From the NCBI GenBank assembly GCA_963971535.1, contig OZ020589.1:53253188-53317187 (forward strand): a stretch of 64,000 nt of DNA, in the 5' to 3' direction. This document shows, piece by piece, positions 1-64,000 of this stretch (the first letter of the stretch is position 1; each line of letters starts with the position of its first letter). This stretch comes from Notolepis coatsorum. Taxonomy: Eukaryota > Chordata > Actinopteri > Aulopiformes > Paralepididae. The position numbers were made by a program, and so were the translations under genes. The notes under the pieces are model-generated. The model was not told where the DNA came from, made no database searches, and saw only the letters and a list, made by a program, of their open reading frames with translations.

Positions 1-210
1 GAGGCCCTGCTTGGCACAGTGGTAGAATCAATAATTGAACAGTAATTATGGTACTGTAAGCCAAATATTAGGATGTGTACACAGTATTGTATTGTATTTG
101 CCAAATATGAGATAATATGCTGTCAAAAAGCAGGAGATATTCATGCAAATAATTGTGCAAATGTATGGCTTCAAGTCAGCAGCATCACATTTTGTTCACC
201 AACCACCAAT
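1..210. other. Unique flank before the array, nothing recognised
   Basis: AT-rich single-copy-looking sequence that ends where the first 29-bp units begin, near 211. It holds no long open frame. The first 40 bases carry a short string, TGGCACAGTGGTAGAA, that resembles the A-box half of a tRNA, but there is no B box or cloverleaf behind it. Confidence 0.5.
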
Positions 211-1264
211 ATAGTTTATCTCTATTACTGTCATCAACTATAGTTTATCATTATTACTGTCATCAACTGTAGTTTATCATTATTACTGTCATCAACTGTA
301 GTTTATCTGTATTACTGTCATCAACTGTAGTTTATCTGTATTACTGTCATCAACTGTAGTTTATCATTATTACTGTCATCAACTGTAGTTTATCTGTATT
401 ACTGTCATCAACTGTAGTTTATCTGTATTATTGTCATCAACTGTAGTTTATCATTATTACTGTCATCAACTGTAGTTTATCTGTATTACTGTCATCAACT
501 GTAGTTTATCATTATTACTGTCATCAACTGTAGTTTATCATTATTACTGTCATCAACTGTAGTTTATCTGTATTACTGTCATCAACTGTAGTTTATCATT
601 ATTACTGTCATCAACTGTAGTTTATCTGTATTACTGTCATCAACTGTAGTTTATCTGTATTACTGTCATCAACTGTAGTTTATCATTATTACTGTCATCA
701 ACTGTAGTTTATCTGTATTACTGTCAACTGTAGTTTATCATTATTACTGTCATCAACTGTAGTTTATCTGTATTACTGTCATCAACTGTAGTTTATCTGT
801 ATTACTGTCATCAACTGTAGTTTATCTGTATTACTGTCATCAACTATAGTTTATCATTATTACTGTCATCAACTGTAGTTTATCTGTATTACTGTCATCA
901 ACTGTAGTTTATCTGTATTACTGTTATCAACTATAGTTTATCATTATTACTGTCATCAACTGTAGTTTATCATTATTACTGTCATCAACTGTAGTTTATC
1001 ATTATTACTGTCATCAACTGTAGTTTATCTGTATTACTGTCATCAACTGTAGTTTATCTGTATTACTGTCATCAACTGTAGTTTATCTGTATTACTGTCA
1101 TCAACTGTAGTTTATCATTATTACTGTCATCAACTGTAGTTTATCTGTATTACTGTCATCAACTGTAGTTTATCATTATTACTGTCATCAACTGTAGTTT
1201 ATCATTATTACTGTCATCAACTGTAGTTTATCTGTATTACTGTCATCAACTGTAGTTTATCTGT
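211..1264. repeat. 29-bp minisatellite, block 1
   Basis: About 36 tandem copies of a 29-bp unit whose constant core is CATCAACTGTAGTTTATC. The unit comes in two main forms, with CTG or CAT directly after TTTAT. The first units are slightly off consensus (CAACTATAG for CAACTGTAG), as expected at an array edge. Because 29 is not a multiple of three and the unit carries TAG and TTA, no frame stays open, so the array is not coding. Confidence 0.97.
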
Positions 1265-1955
1265 TTTTTTTTTGGATTTGATTTGATATTTTTTATTTTC
1301 GTGTCTTACATACAGATGTATGCCCAGCCCATATGGGCTTACAAGACACATAACAATAAGTATATAATAATATACTTTACCAATTACTTAACAAATGACA
1401 TAGACCAAGATGGCCATAAAAAAAGAAAAATACAAGAAAATACAATAAAACGTAATATAACACAAGCTGTACTCAATGTAAATAAACAGAAAAACAGAAA
1501 AACAAGGTGAATTCAAATACAATTATATAGGATACAGTGTGTTTTGTCTCAGGTGCCATGCCTTCTCCAAAAATCCTGCAAAACCGAAGATGTCCTCCAC
1601 AAAAAAACAACTCAACATACAGCTCTCAGACTGCCAAAACAAATCTGGGTTTGCAATTTGAATTTTTTCAAATAAAGCCCTCCTCAAAGTGGTGTACAAA
1701 GGGCAATAAAAAACAAAATGATATTCATCCTCCACCACTCCCAGATCACACAGAACACACAGCCGCTCCTCCTCAGGTTTACCCTGGAATCTACCCACTT
1801 CCACAGCCAATGGCAGGGTGCCAGACCTCAACTGGGCACACAGAGACCTCCGTCTTCTCTTTAAGTTTAACATTACATAAGGTTCAGTAAAATACTCATT
1901 TTTAATTGCAATATATTTTCTAAGTTTAGGTTTTGATTTGATTTGATTTTGGTTT
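1265..1955 (-). mobile_element. 5'-truncated LINE 3' end (non-LTR retrotransposon)
   Basis: A 690-bp insertion on the minus strand. It encodes the C-terminal tail of a LINE polyprotein and then a 3' UTR ending in a TCAAA-type pentamer tail and an A run (1264-1290 read on the minus strand). The 3' UTR contains an imperfect inverted repeat, GTGTCTT pairing with AAGACAC around 1301-1350, with CCCATATGGG inside it. A second TTTGA-rich stretch lies at the other end (1929-1955). No clear target-site duplication can be told apart from the array itself. Confidence 0.8.
1523..1873 (-). pseudogene. C-terminal fragment of LINE ORF2
   Basis: A 116-residue open stretch with a zinc-knuckle-like Cys-His pattern: ERLCVLCD, about ten residues, then EDEYHFVFYCPLY. 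This pattern lies downstream of the reverse transcriptase in several non-LTR clades found in fish. The reverse transcriptase and endonuclease domains are absent, so this is a dead 5'-truncated copy. The clade (I/Nimb-like or another) cannot be settled from this fragment. The plus-strand frame over the same bases is a shadow. Confidence 0.7.
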
Positions 1956-4092
1956 TGTAGTTTATCATTATTACTGTCATCAACTGTAGTTTATCATTAT
2001 TACTGTCATCAACTGTAGTTTATCATTATTACTGTCATCAACTGTAGTTTATCATTATTACTGTCATCAACTGTAGTTTATCTGTATTACTGTCATCAAC
2101 TGTAGTTTATCATTATTACTGTCATCAACTGTAGTTTATCTGTATTACTGTCATCAACTGTAGTTTATCTGTATTACTGTCATCAACTGTAGTTTATCAT
2201 TATTACTGTCATCAACTGTAGTTTATCTGTATTACTGTCATCAACTGTAGTTTATCATTATTCCTGTCATCAACTGTAGTTTATCATTATTACTGTCATC
2301 AACTGTAGTTTATCATTATTACTGTCATCAACTGTAGTTTATCTGTATTACTGTCATCAACTGTAGTTTATCATTATTACTGTCATCAACTGTAGTTTAT
2401 CATTATTACTGTCATCAACTGTAGTTAACTGTATTACTGTCATCAACTGTAGTTTATCATTATCACTGTCATCAACTGTAGTTTATCTGTATTACTGTCA
2501 TCAACTGTAGTTTATCTGTATTACTGTCATCAACTGTAGTTTATCATTATTCCTGCCATCAACTGTAGTTTATCTGTATTACTGTCATCAACTGTAGTTT
2601 ATCATTATTACTGTCATCAACTGTAGTTTATCATTATTACTGTCATCAACTGTAGTTTATCTGTATTACTGTCATCAACTGTAGTTTATCATTATTACTG
2701 TCATCAACTGTAGTTTATCATTATTACTGTCATCAACTGTAGTTTATCATTATTACTGTCATCAACTGTAGTTTATCTGTATTACTGTCATCAACTGTAG
2801 TTTATCTGTATTACTGTCATCAACTGTAGTTTATCATTATTACTGTCATCAACTGTAGTTTATCTGTATTACTGTCATCAACTGTAGTTTATCATTATTA
2901 CTGTCATCAACTGTAGTTTATCTGTATTACTGTCATCAACTGTAGTTTATCATTATTACTGTCATCAACTGTAGTTTATCATTATTAGTTTATCATTATT
3001 ACTGTCATCAACTGTAGTTTATCTGTATTACTGTCATCAACTGTAGTTTATCATTATTACTGTCATCAACTGTAGTTTATCATTATTACTGTCATCAACT
3101 GTAGTTTATCTGTATTACTGTCATCAACTGTAGTTTATCATTATTACTGTCATCAACTGTAGTTTATCTGTATTACTGTCATCAACTGTAGTTTATCTGT
3201 ATTACTGTCATCAACTGTAGTTTATCATTATTACTGTCATCAACTGTAGTTTATCATTATTACTGTCATCAACTGTAGTTTATCTGTATTACTGTCATCA
3301 ACTGTAGTTTATCATTATTACTGTCATCAACTGTAGTTTATCATTATTACTGTCATCAACTGTAGTTTATCATTATTACTGTCATCACCTGTAGTTTATC
3401 TGTATTACTGTCATCAACTGTAGTTTATCTGTATTACTGTCATCAACTGTAGTTTATCATTATTACTGTCATCAACTGTAGTTTATCTTTATTACTGTGA
3501 TCAACTGTAGTTTATCTTTATTACTGTGATCAACTGTAGTTTATCTGTATTACTGTCATCAACTGTAGTTTATCTGTACTACTGTCATCAACTGTAGTTT
3601 ATCATTATTACTGTCATCAACTGTAGTTTATCTGTATTACTGTCATCAACTGTAGTTTATCTGTATTACTGTCATCAACTGTAGTTTATCATTATTACTG
3701 TCATCAACTGTAGTTTATCATTATTACTGTCATCAACTGTAGTTTATCTGTATTACTGTCATCAACTGTAGTTTATCATTATTACTGTCATCAACTGTAG
3801 TTTATCTGTATTACTGTCATCAACTGTAGTTGATCTGTATTACTGTCATCAACTGTAGTTTATCTGTATTACTGTCATCAACTGTAGTTTATCTGTATTA
3901 CTGTCATCAACTGTAGTTTATCATTATTACTGTCAGCAACTGTAGTTTATCTGTATTACTGTCATCAACTGTAGTTTATCTGTATTACTGTCATCAACTG
4001 TAGTTTATCATTATTACTGTCATCAACTGTAGTTTATCTGTATTACTGTCATCAACTGTAGTTTATCTGTATTACTGTCATCAACTGTAGTT
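1956..4092. repeat. 29-bp minisatellite, block 2
   Basis: About 74 units of the same 29-bp repeat, resuming directly after the LINE fragment. Both unit classes are mixed. A small rearrangement near 2985 (ATTATTAGTTTATCATTATT) and single-base variants such as GATC for CATC near 3490-3540 are present. The block ends in the middle of a unit, at GTAGTT, where the first large TIR element begins. Confidence 0.97.
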
Positions 4093-4132
4093 CTGTATCG
4101 TTAGTGGCTTAGCTTGGCTTCGCCTTCTGCAC
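4090..4132 (+). repeat. Left terminal inverted repeat of element 1
   Basis: Begins GTTCTGTATCGTTAGTGGC and runs to CTTCTGCAC. The same 43 bases read in reverse complement at 8958-9000 without a mismatch. The first three bases coincide with the array sequence, so the true boundary may be 4093. Confidence 0.85.
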
Positions 4133-4280
4133 TATCTCGCGTACGTGCACGCGTACTGAATAAACCACAAATGTACCTCTAATACCAGTATTAGTCTGAC
4201 CACACCCCTCATCAGCTTACCTTCATAAGCAGGTGTGTGGTCACCTGCTCTCCTCCTTCTCGCTTTCACCACAAGGAAGA
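4133..4280 (+). promoter_or_regulatory. Promoter-like left end module of element 1
   Basis: Downstream of the TIR lie ACTGAATAAACC, GACCACACCCCTCATC and ACCTTCATAAGCAGG. The corresponding place in element 2 reads CTATATAAGCAGG, a good TATA box, so this copy may have a weakened form. The whole stretch recurs inverted at about 9070-9240. A promoter role is an inference from the TATA-like position and from GTGAGT donor-like sites further in. Confidence 0.35.
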
Positions 4281-4374
4281 GGTGCCTCGGTAGATCCCCA
4301 CACTTGACACCATGATGGAAGAAATTGGATTAGGAACAGCTTGGGAAACAAGGATACGTTGACATCATATCTTT

Positions 4375-4402
4375 ATTTTCTCTCTCACTATTTTCGAGAA
4401 AA
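4375..4402. other. Conserved hairpin in element 1
   Basis: ATTTTCTC and GAGAAAAT form an 8-bp stem around an 11-base loop. The same stem and loop is present in element 2 near 17077-17104, in a stretch that is almost unchanged between the two otherwise diverged elements. Confidence 0.6.
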
Positions 4403-6418
4403 TACGGCGATATTGTCTTCGTACTGGAGTGTCTAGAAGATGATGATCATTCTACAAACCCTCCACCGGTTTTCGTATTGGGAGCACGCCGCTGCATGCT
4501 TCTCAACTGCAGTTCCTTGCTGTGTTTGTTGGGGTGAAACCTGTCAGGCCACAGCTGAACTGTCGGACATGCCGCTGTTGTGAGGAGCGGTGCGTTCCAG
4601 GTTGGGTGAGTAGTGTTTGCTGGCGGGCTCCACTTGTCTGTTAGTGCTATGGGGGCTACTAGACAAAGTTTATGGAAACCGGCCCCAGGCTAGGGTCCTT
4701 TGTTTAGCCGTCTAGGCGACAGAAGGCCTTGGTCTGGCGACCATTATAGTTTTAACTAGTGGGCCGCGACCATTGACACTGGTGATCCCTGTGTGTTCTG
4801 GACGAGTGGATTCTCTCTGTCACCGTGTTAAGACCCCATCTTTCATATCCAAATGAGAGTATTCCTTCACGAGGGGATATGTGCATGTAATGTGCGATAG
4901 CGGCAGATTCATGTTCAAAGTCAGCTATACAGGCCAGTTGGTACTGTGCTGATTCCGCCGGACGTGTTATTGTCACCGTTGTGAAGCGGTGTTGACGTCT
5001 TGTTTTCTCTTTTCTCTTAAAAAGTGAGGAGGGTTCAGAACGGCGGCCTGTCTGGGTGAGTGTTATGTCATTGTTTACATGTTCATAGCTTACGGTTAGC
5101 CGGTCGGTGGCCTGGCGCGGGGAGCTTGGCTTCTCGCGCGCCGCCGGGAGCTCGCTCCTGATCGCGTGCGTCGTAGATCGGCGTCTCGCGAGCGGAAGCG
5201 ATAGTACCCGAACGGCTGGAGCAGCCGTTAGCTTGATGCTATTCTGTTGAACGTGCTTTGATTTTTAACATGTTTTACACTCTTGACCACGACGTCATCC
5301 TTGACAGGGGATGTTCGTCAACCCTGCCCGAGCCTAGACGGGGATTGCGTCAACAAAGAGGACTGTAGCGACTGGTGGAGCGGCGACGCTGCCCGGATCG
5401 AACAACACGGGACGCTTGTGACTGCACTTCGCTGATCTGCGTTCCGGGCAGGTACGGGGTTGGCCAGACCCTCATAACACGTCTTCTGGTTTTACCTTGC
5501 TAAATGTATTGTGAATGACGGTGTTTTTTCCCAAAACGTGTGTTGTTGCAATGCATTTGAGATACGTTGCGGGTTGTGTGTGAGCTGTTTTTGTCACTGG
5601 CAGTAGCTTCTCCGTGCAGGTCGTGATGTATTGATCTGGTTGTTGTGTGAGAAACATCATGGTGTTTATGTGTACCGTGTACTCACTACTAAGGCAACTA
5701 ACCTATGAAGCTATGCTTGGTGACGAGTGAGTAAAAGAATGTTCTTTCTCAGACTGTAATGACAATGAACAGTGTGTTCACACATTAACAGGTTTTCCTG
5801 TTTTAACTGGCCGTATTGAGGGTAAAATAGGAGGATTGTGTTTTTTCCCCCCCCGGTTCCCTGGGGACTTTATCACCTCCTATCAGACATGTTGTGCATT
5901 AATTGTGTCTTTTGTGTGGTAGGGATACGATGTAACGCTCAGCTTGATTGCTGAGGTTGTGCTAAATCTGCTGGAGAAACTTATTTCCTAAAGGGAAATT
6001 GGTTTGGTTGCTGTCATGTGTGTTTAGCAAGGCCTGTGGTCGATACTAATCAAGAATGATGTATTCTCTCATTGTGATGATGATGGGTTGTGTGTGTCAT
6101 GTGACCTACAACTGGGTTGTACTGGCCACAGAAGCACATGTGTATGTTGGACCGGGGTTCTTAGAGCCCTCTCTATTCTGTGTTTTTCCTTAGTAAAAGT
6201 CAGATAGCAGGTTAGCTCGTGCGCTGTGTGGAGCTGTGAAACGCTTCATAGAGCTGACTATGACTGTGTCATATTCTCTTTTTGTCGTTACGTCGTATCA
6301 TGGGTGTGGGGTCGTAAAGGGGTGAACTGGTAACCTTTCCTCTCCCCATTGTCTGTCGGTCAGGGGTACACCCCCTGTCCTTCAAGGTTCCCGTCACGTG
6401 GCGGTTCGGCACGTCACG

Positions 6419-6441
6419 GGGGGGGGGGGGGGGGGGGGGGG
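6419..6441. repeat. Poly-G tract in element 1
   Basis: An uninterrupted run of more than 20 G. Element 2 has a similar run at about 19492-19512 at the same place. Its length is likely to be unreliable in the assembly. Confidence 0.85.
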
Positions 6442-7645
6442 AGGGAGTTCCTGGTCCCACGGCCTGGTATATTGGGCGTGTGCACCGCAGGAATTCCCCC
6501 GCCATAGAGTACGTCACCGTGCGCGTCTCTGTTGGTAGGACTTCCGTGTGCTGTTCAGGTCCATGTGATGGATCTGTTTTCAGGGGGGGTGGTCAGGGCT
6601 CCTCCTCACCAAGCGCCTACTCAGGCCTTCTGTGAGTTCGGACTCCTTCTTCCATGTGATCCATGTGAGGAAGCCTCCATCAGAGTACAGAGCCTTCCTC
6701 CTCAGATTGTCAAAGTGAGTGGACCCTCTAGAAGGGTCCTTTTCTATTGTATGTATATTCGATTCAATTCGTTTATTGAGTGTGTATGGGTTCGGTGCCT
6801 CTTCCCCGGAGGCCCTAAAACCAGTTTTTTACATGGCTCAAGGTGCAATATATTCTTTTCAATCTGTACAGCTCGCGTGGGAAGTCTCTCTGGGGATCCC
6901 CGTCTCTTTCCTATGGGAGGGTGGTGGGATGTAAAAATGTGAACATTTTTTACCCCGGCTGTGTAGACTGGGATACATACTGTTGATGCTTCCTTCTTTC
7001 TATTCCAGAAGTGTTGGAGTTAGGGAGTGTCACACCCCTCTTGTCGTTCCCCTGGGCGCCTTGGGGATTCAATGGCAGGTCTAAATAGCCTGTTCATTGA
7101 TGGGGGTGTGTCCCGACGCACGTATAGTGCTAGCTCGCTGTAAACAGGCGATTGACTGGCACGCCTTAGTTGCTTGTGGTTGAAACAGCGTTTTTATAAA
7201 GCAACTGAGATGGGGGTTTTTCCTCTTCCGGCGACCACATCCCATGACCTGGGTGGGTTGTCGACGGATCCTCGTTCATGTCTGGGGGATGATGACGGGA
7301 TGGATCTGAACATATGTAGTGGGGTCTCACGCCCTTGGGGTGGGCCACCAGGCGCGGTTCGTCCCGACGTCTGGGTGGCGCCTTCTTTTCATGTTAAGAT
7401 CAACACGCATATCTGCCCTTTTCCTGGGGCATGTCGGCGTGGTTAGGGCACGGGACTGGTTCTGGTCACGCTGGTCCAGATCAGTTGAACCCGTTGTCCG
7501 CCGGGGATGCAGATCTGCTGTTCTGGTACCCTGAGGGACTTGGGCTTTTTTCAGGGGGAAAAATGCCAGGTCGGTCTGGGTGTCACAGGGTTAAGCGCTA
7601 TGGAGACCCTGGTTGGGTATGTTTTTACTCAGCACTGTCGTCATG

Positions 7646-7765
7646 GCTTACAGCCATGCCATTCTGTACGCGCTCGATCTCGTCGGATCTCGGCCGCTAC
7701 ACAGGTTGGTCCTGGTTAGTACTTGGTTGGGAGACCGCCGGGGAATACCAGGAACGGTGTGCTTA
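7646..7765 (+). ncRNA. 5S rRNA-like module (pseudogene-like) in element 1
   Basis: About 120 bp, the length of a eukaryotic 5S rRNA, with its landmarks in order: GCTTACAGCCATGCCA at the start, CGATCTCGTCGGATCTCGG, CCTGGTTAGTACTTGG, GGGAGACCGCC and GGGAATACCAGG near the end. The internal control region (box C around the GGGAGACCGCC part) is well kept, while the first third and the last ten bases have drifted. A TTTTT run follows about 20 bp downstream (near 7784), a possible Pol III terminator. It is absent from element 2, which lacks the surrounding 870 bp or so. It could be a captured 5S gene, or a 5S-derived SINE (SINE3-like) head. Confidence 0.8.
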
Positions 7766-8345
7766 GGGGCTGGTTCTCCATTGTTTTTCGCTCCTCTCTC
7801 ACGCATGGCGAAGAGGGGCCTGTGGGGGTGGTTTTTTGACCTCCTCTGGTGACCCTGTGCTTCCCGTACCGCCAGGCCCGGTCCGAAGTGATGTTTGCGA
7901 CCCGTAGGCCTGGGTTAACCCTTTTTGGAAACTGGAACACTTGTACTGCGGTATAGCCGGTGTATACCCGCAGGTGTGTTTTGGAGTTTTTTCTTGAGGG
8001 GTTATAGGAACAACCACCGCATTGGGTAACACCGAGGTGGTTGATTCCCTGGTGTGTTGGAGCAGTGTCAACTCCCGGGTTCACCGGTTGAGGGTGCCCC
8101 TGCACGTTCATGACGTCTGCCAATCGTGTCAGCCTTCTCTGCCTCGACCCCTCTGGGTGGGGGTTGTTAAATGGAGGCTTGGTCATGCAACACCGCCAGC
8201 TTACGCTCCTTCCGCCGGGGCGGCTGTGTTCAGCTGTCCCCTCTGGCGCCTGTCTCGTCCGCAGTCTCCAGGCTAGGGTTAGCAGCCTGTTGCCTGGTTT
8301 TTCCCCGGTGCGCTGCCTGCTTCCGTTGGTTAACCTTTTTTGTGT

Positions 8346-8472
8346 GCTTACGGCCATGCTGACTGCCTATTCTGCAGGGTCAGTGTGCCAGGCGGTGTAC
8401 TATTGGGGGGACGGGGCCCGCTCGGCTTACTGGCCTGGTTGGTTCCGCCTGGGAATACCAGGTGCAGTAACT
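8346..8472 (+). ncRNA. Second, degenerate 5S-like module
   Basis: Starts GCTTACGGCCATGC, as a 5S gene does, and ends CCGCCTGGGAATACCAGG TGCAGTAA, close to the 5S 3' end. The roughly 70 bp between are only faintly 5S-like (CAGGGTCAG, then CTGGCCTGGTTGGTT). In element 2 the first half is kept (from 20540) but the 3' half is gone. A 5S origin is likely for the ends and unproven for the middle. Confidence 0.5.
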
Positions 8473-8934
8473 GAGGGGCCTTTGTCCGAATACGCTGGCG
8501 ATGTGGGGGGCGGGGCACTACGTGCCCACCTGGTGGGGTCTTGATGCTGGCATCATGGACTTCTCCGGGCCCCCATTCCAGGGAGTCCAGTCCTTTTGGT
8601 GGGTCTGGGTCTTCCTTCGTGCTCCGCTGCTACGGCCTTGCCACGGGGTTGGGTTTGCCCTTGACCCCGTGATTCTGGGGGCAGTAACGAGGTTGTTCCT
8701 CCGTTCGTTCCCGGGTGGCATGCGGGTTGTGCGTGTGTGTAGTCGTGGGTCAAGCCACGGTCTGCTCACCCTGTGCGTTAAGTTGCTTGAGAGCTCTTCG
8801 CACGGTCGGGTCCGTCGCCTTCCCGTGAAGCCTCTAATAGGGGGGATACCCTCCATTAGGGGGGGTCGGGGGGGCTCGGCCATCCCTGTTCTGATGGTTT
8901 TGGGGGGCTGTCAGCGGGGTGTATTTGTCAGCCA

Positions 8935-8987
8935 AGTGGCTCCGCTTGGCCTCCCTTGTGCAGAAGGCGAAGCCAAGCTAAGCCACT
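8935..8987. other. Hairpin at the right end of the element 1 body
   Basis: Arms at 8935-8950 (AGTGGCTCCGCTTGGC) and 8972-8987 (GCCAAGCTAAGCCACT) pair with two mismatches around a 21-base loop. Element 2 has a hairpin at the same place (21091-21137) with an unrelated stem sequence, so the structure and not the sequence is shared. Confidence 0.7.
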
Positions 8988-9000
8988 AACGATACAGAAC
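8958..9000 (-). repeat. Right terminal inverted repeat of the element 1 body
   Basis: Exact reverse complement of 4090-4132, ending GATACAGAAC at 9000. It is followed directly by the 22-bp spacer, not by minisatellite sequence. Confidence 0.85.
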
Positions 9001-9291
9001 GTTAGGTTATGACTATAACCAAGTTCTGTTAGTTAGGGGCGATGCTTGGCTTCGGACGGCCGCTGCAGCCCTTGACCTCACCTTGTGGTGAAAGCTTGGG
9101 AAGGAGGAGAGCAGGTGACCACACACCTGCTTATGAAGGTAAGCTGATGAGGGGTGTGGTCAGACTAATACTGGTATTAGAGGTACATTTGTGGTTTATT
9201 CAGTACGCGTGCACGTACGCGAGATAGTGCAGAAGGCGAAGCCAAGCATCGCCCCTAACTAACAGAACTTGGTTATAGTCATAACCTAACG
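9001..9291. repeat. Fold-back end module of element 1
   Basis: A 290-bp unit that begins GTTAGGTTATGACTATAACC and ends with the reverse complement of that string at 9271-9290. Inside it, GTTCTGTTAGTTAGGGG (from 9023) pairs with CCCCTAACTAACAGAAC (to 9268). Its interior repeats the element's own left end in inverse orientation (identical over about 150 bp). It could be a separate small foldback transposon sitting beside the body, or an extra end produced by aberrant transposition. Confidence 0.8.
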
Positions 9292-11360
9292 TTTATCATT
9301 ATTACTGTCATCAACTGTAGTTTATCTGTATTACTGTCATCAACTGTAGTTTATCATTATTACTGTCATCAACTGTAGTTTATCTGTATTACTGTCATCA
9401 ACTGTAGTTTATCTGTATTACTGTCATCAACTGTAGTTTATCTGTATTACTGTCATCAACTGTAGTTTATCTGTATTACTGTCATCAACTGTAGTTTATC
9501 TGTATTACTGTCATCAACTGTAGTTTATCTGTATTACTGTCATCAACTGTAGTTTATCATTATTACTGTCATCAACTGTAGTTTATCTGTATTACTGTCA
9601 TCAACTGTAGTTTATCTGTATTACTGTCATCAACTGTAGTTTATCATTATTACTGTCATCAACTGTAGTTTATCATTATTACTGTCATCAACTGTAGTTT
9701 ATCTGTATTACTGTCATCAACTGTAGTTTATCTGTATTACTGTCATCAACTGTAGTTTATCTGTATTACTGTCATCAACTGTAGTTTATCATTATTACTG
9801 TCATCAACTGTAGTTTATCTGTATTACTGTCATCAACTGTAGTTTATCATTATTACTGTCATCAACTGTAGTTTATCTGTATTACTGTCATCAACTGTAG
9901 TTTATCATTATTACTGTCATCAACTGTAGTTTATCTGTATTACTGTCATCAACTGTAGTTTATCTGTATTACTGTAATCAACTGTAGTTTATCATTATTA
10001 CTGTCATCAACTGTAGTTTATCATTATTACTGTCATCGACTGTAGTTTATCTGTATTACTGTCAGCGACTGTAGTTTATCATTATTACTGTCATTATTAC
10101 TGTCATCAACTGTAGTTTATCATTATTACTGTCATCAACTGTAGTTTATCTGTATTACTGTCATCAACTGTAGTTTATCTGTATTACTGTCATCAACTGT
10201 AGTTTATCATTATTACTGTCATCAACTGTAGTTTATCTGTATTACTGTCATCAACTGTAGTTTATCATTATTACTGTCATCAACTGTAGTTTATCATTAT
10301 TACTGTCATCAACTGTAGTTTATCTGTATTACTGTCATCAACTGTAGTTTATCTGTATTACTGTCATCAACTGTAGTTTATCTGTATTACTGTCATCAAC
10401 TGTAGTTTATCATTATTACTGTCATCAACTGTAGTTTATAATTATTACTGTCATCAACTGTAGTTTATCTGTATTACTGTCATCAACTGTAGTTTATCAT
10501 TATTACTGTCATCAACTGTAGTTTATCTGTATTACTGTCATCAACTGTAGTTTATCTGTATTACTGTCATCAACTGTAGTTTATCATTATTACTGTCATC
10601 AACTGTAGTTTATCTGTATTACTGTCATCAACTGTAGTTTATCTGTATTACTGTCATCAACTGTAGTTTATCATTATTACTGGCATCAACTGTAGTTTAT
10701 CTGTATTACTGTCATCAACTGTAGTTTATCATTATTACTGTCATCAACTGTAGTTTATCATTATTACTGTCATCAACTGTAGTTTATCTGTATTACTGTC
10801 ATCAACTGTAGTTTATCTGTATTACTGTCATCAACTGTAGTTTATCATTATTACTGTCATCAACTGTAGTTTATCATTATTACTGTCATCAACTGTAGTT
10901 TATCATTATTACTGTCATCAGTTTATCATTATTACTGTCATCAACTGTAGTTTATCTGTATTACTGTCATCAACTGTAGTTTATCATTATTACTGTCATC
11001 AACTGTAGTTTATCATTATTACTGTCATCGACTGTAGTTTATCTGTATTACTGTCATCGACTGTAGTTTATCATTATTACTGTCATCAACTGTAGTTTAT
11101 CTGTATTACTGTCAGCAACTGTAGTTTATCTTTATTACTGTCATCAACTGTAGTTTATCTGTATTACTGTCATCAACTGTAGTTTATCTGTATTACTGTC
11201 ATCACCTGTAGTTTAAATGCATTAGTGTCATCAACTGTAGTTTATCATTATTACTGTCATCAACTGTAGTTTATCTGTATTACTGTCATCAACTGTAGTT
11301 TATCTGTATTACTGTCATCAACTGTAGTTTATCATTATTACTGTCATCAACTGTAGTTTC
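9292..11360. repeat. 29-bp minisatellite, block 3
   Basis: About 71 units. The array resumes in the same unit, at TTTATC, at which element 1 entered. Variants include CATCGACTG units, TTTAAATGCATTAGTG near 11213, and partial units near 10090 and 10920. Confidence 0.97.
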
Positions 11361-12749
11361 ATAATAAACCTCTCCATAAAACAGGGACACGTCCCCAAGG
11401 ACTTCAAAATTGCGAGAGTGACCCCTCTGCACAAAAAAGGCAGTAAATTAGACCCAGGCAACTACCGCCCTGTTTCTATCCTTACCTCCATCTCGAAAGT
11501 CATGGAAAAAATTGTATACGAACAGGTCGAAAAATACCTTGCGGAAAAAAATCTAATCTACGAATTCCAATCTGGCTTCAGAACATCCCACTCCACTGAC
11601 ACATGCCTTCTCTATTTAAATGACCACATCAAACAAGAGGTGGACGCGGGCAAATACTGCAGCATGGTCATGCTGGACCTACAAAAGGCCTTCGACACTG
11701 TCAATCACACCATTCTGATTGACAAGCTAAAAGCAATTGGTTTTGATAGTCTATCAGTGAGCTGGATGCAATCCTTCCTGGAGGGGAGAGAGCAGATGGT
11801 GGAGGTAAACGGTACCCTATCCCCCCCCCTCACAGTAAGCTGTGGTGTTCCACAAGGAAGCATACTAGGTCCGCTACTGTTCCTAATTTATGCAAATGAC
11901 ATGTCGTCAGCTTGTGACTGCAACTTGTTCCTGTTTGCGGACGACTCAGCCCTGCTGGTCTCTGACAAGAACAAGTTACAGGTTGAAAAAACCCTCAGCT
12001 CAGAACTAGGCAAAATCTGCATATGGCTCGCTGATAACAAACTATCATTACACATGGGCAAAACAGAGTCCATTCTCTTCGGTTCAAATAACAAACTCAG
12101 CAAGACCGACGGCTTCTCAGTTACAGTGGGTGACAATATTGTCACAAGGAAAGAAGATATTACCTACCTGGGTTCCATCCTAGAGGCAAATCTTTCCTGT
12201 GACAAAATGGCATCCAATGTAATAAAAAAAGTCAACCAACGAACTCGATTCTTGTACCGGATCTCCTCACTGGTAAACAAGAATACCCTGAAGACTCTAG
12301 CAGGAGCACTCATTCAAGGGTACTACGACTATGCTTGCACCTCATGGTACCAAAGCACCTCAAAGGCGCTAAAAACAAAATTACAAACATCTCAAAACAA
12401 ACTGGTCAGACTACTGCTTGACCTTACTCCTAGAACCCACCTCACCCCTGCCCACTTTGACAACCTAGGATGGCTTAGAGTAGACGACAGAGTACAGCAA
12501 CTTGCAATGGGCCTGGTCTACAAGATACACTACACGACCAAGGTACCCATGTACATGACAAAATACTTCCCAAAGGTCAGTGAATACCACGATCACAACA
12601 CCAGAGGGAGCTCCACAAATCATGTTAAACCCAGATTTGGCTCAAACAAGGGACTAAACACGTTTCGCAATTATGCCACATCAATGTGGAACGCCCTACC
12701 CAAAGCTGTAAAGGAATGTGAATCACTACCCACTTTCAAAAACACCTAA
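11361..12749 (+). pseudogene. LINE ORF2 reverse transcriptase (copy A)
   Basis: Reverse transcriptase and C-terminal region of a non-LTR retrotransposon. The motifs run in order: GNYRPVSIL, SGFRTSHSTDT, MLDLQKAFDTV with a catalytic Asp, GVPQGSILGPLLFLIYAND, LFLFADDSALL with the catalytic Asp pair, then the KxESILFGS thumb-side motif. The end region (GWLRVDDRVQQLAMGLVYK ... MWNALPKAVK) is typical of CR1/L2/Daphne-type elements. No endonuclease domain is present because the 5' part is missing. Compared with copy B, a short deletion near the end replaces the normal C-terminus with an early stop after PTFKNT. An ORF call starting at the GTG of 11418 has no biological meaning; the frame continues upstream to the insertion edge. 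Confidence 0.9.
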
Positions 12750-13270
12750 GGGAGACTGCAACTCGAAACTGGCCCCTGTAAATGTCCGAACACAACCCCC
12801 TCCAATGTACAGTAAATTACCAAGTATGGTCTTGTCAATAATCCAATGTACAGTTTTGTTTGTACAGTTGTACAGTGTCCCCCACCCACCCCTCCTACCC
12901 AACCCCCCCCCCCCCACTCCTACCCACCCCCCCCCACCCAACCACCTCCAATGTACAGTCCCCCCCCACCCCCACCTACCCAATCCAATGTACAGTTTCT
13001 ACGTCAAATGTATATACTCTTTTTTTTTTTTTTTTTTTTTTTTACTCTTTTTGTATCACAAACAGTACTGTAATTGCAAATCTGGTATGTCATGAATGTA
13101 TAGATGTAGCAGTACTGTCTATCTGTATGTCATGTATGTCATATATGTTACGATTAATTGAAAATGGGGGTCCCTGATGTAAACAAGACGAAAGTCTTTC
13201 TCTGGTCTGCATCCCCTTAACAATTGTATGTATTGAGCTGTACTGTACTGTACCCATTCTGCAATCTGTT

Positions 13271-13276
13271 AATAAA
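13271..13276 (+). terminator. Polyadenylation signal of LINE copy A
   Basis: AATAAA a few bases before the tetranucleotide tail. LINE copy B has the same hexamer before its tail, at about 27175-27180. Confidence 0.6.
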
Positions 13277-13279
13277 GTT

Positions 13280-13313
<34 letters not shown>

Positions 13314-13316
<3 letters not shown>

Positions 13317-13778
13317 CTGTAGTTTATCATTATTACTGTCATCAACTGTAGTTTATCATTATTACTGTCATCAACTGTAGTGTATCTGTATTACTGTCAT
13401 CAACTGTAGTTTATCTTTATTACTGTGATCAACTGTAGTTTATCTTTATTACTGTGATCAACTGTAGTTTATCTGTATTACTGTCATCAACTGTAGTTTA
13501 TCTGTATTACTGTCATCAACTGTAGTTTATCATTATTACTGTCATCAACTGTAGTTTATCATTATTACTGTCATCAACTGTAGTTTATCTGTATTACTGT
13601 CATCAACTGTAGTTTCTGTATTACTGTCATCAACTGTAGTTTATCTTTATTACTGTCATCAACTGTAGTTTATCATTATTACTGTCATCAACTGTAGTTT
13701 ATCTGTATTACTGTCATCAACTGTAGTTTATCATTATTACTGTGATCAACTGTAGTTTATCATTATTACTGTGATCAA
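13314..13778. repeat. 29-bp minisatellite, block 4
   Basis: About 16 units between LINE copy A and the small TIR element. Several carry GATCAACTG in place of CATCAACTG, including the unit that received the next insertion. One 27-bp unit (TTTCTGTATTACTG) lies near 13613. Confidence 0.96.
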
Positions 13779-13974
13779 CATAGGCGGAGTTTGAACTTGA
13801 CGCCAGGGGGTGCGACTGCTTGGCGATAACCCTTTCACTGCCACACTACAGAAGGTTCGCCTTATAATGTGACATGATTACTACTATAAAATGAATGTAT
13901 TGTAAAACAAAACATAATAGAATTCAGATTTGTTTCTCACAATTATTATAATTTTATTAAAATAAAAATAATCT

Positions 13975-14007
<33 letters not shown>

Positions 14008-14074
14008 TGCAATTTCACCCCCGGCCACCAGGGGGTGCAATGCACCCCCTGAACCCCCATAAACTCCGCCCATG
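13779..14074. mobile_element. Small non-autonomous TIR element (MITE), hAT-like
   Basis: 296 bp with 14-bp terminal inverted repeats, CATAGGCGGAGTTT at the left and the reverse complement of CATGGGCGGAGTTT at the right (one mismatch). GTGATCAA occurs on both sides (13771-13778 and 14075-14082), an 8-bp duplication that falls in the right phase of the array unit. An 8-bp duplication fits hAT best; P, Merlin and Mutator-like elements are alternatives. The interior is AT-rich with a 27-base A run (about 13980-14006), and GGGGGTGC motifs lie near both ends. It has no coding capacity. Confidence 0.75.
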
Positions 14075-16787
14075 GTGATCAACTGTAGTTTATCTGTATT
14101 ACTGTCATCAACTGTAGTTTATCTGTATTACTGTCATCAACTGTAGTTTATCATTATTACTGTCATCAACTGTAGTTTATCTGTATTACTGTCATTAACT
14201 GTAGTTTATCTGTATTACTGTCATCAACTGTAGTTTAAATGCATTAGTGTCATCAACTGTAGTTTATCATTATTACTGTCATCAACTGTAGTTTATCATT
14301 ATTACTGTCATCAACTGTAGTTTATCTGTATTACTGTCATCAACTGTAGTTTATCTGTATTACTGTCATAAACTGTAGTTTATCATTATTACTGTGATCA
14401 ACTGTAGTTTATCATTATTACTGTGATCAACTGTAGTGTATCTGTATTACTGTCATCAACTGTAGTTTATCATTATTACTGTCATCAACTGTAGTTTATC
14501 TGTATTACTGTCATCAACTGTAGTTTATCATTATTACTGTCATCAACTGTAGTTTATCATTATTACTGTCATCAACTGTAGTTTATCTGTATTACTGTCA
14601 TCAACTGTAGTTTATCATTATTACTGTCATCAACTGTAGTTTATCATTATTACTGTCATCAACTGTAGTTTATCTGTATTACTGTCATCAACTGTAGTTT
14701 ATCTGTATTACTGTCATCAACTGCAGTTTATCTGTATTACTGTCATCAACTGTAGTTTATCATTATTACTGTCATCAACTGTAGTTTATCTGTATTACTG
14801 TCATCAACTGTAGTTTATCTGTATTACTGTCATCAACTGTAGTTTATCTGTATTACTGTCATCAACTGTAGTTTATCTTTATTACTGTCATCAACTGTAG
14901 TTTATCATTATTACTGTCATCAACTGTAGTTTATCTGTATTACTGTCATCGACTGTAGTTTATCTTTATTACTGTCATCAACTGTAGTTTATCATTATTA
15001 CTGTCATCAACTGTAGTTTATCATTATTACTGTCATCAACTGTAGTTTATCTGTATTACTGTCATCGACTGTAGTTTATCTTTATTACTGTCATCAACTG
15101 TAGTTTATCATTATTACTGTCATCGACTGTAGTTTATCATTATTACTGTCATCAACTGTAGTTTATCATTATTACTGTCATCAACTGTAGTTTATCTGTA
15201 TTACTGTCATCGACTGTAGTTTATCTTTATTACTGTCATCAACTGTAGTTTATCATTATTACTGTCATCGACTGTAGGTTATCATTATTACTGTCATCAA
15301 CTGTCGTTTATCATTATTACTGTCATCAACTGTAGTTTATCTGTATTACTGTCATCGACTGTAGTTTATCATTATTACTGTCATCAACTGTAGTTTATCA
15401 TTATTACTGTCATCAACTGTAGTTTATCTGTATTACTGTCATCAACTGTAGTTTATCATTATTACTGTCATCAACTGTAGGTTAAATGCATTAGTGTCAT
15501 CAACTGTAGTTTATCATTATTACTGTCATCAACTGTAGTTTAGCTGTATTACTGTCATCAACTGTAGTTTATCTGTATTACTGTCATCAACTGTAGTTTA
15601 TCATTATTACTGTCATCAACTGTAGTTTATCTGTATTACTGTCATCAACTGTAGTTGATCTGTATTACTGTCATCAACTGTAGTTTATCTGTATTACTGT
15701 CATCAACTGTAGTTTATCATTATTACTGTCATCAACTGTAGTTTATCTGTATTACTGTCATCAACTGTAGTTTATCTGTATTACTGTCATCAACTGTAGT
15801 TTATCTGTATTACTGTCATCAACTGTAGTTTATCTGTATTACTGTGATCAACTTTAGTTTATCTGTATTACTGTCATCAACTGTAGTTTATCATTATTAC
15901 TGTCATCAACTGTAGTTTATCTGTATTACTGTCATCAACTGTAGTTTATCATTATTACTGTCATCAACTGTAGTTTATCATTATTACTGTCATCAACTGT
16001 AGTTTATCTGTATTACTGTCATCAACTGTAGTTTATCATTATTACTGTCATCAACTGTAGTTTATCATTATTACTGTCATCAACTGTAGTTTATCTGTAT
16101 TACTGTCATCAACTGTAGTTTATCATTATTACTGTCATCAACTGTAGTTTATCTGTATTACTGTCATCAACTGTAGTTTATCATTATTACTGTCATCAAC
16201 TGTAGTTTATCATTATTACTGTCATCAACTGTAGTTTATCATTATTACTGTCATCAACTGTAGTTTATCTGTATTACGGTCATCAACTGTAGTTTATCTG
16301 TATTACTGTCATCAACTGTAGTTTATCTGTATTACTGTCATCAACTGTAGTTTATCATTATTACTGTCATCAACTGTAGTTTATCATTATTACTGTCATC
16401 AACTGTAGTTTATCATTATTACTGTCATCAACTGTAGTTTATCTGTATTACTGTCATCAACTGTAGTTTATCTGTATTACTGTCATCAACTGTAGTTTAT
16501 CATTATTACTGTCATCAACTGTAGTTTATCTGTATTACTGTCATCAACTGTAGTTTATCTGTATTACTGTCATCAACTGTAGTTTATCATTATTACTGTC
16601 ATCAACTGTAGTTTATCATTATTACTGTCATCAACTGTAGTTTATCATTATTACTGTCATCAACTGTAGTTTATCTGTATTACAGTCATCGACTGTAGTT
16701 TATCATTATTACTGTCATCAACTGTAGTTTATCATTATTACTGTCATCAACTGTAGTTTAAATGCATTAGTGTCATCAACTGTAGTT
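14075..16787. repeat. 29-bp minisatellite, block 5
   Basis: About 93 units. A stretch at 14870-15400 alternates CATCGACTG units, TTTATCTTT units and standard units in an order seen again near 27,890, 29,580, 47,340, 52,400 and 57,420. That makes it a reusable higher-order cassette. Confidence 0.97.
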
Positions 16788-16825
16788 CTGTATCACACTA
16801 GCTCCCGCTCAGCGTCTCATTGCAT
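16785..16825 (+). repeat. Left terminal inverted repeat of element 2
   Basis: Begins GTTCTGTATCACACTAGCTC. The first ten bases are shared with element 1 and the rest is different. Its inverse ends at 21152. Confidence 0.8.
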
Positions 16826-16911
16826 ATATCTCGCTTCAGCATATATACACTGAATAAATTTCAAAATGTACCTTTAAATGCCAGCATTCATCTGGCCACA
16901 CCCCCATCCGC

Positions 16912-16960
16912 TTACCTATATAAGCAGGGGTGGTGCCACACACTCATCTCCTTTCAAATT
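16912..16960 (+). promoter_or_regulatory. TATA-box-like promoter in the end module of element 2
   Basis: CTATATAAGCAGGGG is a near-ideal TATA box, followed about 30 bp later by the pyrimidine-rich CTCATCTCCTTTC. The same sequence lies inverted in the fold-back module, so the element could fire outward and inward. Promoter activity is an inference. Confidence 0.4.
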
Positions 16961-17797
16961 TCATCACAAGTAACGTGTTGCTCATATGCCCACTTGACGT
17001 GGAGAAAGATATTGGCTGGAAGAGCAATGTTTACGAGGAAAGGAAGAACAAGGAGATACGTTGACATCATATCTTTATTTTCTCTCTCACTATTTTCGAG
17101 AAAATACGGCGATATTGTCTTCGTCACTGGAGTGTTTGGAAGATGGTGATCATTCTAAAATCCTCCACCGGTTTTCGTATTGGGAGCACGCCGCTGCATG
17201 CCTCTCAACTGCAGTTCCTTGCTGTGTTGGTTGGGGTGAAACCTTTCAGGACACAGCTGAACTGTAGGACGCGCCGCTGTTGTGAGAAGCGGTGGGTTTC
17301 AGGTTGGGTGAGTACTGTTTGCTTGCGGCTCCACTTGTCTGTTAGTGCTATGGGGGCTAACTGACTATGTTTACGAACACCGGCCCCAGATTAAGGTCTT
17401 TTGTTCAGCCTCTTAGGCAGCAGCGGAAGACCTTGATCTGAAGCCCATTATAGTTTAACTAGTGGGCCACGACCATTAACACTGGTGATCCCTGTGTTTT
17501 CTGGACGAGTGGATGTCTCTCTGTCACCGTGTTAGGCCCCATCTTTCATATCCAAATGAGAGTATTCTCTCACGAGGAGATATGGGCATAGATGTTCATT
17601 AGCGGAAGATCTGTGTTCAAAGTCAGCTACACAGGCCAGTTGGGTATTGTGCTGGCTCCGTCGGGTGTTGGTAAAATCACTGTTGTAAAACTGTGTTAAC
17701 ATCTTGTTTCTCTTTTCTCTTAAAAAGTGAGGAGGGTTTCAGAACGGCGGCCTGTCTGGGTGAGTGTTATATCATTGTGTACAAGTTCAGGTGATAG

Positions 17798-18058
17798 CTG
17801 CTTAGCTTACGTGCTAGTGGTGGCCTACTGTTAGCCAGTCAGCTGTTAGCTGCGGCGCTAGCCTGCTGTGATCACTAGGTGGCCTATCTAGGTTAGGCTA
17901 GGAAACGTTAGCTTGCTGCTATCGCTGCTTAGCTTACGTGCTAGTGGTGGCCTACTGTTAACCAGTCAGCTGTTAGCTGCGGCGCTAGCCTGCTGTGATC
18001 ACTAGGTGAGTAGGTGGCCTACCTGGCTAGGCTAGGAAACGTTAGCTTGCTGCTATCG
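17798..18058. repeat. 137-bp tandem duplication in element 2
   Basis: Two copies, starting at 17798 and 17935, each running from CTGCTTAGCTTACGTGC to GCTTGCTGCTATCG. The copies differ at a few bases and by a short insertion (GTGAGTAG) in the second. Element 1 has only a shortened single version near 5085-5240. Confidence 0.8.
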
Positions 18059-20539
18059 GCCGAGGCCCAGCGCGGGGTGGCTCCGGCTCCTCGCGCGCGC
18101 CGCGGTTCCCAACTCCCCTCTCCCTCACGGGGAGAGGCGGGGGGCATTCGGTTCCCCTCTGGTCGCGTGCGCCGTAGCGTAGCGACCGACGGTTGGAGCG
18201 GCCGTTAGCTTAATGCTACTCTGTTGAACGTGCTTTGATTATAACATATTTTAACACTCTTGACTACGACGTCATCTTTGACAGAGGATGTTCGTCGACC
18301 CTGCCCTGAGCCAGGACGGCAAGGATTGCGTCAACAAAGGGGACCGTAGCGACGGGTTGGAGCGGCGACGCTGGCCGGGTCGGCAACACAGAATGGCTGT
18401 GTTTACTACGGTGCCTTGAGACTGCACTTCGTTGATCTACGCTCCGGGTAGGCAAGGTTTGGCCAGACCGTATACACTTCTTCTGGCTTTCCCTTCTAAA
18501 TGTTTTGTAAATAACGATGTTTTCCAAAACGAGTGTTGTTGCACTACATTTAGGATACGACGCGAGTTATGTGTGAATTGTCTTGTCACTGGTATTTAGC
18601 TTCTCCATGCAAATCGGGTTGTTGTTACAGATGTGAAAATGATCTGGTTTGTTGTGTTGAGAAACATCATGTGTGTTTATATGTACCGTGTACTCACAAC
18701 TAAGGGGGTTAACTAACCTATAAAGCTATGCTTAGTGACAAATGAGTAAAAAATGATTCTTTTCTCAGCCTGTAATGACAATGAACAGTGTGTTCACATA
18801 TTAACAGGTTTTCCTGTTTTAACTGGCCGTATTAAGGGTAAAGTAGGAGGATTGTGTTTCCCCCCGGTTCCCTGGGGACTTCTTCATCCTCCTATCAGAC
18901 ATGTTATTGCACTACATTGTGTCACTGTGTGGTAGGGATGCGATGTAACCCTTAGCTTGATTGCTGAGGTTGTGCTACAACTGCTGGAGAAACTTTATTT
19001 TCCTAAAAGAAAAGATTGTTTGGTCGCTTTCGTGTGTGCTTAGCAAGGCCTGTGGCCGATACTAATCGAGAATTATGTATTCTCTCATTATGAAAAACGG
19101 CGTTCCTCTGTAGAGTGTTTTTGCCATTTTTTGTAGGTGATGATGGGTTGTGTGTGTCATGTGACCTACAACTGGGTTGGACTGGCCACAGAAGCACATG
19201 TGTAAGTTTGGTACCGGGGCTCTTGAAGAGCCCTCTCTATTCTGTGTTTTTTCCTTAGTAAAAATCAGATAGCAGGTTAGCTCATGCGCTGTGTGAAGCT
19301 GTCAGACGCTTCATGGAGCTGACTATGACTGTGTCATACTCTCTTTTTGTCATTACATCGTATCATGGGTGTGGGGTCGTAAAGGGGTGAACTGGTGACC
19401 TTTCCTCCCCCCTTTTTTCTGTTGGTCAGGGGTAAACCCCCTGTCCTTCAAGGTTCCTGTCACGTTGCGGTTCGGCACGTTACAGGGTGAGGGGGGGGGG
19501 GGGGGGGGGGGGAGTTTCCTGGTCCCACGGCCTGGAATATTGGGCGTGTGCACCGCAGAAATTCCCCCGCCATAGAGTACGTCACCGTGCGCGTCTCTGT
19601 TGGTAGGACTTCCGTGTGCTGTTCAGGTCCATGTGATGGATCTGTTTCGGGGGGTGGTCAGGGCTCCTCCTCACCAAGCTCCTATTCGGGCCTTCTGTGA
19701 GTTGGGAATCCTCCTTCCATGTGAGGGAGCCTCCTTCAGAGTACAGAGCCTCCTCCTCAGATTGTCAAGGTGAGTGGACCCTCAAGAAGGAGTCCTACTC
19801 TATTGTGTATGTATTCGATTCAATTCGATTATTGAGTGTGTATGGGTTCAGTGCCTCCTCCCCGGAGAGCCCTAAAACCAATTTTTTACATGGCTCAGGG
19901 TGCAATATATTCTTTTCAATCTGTACAGCTCGCGTGGGAAGTCTCTCGGTGTGCTTGGGGCTGGTTCTCCATTCTTTTTCGCTCCTCTCTCACGCATGGC
20001 GAAGAGGGGCCTGTTGGGGTGGTCTTTGACCTCCTCTGGTGACCCTGTGCTTCCCGTATCGCCGGGCCCGGTCCGAAGTAATGTTTCGTCGACCCGTAGG
20101 CCTGGGTTAACCCTTTTTTGAAAAACTGAAACACTTGTACTGCGGTATAGCCGGTGTATACCCGCAGGTGTGTTTTGGAGTTTTTTCTTGAGGGGTTATA
20201 GGAACAACCACCGCATTGAGTAACACCAAGGTGGTTGATTCCCTGGTGTGTTGGAGCAGTGTCAACTCCCGGGTTCACCGGTTGAGGGTGCCCCTGCACG
20301 TTCATGACGTCTGCCAATCGTGTCAGCCTTCTCTGACTCAACCCCTCTGGGTGGGGTTTTTTTAATGGAGGCTTGGTCATGCAACACCGCCAGCTTACGC
20401 ACCTTCCGCCGGGGCGGCTGTGTTCAGCTGTCTCCTCTGGCGCCTGTCTCGTCCGCAGTCTCCAGGCTAGGGTTAACAGCCTGTTGCCTGGTTTTTCCCC
20501 GGTGCGCTGCCTGCCTCCGTTGGTTAACCTTTTTTGTGT

Positions 20540-20622
20540 GCTTAGGGCCATGCTGACTGCCTGTTCTGCAGGGTCAGTGTGCCAGGCGGTGTACTATTGG
20601 GGGGACAGGGCCCGCTCGGCTG
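20540..20622 (+). ncRNA. Remnant of the degenerate 5S-like module in element 2
   Basis: Matches the first part of 8346-8472 in element 1 (GCTTAGGGCCATGCTG ... CAGGGTCAG), then jumps directly to GAGGGGCCTTTGTCC. The 3' part with GGGAATACCAGG is missing. The 5S assignment rests on the element 1 copy. Confidence 0.4.
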
Positions 20623-21090
20623 AGGGGCCTTTGTCCGAATACGCTGGCGATGTGGGGGGCGGGGTCACTAAGTGCCCACCTGGTGGGGTCTTGATGCTGG
20701 CATCATGGACTTCTCCGGGCCCCCGTTCCAGGGGGTCCAGTCCCTTTGGTGGGTCTGGGTCTTCCTTCGCGCTCCGCTGCTACAGCCTTGCCACGGGGTT
20801 GGGTTTGCCCTTGACCCCGTGATTCTGGGGGCAGTAACGAGGTTGTTTCCTCCGTTCGTTCCCGGGTGGCATGCGGGTTGTGCGTGTGTGTAGTCGTGGG
20901 GTCAAGCCACGGTCTGCTCACCCTGTGCGTTGAGTTGCTTGAGTGCCTCTTCGCACGGTCGAGTCCGTCGCCCTCCCGGGAAACCTCTAATAGGGGGGGT
21001 GCCCTCCATTAGGGGGGGTCGGGGGGGCTCGGCCCTCCCTGTTCTGATGGTTGTGGGGGGCCTTCAGCGGGGTGTATTTGTCGAGCTTCT

Positions 21091-21137
21091 AGCTCCCGCT
21101 CAGCTCCTATTATGCAATGAGACGCTGAGCGTGAGCT
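21091..21137. other. Hairpin at the right end of the element 2 body
   Basis: AGCTCCCGCTCAGC (21091-21104) pairs with GCTGAGCGTGAGCT (21124-21137) with one mismatch and a 19-base loop. It is at the same place as the element 1 hairpin at 8935-8987, but the stem sequence is different. Confidence 0.7.
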
Positions 21138-21152
21138 AGTGTGATACAGAAC

Positions 21153-21440
21153 GTTAGGTTATGACTATAACCAAGTTCTGTTAACACTAGTGGACGCTCT
21201 GCGTCTAGACGCCGCTGCGGCCCTTGATTTTTCATTGTGGTGAAATTTGAAAGGAGATGAGATGTGGCACCACCCCTGCTTATATAGGTAAGCGGATGGG
21301 GGTGTGGCCAGATGAATGCTGGCATTTAAAGGTACATTTTGAAATTTATTCAGTGTATATATGCTGAAGCGAGATATATGCAATGAGACGCTGAGCGTCC
21401 ACTAGTGTTAACAGAACTTGGTTATAGTCATAACCTAACG
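21153..21440. repeat. Fold-back end module of element 2
   Basis: Opens with the same spacer as element 1 (GTTAGGTTATGACTATAACC) and closes with its inverse. Between them, AACACTAGTGGACGCT (from about 21183) faces AGCGTCCACTAGTGTT near 21395-21410. The interior repeats the element's own left end inverted (TTTATTCAGTGTATATATGC and the TATA-containing stretch). Confidence 0.8.
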
Positions 21441-23675
21441 TTTATCATTATTACTGTCATCAACTGTAGTTTATCATTATTACTGTCATCAACTGTAGTT
21501 TATCTGTATTACTGTCATCAACTGTAGTTTATCTGTATTACTGTCATCAACTGTAGTTTATCTGTATTACTGTGATCAACTGTAGTTTATCTGTATTACT
21601 GTCATCAACTGTAGTTTATCATTATTAATGTCATCAACTGTAGTTTATCTGTATTACTGTCATCAACTGTAGTTTATCATTATTACTGTCATCAACTGTA
21701 GTTTATCATTATTACTGTCATCAACTGTAGTTTATCTGTATTACTGTCATCAACTGTAGTGTATCATTATTACTGTCATCAACTGTAGTTTATCTGTATT
21801 ACTGTCATCAACTGTAGTTTATCATTATTACTGTCATCAACTGTAGTTTATCTGTATTACTGTCATCAACTGTAGTTTATCTGTATTACTGTCATCGACT
21901 GTAGTTTATCATTATTACTGTCATCAACTGTAGTTTATCTGTATTACTGTCATCAACTGTAGTTTATCTGTATTACTGTCATCAACTGTAGTTTAAATTC
22001 ATTAGTGTGATCAACTGTAGTTTAAATGCATTAGTGTCATCAACTGTAGTTTATCTGTATTACTGTCATCAACTGTAGTTTATCTGTATTACTGTCATCA
22101 ACTGTAGTTTATCTGTATCACTGTCATCAACTGTAGTTTATCATTATTACTGTCATCAACTGTAGTTTATCTGTATTACTGTCATCAACTGTAGTTTATC
22201 TGTATTACTGTCATCAACTGTAGTTTATCTGTATTACTGTCATCAACTGTAGTTTATCTGTATTACTGTCATCAACTGTAGTTTAAATGCATTAGTGTCA
22301 TCAACTGTAGTTTATCATTATTACTGTCATCAACTGTAGTTTATCTGTATTACTGTCATAAACTGTAGTTTATCATTATTACTGTCATCAACTGTAGTTT
22401 ATCATTATTACTGTCATCAACTGTAGTTTATCTGTATTACTGTCATCAACTGTAGTTTATTTTTATTACTGTGATCAACTGTAGTTTATCTTTATTACTG
22501 TGATCAACTGTAGTTTATCTGTATTACTGTCATCAACTGTAGTTTATCTGTATTACTGTCATCAACTGTAGTTTATCATTATTACTGTCATCAACTGTAG
22601 TTTATCATTATTACTGTCATCAACTGTAGTTTATCTGTATTACTGTCATCAACTGTAGTTTATCTGTATTACTGTCATCAACTGTAGTTTATCATTATTA
22701 CTGTCATCAACTGTAGTTTATCTGTATTTCTGTCATCAACTGTAGTTTATCTGTATTACTGTCATCAACTGTAGTTTATCATTATTACTGTCATCAACTG
22801 TAGTTTATCATTATTACTGTCATCAACTGTAGTTTATCATTATTACTGTCATCAACTGTAGTTTATCTGTATTACTGTCATCAACTGTAGTTTATCATTA
22901 TTACTGTCATCAACTGTAGTTTATCATTATTACTGTCATCAACTGTAGTTTATCATTATTACTGTCATCAACTGTAGTTTATCATTATTACTGTCATCAA
23001 CTGTAGTTTATCTGTATTACTGTCATCAACTGTAGTTTATCTGTATTACTGTCATCAACTGTAGTTTATCATTATTACTGTCATCAACTGTAGTTTATCT
23101 GTATTTCTGTCATCAACTGTAGTTTATCTGTATTACTGTCATCAACTGTAGTTTATCATTATTACTGTCATCAACTGTAGTTTATCATTATTACTGTCAT
23201 CAACTGTAGTTTATCATTATTACTGTCATCAACTGTAGTTTATCTGTATTACTGTCATCAACTGTAGTTTATCATTATTACTGTCATCAACTGTAGTTTA
23301 TCATTATTACTGTCATCAACTGTAGTTTATCATTATTACTGTCATCAACTGTAGTTTATCATTATTACTGTCATCAACTGTAGTTTATCTGTATTACTGT
23401 CATCAACTGTAGTTTATTTTTATTACTGTGATCAACTGTAGTTTATCTGTATTACTGTCATCAACTGTAGTTTATCATTATTACTGTCATCAACTGTAGT
23501 TTATCTGTATTACTGTCATCAACTGTAGTTTATCATTATTACTGTCATCAACTGTAGTTTATCATTATTACTGTCATCAACTGTAGTTTATCTGTATTAC
23601 TGTCATCAACTGTAGTTTATCATTATTACTGTCATCAACTGTAGTTTATCTGTATTACTGTCATCAACTGTAGTT
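21441..23675. repeat. 29-bp minisatellite, block 6
   Basis: About 77 units. It contains a paired marker, a TTTAAATTCATTAGTGTG unit followed by TTTAAATGCATTAGTGTC near 21990-22040, which recurs near 32,601, 33,072, 33,420, 34,212, 44,205, 48,703 and 53,283. Confidence 0.97.
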
Positions 23676-23677
23676 GC

Positions 23678-25202
23678 TCTGAGTTTCGTAAAAGTCAGTC
23701 AAAGCTTACTAAAAGCACGAGCAGTGAACTCCAAGCCCACGTGACTGAACTCAAACTAGAAAGAAACAGACTAAGAAACGACGTAAACTCCATGATCAAA
23801 ACTGCAAAAAAGAATTTCATCAATGACAAAACTGAGGAAAACAAAAACAAACCACGTGAACTTTGGAAATTACTCAATAATCAACTAGGATGCAGTAAAA
23901 AACTTAAAACCAGATTCTCAAACATAAACATAAAAACGGACAACACGCTCATCACAGACAAGCTGGATGTAGCCAATTACTTAAACATTTTCTTCACAAA
24001 CATAGCCACAACACTGGTAAACAAACTACCCTCCCACTCAGGGCTTTATGGGGTAGAACACATAGTAGCTTACTACAAAAACCTAGGGGTCCGAAAGGAC
24101 GACTTCAAGCTGGAAATGGTAACAACAGATGAGGTACTCAATAAACTGAGCGCCCTCCAACCTAACAAGGCCACTGGCCATGACAACATCCCCTCCAAAT
24201 TCCTCAGAGACTCAGCAGCCGCCATCACACCAATCATCACACACATAATAAACCTCTCCATAAAACAGGGACACGTCCCCAAGGACTTCAAAATTGCGAG
24301 GGTGACCCCTCTGCACAAAAAGGGCAGCAAATTAGACCCAGGCAACTACCGCCCTGTTTCTATTCTCACCTCCATCTCGAAAGTCATGGAAAAAATAGTC
24401 TACGAACAGGTCGAAAAGTACCTAGCGGAAAAAAATCTAATCTACGAATTCCAATCTGGCTTCAGAACATCCCACTCCACTGACACATGCCTTCTCTATT
24501 TGAATGACCACATCAAACAAGAGGTGGACGCAGGCAAATACTGCGGCATGGTCATGCTGGACCTACAAAAGGCCTTTGACACGGTCAATCACTCCATTCT
24601 GATTGACAAGCTAAAAGCAATTGGTTTTGATAGTCTATCAGTGAGCTGGATGCAATCCTACCTTGAGGGGAGGGAACAGATGGTGGAGGTAAACGGTACC
24701 CTATCCCCCCCCCTCACAGTGAGCTGTGGTGTTCCACAAGGAAGCATACTAGGACCGCTACTGTTCCTAATTTATGCAAATGACATGTCGTCAGCTTGTG
24801 ACTGCAACTTGTTCCTGTTTGCGGACGACTCAGCCCTGCTGGTCTCTGACAAGAACAAGTTACAGGTTGAAAAAACCCTCAGCTCGGAACTAGGCAGAAT
24901 CTGCATATGGCTCGCTGATAACAAACTATCATTACACATGGGCAAAACAGAGTCCATTCTCTTCGGTTCAAATAACAAACTCAGCAAGACCGACGGCTTC
25001 TCAGTTACAGTGGGTGACAATATTGTCACAAGGAAAGATGAAATTACCTACCTGGGTTCCATCCTAGAGGCTAATCTCTCCTGTGACAAAATGGCATCCA
25101 ATGTAATAAAAAAAGTCAACCAACGAACTCGATTCTTGTACCGGATCTCCTCTCTGGTAAACAAGAACACCCTGAAGACTCTGGCAGGAGCACTCATTCA
25201 AG
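23678..25202 (+). pseudogene. LINE ORF2 linker and reverse transcriptase, 5' piece (copy B)
   Basis: Open from the insertion edge. It shows the linker between endonuclease and reverse transcriptase (lysine-rich, KKNFINDKTEENKNKPRELW), then PNKATGHDNIPSKFLR, GNYRPVSIL, MLDLQKAFDTV, GVPQGSILGPLLFLIYAND and FADDSALL. All three catalytic aspartates are present. The frame is cut after LAGALIQ by the nested LINE; residues read past that point belong to the inserted sequence. It matches copy A closely (a handful of substitutions over 280 shared residues), so both came from a recent common source. Confidence 0.9.
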
Positions 25203-26185
25203 TTTCAAGTTTCAAGTTTCAAGTTTCTTTAATAGTTGTCATACAGAAGTACAGAATACTTTTGTACAAAATGCTTCTTACTGTTGCGCTCCAGAGACTG
25301 TGCATGACAAGATAAGTATGAAATAAAAACATAGTAAAAATTAGAAGTGAAAAAAGAGGTCACAGTGTTCAGTTTTGACATATGTACAATGTTCGTAGAC
25401 GTATTTACCATACAATATACAATACTGTGCAGTGTACTAATATACAATACAATATAGTGCAAGGCATAAATGGACGAGGTGCAGTTTAGGTACAATTCAC
25501 AGTAGGTGTACGAGTTGTAGTGCAAATCCTTTATCAATAAATATAAAGTGTAAGTGTGTTTGTGTGATCTAAAGTGTGGAGAGTGGGTGCTGCAGTGTGT
25601 TGTTTGTTTGAGTGAGTGTGTGCGTGTGGGTGTGTGTGCTGTGTGCATTTGATGGTTGTTGCATAGTGATTATTGTTCGTTTAGCGATTATTTTCGTTTA
25701 GCAGCCTGATGGCCTGGGGATAGAAGCTCCTTCTGAGTCTTTCTGTGCTCGCCATAAGACTCCGGTATCGCTTGCCTGACGGCAGCAGTTCAAAGAGGCA
25801 GTTGTTCGGGTGGCTCGAGTCCTTAATAATTCTCTTAGCCTTCCCCTTGCACCGCTTGTTGTAAATGTTCTGGAGGGTGGGAAGCCCCCCTCTAATTGTG
25901 CGTTCGGCTGAACGTGTCACTCTTTGTAGTCTGCTACGGTCTTGTGCAGTGCTATTCCCAAACCAGGAGGTGATGTTGCCGGTCAGGATGCTCTCTATTG
26001 TACATGAGTAGAAGTTCCTAAGGATCTTCTGACTGACTTGGAACTTCCTTAGGCGCCTGAGGAAGTAGAGGCGTTGTCGTGCCTTCTTCACAACACTGTC
26101 AATGTGTGTGGTCCATGTCAAGTCCTCGGATATGTGGGCTCCGAGGTACTTGAAACTGTTCACTCTCTCTGAAACTGTTCACAGG
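25203..26185 (-). mobile_element. Nested L2-group LINE fragment
   Basis: A 3' fragment on the minus strand lying inside LINE copy B. Its 3' end is a tandem of four GAAACTT heptamers (25200-25228 read on the minus strand). It is nearly identical to the corresponding part of the longer element at 54123-56521. At its 5' junction GAAACTGTTCAC occurs twice with CTCTCT between (about 26152-26183), a small duplication typical of LINE 5' junctions. Confidence 0.9.
25681..26163 (-). pseudogene. C-terminal part of L2-group LINE ORF2
   Basis: A 160-residue stretch beginning at FKYLGAHISEDLTW and containing KKARQRLYFLRRLRKF, NFYSCTIESILTG and LLPSGKRYRS, ending at RLLNENNR. This is the region after the reverse transcriptase in L2/Rex1/Maui-type LINEs of fish. 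The catalytic core is missing because of 5' truncation. Compare the 634-residue frame at 54595-56499. Confidence 0.9.
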
Positions 26186-26661
26186 GGTACTACGACTATG
26201 CCTGCACCTCATGGTACCAAAGCACCTCAAAGGCGCTAAAAACAAAATTACAAACATCTCAAAACAAACTGGTCAGACTACTGCTTGACCTTACTCCTAG
26301 AACCCACCTCACCCCTGCCCACTTTGACAACCTAGGATGGCTTAGAGTAGACGACAGAGTACAACAACTTGCAATGGGCCTGGTCTACAAGATACACTAC
26401 ACGACCAAGGTACCCATGTACATGTCAAAATACTTCCCAAAGGTCAGTGAATACCACGATCACAACACCAGAGGGAGCTCCACAAATCATGTTAAACCCA
26501 GATTCGGCTCAAATAAGGGACTAAACACGTTTCGCAATTATGCCACATCAATGTGGAACGCCCTACCCAAAGCTGTAAAGGAATGTGGATCACTACCCAC
26601 TTTCAAAACCTCTCTCAAGGGACACCTACGGGAGACTGCAATTCAACACTGGCCCCTGTAA
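26186..26661 (+). pseudogene. LINE ORF2 C-terminal piece (copy B)
   Basis: Continuation of the copy B frame after the nested LINE: GYYDYACTSWYQ, GWLRVDDRVQQLAMGLVYK, WNALPKAVK, SLPTFKTSLKGHLRE, ending at QHWPL. Unlike copy A it keeps what looks like the family's normal C-terminus. Confidence 0.85.
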
Positions 26662-27234
26662 ATATCCTAACCCAACCCCCTCCAATGTACAGTAATTTAC
26701 CTAGTATGGTTTTGTCAATAGTTCAATGTACAATTGTGTTTGTTTGTACAGTGTCTCCCCCCCCCCCCCCCCTCAATGTACAGTGTTACTTGTTTATACA
26801 GTGTGCCCCCCGCCCCCCCCCCCCCCAACCACCTCCAATGTAAATTACCCAGTATGGTTGTCAATATCCCAATGTACCCAACCCCCCCCACCCAACCTCC
26901 TCCAATGTACAGTTTCTACGTCAAATGTATATACCCTCTTTTCTTGACTCCTTCTGTATCACAAACAGTACTGTATTTGCAAATCTGGTATGTCATACAT
27001 GTATAGATGTAGCAGTACTGACTATCTGTATGTCATGTATGTCATATATGTCTATATGAATTGAAAATGGGGGACCCTGATGGAAACAAGACAAACGTCT
27101 TTCTCAGGTCTGCATCCCCTTAACAATTGTATGTATTGAGCCGTACTGTATTGTACCCATTCTGCAATCTGTTAAATAAAGTTTTCATTCATTCATTCAT
27201 TCATTCATTCATTCATTCATTCATTCATTCATTC

Positions 27235-30200
27235 AGTTTATCATTATTACTGTCATCAACTGTAGTTTATCTGTATTACTGTCATCAACTGTAGTTTATC
27301 ATTATTACTGTCATCAACTGTAGTTTATCATTATTACTGTCATCAACTGTAGTTTATCTGTATTACTGTCATCAACTGTAGTTTATCATTATTACTGTCA
27401 TCAACTGTAGTTTATCATTATTACTGTCATCAACTGTAGTTTATCTGTATTACTGTCATCAACTGTAGTTTATCTGTATTACTGTCATCAACTGTAGTTT
27501 ATCATTATTACTGTCATCAACTCTAGTTTATCTGTATTACTGTCATCAACTGTAGTTTATCTGTATTACTGTCATCAACTGTAGTTTATCTTTATATCTA
27601 TCATCAACTGTAGTTTATCATTATTACTGTCATCAACTGTAGTTTATCTGTATTACTGTCATCAACTGTAGTTTATCTGTATTACTGTCATCAACTGTAG
27701 TTTATCTGTATTACTGTCATCAACTGTAGTTTATCATTATTACTGTCATCAACTGTAGTTTATCTGTATTACTGTCATCAACTGTAGTTTATCTGTATTA
27801 CTGTCATCAACTGTAGTTTATCTGTATTACTGTCATCAACTGTAGTTTATCATTATTACTGTCATCAACTGTAGTTTATCTGTGTTACTGTCATCGACTG
27901 TAGTTTATCTTTATTACTGTCATCAACTGTAGTTTATCATTATTACTGTCATCAACTGTAGTTTATCTGTATTACTGTCATCGACTGTAGTTTATCTTTA
28001 TTACTGTCATCAACTGTAGTTTATCATTATTACTGTCATCGACTGTAGTTTATCATTATTACTGTCATCAACTGTAGTTTATCATTATTACTGTCATCAA
28101 CTGTAGTTTATCTGTATTACTGTCATCGACTGTAGTTTATCTTTATTACTGTCATCAACTGTAGTTTATCATTATTACTGTCATCGACTGTAGTTTATCA
28201 TTATTACTGTCATCAACTGTAGTTTATCATTATTACTGTCATCAACTGTAGTTTATCTGTATTACTGTCATCGACTGTAGTTTATCATTATTACTGTCAT
28301 CAACTGTAGTTTATCATTATTACTGTCATCAACTGTAGTTTATCTGTATTACTGTCATCAACTGTAGTTTATCATTATTACTGTCATCAACTGTAGGTTA
28401 TCTGTATTACTGTCATCAACTGTAGTTTATCATTATTACTGTCATCAACTGTAGTTTATCTGTATTACTGTCATCAACTGTAGTTTATCATTATTACTGT
28501 CATCAACTGTAGTTTATCTGTATTACTGTCATCAACTGTAGTTTATCTGTATTACTGTCATCAACTGTAGTTTATCTGTATTACTGTCATCAACTGTAGT
28601 TTATCATTATTACTGTCATCAACTGTAGTTTATCTGTATTACTGTCATCAACTGTAGTTTATCATTATTACTGTCATCAACTGTAGTTTATCTGTATTAC
28701 TGTCATCAACTGTAGTTTATCTGTATTACTGTCATCAACTGTAGTTTAAATGCATTAGTGTCATCAACTGTAGTTTATCATTATTACTGTCATCAACTGT
28801 AGTTTATCTGTATTACTGTCATCAACTGTAGTTTCTGTATTACTGTCATCAACTGTAGTTTATCTGTATTACTGTCATCAACTGTAGTTTATCATTATTA
28901 CTGTCATCAACTGTAGTTTATCTGTATTACTGTCATCCACTGTAGTTTATCTTTATTACTGTCATCAACTGTAGTTTATCATTATTACTGTCATCAACTG
29001 TAGTTTATCTGTATTACTGTCATCAACTGTAGTTTATCTGTATTACTGTCATCAACTGTAGTTTATCTTTATATCTATCATCAACTGTAGTTTATCATTA
29101 TTACTGTCATCAACTGTAGTTTATCTGTATTACTGTCATCAACTGTAGTTTATCTGTATTACTGTCATCAACTGTAGTTTATCATTATTACTGTCATCAA
29201 CTGTAGTTTATCTGTATTACTGTCATCAACTGTAGTTTATCTGTATTACTGTCATCAACTGTAGTTTATCTTTATATCTATCATCAACTGTAGTTTATCA
29301 TTATTACTGTCATCAACTGTAGTTTATCTGTATTACTGTCATCAACTGTAGTTTATCTGTATTACTGTCATCAACTGTAGTTTATCTGTATTACTGTCAT
29401 CAACTGTAGTTTATCATTATTACTGTCATCAACTGTAGTTTATCTGTATTACTGTCATCAACTGTAGTTTATCTGTATTACTGTCATCAACTGTAGTTTA
29501 TCTGTATTACTGTCATCAACTGTAGTTTATCATTATTACTGTCATCAACTGTAGTTTATCTGTGTTACTGTCATCGACTGTAGTTTATCTTTATTACTGT
29601 CATCAACTGTAGTTTATCATTATTACTGTCATCAACTGTAGTTTATCTGTATTACTGTCATCGACTGTAGTTTATCTTTATTACTGTCATCAACTGTAGT
29701 TTATCATTATTACTGTCATCGACTGTAGTTTATCATTATTACTGTCATCAACTGTAGTTTATCATTATTACTGTCATCAACTGTAGTTTATCTGTATTAC
29801 TGTCATCGACTGTAGTTTATCTTTATTACTGTCATCAACTGTAGTTTATCATTATTACTGTCATCGACTGTAGTTTATCATTATTACTGTCATCAACTGT
29901 AGTTTATCATTATTACTGTCATCAACTGTAGTTTATCTGTATTACTGTCATCGACTGTAGTTTATCATTATTACTGTCATCAACTGTAGTTTATCATTAT
30001 TACTGTCATCAACTGTAGTTTATCTGTATTACTGTCATCAACTGTAGTTTATCATTATTACTGTCATCAACTGTAGGTTATCTGTATTACTGTCATCAAC
30101 TGTAGTTTATCATTATTACTGTCATCAACTGTAGTTTATCTGTATTACTGTCATCAACTGTAGTTTATCATTATTACTGACATCAACTGTAGTTTATCTG

Positions 30201-30640
30201 TATTACTGTCATCAACTGTAGTTTATCTGTATTACTGTCATCAACTGTAGTTTATCTGTATTACTGTCATCAACTGTAGTTTATCATTATTACTGTCATC
30301 AACTGTAGTTTATCTGTATTACTGTCATCAACTGTAGTTTATCATTATTACTGTCATCAACTGTAGTTTATCTGTATTACTGTCATCAACTGTAGTTTAT
30401 CTGTATTACTGTCATCAACTGTAGTTTAAATGCATTAGTGTCATCAACTGTAGTTTATCATTATTACTGTCATCAACTGTAGTTTATCTGTATTACTGTC
30501 ATCAACTGTAGTTTCTGTATTACTGTCATCAACTGTAGTTTATCTGTATTACTGTCATCAACTGTAGTTTATCATTATTACTGTCATCAACTGTAGTTTA
30601 TCTGTATTACTGTCATCCACTGTAGTTTATCTTTATTACT
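27235..30640. repeat. 29-bp minisatellite, block 7, with a 1,680-bp higher-order duplication
   Basis: About 117 units. The stretch 27,410-28,960 recurs at 29,090-30,640 at an offset of exactly 1,680 bp (57 units of 29 plus one of 27), with only two differences seen. Marker units inside both copies, in the same order: TTTATCTTTATATCTATC, TTTATCTGTGTTACTG, CTGTAGGTTATC, TTTAAATGCATTAGTG, the 27-bp TTTCTG unit and CATCCACTG. Confidence 0.95.
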
Positions 30641-31044
30641 ATTACTATGATTTAGTTATATTATAATAAAATAGAAATTAGATAGTATATAGAAGTATAA
30701 TACATTATATAAGTGTGTGTGTGTGGGGGTGTGTGTGTGTAAATGAATTAACCTAAATATGTAGTTTGACTGATAGATAGACAAAATGGGTTTATTTATG
30801 TTGATTTAATTTGGTTGTGTTGATGTTAAATTTTTATTTATTTTTTGCAAAATGGGTATATTCTGTTTGGTTTTACACAATATGTCTATCGGTGTGTTGT
30901 ACGTGTGTAGGGGCAGGTATATATAAGATTTTTTCTTCTTCCTGTTCCTTTCGGCCATGGTATTTTTTGTGAATTATGTGAATATGTACTGTTGGACTGT
31001 GGTGATTCCATGTACGGATAAATAAAATGATGATGATGATGATG
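30641..31044 (+). mobile_element. Retroposon 3' tail with (GAT)n end
   Basis: A 404-bp AT-rich insertion that ends AATAAAATGATGATGATG, an A-rich signal followed by about five GAT triplets. ACT lies at both edges. No coding remains, so the parent family is uncertain; a microsatellite tail is usual for RTE/CR1-type LINEs. It contains (GT)n near 30713-30741 and CCTTTCGGCC near 30950. The minus-strand 60-aa frame in it is not credible. Confidence 0.6.
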
Positions 31045-34000
31045 ACTGTCATCAACTGTAGTTTATCATTATTACTGTCATCAACTGTAGTTTATCTGTA
31101 TTACTGTCATCGACTGTAGTTTATCTTTATTACTGTCATCAACTGTAGTTTATCATTATTACTGTCATCGACTGTAGTTTATCATTATTACTGTCATCAA
31201 CTGTAGTTTATCATTATTACTGTCATCAACTGTAGTTTATCTGTATTACTGTCATCGACTGTAGTTTATCTTTATTACTGTCATCAACTGTAGTTTATCA
31301 TTATTACTGTCATCGACTGTAGTTTATCATTATTACTGTCATCAACTGTAGTTTATCTGTATTACTGTCATCAACTGTAGTTTATCATTATTACTGTCAT
31401 CAACTGTAGTTTATCATTATTACTGTCATCAACTGTAGTTTATCATTATTACTGTCATCAACTGTAGTTTATCTGTATTACTGTCATCAACTGTAGTTTA
31501 TCTGTATTACTGTCATCGACTGTAGTTTATCATTATTACTGTCATCAACTGTAGTTTATCATTATTACTGTCATCAACTGTAGTTTATCTGTATTACTGT
31601 CATCGACTGTAGTTTATCATTATTACTGTCATCAACTGTAGTTTATCATTATTACTGTCATCAACTGTAGTTTATCTGTATTACTGTCATCGACTGTAGT
31701 TTATCATTATTACTGTCATCAACTGTAGTTTATCATTATTACTGTCATCAACTGTAGTTTATCTGTATTACTGTCATCAACTGTAGTTTATCATTATTAC
31801 TGTCATCAACTGTAGGTTAAATGCATTAGTGTCATCAACTGTAGTTTATCATTATTACTGTCATCAACTGTAGTTTATCTGTATTACTGTCATCAACTGT
31901 AGTTTATCTGTATTACTGTCATCAACTGTAGTTTATCATTATTACTGTCATCAACTGTAGTTTATCTGTATTACTGTCATCAACTGTAGTTGATCTGTAT
32001 TACTGTCATCAACTGTAGTTTATCTGTATTACTGTCATCAACTGTAGTTTATCATTATTACTGTCATCAATTGTAGTTTATCTGTATTACTGTCATCAAC
32101 TGTAGTTTATCTGTATTACTGTCATCAACTGTAGTTTATCTGTATTACTGTCATCAACTGTAGTTTATCTGTATTACTGTGATCAACTGTAGTTTATCTG
32201 TATTACTGTCATCAACTGTAGTTTATCATTATTACTGTCATCAACTGTAGTTTATCTGTATTACTGTCATCAACTGTAGTATATCATTATTACTGTCATC
32301 AACTGTAGTTTATCATTATTACTGTCATCAACTGTAGTTTATCTGTATTACTGTCATCAACTGTACTTTATCATTATTACTGTCATCAACTGTAGTTTAT
32401 CTGTATTACTGTCATCAACTGTAGTTTATCATTATTACTGTCATCAACTGTAATTTATCTGTATTACTGTCATCAACTGTAGTTTATCTGTATTACTGTC
32501 ATCGACTGTAGTTTATCATTATTACTGTCATCAACTGTAGTTTATCTGTATTACTGTCATCAACTGTAGTTTATCTGTATTACTGTCATCAACTGTAGTT
32601 TAAATTCATTAGTGTGATCAACTGTAGTTTAAATGCATTAGTGTCATCAACTGTAGTTTATCTGTATTACTGTCATCAACTGTAGTTTATCTGTATTACT
32701 GTCATCAACTGTAGTTTATCATTATTACTGTCATCGACTGTAGTTTATCTGTATTACTGTCATCAACTGTAGTTTATCATTATTACTGTCATCAACTGTA
32801 GTTTATCTGTATTACTGTCATCAACTGTAGTTTATCATTATTACTGTCATCAACCATCAACTGTAGTTTATCTGTATTACTGTCATCAACTGTAGTTTAT
32901 CTGTATTACTGTCATCAACTGTAGTTTATCTGTATTACTGTCATCAACTGTAGTTTATCTGTATTACTGTGATCAACTGTAGTTTATCTGTATTACTGTC
33001 ATCAACTGTAGTTTATCTGTATTACTGTCATCAACTGTAGTTTATCTGTATTACTGTCATCAACTGTAGTTTAAATTCATTAGTGTGATCAACTGTAGTT
33101 TAAATGCATTAGTGTCATCAACTGTAGTTTATCTGTATTACTGTCATCAACTGTAGTTTATCTGTATTACTGTCATCAACTGTAGTTTATCATTATTACT
33201 GTCATCGACTGTAGTTTATCTGTATTACTGTCATCAACTGTAGTTTATCATTATTACTGTCATCAACTGTAATTTATCTGTATTACTGTCATCAACTGTA
33301 GTTTATCTGTATTACTGTCATAGACTGTAGTTTATCATTATTACTGTCATCAACTGTAGTTTATCTGTATTACTGTCATCAACTGTAGTTTATCTGTATT
33401 ACTGTCATCAACTGTAGTTTAAATTCATTAGTGTGATCAACTGTAGTTTAAATGCATTAGTGTCATCAACTGTAGTTTATCTGTATTACTGTCATCAACT
33501 GTAGTTTATCTGTATTACTGTCATCAACTGTAGTTTATCATTATTACTGTCATCGACTGTAGTTTATCTGTATTACTGTCATCAACTGTAGTTTATCATT
33601 ATTACTGTCATCAACTGTAGTTTATCTGTATTACTGTCATCAACTGTAGTTTATCATTATTACTGTCATCAACCATCAACTGTAGTTTATCTGTATTACT
33701 GTCATCAACTGTAGTTTATCTGTATTACTGTCATCAACTGTAGTTTATCTGTATTACTGTCATCAACTGTAGTTTATCTGTATTACTGTGATCAACTGTA
33801 GTTTATCTGTATTACTGTCATCAACTGTAGTTTATCATTATTAATGTCATCAACTGTAGTTTATCTGTATTACTGTCATCAACTGTAGTTTATCATTATT
33901 ACTGTCATCAACTGTAGTTTATCATTATTACTGTCATCAACTGTAGTTTATCTGTATTACTGTCATCAACTGTAGTTTATCATTATTACTGTCATCAACT

Positions 34001-34627
34001 GTAGTTTATCTGTATTACTGTCATCAACTGTAGTTTATCATTATTACTGTCATCAACTGTAGTTTATCTGTATTACTGTCATCAACTGTAGTTTATCTGT
34101 ATTACTGTCATCGACTGTAGTTTATCATTATTACTGTCATCAACTGTAGTTTATCTGTATTACTGTCATCAACTGTAGTTTATCTGTATTACTGTCATCA
34201 ACTGTAGTTTAAAATTCATTAGTGTGATCAACTGTAGTTTAAATGCATTAGTGTCATCAACTGTAGTTTATCTGTATTACTGTCATCAACTGTAGTTTAT
34301 CTGTATTACTGTCATCAACTGTAGTTTATCTGTATTACTGTCATCAACTGTAGTTTATCATTATTACAGTCATCAACTGTAGTTTATCTGTATTACTGTC
34401 ATCAACTGTAGTTTATCTGTATTACTGTCATCAACTGTAGTTTATCTGTATTACTGTCATCAGTATTACTGTCATCAACTGTAGTTTATCTGTATTACTG
34501 TCATCAACTGTAGTTTATCATTATTACTGTCATCGACTGTAGTTTATCTGTATTACTGTCATCAACTGTAGTTTATCATTATTACTGTCATCAACTGTAG
34601 TTTATCTGTATTACTGTCATCAACTGT
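31045..34627. repeat. 29-bp minisatellite, block 8
   Basis: About 123 units. It contains a second higher-order repeat, marked by CAACCATCAACTG (a 7-bp expansion) at 32,851 and 33,670, an offset of 819 bp or 28 units plus 7. The last units before the LTR element include the odd junction GTCATCAGTATTACTG near 34,461, also present before the second LTR element near 58,285. Confidence 0.96.
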
Positions 34628-36063
34628 TGTAACTAGGGGTACAATTCCCTGACTGTATTACTAGATATGATACTTACTACCACTACCTTTGTACTTAATA
34701 TTCGGCCACCCAGTACACGGCATAAATATATTATCATGAACACTCTCACGTAGATGAAACGGATCCAACACAAATGTACGAATTAGAAACAGGTCTTTAT
34801 TTCCTACACAGCGATGGTGTGTATAATAAGCACTTAGTCACTTAATTACATTTATGAATTGAAATAGTATGCACTTTTATGGCAAGGAGTATTCGTCGGT
34901 ATATCAATAGAAAATGTCCAATCTCTGAAGGCGCAGGTGGTAAATATACGACCTGGAATAGTTAAGGAATAACAGCAATGATACTTTAATGATTATACTA
35001 GATACACTAGAGGGGGTTAATCCGGTCGCTTGTAAGCCGACAGGAGTAGGAGGGGGGGGGGGGGGGTAGAATCCGGCTGCCTCGTCCGGCCAAGGGTATC
35101 CCAGGTGAACCCACTGTAGTGCCGTTCAATGCGCCGGCGATCCTTGGACCACAGATGAAAGCAGGTGGACTCTTTGTGGGCCGGCTCTCTCCGGTCCACG
35201 GGGGAGAGACGTGAAGAGACCTCGTCTTGCAGAGCGTCTCCTCACCTTGCGTCCTCTCCAGGGGGGGGGGGTTCCAACACACGGCAGTGTCGGGGGTCTT
35301 TATCCATGGAATAATCAAAGTATCCAAAGCATAATCCGTGCCTGGGAAGGCGGGCTGTCGTCGGTAGAATAATCCGGTATACAGGTCCACTCGCTCGTCG
35401 GCTCTGGGGCTCCTCGGGTGCAGCTTCACATAGGGTCAACCACCCTGGGTAAGCAGCCAGTTCTCTGCCCGAAACGATGGGGTACTGACTACGGTAGTAT
35501 TCTCACCGCACGAAGCACTATATATTAACAGACTATTATTAGCTTAATAGACTACGTCCAACTCGACGATATAGTGCCAAATATGACTATTCAAATATTA
35601 ATATACACGATGTCTCAATACCGATGGTAGGCCGAACTTGGCCTTACTCCCACACGTGGCGTCGCGGGGAGGCTTTACGTCTGTGACTCTATTGGAGGGT
35701 AAGAAACTGGACTGAAAAGAAAGTCCTACTTTAGTAGCGCAGTATATATACGCACTATGAACAAATAGTCCCATTAGTGGTGCGGTAGCCAAATTCCTAC
35801 GCGGAACTAGGACTTGTTCGTACATGTCGAGCGGTACGTTTGAACTGGGTCTGAGGGGCATGGCAGCCTGGCACCAAGGTCTCGACCAATAGTAGAATGG
35901 AGACTATTATGGGATGTTCAGTAGGCTAGAATGGATATTCAATGCATATTGTACAAGGAATATACAAGGGATATCAGGGAATATTTAGAGAATATACAAA
36001 TACAATTAAATATATATATATAAATAAATATATATATTCGGTTTAATCTGGCCCTTCACAACA
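34628..36063 (-). repeat. 3' LTR of BEL copy 1
   Basis: Bounded by TGT...ACA. It contains an A/T-rich stretch (near 36010-36040) and two long G runs (near 35049 and 35262). Small open frames inside it, in both directions, recur in all three LTRs only because the LTRs are nearly identical. Confidence 0.9.
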
Positions 36064-36080
36064 GCCACCCCCTGAATAGG
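36064..36080 (-). other. Purine-rich (polypurine) tract of BEL copy 1
   Basis: On the minus strand CAGGGGGTGGC directly precedes the 3' LTR, the usual place and composition for priming second-strand DNA. Confidence 0.6.
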
Positions 36081-36172
36081 TCCCAGACCTAATCAGTTAA
36101 ACAGAGACAGATTAATCGCGTTGTCTATTTACACATAAGGGTTTGCTGTAGGGGTCAGTCAACTTCACAAAG

Positions 36173-39100
36173 TCATAGGGTTGTAGGGTCATGGTCATCA
36201 TCGATTGTGTCTGGGAGTCGAGGCAGTTCTATGAGCCTCGCCACGGGACGGGTGTAAGTGCGACCCTGGACGAGCACTTCAGCTGCTCGGACCTTGCCGT
36301 CGGCACCGGTGATCACTTTGCTTACGCGGCCGGCCGGCCACATAGCTCTGGGCAGTGATTGATCAATAATCATGACGACTGTTCCTTCTGTCAAATTGTC
36401 TCTCTCCTTTACCCACTTCTGGCGGGTCTGTAGAGACGGTAGGTAGTGCAGTAGGAAACTGTTCCAAAACTTGTCGGCTAATACTTGGCTGTACCTCCAC
36501 ATTCGTCGGCCGTTCGCTTCTTCAGGCCGGTACATTGTCTGTGGTAATGCAGGATCTAGCCGCCCCATCAGGAGTGTGTTGGGGGTAACTGGGTCGATAT
36601 CCGCCACATCACTGGAGACATATCCGAGGGGCTTGCACTCCGGGTGGTACCGCAGGAATGTTCTTTGTTGTGCACTCTCTATGGACGTGCAATCGTTTAT
36701 GTTAGGGTCGGTGGAGGCTACGGTGCTCAATCCACAGAACACAGACTTCTTAATTTCCACCTCCTCTGGACTTGCTTCCCTCGGGATAGGCATGGGCCAC
36801 TGTCCTTCCGGGAGTCTTAGGAATGCGGGGCCGTCACTGTAGACATTGCGACGGGTGAGGTCATCCAGGGGCATCCCCCGGGTGATGACGTCAGCTGGGT
36901 TCTGTTTTGTATCAACGTAGCGCCACTCTGTTTCTCCGGTTAACTCTTCGGTTAGGTCTTGACTCTCGGTGACTCTGACTCCCACGAAGACTTTGTACTT
37001 GCATGAGTCCGATTTGATCCAGGCGAGTACCGTCGTGGAATCTGACCACAGGATTGTTCTAGACACCGGTATGGTGAGCTCACGTTGGATGAGCGTGGCT
37101 AGGTGCGCTCCGGCTAGGGCTGCGCAGAGCTCTAGACGTGGGATAGATTGTTGCTTGCGTGGGGCTATTCTCGAGCGGGCGAGGACAAATGCTGTGTAGA
37201 TCTCTCCCCCCTGGTCTTGGGCCCGCAAGTAGGCTACTGATCCGTATGCGACCTCTGAGGCGTCACTGAAGACGTGTAAGTCCATTTTACATGTCTCTGG
37301 CCTCACCGTGGGTGGGAAGTAGCTTCGGCGCATATTAACGCCTGGGAGTGAGTGGAGCTCCATCTCCCACTCTCTCCAGGTGGATGCAAGGTGTGCGGGA
37401 ATGGGGTCGTCCCAGCCCTGGTCCTTGTCCCACAATGCTCGTACAATCATTTTTGCCCTGGTGGTGTACGGTAGAATACATCCCAGCGGGTCATATTGTC
37501 GGGCGAGTGTTGTGTACACACTCCGTCTGGTGGTCGGCGCCGCCGCCGGCCTTCCCTGCTCCGTAGTCAGGGGCTTGTGTCTGTAGTGAAGCGAATCTGT
37601 TTTGAATCGCCACACCAATCCCAGGGTCATCTCCTGGGCTTCTCCCGGGATTGTAGCCATCCAGGTCTCGCTGCTGGCTGCCTTGTCCTCGGAGGAGAGG
37701 CTGCGCAGTACTTGCGGATCGCTGCTGGCCCACTGCCTGAGATCAAAGCCGCCTTTGATCAATGAGGCGCAGAGTTTAATCAGGAGAGCCTCGGCTTCTT
37801 CCTGGGTAGAAAGGCTTTGTAGACAGTTGTCTACGTAGAAGCTGTTCTTTACGCTGTGTCGGACCTCTTCGTCCGCTGCTGGGTCCTCTGCTACATGTTT
37901 CTGTAGTGCAAATGTCGCACAGCAGGGGCTGCACGTCGTTCCGAAGGGGAGGACTTCCCATTGGTAGATGGCTGGGTGCTCATCTCCTGGCTTCTCTCTC
38001 CATAGGAACCGTAACAGGGGCTTGTCCGCCTCTACTAATCTCACCTGCAGGAACATTCCTTTAATGTCCCCGCTGATGGCCACCTTTTCCTGGCGGAAGC
38101 GGAGTAGAACGCCGAGTAGGGAGGGGCCGAGTGTGGGACCGGGCAGTAACTCTTTATTCAGATTTTGGGATCCGATCTGGTAGCTGCAGTTAAATACTAT
38201 GCGGTCTTTACCGTTGTGATGGACCTTGTGGTGGGGCACGTACCACGATTCAGTGGTCTGGTCAGCCTCTTTAATGTCCATCTTTGTGACGTGTCCCGCT
38301 GTGATGAGCTTCTCAATCTCAGCGCGGTATACACTCTCTTGGGCGGGGTTCTTGGCTAAGCGCCGCTCCGTGTTCAGCAGGTACCGTTCTATGGCGTCTG
38401 TCTTGGCGTGGAAAGTAGGCATTCCTTCTCGCCGCAGGAGTGGCGTGGCGTATCTCAACACGCCGTTGACCGGGACTCTCTTGGTCCCTGTCTCGAGGAG
38501 GTGAATGGCGTAAATGTCATCTTTAGAGCGAATGTCTTTCTTTCCATTCTTAAAGGGCATTTGTTCCAAGCTCCATAGCCGCTCTACGTGTTGCAGGAGT
38601 GCGGTTTCTCCCTCTGTGACTCGGGAGTGGAGACATCTAATGGCTGTACTTCGGTTGAGAGATTTGGCGAGCGGGCCTTGGAGAGTCCATCCCAAACGGG
38701 TCTCGACTGCTGCAGGGCAGCCTCGGGGTCCGGTATGAACCCGGTCTATCGGGACAATGAGGTCTGCATGGTCGGAGCCTATCAACAGGGTCGGCATAGC
38801 ATTGTCTATGAGCGGGATCGGTAACTTGCGCAGATGTGCATATTTCTCCATCAGCTTGGCGACGGGGTATGTGTACCGCGACAGTCCTATTTCTTGGCTG
38901 GTGAAAGCGTCTGCAATCTGGTACCGTCGCTCAGGCTGGCCGCTTGCTGCGATAGAGAATGAGACATTCTCGCCCTTTATCGTCTTCAAATCTCGTCTTA
39001 TTGTCCGAATTGTCATTTGGGTTTCGCTTCCCCGCAGCCCTAGCTGGGCCGCAGCGGAGGCGAGCAGCAGGGTCTTCTCTGACCCGTCATCGAGGACGGC

Positions 39101-41359
39101 GTAAGTGTCCAGGACTTTATTCTGGTAGCTTAGTGTCACACGCACTACTTTTAGGAGTACTCGGGCTCCACTGCTGCTGGCGGGATCGATGTACATGACG
39201 CTCGCTTTGCGGCTGGATGGTGCAGGTGAAGGGCGCCGTCTGTTACTGTCGTGAAGTATGTCCAGATGGGCTCCATCGCACTTGGTGCACCTTTTCTTTA
39301 AGCGGCATTCGGCTGCCATGTGTGAGCGCGCACAGCGAAAACAGCGCTTGTTGGACTTTATCCATTGACCTGCTTCCTCCGCGTTCAGCTTGGGGAAGGA
39401 GTCACATTGCGCTAGCCAGTGTTCTTTCTCACAGTAGGGGCACACTATCTTCCACTTCTCCGTTCTGGAGGGGGTACTGTGGCTCCTGCTGCTCGGTACT
39501 GACTCCGATTGGTGCATCACAGTCACCGATCTTCTTCCATCATTTAGTCGTCTGGTTCCTTCTCTGGAGCCAGGGGTGCTCCGTCCGAATGTATCTAGCC
39601 GTAGGCTGCTGACTTCTCTCGCCAGGAAGTCTGCTAGATCGAGGAGGTTCGGTTCGGGGCCATTCGGGTCTCTGTGGTCCCTCTGCCGCCTAAAGCGCTC
39701 CTGACGAGCGGGCGGCAGCTTCTCCAGAATCCTTTCCACATTTGAGTTGGCGTAAAGTTCATACTTCCCCTTCTCTCTTTGCGCTCCCAACATCCCTACC
39801 AGGGACTGCACTCTGATGGACAGGTCGTCCAGTGCTCGATTGTCTATTGCTGGGGGTAAGCGGTCGATGTGTCGGATCTCCTGGATCACGTAATCCCATA
39901 TGCGCCCATACCTCTGGTCCAATGCTACCAGCGCTGCTGTGTATGGGGTGGTGGAAGTCGCATAGGCGAGCGCTATATTATGTGCGCGGGGCACCTTTAA
40001 GTGCTGCAGTAGGATGGCGTATTTGTGGCGTTCATCCAATACATCCACCAACATGGTCTCCAGACACATGCGGAGTTCTGTATACTGGGCCCGGTTCTCT
40101 TGGGTGAAGTCGGGTACCATAGGCGTGCCAATGTATGACGCTGACTGTGGATACATCGGCGAGCGTTGGGGGAGAGGCCTCCTAGGCGAGTCTCCTCCCG
40201 CTCCTTGGTATGGGCTGGTACCGGCAGTGTACCATGGCCCGCTTGTCCAGGTGCTGTTCCTCGGTGCGGGTCGTGCGTCGTGCTCACCCGTGTATAGAGT
40301 CGGGGGTCTGTAGCGCAGCTCCGCGGGAGTATAGCCTGGGCTGTACCGGACCTCCTGGTCCGGTAGAGTACTGTGCTGTCTTCGGGCGTGGTTCTCCTCC
40401 TCTTCCTCTTCGTCTTCAGTTAGGTCATCCAGTGCTTGTAGTCTCTGGTTTAGCCTCTCCACAGGATATGCTGCTCCTTCCCGGTTGCTAGGTCTCGCTT
40501 GGACCGGTGGGGGGAGGTGGTCTGTGGGGGGTATAGACCTCGTCTGTTGGTCAAGTTCAGGGTTGTTTACTCGGCTAGGGGATGCCGCCCTGGAGGTGTG
40601 TCTAGACGAGTTCCTGGAGCCTCTGGCGGAGGGAGAGGGTGTTGTCCGTCTGATCAGCTGTTCTATTAGTTGCGCTTGCTGTCTGTCGCGCTCTGCGTCC
40701 CGTAGAGCACCAGCAGCTGCTCGCTGGCTGTCTGCTCGGTCTCGGGCCACATTCTCTTCCATCTGAATGCGTCTTATTTCCAGGCGTATGTGCTCTTCTT
40801 CGCTCCGTTGCTGTATCTGCAATCGATCGCGTTCACCCTGGAGTCTATCGCATTCAGTAGAGGCTTTCAGGCTGACGAGGAATGCCTGCTGTAGTGTCCT
40901 CTCTGCCTCGCTGGGAGAAGGCGGTTGTATAGGGGAGCCTTCCCTCGGGGTACTCCTTGCGGAGCCTTGGAGTTCTATCTCCACGGTGCTCTCCCCGTCT
41001 TCTTCCGTGCCGAGTTCTCTCTCGGTAGCGTTGTATTCCTCCCGGGACTCATCGGGGACTACTTCTTCAGTACTGGCGGGGTGTGAAGTCATGTCTGGTT
41101 CCCACTGGTCCCCACCGTGAACTTGGTCAGTTACATTAGAGCCCGTAGGGGCCTCTATGGTCGGGGTAGTCTGGGCGTTGGGGTTAGACATACTTTTACT
41201 TTCTAGTTTTACCGCGTTTACTGTTAGTAGAAGACTAGGTTGTTGACTGACAGCGTAAGCCTCTAAGTACTGAGGGAGCCGTCGTTCGCGCTGCGGGCGT
41301 TGGTTAGGAGGATCGTTTCGTGGAGTGTTCATCATAGGCCATTTCAATATTAATAACAC
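36173..41359 (-). CDS. Gag-pol frame of BEL/Pao element, copy 1
   Basis: A 1728-residue frame. The N-terminal third is gag-like: charged and Pro/Ser-rich, with a Gln/Arg/Glu-rich coiled stretch around residues 150-240. It is followed by Cys-His knuckles (CPYCEKEHWLAQC, then CFRCARSHMAAEC and CTKCDGAH, roughly residues 640-700), an aspartic protease with the DDGS motif (about 755), a reverse transcriptase with SGDIKGMFLQV and FYVDNCL (about 1050-1200), an RNase H with HVFSDASEVAYG (about 1355) and WSDSTTVLAWI, and a C-terminal basic domain (GTVVMIIDQSLPRAMWPAGRV) typical of BEL/Pao polyproteins. The fused gag-pol frame is normal for this family. Plus-strand frames across it are shadows. Confidence 0.9.
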   Translation of the reverse strand: MLLILKWPMMNTPRNDPPNQRPQRERRLPQYLEAYAVSQQPSLLLTVNAVKLESKSMSNPNAQTTPTIEAPTGSNVTDQVHGGDQWEPDMTSHPASTEEVVPDESREEYNATERELGTEEDGESTVEIELQGSARSTPREGSPIQPPSPSEAERTLQQAFLVSLKASTECDRLQGERDRLQIQQRSEEEHIRLEIRRIQMEENVARDRADSQRAAAGALRDAERDRQQAQLIEQLIRRTTPSPSARGSRNSSRHTSRAASPSRVNNPELDQQTRSIPPTDHLPPPVQARPSNREGAAYPVERLNQRLQALDDLTEDEEEEEENHARRQHSTLPDQEVRYSPGYTPAELRYRPPTLYTGEHDARPAPRNSTWTSGPWYTAGTSPYQGAGGDSPRRPLPQRSPMYPQSASYIGTPMVPDFTQENRAQYTELRMCLETMLVDVLDERHKYAILLQHLKVPRAHNIALAYATSTTPYTAALVALDQRYGRIWDYVIQEIRHIDRLPPAIDNRALDDLSIRVQSLVGMLGAQREKGKYELYANSNVERILEKLPPARQERFRRQRDHRDPNGPEPNLLDLADFLAREVSSLRLDTFGRSTPGSREGTRRLNDGRRSVTVMHQSESVPSSRSHSTPSRTEKWKIVCPYCEKEHWLAQCDSFPKLNAEEAGQWIKSNKRCFRCARSHMAAECRLKKRCTKCDGAHLDILHDSNRRRPSPAPSSRKASVMYIDPASSSGARVLLKVVRVTLSYQNKVLDTYAVLDDGSEKTLLLASAAAQLGLRGSETQMTIRTIRRDLKTIKGENVSFSIAASGQPERRYQIADAFTSQEIGLSRYTYPVAKLMEKYAHLRKLPIPLIDNAMPTLLIGSDHADLIVPIDRVHTGPRGCPAAVETRLGWTLQGPLAKSLNRSTAIRCLHSRVTEGETALLQHVERLWSLEQMPFKNGKKDIRSKDDIYAIHLLETGTKRVPVNGVLRYATPLLRREGMPTFHAKTDAIERYLLNTERRLAKNPAQESVYRAEIEKLITAGHVTKMDIKEADQTTESWYVPHHKVHHNGKDRIVFNCSYQIGSQNLNKELLPGPTLGPSLLGVLLRFRQEKVAISGDIKGMFLQVRLVEADKPLLRFLWREKPGDEHPAIYQWEVLPFGTTCSPCCATFALQKHVAEDPAADEEVRHSVKNSFYVDNCLQSLSTQEEAEALLIKLCASLIKGGFDLRQWASSDPQVLRSLSSEDKAASSETWMATIPGEAQEMTLGLVWRFKTDSLHYRHKPLTTEQGRPAAAPTTRRSVYTTLARQYDPLGCILPYTTRAKMIVRALWDKDQGWDDPIPAHLASTWREWEMELHSLPGVNMRRSYFPPTVRPETCKMDLHVFSDASEVAYGSVAYLRAQDQGGEIYTAFVLARSRIAPRKQQSIPRLELCAALAGAHLATLIQRELTIPVSRTILWSDSTTVLAWIKSDSCKYKVFVGVRVTESQDLTEELTGETEWRYVDTKQNPADVITRGMPLDDLTRRNVYSDGPAFLRLPEGQWPMPIPREASPEEVEIKKSVFCGLSTVASTDPNINDCTSIESAQQRTFLRYHPECKPLGYVSSDVADIDPVTPNTLLMGRLDPALPQTMYRPEEANGRRMWRYSQVLADKFWNSFLLHYLPSLQTRQKWVKERDNLTEGTVVMIIDQSLPRAMWPAGRVSKVITGADGKVRAAEVLVQGRTYTRPVARLIELPRLPDTIDDDHDPTTL

Positions 41360-41384
41360 TATATTAATATTACACTAATTACCC

Positions 41385-41401
41385 TCCGGCTCGAAGGACC
41401 A
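41385..41401 (-). other. Primer-binding site, tRNA-Tyr type
   Basis: On the minus strand TGGTCCTTCGAGCCGGA lies two bases inside the 5' LTR. It is complementary to the last 17 bases of vertebrate tRNA-Tyr, including the CCA end (recalled from the tRNA sequence). Confidence 0.8.
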
Positions 41402-41403
41402 AT

Positions 41404-42836
41404 TGTAACTGAGGGGTACAATTCCCTGACTGTATTACTAGATATGATACTTACTACCACTACCTTTGTACTTAATATTCGGCCACCCAGTACACGGCAT
41501 AAATATATTATCATGAACACTCTCACGTAGATGAAACGGATCCAACACAAATGTACGAATTAGAAACAGGTCTTTATTTCCTACACAGCGATGGTGTGTA
41601 GAATAAGCACTTAGTCACTTAATTACATTTATGAATTGAAATAGTATGCACTTTTATGGCAAGGAGTATTCGTCGGTATATCAATAGAAAATGTCCAATC
41701 TCTGAAGGCGCAGGTGGTAAATATACGACCTGGAATAGTTAAGGAATAACAGCAATGATACTTTAATGATTATACTAGATACACTAGAGGGGGTTAATCC
41801 GGTCGCTTGTAAGCCGACAGGAGTAGGAGGGGGGGGGGGGTAGAATCCGGCTGCCTCGTCCGGCCAAGGGTATCCCAGGTGAACCCACTGTAGTGCCGTT
41901 CAATGCGCCGGCGATCCTTGGACCACAGATGAAAGCAGGTGGACTCTTTGTGGGCCGGCTCTCTCCGGTCCACGGGGGAGAGACGTGAAGAGACCTCGTC
42001 TTGCAGAGCGTCTCCTCACCTTGCGTCCTCTCCAGGGGGGGGGGTTCCAACACACGGCAGTGTCGGGGGTCTTTATCCATGGAATAATCAAAGTATCCAA
42101 AGCATAATCCGTGCCTGGGAAGGCGGGCTGTCGTCGGTAGAATAATCCGGTATACAGGTCCACTCGCTCGTCGGCTCTGGGGCTCCTCGGGTGCAGCTTC
42201 ACATAGGGTCAACCACCCTGGGTAAGCAGCCAGTTCTCTGCCCGAAACGATGGGGTACTGACTACGGTAGTATTCTCACCGCACGAAGCACTATATATTA
42301 ACAGACTATTATTAGCTTAATAGACTACGTCCAACTCGACGATATAGTGCCAAATATGACTATTCAAATATTAATATACACGATGTCTCAATACCGATGG
42401 TAGGCCGAACTTGGCCTTACTCCCACACGTGGCGTCGCGGGGAGGCTTTACGTCTGTGACTCTATTGGAGGGTAAGAAACTGGACTGAAAAGAAAGTCCT
42501 ACTTTAGTAGCGCAGTATATATACGCACTATGAACAAATAGTCCCATTAGTGGTGCGGTAGCCAAATTCCTACGCGGAACTAGGACTTGTTCGTACATGT
42601 CGAGCGGTACGTTTGAACTGGGTCTGAGGGGCATGGCAGCCTGGCACCAAGGTCTCGACCAATAGTAGAATGGAGACTATTATGGGATGTTCAGTAGGCT
42701 AGAATGGATATTCAATGCATATTGTACAAGGAATATACAAGGGATATCAGGGAATATTTAGAGAATATACAAATACAATTAAATATATATATATAAATAA
42801 ATATATATATTCGGTTTAATCTGGCCCTTCACAACA
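41404..42836 (-). repeat. 5' LTR of BEL copy 1
   Basis: Nearly identical to 34628-36063. The main differences are in G-run lengths. It is followed on the array side by the target duplication ACTGT. Confidence 0.9.
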
Positions 42837-45800
42837 ACTGTAGTTTATCTGTATTACTGTCATCAACTGTAGTTTAAATGCATTAGTGTCATCAACTGTA
42901 GTATATCATTATTACTGTCATCAACTGTAGTTTATCTGTATTACTGTCATCAACTGTAGTTTATCTGTATTACTGTCATCAACTGTAGTTTATCTGTATT
43001 ACTGTCATCAACTGTAGTTTATCTGTATTACTGTCATCAACTGTAGTTTATCATTATTACTGTCATCAACTGTAGTTTATCATTATTACTGTCATCAACT
43101 GTAGTTTATCTGTATTACTGTCATCAACTGTAGTTTATCTGTATTACTGTCATCAACTGTAGTTTATCTGTATTACTGTCATCAACTGTAGTTTATCATT
43201 ATTACTGTCATCAACTGTAGTTTATCATTATTACTGTCATCAACTGTAGTTTATCATTATTACTGTCATCAACTGTAGTTTATCATTATTACTGTCATCA
43301 ACTGTAGTTTATCTGTATTACTGTCATCAACTGTAGTTTATCATTATTACTGTCATCAACTGTAGTTTATCTGTATTACTGTCATCAACTGTAGTTTATC
43401 TGTATTACTGTCATCAACTGTAGTTTATCTTTATATCTATCATCAACTGTAGTTTATCATTATTACTGTCATCAACTGTAGTTTATCTGTATTACTGTCA
43501 TCAACTGTAGTTTATCTGTATTACTGTCATCAACTGCAGTTTATCTGTATTACTGTCATCAACTGTAGTTTATCATTATTACTGTCATCAACTGTAGTTT
43601 ATCTGTATTACTGTCATCAACTGTAGTTTATCATTATTACTGTCATCAACTGTAGTTTATCTGTATTACTGTCATCAACTGTAGTTTATCTGTATTACTG
43701 TCATCAACTGTAGTTTATCTGTATTACTGTCATCAACTGTAGTTTATCTGTATTACTGTGATCAACTTTAGTTTATCTGTATTACTGTGATCAACTTTAG
43801 TTTATCTGTATTACTGTCATCAACTGTAGTTTATCATTATTACTGTCATCAACTGTAGTTTATCTGTATTACTGTCATCAACTGTAGTTTATAATTATTA
43901 CTGTCATCAACTGTAGTTTATCATTATTACTGTCATCAACTGTAGTTTATCTGTATTACTGTCATCAACTGTAGTTTATCATTATTACTGTCATCAACTG
44001 TAGTTTATCTGTATTACTGTCATCAACTGTAGTTTATCATTATTACTGTCATCAACTGTAGTTTATCTGTATTACTGTCATCAACTGTAGTTTATCTGTA
44101 TTACTGTCATCGACTGTAGTTTATCATTATTACTGTCATCAACTGTAGTTTATCTGTATTACTGTCATCAACTGTAGTTTATCTGTATTACTGTCATCAA
44201 CTGTAGTTTAAATTCATTAGTGTGATCAACTGTAGTTTAAATGCATTAGTGTCATCAACTGTAGTTTATCTGTATTACTGTCATCAACTGTAGTTTATCT
44301 GTATTACTGTCATCAACTGTAGTTTATCATTATTACTGTCATCGACTGTAGTTTATCTGTGTTACTGTCATCAACTGTAGTTTATCATTATTACTGTCAT
44401 CAACTGTAGTTTATCTGTATTACTGTCATCAACTGTAGTTTATCATTATTACTGTCATCAACTGTAGTTTATCTGTATTACTGTCATCAACTGTAGTTTA
44501 TCTGTATTACTGTCATCAACTGTAGTTTATCTGTATTACTGTCATCAACTGTAGTTTATCTGTAATACTGTCATCAACTGTAGTTTAAATGCATTAGTGT
44601 CATCAACTGTAGTTTATCATTATTACTGTCATCAACTGTAGTTTATCTGTATTACTGTCATCAACTGTAGTTTATCATTATTACTGTCATCAACTGTAGT
44701 TTATCATTATTACTGTCATCAACTGTAGTTTATCTGTATTACTGTCATCAACTGTAGTTTATTTGTATTACTGTGATCAACTGTAGTTTATCTTTATTAC
44801 TGTGATCAACTGTAGTTTATCTGTATTACTGTCATCAACTGTAGTTTATCTGTATTACTGTCATCAACTGTAGTTTATCATTATTACTGTCATCAACTGT
44901 AGTTTATCATTATTACTGTCATCAACTGTAGTTTATCTGTATTACTGTCATCAACTGTAGTTTATCATTATTACTGTCATCAACTGTAGTTTATCTGTAT
45001 TACTGTCATCAACTGTAGTTTATCTGTATTACTGTCATCAACTGTAGTTTATCATTATTACTGTCATCAACTGTAGTTTATCTGTATTACTGTCATCAAC
45101 TGTAGTTTATCTGTATTACTGTCATCAACTGTAGTTTATCATTATTACTGTCATCAACTGTAGTTTATCATTATTACTGTCATCAACTGTAGTTTATCTG
45201 TATTACTGTCATCAACTGTAGTTTATCTGTATTACTGTCATCAACTGTAGTTTATCATTATTACTGTCATCAACTGTAGTTTATCTGTATTACTGTCATC
45301 AACTGTAGTTTATCTGTATTACTGTCATCAACTGTAGTTTATCTTTATATCTATCATCAACTGTAGTTTATCATTATTACTGTCATCAACTGTAGTTTAT
45401 CTGTATTACTGTCATCAATTGTAGTTTATCTGTATTACTGTCATCAACTGCAGTTTATCTGTATTACTGTCATCAACTGTAGTTTATCATTATTACTGTC
45501 ATCAACTGTAGTTTATCATTATTACTGTCATCAACTGTAGTTTATCTGTATTACTGTCATCAACTGTAGTTTATCATTATTACTGTCATCAACTGTAGTT
45601 TATCATTATTACTGTCATCAACTGTAGTTTATCTGTATTACTGTCATCAACTGTAGTTTATTTGTATTACTGTGATCAACTGTAGTTTATCTTTATTACT
45701 GTGATCAACTGTAGTTTATCTGTATTACTGTCATCAACTGTAGTTTATCTGTATTACTGTCATCAACTGTAGTTTATCATTATTACTGTCATCAACTGTA

Positions 45801-48800
45801 GTTTATCATTATTACTGTCATCAACTGTAGTTTATCTGTATTACTGTCATCAACTGTAGTTTATCATTATTACTGTCATCAACTGTAGTTTATCTGTATT
45901 ACTGTCATCAACTGTAGTTTATCTGTATTACTGTCATCAACTGTAGTTTATCATTATTACTGTCATCAACTGTAGTTTATCTGTATTACTGTCATCAACT
46001 GTAGTTTATCTGTATTACTGTCATCAACTGTAGTTTATCATTATTACTGTCATCAACTGTAGTTTATCATTATTACTGTGATCAACTGTAGTTTATCATT
46101 ATTACTGTCATCAACTGTAGTTTATCATTATTACTGTCATCAACTGTAGTTTATCTTTATTACTGTCATCAACTGTAGTTTATCTGTATTACTGTCAGCA
46201 ACTGTAGTTTATCATTATTACTGTCATCAACTGTAGTTTATCATTATTACTGTCATCAACTGTAGTTTATCATTATTACTGTCATCAACTGTAGTTTATC
46301 ATTGTTACTGTCATCAACTGTAGTTTATCTGTATTACTGTCATCAACTGTAGTTTATTTTTATTACTGTGATCAACTGTAGTTTATCTGTATTACTGTCA
46401 TCAACTGTAGTTTATCATTATTACTGTCATCAACTGTAGTTTATCTGTATTACTGTCATCAACTGTAGTTTATCATTATTACTGTCATCAACTGTAGTTT
46501 ATCATTATTACTGTCATCAACTGTAGTTTATCATTATTACTGTCATCAACTGTAGTTTATCTGTATTACTGTCATCAACTGTAGTTTATCATTATTACTG
46601 TCATCAACTGTAGTTTATCTGTATTACTGTCATCAACTGTAGTTTATCTGTATTACTGTCATCGACTGTAGTTTATCATTATTACTGTCATCAACTGTAG
46701 TTTATCTGTATTACTGTCATCAACTGTAGTTTATCTGTATTACTGTCATCAACTGTAGTTTATCATTATTACTGTCATCAACTGTAGTTTATCATTATTA
46801 CTGTCATCAACTGTAGTTTATCTGTATTACTGTCATCAACTGTAGTTTATCATTATTACTGTCATCAACTGTAGTTTATCATTATTACTGTCATCAACTG
46901 TAGTTTATCATTATTACTGTCATCAACTGTAGTTTATCTGTATTACTGTCATCAACTGTAGTTTATCTGTATTACTGTCATCAACTGTAGTTTATCATTA
47001 TTACTGTCATCAACTGTAGTTTATCTGTATTACTGTCATCAACTGTAGTTTATCTGTATTACTGTCATCAACTGTAGTTTATCTTTATATCTATCATCAA
47101 CTGTAGTTTATCATTATTACTGTCATCAACTGTAGTTTATCTGTATTACTGTCATCAATTGTAGTTTATCTGTATTACTGTCATCAACTGCAGTTTATCT
47201 GTATTACTGTCATCAACTGTAGTTTATCATTATTACTGTCATCAACTGTAGTTTATCTGTATTACTGTCATCAACTGTAGTTTATCTGTATTACTGTCAT
47301 CAACTGTAGTTTATCTGTATTACTGTCATCAACTGTAGTTTATCTTTATTACTGTCATCAACTGTAGTTTATCATTATTACTGTCATCAACTGTAGTTTA
47401 TCTGTATTACTGTCATCGACTGTAGTTTATCTTTATTACTGTCATCAACTGTAGTTTATCATTATTACTGTCATCAACTGTAGTTTATCTGTATTACTGT
47501 CATCGACTGTAGTTTATCTTTATTACTGTCATCAACTGTAGTTTATCATTATTACTGTCATCGACTGTAGTTTATCATTATTACTGTCATCAACTGTAGT
47601 TTATCATTATTACTGTCATCAACTGTAGTTTATCTGTATTACTGTCATCGACTGTAGTTTATCTTTATTACTGTCATCAACTGTAGTTTATCATTATTAC
47701 TGTCATCGACTGTAGGTTATCATTATTACTGTCATCAACTGTAGTTTATCATTATTACTGTCATCAACTGTAGTTTATCTGTATTACTGTCATCGACTGT
47801 AGTTTATCATTATTACTGTCATCAACTGTAGTTTATCATTATTACTGTCATCAACTGTAGTTTATCTGTATTACTGTCATCAACTGTAGTTTATCATTAT
47901 TACTGTCATCAACTGTAGGTTAAATGCATTAGTGTCATCAACTGTAGTTTATCATTATTACTGTAATCAACTGTAGTTTATCTGTATTACTGTCATCAAC
48001 TGTAGTTTATCTGTATTACTGTCATCAACTGTAGTTTATCATTATTACTGTCATCAACTGTAGTTTATCTGTATTACTGTCATCAACTGTAGTTGATCTG
48101 TATTACTGTCATCAACTGTAGTTTATCTGTATTACTGTCATCAACTGTAGTTTATCATTATTACTGTCATCAACTGTAGTTTATCTGTATTACTGTCATC
48201 AACTGTAGTTTATCTGTATTACTGTCATCAACTGTAGTTTATCTGTATTACTGTCATCAACTGTAGTTTATCTGTATTACTGTGATCAACTTTAGTTTAT
48301 CTGTATTACTGTCATCAACTGTAGTTTATCATTATTACTGTCATCAACTGTAGTTTATCTGTATTACTGTCATCAACTGTAGTTTATAATTATTACTGTC
48401 ATCAACTGTAGTTTATCATTATTACTGTCATCAACTGTAGTTTATCTGTATTACTGTCATCAACTGTAGTTTATCATTATTACTGTCATCAACTGTAGTT
48501 TATCTGTATTACTGTCATCAACTGTAGTTTATCATTATTACTGTCATCAACTGTAGTTTATCTGTATTACTGTCATCAACTGTAGTTTATCTGTATTACT
48601 GTCATCGACTGTAGTTTATCATTATTACTGTCATCAACTGTAGTTTATCTGTATTACTGTCATCAACTGTAGTTTATCTGTATTACTGTCATCAACTGTA
48701 GTTTAAATTCATTAGTGTGATCAACTGTAGTTTAAATGCATTAGTGTCATCAACTGTAGTTTATCTGTATTACTGTCATCAACTGTAGTTTATCTGTATT

Positions 48801-51800
48801 ACTGTCATCAACTGTAGTTTATCATTATTACTGTCATCGACTGTAGTTTATCTGTGTTACTGTCATCAACTGTAGTTTATCATTATTACTGTCATCAACT
48901 GTAGTTTATCTGTATTACTGTCATCAACTGTAGTTTATCATTATTACTGTCATCAACTGTAGTTTATCTGTATTACTGTCATCAACTGTAGTTTATCTGT
49001 ATTACTGTCATCAACTGTAGTTTATCTGTATTACTGTCATCAACTGTAGTTTATCTGTATTACTGTCATCAACTGTAGTTTAAATGCATTAGTGTCATCA
49101 ACTGTAGTTTATCATTATTACTGTCATCAACTGTAGTTTATCTGTATTACTGTCATCAACTGTAGTTTATCATTATTACTGTCATCAACTGTAGTTTATC
49201 ATTATTACTGTCATCAACTGTAGTTTATCTGTATTACTGTCATCAACTGTAGTTTATTTGTATTACTGTGATCAACTGTAGTTTATCTTATTACTGTGAT
49301 CAACTGTAGTTTATCTGTATTACTGTCATCAACTGTAGTTTATCTGTATTACTGTCATCAACTGTAGTTTATCATTATTACTGTCATCAACTGTAGTTTA
49401 TCATTATTACTGTCATCAACTGTAGTTTATCTGTATTACTGTCATCAACTGTAGTTTATCATTATTACTGTCATCAACTGTAGTTTATCTGTATTACTGT
49501 CATCAACTGTAGTTTATCTGTATTACTGTCATCAACTGTAGTTTATCATTATTACTGTCATCAACTGTAGTTTATCTGTATTACTGTCATCAACTGTAGT
49601 TTATCTGTATTACTGTCATCAACTGTAGTTTATCATTATTACTGTCATCAACTGTAGTTTATCATTATTACTGTGATCAACTGTAGTTTATCATTATTAC
49701 TGTCATCAACTGTAGTTTATCATTATTACTGTCATCAACTGTAGTTTATCTTTATTACTGTGATCAACTGTAGTTTACTGTATTACTGTCATCAACTGTA
49801 CTTTATCTGTATTACTGTCATCAACTGTAGTTTATCATTATTACTGTCATCAACTGTAGTTTATCATTATTACTGTCATCAACTGTAGTTTATCTGTATT
49901 ACTGTCATCAACTGTAGTTTATCATTATTACTGTCATCAACTGTAGTTTATCATTATTACTGTCATCAACTGTAGTTTATCATTATTACTGTCATCAACT
50001 GTAGTTTATCATTATTACTGTCATCAACTGTAGTTTATCTGTATTACTGTCATCAACTGTAGTTTATTTGTATTACTGTGATCAACTGTAGTTTATCTGT
50101 ATTACTGTCATCAACTGTAGTTTATCTGTATTACTGTCATCAACTGTAGTTTATCATTATTACTGTCATCAACTGTAGTTTATCATTATTACTGTCATCA
50201 ACTGTAGTTTATCTGTATTACTGTCATCAACTGTAGTTTATCATTATTACTGTCATCAACTGTAGTTTATCTGTATTACTGTCATCAACTGTAGTTTATC
50301 TGTATTACTGTCATCAACTGTAGTTTATCTGTATTACTGTCATCAACTGTAGTTTATCTGTATTACTGTCATCAACTGTAGTTTATCATTATTACTGTCA
50401 TCAACTGTAGTTTATCATTATTACTGTCATCAACTGTAGTTTATCTGTATTACTGTCATCAACTATAGTTTATCATTATTACTGTCATCAACTGTAGTTT
50501 ATCTGTATTACTGTCATCAACTGTAGTTTATCTGTATTACTGTCATCAACTGTAGTTTATCATTATTACTGTCATCAACTGTAGTTTATCTGTATTACTG
50601 TCATCAACTGTAGTTTATCTGTATTACTGTCATCAACTCTAGTTTATCTTTATATCTATCATCAACTGTAGTTTATCATTATTACTGTCATCAACTGTAG
50701 TTTATCTGTATAACTGTCATCAACTGTAGTTTATCTGTATTACTGTCATCAACTGCAGTTTATCTGTATTACTGTCATCAACTGTAGTTTATCATTATTA
50801 CTGTCATCAACTGTAGTTTATCTGTATTACTGTCATCAACTGTAGTTTATCTGTATTACTGTCATCAACTGTAGTTTATCTGTATTACTGTCATCAACTG
50901 TAGTTTATCTTTATTACTGTCATCAACTGTAGTTTATCATTATTACTGTCATCAACTGTAGTTTATCTGTATTACTGTCATCGACTGTAGTTTATCTTTA
51001 TTACTGTCATCAACTGTAGTTTATCTGTATTACTGTCATCAACTGTAGTTTATCATTATTACTGTCATCAACTGTAGTTTATCTGTATTACTGTCATCAA
51101 CTGTAGTTTATCTGTATTACTGTCATCAACTGTAGTTTATCATTATTACTGTCATCAACTGTAGTTTATCATTATTACTGTGATCAACTGTAGTTTATCA
51201 TTATTACTGTCATCAACTGTAGTTTATCATTATTACTGTCATCAACTGTAGTTTATCTTTATTACTGTGATCAACTGTAGTTTACTGTATTACTGTCATC
51301 AACTGTACTTTATCTGTATTACTGTCATCAACTGTAGTTTATCATTATTACTGTCATCAACTGTAGTTTATCATTATTACTGTCATCAACTGTAGTTTAT
51401 CTGTATTACTGTCATCAACTGTAGTTTATCATTATTACTGTCATCAACTGTAGTTTATCATTATTACTGTCATCAACTGTAGTTTATCATTATTACTGTC
51501 ATCAACTGTAGTTTATCATTATTACTGTCATCAACTGTAGTTTATCTGTATTACTGTCATCAACTGTAGTTTATTTTTATTACTGTGATCAACTGTAGTT
51601 TATCTGTATTACTGTCATCAACTGTAGTTTATCTGTATTACTGTCATCAACTGTAGTTTATCATTATTACTGTCATCAACTGTAGTTTATCATTATTACT
51701 GTCATCAACTGTAGTTTATCTGTATTACTGTCATCAACTGTAGTTTATCATTATTACTGTCATCAACTGTAGTTTATCTGTATTACTGTCATCAACTGTA

Positions 51801-54122
51801 GTTTATCTGTATTACTGTCATCAACTGTAGTTTATCTGTATTACTGTCATCAACTGTAGTTTATCTGTATTACTGTCATCAACTGTAGTTTATCATTATT
51901 ACTGTCATCAACTGTAGTTTATCATTATTACTGTCATCAACTGTAGTTTATCTGTATTACTGTCATCAACTATAGTTTATCATTATTACTGTCATCAACT
52001 GTAGTTTATCTGTATTACTGTCATCAACTGTAGTTTATCTGTATTACTGTCATCAACTGTAGTTTATCATTATTACTGTCATCAACTGTAGTTTATCTGT
52101 ATTACTGTCATCAACTGTAGTTTATCTGTATTACTGTCATCAACTCTAGTTTATCTTTATATCTATCATCAACTGTAGTTTATCATTATTACTGTCATCA
52201 ACTGTAGTTTATCTGTATTACTGTCATCAACTGTAGTTTATCTGTATTACTGTCATCAACTGCAGTTTATCTGTATTACTGTCATCAACTGTAGTTTATC
52301 ATTATTACTGTCATCAACTGTAGTTTATCTGTATTACTGTCATCAACTGTAGTTTATCTGTATTACTGTCATCAACTGTAGTTTATCTGTATTACTGTCA
52401 TCAACTGTAGTTTATCTTTATTACTGTCATCAACTGTAGTTTATCATTATTACTGTCATCAACTGTAGTTTATCTGTATTACTGTCATCGACTGTAGTTT
52501 ATCTTTATTACTGTCATCAACTGTAGTTTATCATTATTACTGTCATCAACTGTAGTTTATCATTATTACTGTCATCAACTGTATTTTATCTGTATTACTG
52601 TCATCGACTGTAGTTTATCTTTATTACTGTCATCAACTGTAGTTTATCATTATTACTGTCATCGACTGTAGTTTATCATTATTACTGTCATCAACTGTAG
52701 TTTATCATTATTACTGTCATCAACTGTAGTTTATCTGTATTACTGTCATCGACTGTAGTTTATCTTTATTACTGTCATCAACTGTAGTTTATCATTATTA
52801 CTGTCATCGACTGTAGGTTATCATTATTACTGTCATCAACTGTAGTTTATCATTATTACTGTCAGCAACTGTAGTTTATCTGTATTACTGTCATCGACTG
52901 TAGTTTATCATTATTACTGTCATCAACTGTAGTTTATCATTATTACTGTCATCAACTGTAGTTTATCTGTATTACTGTCATCAACTGTAGTTTATCATTA
53001 TTACTGTCATCAACTGTAGTTTATCTGTATTACTGTCATCAACTGTAGTTTATCATTATTACTGTCATCAACTGTAGTTTATCTGTATTACTGTCATCAA
53101 CTGTAGTTTATCATTATTACTGTCATCAACTGTAGTTTATCTGTATTACTGTCATCAACTGTAGTTTATCATTATTACTGTCATCAACTGTAGTTTATCT
53201 GTATTACTGTCATCAACTGTAGTTTATCATTATTACTGTCATCAACTGTAGTTTATCTGTATTACTGTCATCAACTGTAGTTTAAATTCATTAGTGTGAT
53301 CAACTGTAGTTTAAATGCATTAGTGTCATCAACTGTAGTTTATCTGTATTACTGTCATCAACTGTAGTTTATCTGTATTACTGTCATCAACTGTAGTTTA
53401 TCATTATTACTGTCATCGACTGTAGTTTATCTGTGTTACTGTCATCAACTGTAGTTTATCATTATTACTGTCATCAACTGTAGTTTATCTGTATTACTGT
53501 CATCAACTGTAGTTTATCATTATTACTGTCATCAACTGTAGTTTATCTGTATTACTGTCATCAACTGTAGTTTATCTGTATTACTGTCATCAACTGTAGT
53601 TTATCTGTATTACTGTCATCAACTGTAGTTTATCTGTATTACTGTCATCAACTGTAGTTTAAATGCATTAGTGTCATCAACTGTAGTTTATCATTATTAC
53701 TGTCATCAACTGTAGTTTATCTGTATTACTGTCATCAACTGTAGTTTATCATTATTACTGTCATCAACTGTAGTTTATCATTATTACTGTGATCAACTGT
53801 AGTTTATCATTATTACTGTCATCAACTGTAGTTTATCATTATTACTGTCATCAACTGTAGTTTATCTTTATTACTGTGATCAACTGTAGTTTACTGTATT
53901 ACTGTCATCAACTGTACTTTATCTGTATTACTGTCATCAACTGTAGTTTATCATTATTACTGTCATCAACTGTAGTTTATCATTATTACTGTCATCAACT
54001 GTAGTTTATCTGTATTACTGTCATCAACTGTAGTTTATCATTATTACTGTCATCAACTGTAGTTTATCATTATTACTGTCATCAACTGTAGTTTATCATT
54101 ATTACTGTCATCAACTGTAGTT
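42837..54122. repeat. 29-bp minisatellite, block 9 (longest, 11.3 kb)
   Basis: About 389 units without any foreign insertion. The rare unit TTTATCTTTATATCTATC marks higher-order repeats at 43,431, 45,345, 47,085, 50,650 and 52,157. The offsets are 1,914, 1,740, 3,565 and 1,507 bp, which equal 66 units, 60 units, 121 units of 29 plus two of 28, and 51 units of 29 plus one of 28. CAACTCTAG next to the marker links the copies at 50,650, 52,157 and 57,170. Confidence 0.97.
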
Positions 54123-56521
54123 CAAGTTTCTTTAATAGTTGTCATACAGAAGTACAGAATACTTTTGTACAAAATGCTTCTTACTGTTGCGCTCCAGAGA
54201 CTGTGCATGACAAGATAAGTATGAAATAAAAACATAGTAAAAATTAGAAGAAAAAAAAAGAGGTCACAGTGTTCAGTTTAGACATATGTACAATGTTCGT
54301 AGACGTAGTTACCATACAATATACAATACTGTGCAGTGTACTAATATACAATACTATATAGTGCAAGGCATAAATGGACGAGGTGCAGTTTAGGTACAAT
54401 TCACAGTAGGTGTACGAGTTGTAGTGCAAATCCTTTATCAATAAATATAAAGTGTAAGTGTGTTTGTGTGATCTAAGTGTGGAGAGTGGGTGCTGCAGTG
54501 TGTTGTTTGTTTGAGTGAGTGTGTGTGTGCGTGTGGGTGTGTGTGCTGTGTGCATTTGATGGTTGTTGCATAGTGATTATTGTTCGTTTAGCGATTATTG
54601 TTCGTTTAGCAGCCTGATGGCCTGGGGATAGAAGCTCCTTCTGAGTCTTTCTGTGCTCGCCATAAGACTCCGGTATCGCTTGCCTGACGGCAGCAGTTCA
54701 AAGAGGCAGTTGTTCGGGTGGCTCGAGTCCTTAATAATTCTCTTAGCCTTCCCCTTGCACCGCTTGTTGTAAATGTTCTGGAGGGTGGGAAGCCCCCCTC
54801 TAATTGTGCGTTCGGCTGAACGTGTCACTCTTTGTAGTCTGCTACGGTCTTGTGCAGTGCTATTCCCAAACCAGGAGGTGATGTTGCCGGTCAGGATGCT
54901 CTCTATTGTACATGAGTAGAAGTTCCTAAGGATCTTCTGGCTGACTTGGAACTTCCTTAGGCGCCTGAGGAAGTAGAGGCGTTGTCGTGCCTTCTTCACA
55001 ACACTGTCAATGTGTGTGGTCCATGACAAGTCCTCGGATATGTGGGCTCCGAGGTACTTGAAACTGTTCACTCTCTCAACTGGTGCCCCGTCGATGCTGA
55101 GGGGGCTGTAGTCCTTGACCCCCGACCTCCTGAAGTCCACAATCATCTCTTTTGTTTTGCTGACGTTCAGGGAGAGGCAGTTCTCCTGACACCACTGTGA
55201 CAGGTTCTCTACCTCTTCCAGGTAGGCCCTTTCGTCGTTGGCAGAGATCAGGCCCACCACTACTGTGTCATCAGCAAATTTGATGATGGTGTTGTTGTTC
55301 CGCTGTGCTACGCAGTCATGTGTGTACAGGGAGTAGAGGAGGGGGCTCAGAACACAGCCCTGGGGGGCCCCTATGTTGAGCGTGATGGATGAGGAGGTGC
55401 AGTTGCCGGCTCTTACCACCTGGGGTCTGCCCGTCAGGAAGTCCAGGACCCACTGGCACAGGTCATAGTTCAAGCCCAGGTCCCTGAGCTTGGCTATGAG
55501 TTTGGAGGGGACTATGGTATTGAATGCTGAGCTGTAGTCGATGAACAGCATTCTCACATAGTTCCCCTTCCTCTTGTCCAGATGTGATGCTGCTGTGTGC
55601 AGCACATGGGCTATGGCGTCCTCCGTGGACCTGTTGGGGCGATATGCAAATTGCAGAGGGTCCAGGTTGATGGGGAGGGAGGAACAGATGTAGCCCTTCA
55701 CTAGCTTCTCAAAGCACTTCATGGCTATGGAGGTGAGGGCTACAGGGCGGTAGTCGTTGAGGCAAGCGGGCGTAGATTTTTTGGGTACAGGGATGATGGT
55801 GGACTTCTTCAGACAGGTGGGGATGACGGCCTGTTCCAAGGACAGGTTGAAGATGTCAGTGAAAACCGGGGCCAGTTGGTCGGCACAGACTTTTAGGACG
55901 CGGCCGGGGATGCCGTCCGGTCCTGCTGCCTTCCTGATATCCACTTTTTTAAAGATCCGTCTCACCTCATGCTCTGTTACCCTGAACACTGAGTCTCCAT
56001 CAGCAGACCCCCCCCCCCCCATTGCCGTGGTTTGTAGGCTGGTGTTGTTATTCACAGCCTCAAACCTCGCATAGAAGGAGTTGAGATCATTTGCTAAGGA
56101 GATGTCACTGTTCAGTTTGAGGGGGGTTCCTTTGTAGTCTGTCATTGTTCTGAGGCCCTGCCACATGCCTCTAGAGTCAGCCTGTTCAAACTGAAGTTCA
56201 ACTTTATCCCTGTAACGCCGTTTTGCCTCTATTACTGCTCTCCTGACGTTGTATCTTGCCATCTTGTGTTCTTCCATGTTGCCTGTCACCAGCCCGGTGT
56301 TGTATGCTGATGTGCGCACTTTCAGAGCCTCACGGACGGATTTGTCTACCCAGGGCTTTTGATTTGGGTAGATATTAATTTTGGTGGTGGGGATTATTAC
56401 TTCTACCTGAGTACAGACATAGTCAATCACCGTTTCGGTGTATTCGTTAATATTGGCTGTGTTATCACGGAGTACACTCCATTCTGTGCTTCCCAGCACT
56501 GCTTGGAGTGACTCTACTGAC
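54123..56521 (-). mobile_element. L2-group LINE, 5'-truncated, with long open frame
   Basis: 2.4 kb on the minus strand, inserted in the array with a 5-bp target duplication TAGTT (54118-54122 and 56522-56526). The 3' UTR (54123-54594) includes a GT-rich stretch (54500-54550) and ends in AAGAAACTTGAA, one and a half of the heptamers that the nested copy at 25203-26185 carries in four. The 5' end is cut within ORF2, before the endonuclease. Confidence 0.92.
54595..56499 (-). CDS. L2/Rex1-group LINE ORF2, linker plus reverse transcriptase
   Basis: 634 uninterrupted residues. Residues 1-190 are the linker between endonuclease and reverse transcriptase (NQKPWVDKSVREALKVR, KRRYRDKVELQF). The reverse transcriptase runs from AAGPDGIPGRVLK (about 191) through NDYRPVALTS (about 248), FIDYSSAFNT (catalytic Asp 321), GAPQGCVLSPLLYSLYTHDC (about 378-396) and FADDTVVVG (catalytic pair 410-411). 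The C-terminal region has KKARQRLYFLRRLRKF and LLPSGKRYRS. A GGGGSADG stretch (about 161) corresponds to a C run on the plus strand. The Met at 56499 is probably internal: a full element would have an apurinic-type endonuclease upstream. All catalytic residues are kept, so the copy is young. Confidence 0.92.
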   Translation of the reverse strand: MLGSTEWSVLRDNTANINEYTETVIDYVCTQVEVIIPTTKINIYPNQKPWVDKSVREALKVRTSAYNTGLVTGNMEEHKMARYNVRRAVIEAKRRYRDKVELQFEQADSRGMWQGLRTMTDYKGTPLKLNSDISLANDLNSFYARFEAVNNNTSLQTTAMGGGGSADGDSVFRVTEHEVRRIFKKVDIRKAAGPDGIPGRVLKVCADQLAPVFTDIFNLSLEQAVIPTCLKKSTIIPVPKKSTPACLNDYRPVALTSIAMKCFEKLVKGYICSSLPINLDPLQFAYRPNRSTEDAIAHVLHTAASHLDKRKGNYVRMLFIDYSSAFNTIVPSKLIAKLRDLGLNYDLCQWVLDFLTGRPQVVRAGNCTSSSITLNIGAPQGCVLSPLLYSLYTHDCVAQRNNNTIIKFADDTVVVGLISANDERAYLEEVENLSQWCQENCLSLNVSKTKEMIVDFRRSGVKDYSPLSIDGAPVERVNSFKYLGAHISEDLSWTTHIDSVVKKARQRLYFLRRLRKFQVSQKILRNFYSCTIESILTGNITSWFGNSTAQDRSRLQRVTRSAERTIRGGLPTLQNIYNKRCKGKAKRIIKDSSHPNNCLFELLPSGKRYRSLMASTERLRRSFYPQAIRLLNEQ

Positions 56522-58448
56522 TAGTTTATCATTATTACTGTCATCAACTGTAGTTTATCTGTATTACTGTCATCAACTGTAGTTTATTTTTATTACTGTG
56601 ATCAACTGTAGTTTATCTGTATTACTGTCATCAACTGTAGTTTATCTGTATTACTGTCATCAACTGTAGTTTATCATTATTACTGTCATCAACTGTAGTT
56701 TATCATTATTACTGTCATCAACTGTAGTTTATCTGTATTACTGTCATCAACTGTAGTTTATCATTATTACTGTCATCAACTGTAGTTTATCTGTATTACT
56801 GTCATCAACTGTAGTTTATCTGTATTACTGTCATCAACTGTAGTTTATCTGTATTACTGTCATCAACTGTAGTTTATCTGTATTACTGTCATCAACTGTA
56901 GTTTATCATTATTACTGTCATCAACTGTAGTTTATCATTATTACTGTCATCAACTGTAGTTTATCTGTATTACTGTCATCAACTATAGTTTATCATTATT
57001 ACTGTCATCAACTGTAGTTTATCTGTATTACTGTCATCAACTGTAGTTTATCTGTATTACTGTCATCAACTGTAGTTTATCATTATTACTGTCATCAACT
57101 GTAGTTTATCTGTATTACTGTCATCAACTGTAGTTTATCTGTATTACTGTCATCAACTCTAGTTTATCTTTATATCTATCATCAACTGTAGTTTATCATT
57201 ATTACTGTCATCAACTGTAGTTTATCTGTATTACTGTCATCAACTGTAGTTTATCTGTATTACTGTCATCAACTGCAGTTTATCTGTATTACTGTCATCA
57301 ACTGTAGTTTATCATTATTACTGTCATCAACTGTAGTTTATCTGTATTACTGTCATCAACTGTAGTTTATCTGTATTACTGTCATCAACTGTAGTTTATC
57401 TGTATTACTGTCATCAACTGTAGTTTATCTTTATTACTGTCATCAACTGTAGTTTATCATTATTACTGTCATCAACTGTAGTTTATCTGTATTACTGTCA
57501 TCGACTGTAGTTTATCTTTATTACTGTCATCAACTGTAGTTTATCATTATTACTGTCATCAACTGTAGTTTATCATTATTACTGTCATCAACTGTAGTTT
57601 ATCTGTATTACTGTCATCGACTGTAGTTTATCTTTATTACTGTCATCAACTGTAGTTTATCATTATTACTGTCATCGACTGTAGTTTATCATTATTACTG
57701 TCATCAACTGTAGTTTATCATTATTACTGTCATCAACTGTAGTTTATCTGTATTACTGTCATCGACTGTAGTTTATCTTTATTACTGTCATCAACTGTAG
57801 TTTATCATTATTACTGTCATCGACTGTAGGTTATCATTATTACTGTCATCAACTGTAGTTTATCATTATTACTGTCATCAACTGTAGTTTATCTGTATTA
57901 CTGTCATCGACTGTAGTTTATCATTATTACTGTCATCAACTGTAGTTTATCATTATTACTGTCATCAACTGTAGTTTATCTGTATTACTGTCATCAACTG
58001 TAGTTTATCATTATTACTGTCATCAACTGTAGTTTATCTGTATTACTGTCATCAACTGTAGTTTATCATTATTACTGTCATCAACTGTAGTTTATCTGTA
58101 TTACTGTCATCAACTGTAGTTTATCATTATTACTGTCATCAACTGTAGTTTATCTGTATTACTGTCATCAACTGTAGTTTATCATTATTACTGTCATCAA
58201 CTGTAGTTTATCTGTATTACTGTCATCAACTGTAGTTTATCATTATTACTGTCATCAACTGTAGTTTATCTGTATTACTGTCATCAGTATTACTATCATC
58301 AACTGTAGTTTATCTGTATTACTGTCATCAACTGTAGTTTATCATTATTACTGTCATCGACTGTAGTTTATCTGTATTACTGTCATCAACTGTAGTTTAT
58401 CATTATTACTGTCATCAACTGTAGTTTATCTGTATTACTGTCATCAAC
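56522..58448. repeat. 29-bp minisatellite, block 10
   Basis: About 66 units with the marker unit at 57,170 and a CATCGACTG-rich cassette at 57,420-57,970. Its last 190 bases match those before BEL copy 1 (34,441-34,627) almost base for base, including the junction unit GTCATCAGTATTACT. Confidence 0.97.
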
Positions 58449-59885
58449 TGTTGTAACTAGGGGTACAATTCCCTGACTGTATTACTAGATATGATACTTA
58501 CTACCACTACCTTTGTACTTAATATTCGGCCACCCAGTACACGGCATAAATATATTATCATGAACACTCTCACGTAGATGAAACGGATCCAACACAAATG
58601 TACGAATTAGAAACAGGTCTTTATTTCCTACACAGCGATGGTGTGTAGAATAAGCACTTAGTCACTTAATTACATTTATGAATTGAAATAGTATGCACTT
58701 TTATGGCAAGGAGTATTCGTCGGTATATCAATAGAAAATGTCCAATCTCTGAAGGCGCAGGTGGTAAATATACGACCTGGAATAGTTAAGGAATAACAGC
58801 AATGATACTTTAATGATTATACTAGATACACTAGAGGGGGTTAATCCGGTCGCTTGTAAGCCGACAGGAGTAGGAGGGGGGGGGGGGGGTAGAATCCGGC
58901 TGCCTCGTCCGGCCAAGGGTATCCCAGGTGAACCCACTGTAGTGCCGTTCAATGCGCCGGCGATCCTTGGACCACAGATGAAAGCAGGTGGACTCTTTGT
59001 GGGCCGGCTCTCTCCGGTCCACGGGGGAGAGACGTGAAGAGACCTCGTCTTGCAGAGCGTCTCCTCACCTTGCGTCCTCTCCAGGGGGGGGGGTTCCAAC
59101 ACACGGCAGTGTCGGGGGTCTTTATCCATGGAATAATCAAAGTATCCAAAGCATAATCCGTGCCTGGGAAGGCGGGCTGTCGTCGGTAGAATAATCCGGT
59201 ATACAGGTCCACTCGCTCGTCGGCTCTGGGGCTCCTCGGGTGCAGCTTCACATAGGGTCAACCACCCTGGGTAAGCAGCCAGTTCTCTGCCCGAAACGAT
59301 GGGGTACTGACTACGGTAGTATTCTCACCGCACGAAGCACTATATATTAACAGACTATTATTAGCTTAATAGACTACGTCCAACTCGACGATATAGTGCC
59401 AAATATGACTATTCAAATATTAATATACACGATGTCTCAATACCGATGGTAGGCCGAACTTGGCCTTACTCCCACACGTGGCGTCGCGGGGAGGCTTTAC
59501 GTCTGTGACTCTATTGGAGGGTAAGAAACTGGACTGAAAAGAAAGTCCTACTTTAGTAGCGCAGTATATATACGCACTATGAACAAATAGTCCCATTAGT
59601 GGTGCGGTAGCCAAATTCCTACGCGGAACTAGGACTTGTTCGTACATGTCGAGCGGTACGTTTGAACTGGGTCTGAGGGGCATGGCAGCCTGGCACCAAG
59701 GTCTCGACCAATAGTAGAATGGAGACTATTATGGGATGTTCAGTAGGCTAGAATGGATATTCAATGCATATTGTACAAGGAATATACAAGGGATATCAGG
59801 GAATATTTAGAGAATATACAAATACAATTAAATATATATATATAAATAAATATATATATTCGGTTTAATCTGGCCCTTCACAACA
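58449..59885 (-). repeat. 3' LTR of BEL copy 2
   Basis: Bounded by TGT...ACA and about 1,437 bp long. It differs from the LTRs of copy 1 mainly in G-run length. Confidence 0.9.
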
Positions 59886-59994
59886 GCCACCCCCTGAATA
59901 GGTCCCAGACCTAATCAGTTAAACAGAGACAGATTAATCGCGTTGTCTATTTACACATAAGGGTTTGCTGTAGGGGTCAGTCAACTTCACAAAG

Positions 59995-62900
59995 TCATAG
60001 GGTTGTAGGGTCATGGTCATCATCGATTGTGTCTGGGAGTCGAGGCAGTTCTATGAGCCTCGCCACGGGACGGGTGTAAGTGCGACCCTGGACGAGCACT
60101 TCAGCTGCTCGGACCTTGCCGTCGGCACCGGTGATCACTTTGCTTACGCGGCCGGCCGGCCACATAGCTCTGGGCAGTGATTGATCAATAATCATGACGA
60201 CTGTTCCTTCTGTCAAATTGTCTCTCTCCTTTACCCACTTCTGGCGGGTCTGTAGAGACGGTAGGTAGTGCAGTAGGAAACTGTTCCAAAACTTGTCGGC
60301 TAATACTTGGCTGTACCTCCACATTCGTCGGCCGTTCGCTTCTTCAGGCCGGTACATTGTCTGTGGTAATGCAGGATCTAGCCGCCCCATCAGGAGTGTG
60401 TTGGGGGTAACTGGGTCGATATCCGCCACATCACTGGAGACATATCCGAGGGGCTTGCACTCCGGGTGGTACCGCAGGAATGTTCTTTGTTGTGCACTCT
60501 CTATGGACGTGCAATCGTTTATGTTAGGGTCGGTGGAGGCTACGGTGCTCAATCCACAGAACACAGACTTCTTAATTTCCACCTCCTCTGGACTTGCTTC
60601 CCTCGGGATAGGCATGGGCCACTGTCCTTCCGGGAGTCTTAGGAATGCGGGGCCGTCACTGTAGACATTGCGACGGGTGAGGTCATCCAGGGGCATCCCC
60701 CGGGTGATGACGTCAGCTGGGTTCTGTTTTGTATCAACGTAGCGCCACTCTGTTTCTCCGGTTAACTCTTCGGTTAGGTCTTGAATCTCGGTGACTCTGA
60801 CTCCCACGAAGACTTTGTACTTGCATGAGTCCGATTTGATCCAGGCGAGTACCGTCGTGGAATCTGACCACAGGATTGTTCTAGACACCGGTATGGTGAG
60901 CTCACGTTGGATGAGCGTGGCTAGGTGCGCTCCGGCTAGGGCTGCGCAGAGCTCTAGACGTGGGATAGATTGTTGCTTGCGTGGGGCTATTCTCGAGCGG
61001 GCGAGGACAAATGCTGTGTAGATCTCTCCCCCCTGGTCTTGGGCCCGCAAGTAGGCTACTGATCCGAATGCGACCTCTGAGGCGTCACTGAAGACGTGTA
61101 AGTCCATTTTACATGTCTCTGGCCTCACCGTGGGTGGGAAGTAGCTTCGGCGCATATTAACGCCTGGGAGTGAGTGGAGCTCCATCTCCCACTCTCTCCA
61201 GGTGGATGCAAGGTGTGCGGGAATGGGGTCGTCCCAGCCCTGGTCCTTGTCCCACAATGCTCGTACAATCATTTTTGCCCTGGTGGTGTACGGTAGAATA
61301 CATCCCAGCGGGTCATATTGTCGGGCGAGTGTTGTGTACACACTCCGTCTGGTGGTCGGCGCCGCCGCCGGCCTTCCCTGCTCCGTAGTCAGGGGCTTGT
61401 GTCTGTAGTGAAGCGAATCTGTTTTGAATCGCCACACCAATCCCAGGGTCATCTCCTGGGCTTCTCCCGGGATTGTAGCCATCCAGGTCTCGCTGCTGGC
61501 TGCCTTGTCCTCGGAGGAGAGGCTGCGCAGTACTTGCGGATCGCTGCTGGCCCACTGCCTGAGATCAAAGCCGCCTTTGATCAATGAGGCGCGGAGTTTA
61601 ATCAGGAGAGCCTCGGCTTCTTCCTGGGTAGAAAGGCTTTGTAGACAGTTGTCTACGTAGAAGCTGTTCTTTACGCTGTGTCGGACCTCTTCGTCCGCTG
61701 CTGGGTCCTCTGCTACATGTTTCTGTAGTGCAAATGTCGCACAGCAGGGGCTGCACGTCGTTCCGAAGGGGAGGACTTCCCATTGGTAGATGGCTGGGTG
61801 CTCATCTCCTGGCTTCTCTCTCCATAGGAACCGTAACAGGGGCTTGTCCGCCTCTACTAATCTCACCTGCAGGAACATTCCTTTAATGTCCCCGCTGATG
61901 GCCACCTTTTCCTGGCGGAAGCGGAGTAGAACGCCGAGTAGGGAGGGGCCGAGTGTGGGACCGGGCAGTAACTCTTTATTCAGATTTTGGGATCCGATCT
62001 GGTAGCTGCAGTTAAATACTATGCGGTCTTTACCGTTGTGATGGACCTTGTGGTGGGGCACGTACCACGATTCAGTGGTCTGGTCAGCCTCTTTAATGTC
62101 CATCTTTGTGACGTGTCCCGCTGTGATGAGCTTCTCAATCTCAGCGCGGTATACACTCTCTTGGGCGGGGTTCTTGGCTAAGCGCCGCTCCGTGTTCAGC
62201 AGGTACCGTTCTATGGCGTCTGTCTTGGCGTGGAAAGTAGGCATTCCTTCTCGCCGCAGGAGTGGCGTGGCGTATCTCAACACGCCGTTGACCGGGACTC
62301 TCTTGGTCCCTGTCTCGAGGAGGTGAATGGCGTAAATGTCATCTTTAGAGCGAATGTCTTTCTTTCCATTCTTAAAGGGCATTTGTTCCAAGCTCCATAG
62401 CCGCTCTACGTGTTGCAGGAGTGCGGTTTCTCCCTCTGTGACTCGGGAGTGGAGACATCTAATGGCTGTACTTCGGTTGAGAGATTTGGCGAGCGGGCCT
62501 TGGAGAGTCCATCCCAAACGGGTCTCGACTGCTGCAGGGCAGCCTCGGGGTCCGGTATGAACCCGGTCTATCGGGACAATGAGGTCTGCATGGTCGGAGC
62601 CTATCAACAGGGTCGGCATAGCATTGTCTATGAGCGGGATCGGTAACTTGCGCAGATGTGCATATTTCTCCATCAGCTTGGCGACGGGGTATGTGTACCG
62701 CGACAGTCCTATTTCTTGGCTGGTGAAAGCGTCTGCAATCTGGTACCGTCGCTCAGGCTGGCCGCTTGCTGCGATAGAGAATGAGACATTCTCGCCCTTT
62801 ATCGTCTTCAAATCTCGTCTTATTGTCCGAATTGTCATTTGGGTTTCGCTTCCCCGCAGCCCTAGCTGGGCCGCAGCGGAGGCGAGCAGCAGGGTCTTCT

Positions 62901-64000
62901 CTGACCCGTCATCGAGGACGGCGTAAGTGTCCAGGACTTTATTCTGGTAGCTTAGTGTCACACGCACTACTTTTAGGAGTACTCGGGCTCCACTGCTGCT
63001 GGCGGGATCGATGTACATGACGCTCGCTTTGCGGCTGGATGGTGCAGGTGAAGGGCGCCGTCTGTTACTGTCGTGAAGTATGTCCAGATGGGCTCCATCG
63101 CACTTGGTGCACCTTTTCTTTAAGCGGCATTCGGCTGCCATGTGTGAGCGCGCACAGCGAAAACAGCGCTTGTTGGACTTTATCCATTGACCTGCTTCCT
63201 CCGCGTTCAGCTTGGGGAAGGAGTCACATTGCGCTAGCCAGTGTTCTTTCTCACAGTAGGGGCACACTATCTTCCACTTCTCCGTTCTGGAGGGGGTACT
63301 GTGGCTCCTGCTGCTCGGTACTGACTCCGATTGGTGCATCACAGTCACCGATCTTCTTCCATCATTTAGTCATCTGGTTCCTTCTCTGGAGCCAGGGGTG
63401 CTCCGTCCGAATGTATCTAGCCGTAGGCTGCTGACTTCTCTCGCCAGGAAGTCTGCTAGATCGAGGAGGTTCGGTTCGGGGCCATTCGGGTCTCTGTGGT
63501 CCCTCTGCCGCCTAAAGCGCTCCTGACGAGCGGGCGGCAGCTTCTCCAGAATCCTTTCCACATTTGAGTTGGCGTAAAGTTCATACTTCCCCTTCTCTCT
63601 TTGCGCTCCCAACATCCCTACCAGGGACTGCACTCTGATGGACAGGTCGTCCAGTGCTCGATTGTCTATTGCTGGGGGTAAGCGGTCGATGTGTCGGATC
63701 TCCTGGATCACGTAATCCCATATGCGCCCATACCTCTGGTCCAATGCTACCAGCGCTGCTGTGTATGGGGTGGTGGAAGTCGCGTAGGCGAGCGCTATAT
63801 TATGTGCGCGGGGCACCTTTAAGTGCTGCAGTAGGATGGCGTATTTGTGGCGTTCATCCAATACATCCACCAACATGGTCTCCAGACACATGCGGAGTTC
63901 TGTATACTGGGCCCGGTTCTCTTGGGTGAAGTCGGGTACCATAGGCGTGCCAATGTATGACGCTGACTGTGGATACATCGGCGAGCGTTGGGGGAGAGGC
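59995..64000 (-). pseudogene. Gag-pol region of BEL copy 2 (partial, broken)
   Basis: Covers the C-terminal domain, RNase H, reverse transcriptase, protease, Cys-His knuckles and part of the gag region, in the same order and with the same motifs as copy 1 (DDGS, SGDIKGMFLQV, FYVDNCL, HVFSDASEVAFG). The N-terminal gag part lies outside the window. The copy is broken and presumably makes no full polyprotein. Confidence 0.88.

Follow-up and report, generated by a model that had tools for sequence, protein, structure and literature searches.

A non-coding element with DIRS1-like ends in a satellite array of Notolepis coatsorum, very probably a non-autonomous tyrosine-recombinase retrotransposon

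The locus lies in a 64,000-nucleotide stretch of the Notolepis coatsorum genome (contig OZ020589.1, positions 53,253,188 to 53,317,187; hereafter the window), in which a host satellite with a 29-bp unit carrying GTAGTTTATC (212–4092) is the target of an inserted element, W1. An earlier note had delimited this element at 4093–9291; the structure given there proved exact, while the limits move to 4090 and 9293 once the shared GTT is counted in. The left terminus, or left inverted terminal repeat (ITR; 4090–4276, forward strand), starts with the GTT common to the satellite and consists of a divergent outer part of ~22 nt followed by a conserved part of ~147 nt, after which comes a non-coding body (4277–8957, forward strand). 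Next, on the reverse strand, stands a 43-nt left internal complementary region (ICR; 8958–9000), the exact inverse of 4090–4132, which bears out the perfect 43-bp terminal inverted repeats previously ascribed to the body. A 57-nt right ICR (8998–9054, reverse strand) is the exact inverse of 9237–9293, and the two ICRs overlap in a 3-bp AAC (8998–9000), the circular junction as defined in PMC3266345. The element is completed by the right ITR (9081–9268, reverse strand), which is the inverse of the left one, and by a 25-nt right extension (9269–9293, forward strand) that ends in CGTT and contains a small hairpin, GGTTAT/ATAACC, ~5 nt from the right end. The inverted repeats span ~170 bp and are offset by 25 nt, and their conserved parts agree with zero mismatches over ~145 nt. 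The inverted left end reported inside a fold-back module was also recovered (4100–4276 against 9259–9081, 96% over 179 positions); the module and its spacer are, however, not separate units, but the ICR, right terminus and right extension of the element.

As had been proposed, the body encodes no believable protein. Its longest ATG-initiated ORF has 213 aa, a length equalled in 6 of 100 dinucleotide shuffles, and Pfam searches of W1 in six frames (five at E 1, the sixth at E 0.01) returned no family, with neither reverse transcriptase (RT), RNase H, methyltransferase or recombinase nor transposase among the results; a gag-like ORF1 is likewise absent from W1. Pfam likewise gave no hit in five of the six frames of L010, a copy of a sister form, v2. 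For W2, the second window copy, and the remaining copies, coding content was assessed by ORF length, and a 344-aa frame in L029 sits within a stretch inserted into the element. The body does carry a 5S-like module, as first described, which corresponds to a full-length 5S-rRNA-derived insert (7646–7763, forward strand; Rfam RF00001, 67.3 bits, E 5.1e-12). The claim of a second, degenerate module held in part: even with the threshold relaxed to E 5, Rfam reports no second 5S in the window, but a 45-bp remnant (8426–8470, forward strand) occupies the site at which an older relative, L027, has a 5S match of 55.4 bits. Both pieces in W1 are degenerate; both are missing from W2, and 5S pieces are missing from v2 as well.

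W2 (16785–21442, forward strand) follows the same plan as W1, in line with the earlier reading, with its own AAC circular junction at 21150–21152, a related body and different terminal sequences. Its ICRs run 20 and 50 nt to the first mismatch, and its conserved ITR parts agree with each other without mismatch over ~145 nt. Compared in 150-nt windows, the bodies of W1 and W2 are 73–98% identical and their ends 62–73%. The two copies occupy the same place in the 29-bp satellite unit, and the array contains another large duplication, which would fit structures of the satellite array that had been multiplied by segmental duplication and were not mobile DNA. Such duplication may hold for the W1/W2 pair; a test shifting their satellite flanks by units ranked the zero offset 3rd to 28th of 41 and was uninformative on independent insertion. 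For the family it is contradicted by copies dispersed in unrelated flanks, and ends that differ where bodies agree also speak against it, making this the least credible of the explanations weighed here.

Copies elsewhere in the host genome support the proposal of a mobile unit with clean ends. All 34 distinct left flanks terminate in GTT and 35 of 38 right flanks begin with TT, leaving three exceptions. The constant target duplications that had been named as support for mobility did not appear, as no duplication longer than the shared GTT/TT core was found in the flanks compared; a TIR DNA transposon with a target site duplication (TSD) was rejected on this ground. The unoccupied site for W1 and W2 is the satellite unit, and among five other loci tested, unoccupied matching repeat units lay near L011 (eight) and L021 (two), with none at L009, L017 or L020. 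Because copies within each form are 99.3–99.9% identical, the spread of the element is recent. Exact scans of viral and genome contig collections with the right-end 21-mer gave no matches, nor did megablast against plasmids.

The same copies bear on whether the structure could combine two DNA transposons, with a MITE-like fold-back element joined to the right end of a TIR element. Perfect inverted ends delimit both the body and the module, and among the first 20 loci L013 holds only element positions 8801–9291 and L012 lacks the left end. Yet both parts occur together with both outer ends in 17 of these 20 loci, as the earlier note had anticipated for a single unit, and L013 retains 157 nt of body beside the module and so reads as a truncated copy. 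Neither part has a flanking duplication of its own, the internal junction carries precisely the two Ts predicted from the outer flanks, and W1 and W2 share one plan despite different end sequences. Taken together, these observations make a two-transposon composite highly improbable.

Our initial reading was a non-autonomous Helitron2/Helentron, that is, a rolling-circle transposon whose terminal inverted repeats are asymmetric and which has a hairpin at its 3' end and inserts between T and T. The right-end hairpin, the 25-nt offset of the inverted repeats and the TT target all resemble published Helitron2/Helentron elements and their HINE derivatives (PMC3627910, PMC4067079), and Helitron2-type composites carrying several 5' termini are on record (PMC5148889). 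Helitron2 repeats, however, are short, at 8–15 bp (PMC3627910) against ~170 bp here, and an internal joined copy of both ends is absent from the descriptions in the available portions of these papers. A G precedes TT in every left flank, and the outer left end folds into a weak hairpin (−3.2 and −2.9 kcal/mol), a strong one occurring only beside the internal copy. We abandoned this reading, which we now consider unlikely, on account of the sister ORF described below, the exact ICR and junction pattern, and the fit to Table 3 of PMC3266345.

We therefore conclude that the window element is very probably a non-autonomous, non-coding DIRS1-like (tyrosine-recombinase) retrotransposon. It has inverted terminal repeats with a right extension, two inverse-end ICRs that overlap at a 3-bp circular junction, and GTT ends that complement the AAC of this junction, and it inserts at this trinucleotide without a TSD, three right flanks being exceptional in not beginning with TT. 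This is the published DIRS1-like plan (PMC3266345), so that the earlier description of a composite TIR element whose architecture matches no named family does not stand. DIRS1-like elements additionally have a pol ORF (RT, RNase H, methyltransferase) and a tyrosine recombinase ORF, absent from W1 and from the five frames of L010; lacking pol, the element is classed no further than as a DIRS1-ended, non-autonomous derivative.

The sister form v2 has the ends of W1 together with a 557-aa ORF that is intact in 9/9 copies. This ORF has no significant Pfam match (best E 0.14), and tblastn against W1, W2 and the window gave nothing significant for it (best E 0.51); from its position and a motif that we take to point to Gag, it is probably Gag-like. 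No autonomous partner with these ends was found, and the same-ended elements that were read contained no RT or recombinase. L047, with a W2-type right end, preserves the right part alone; it has no ORF longer than 234 aa, and its left 3.4 kb gave two Pfam matches, both below cut-offs. Searches of the host genome yielded 0 matches to PF05869, a weak result given that the control was positive only in E. coli, and 18 matches to PF00589 above cut-off; at the one place read with this recombinase domain (L048, at C13), blastn of the 1.8 kb covered showed nothing in common with v1, v2 or W2.

Mobilisation would occur in trans, through an autonomous DIRS element. Following the published DIRS model, its RT would copy the element RNA, the ICR would be the template for completing both ends and joining them into a circle, and a tyrosine recombinase would swap the GTT of the circle junction for a genomic GTT. 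Copying would restore every end copy from a single template, which would be why the ends are identical within an element and different between W1 and W2. The 5S pieces would most simply represent template switches of the RT onto 5S RNA and, together with the mosaic of W1, W2 and v2, look like traces of template switching in the DIRS cycle. More tentatively, and with less than even confidence, we suggest a divided retrotransposon system of DIRS-ended types, one non-coding and one solely Gag-like, which exchange bodies and termini by template switching, have acquired 5S RNA and both far outnumber any pol-bearing partner.

The circle-and-recombine cycle of DIRS elements is a proposed one, with incomplete experimental proof according to a 2017 review (PMC5633606). 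A protein-less element that keeps its ends and ICR and spreads near-identically is a natural minimal substrate, which narrows down the sequences that suffice. Searches for coding domains would overlook such elements, and their inverted ends invite mistaken calls as TIR transposons or Helitrons.

Among the open-licence papers, as far as accessible, no non-autonomous DIRS element was found. The closest counterparts are the fish elements GaDIRS1, GaDIRS2 and TnDIRS1a (PMC3266345), which like W1 have a GTT start and an AAC circular junction, with right extensions of 26–27 nt, divergent ITR parts of 19–21 nt, conserved parts of 144–148 nt, ICRs of 36–46 and 56–57 nt and total lengths of 5.3–5.9 kb. 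According to Table 3 of that paper, stickleback GaDIRS1 has GTT, GTT and AAC, with divergent and conserved parts of 19 and 148, a right extension of 27 and ICRs of 46–56; the values for stickleback GaDIRS2 are 21, 144, 26 and 38–57. These three elements were identified through their RT, MT and YR coding domains, whereas W1 has no such ORF, is non-coding and contains 5S inserts; TnDIRS1a, moreover, ends in GAT instead of GTT. SIRE, the truncated non-autonomous form of VIPER, is likewise a relative of a tyrosine-recombinase retrotransposon, but it is a ~0.4-kb trypanosome element with split direct repeats and is not DIRS1-like (PMC6681497). Cassandra TRIM retrotransposons are, like W1, protein-less and equipped with 5S-related sequence, which in Cassandra lies in the LTRs and supplies the 5S promoter (PMC10853983), whereas in W1 it lies, degenerate, in the body.

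Repeat searches and pairing tests on the element at 4090–9293 of the window (W1) identified perfect inverse matches between 4090–4132 and 8958–9000 (43 nt) and between 8998–9054 and 9237–9293 (57 nt), while the left-end 179 nt counted from 4100 recur inverted at 9081–9259 with 96% identity. These parts and a 5S sequence had been named in an earlier note on this DNA and are all present, and the second copy that it described was borne out at 16785–21442 (W2), with the same plan as W1. The separate 'fold-back module' proposed there consists instead of the termini and internal complementary regions (ICRs) of a DIRS1-like retrotransposon, in the terms that Piednoel et al. 2011 (PMC3266345) supplies for such termini, ICRs and the circular junction, with sizes near those of its stickleback elements. 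The left terminus of W1 starts with GTT, and the right terminus ends with GTT and has an extension missing from the left; adjoining the right terminus is an internal region in which inverse copies of the left and right ends overlap on AAC. The divergent inverted terminal repeat (ITR) measures about 22 nt, the conserved ITR about 147, the right extension 25 and the ICRs 43 and 57. A predicted long hairpin adjoins the left ICR in both W1 (8935–8987) and W2 (21089–21139), its stem keeping its shape with a different sequence in each.

Like its ends, the integration sites of W1 are those of DIRS1-like elements. Across the numbered genomic loci L001–L047 and the window, counting only copies whose left 26 nt or right 23 nt match exactly and disregarding any end that directly adjoins another, GTT ends 34 of 34 distinct left flanks and TT starts 35 of 38 distinct right flanks, the exceptions being L018, L044 and one place seen as both L008 and L016. 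Five loci were checked for unoccupied sites nearby; at two of them, repeat units correspond to the two flanks brought together with the element removed (eight at L011, two at L021), and the other three had no matching unit. W1 itself interrupts a 29-bp satellite, where the five Ts seen (two left, three right) equal the host TTT plus two Ts of the internal junction. Flanks, unoccupied sites and satellite together are consistent with element and target exchanging a GTT core that both share, with no target duplication, rather than with the constant duplications that the earlier note had suggested looking for. At L027 (844–6014; also L045 and L046), the right ICR of an older element of the W1-containing form (v1) was hit at GTT by an insertion of v2, a sister form with the same ends, and at L022 a v1 copy sits in what, judged by eye, is an apparent tRNA gene or tRNA-derived repeat.

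The satellite occupies about half of the window in seven arrays (212–58451), with higher orders of two and three units according to the repeat finder. LINE-like insertions lie in it at 11360–13311, 23676–27234, 25220–26169 and 54123–56521, one seemingly nested inside another; two have TTCA/TCAA tails and differ in their position relative to the 29-bp unit. Two BEL/Pao-type LTR retrotransposons are also present (34628–42834 and 58452–64000), the first with Peptidase_A17 and RVT_1, LTRs of ~1.43 kb that are 99.6% alike and an open frame (stop to stop) of 1733 aa; 32683–40178 is repeated at 56522–64000 (98%).

Searches of the window's own genome (3.42 Gb) yielded 939 first-look candidates for the right end (8958–9291) and 769 for the left, numbers not equal to verified copy numbers; all 40 places scored for each end matched at 100%, the right-end places being dispersed. 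Copies with both ends were found in 17 of 20 loci drawn from the 40 scored right-end places; the others lack the left end (L012), hold only the final 491 nt (L013), or have a body split by an insert and a left end beyond the stretch covered (L026). Sixteen further stretches were selected because the spacing was unusual or a partner match was absent, together with four ordinary stretches; 13 of the 16 carry v1 copies that retain both ends, including one split by a LINE-like insert (L029) and one with an internal deletion (L036). Of the other three, L037 was covered in part, L038 lacks the left end and L040 has no copy. Dispersed copies, which the earlier note had named as support for one mobile unit, were observed.

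Within W1 and the 17 both-end copies of the first sample, v1 comprises W1 and eight loci (99.3–99.9% alike) and v2 nine loci (99.5–99.9%), the two forms being 71–77% alike in aligned columns. W1 and the v2 copy L010 are 98–100% alike in the left ITR and from ~8443 onward, 59–91% by window from ~6943 to 8443, and no more alike than background from ~4393 to 6900. W2 resembles v1 in the body (73–98% by window) and differs at the ends (62–73%). Because these pairs differ in where they are alike, bodies and end sets are re-combined among W1, W2 and v2, which may have happened by template switching between co-copied RNAs. The W2-type right end gave 2480 candidates, all 40 scored places matching at 97–100%; one such place examined (L047) holds the right part of the element only, with no long ORF.

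Rfam recognises one 5S rRNA sequence in W1 (7646–7763, 67.3 bits). At site 1, a 5S match occurs in 10 of 20 loci tested, all v1-type, and in none of nine v2 copies; W2 lacks the site, showing an 865-bp gap. At site 2, a 45-bp insert, 5S-like at its start and end, is found in eight of nine v1 sequences, the ninth (L019) having no match to the insert pattern. It is absent from nine v2 copies and W2, where the sequence joins cleanly, and the older v1-type element (L027/L045) has there a 55.4-bit 5S match that spans the model with its middle partly missing. 5S sequence may have been lost from v2 and W2; the simplest interpretation has the element acquiring it twice, both times on the same strand, with decay following while the element was still mobile. 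This argues for accidental capture, probably via template switching, and against a needed 5S promoter.

Pfam searches over six frames of W1 gave no match, and its longest ATG ORF (213 aa) was reached in 6 of 100 shuffles; W2, judged by ORF length only, reaches 211 aa. v2 encodes a 557-aa ATG ORF, intact in nine of nine copies (shuffle maximum 272 in 50), with nothing significant in Pfam (best E 0.14). A genome-wide search with this protein gave 17437 first-look candidates, the frame being open at 78 of 78 scored, a set biased to the best places; its DNA gave 3976, and each of the 40 places scored matched at 100%. From its position and a C-terminal motif that we take to be that of fish DIRS elements, we call it Gag-like. 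Five of six frames of L010 contained no Pfam family, and RT, RNase H, methyltransferase and recombinase were found in neither W1 nor L010 in these scans.

We therefore infer a pol-bearing partner of W1-type elements. A genome search for the Dam family gave 0 matches, which says little on DIRS methyltransferases, as the control rang in E. coli only. Phage_integrase (PF00589) scored above its cut-off at 18 places (E values from 5e-5 to 6e-4), and one of these places (L048, 1.8 kb) showed no similarity to W1-type elements. L048 (contig C13:168400–170200) is among seven places that share one PF00589 score and have an open frame of 419 aa, has a 45-bp inverted repeat downstream, and may be a Crypton-like element. 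A divided system would gain weight if it is true that no pol-bearing element carries these ends.

Because none of the coding features expected of an autonomous member turned up when looked for, W1 is filed as a non-autonomous, non-coding variant of a DIRS1-like retrotransposon. Two stickleback elements in Table 3 of PMC3266345 have GTT, GTT and AAC as in W1, with divergent ITR, conserved ITR, right extension and ICRs of 19/148/27/46–56 and 21/144/26/38–57. There are published precedents, SIRE/VIPER (PMC6681497) for a non-autonomous recombinase retrotransposon and Cassandra (PMC10853983) for a retrotransposon that encodes no protein and carries 5S sequence.
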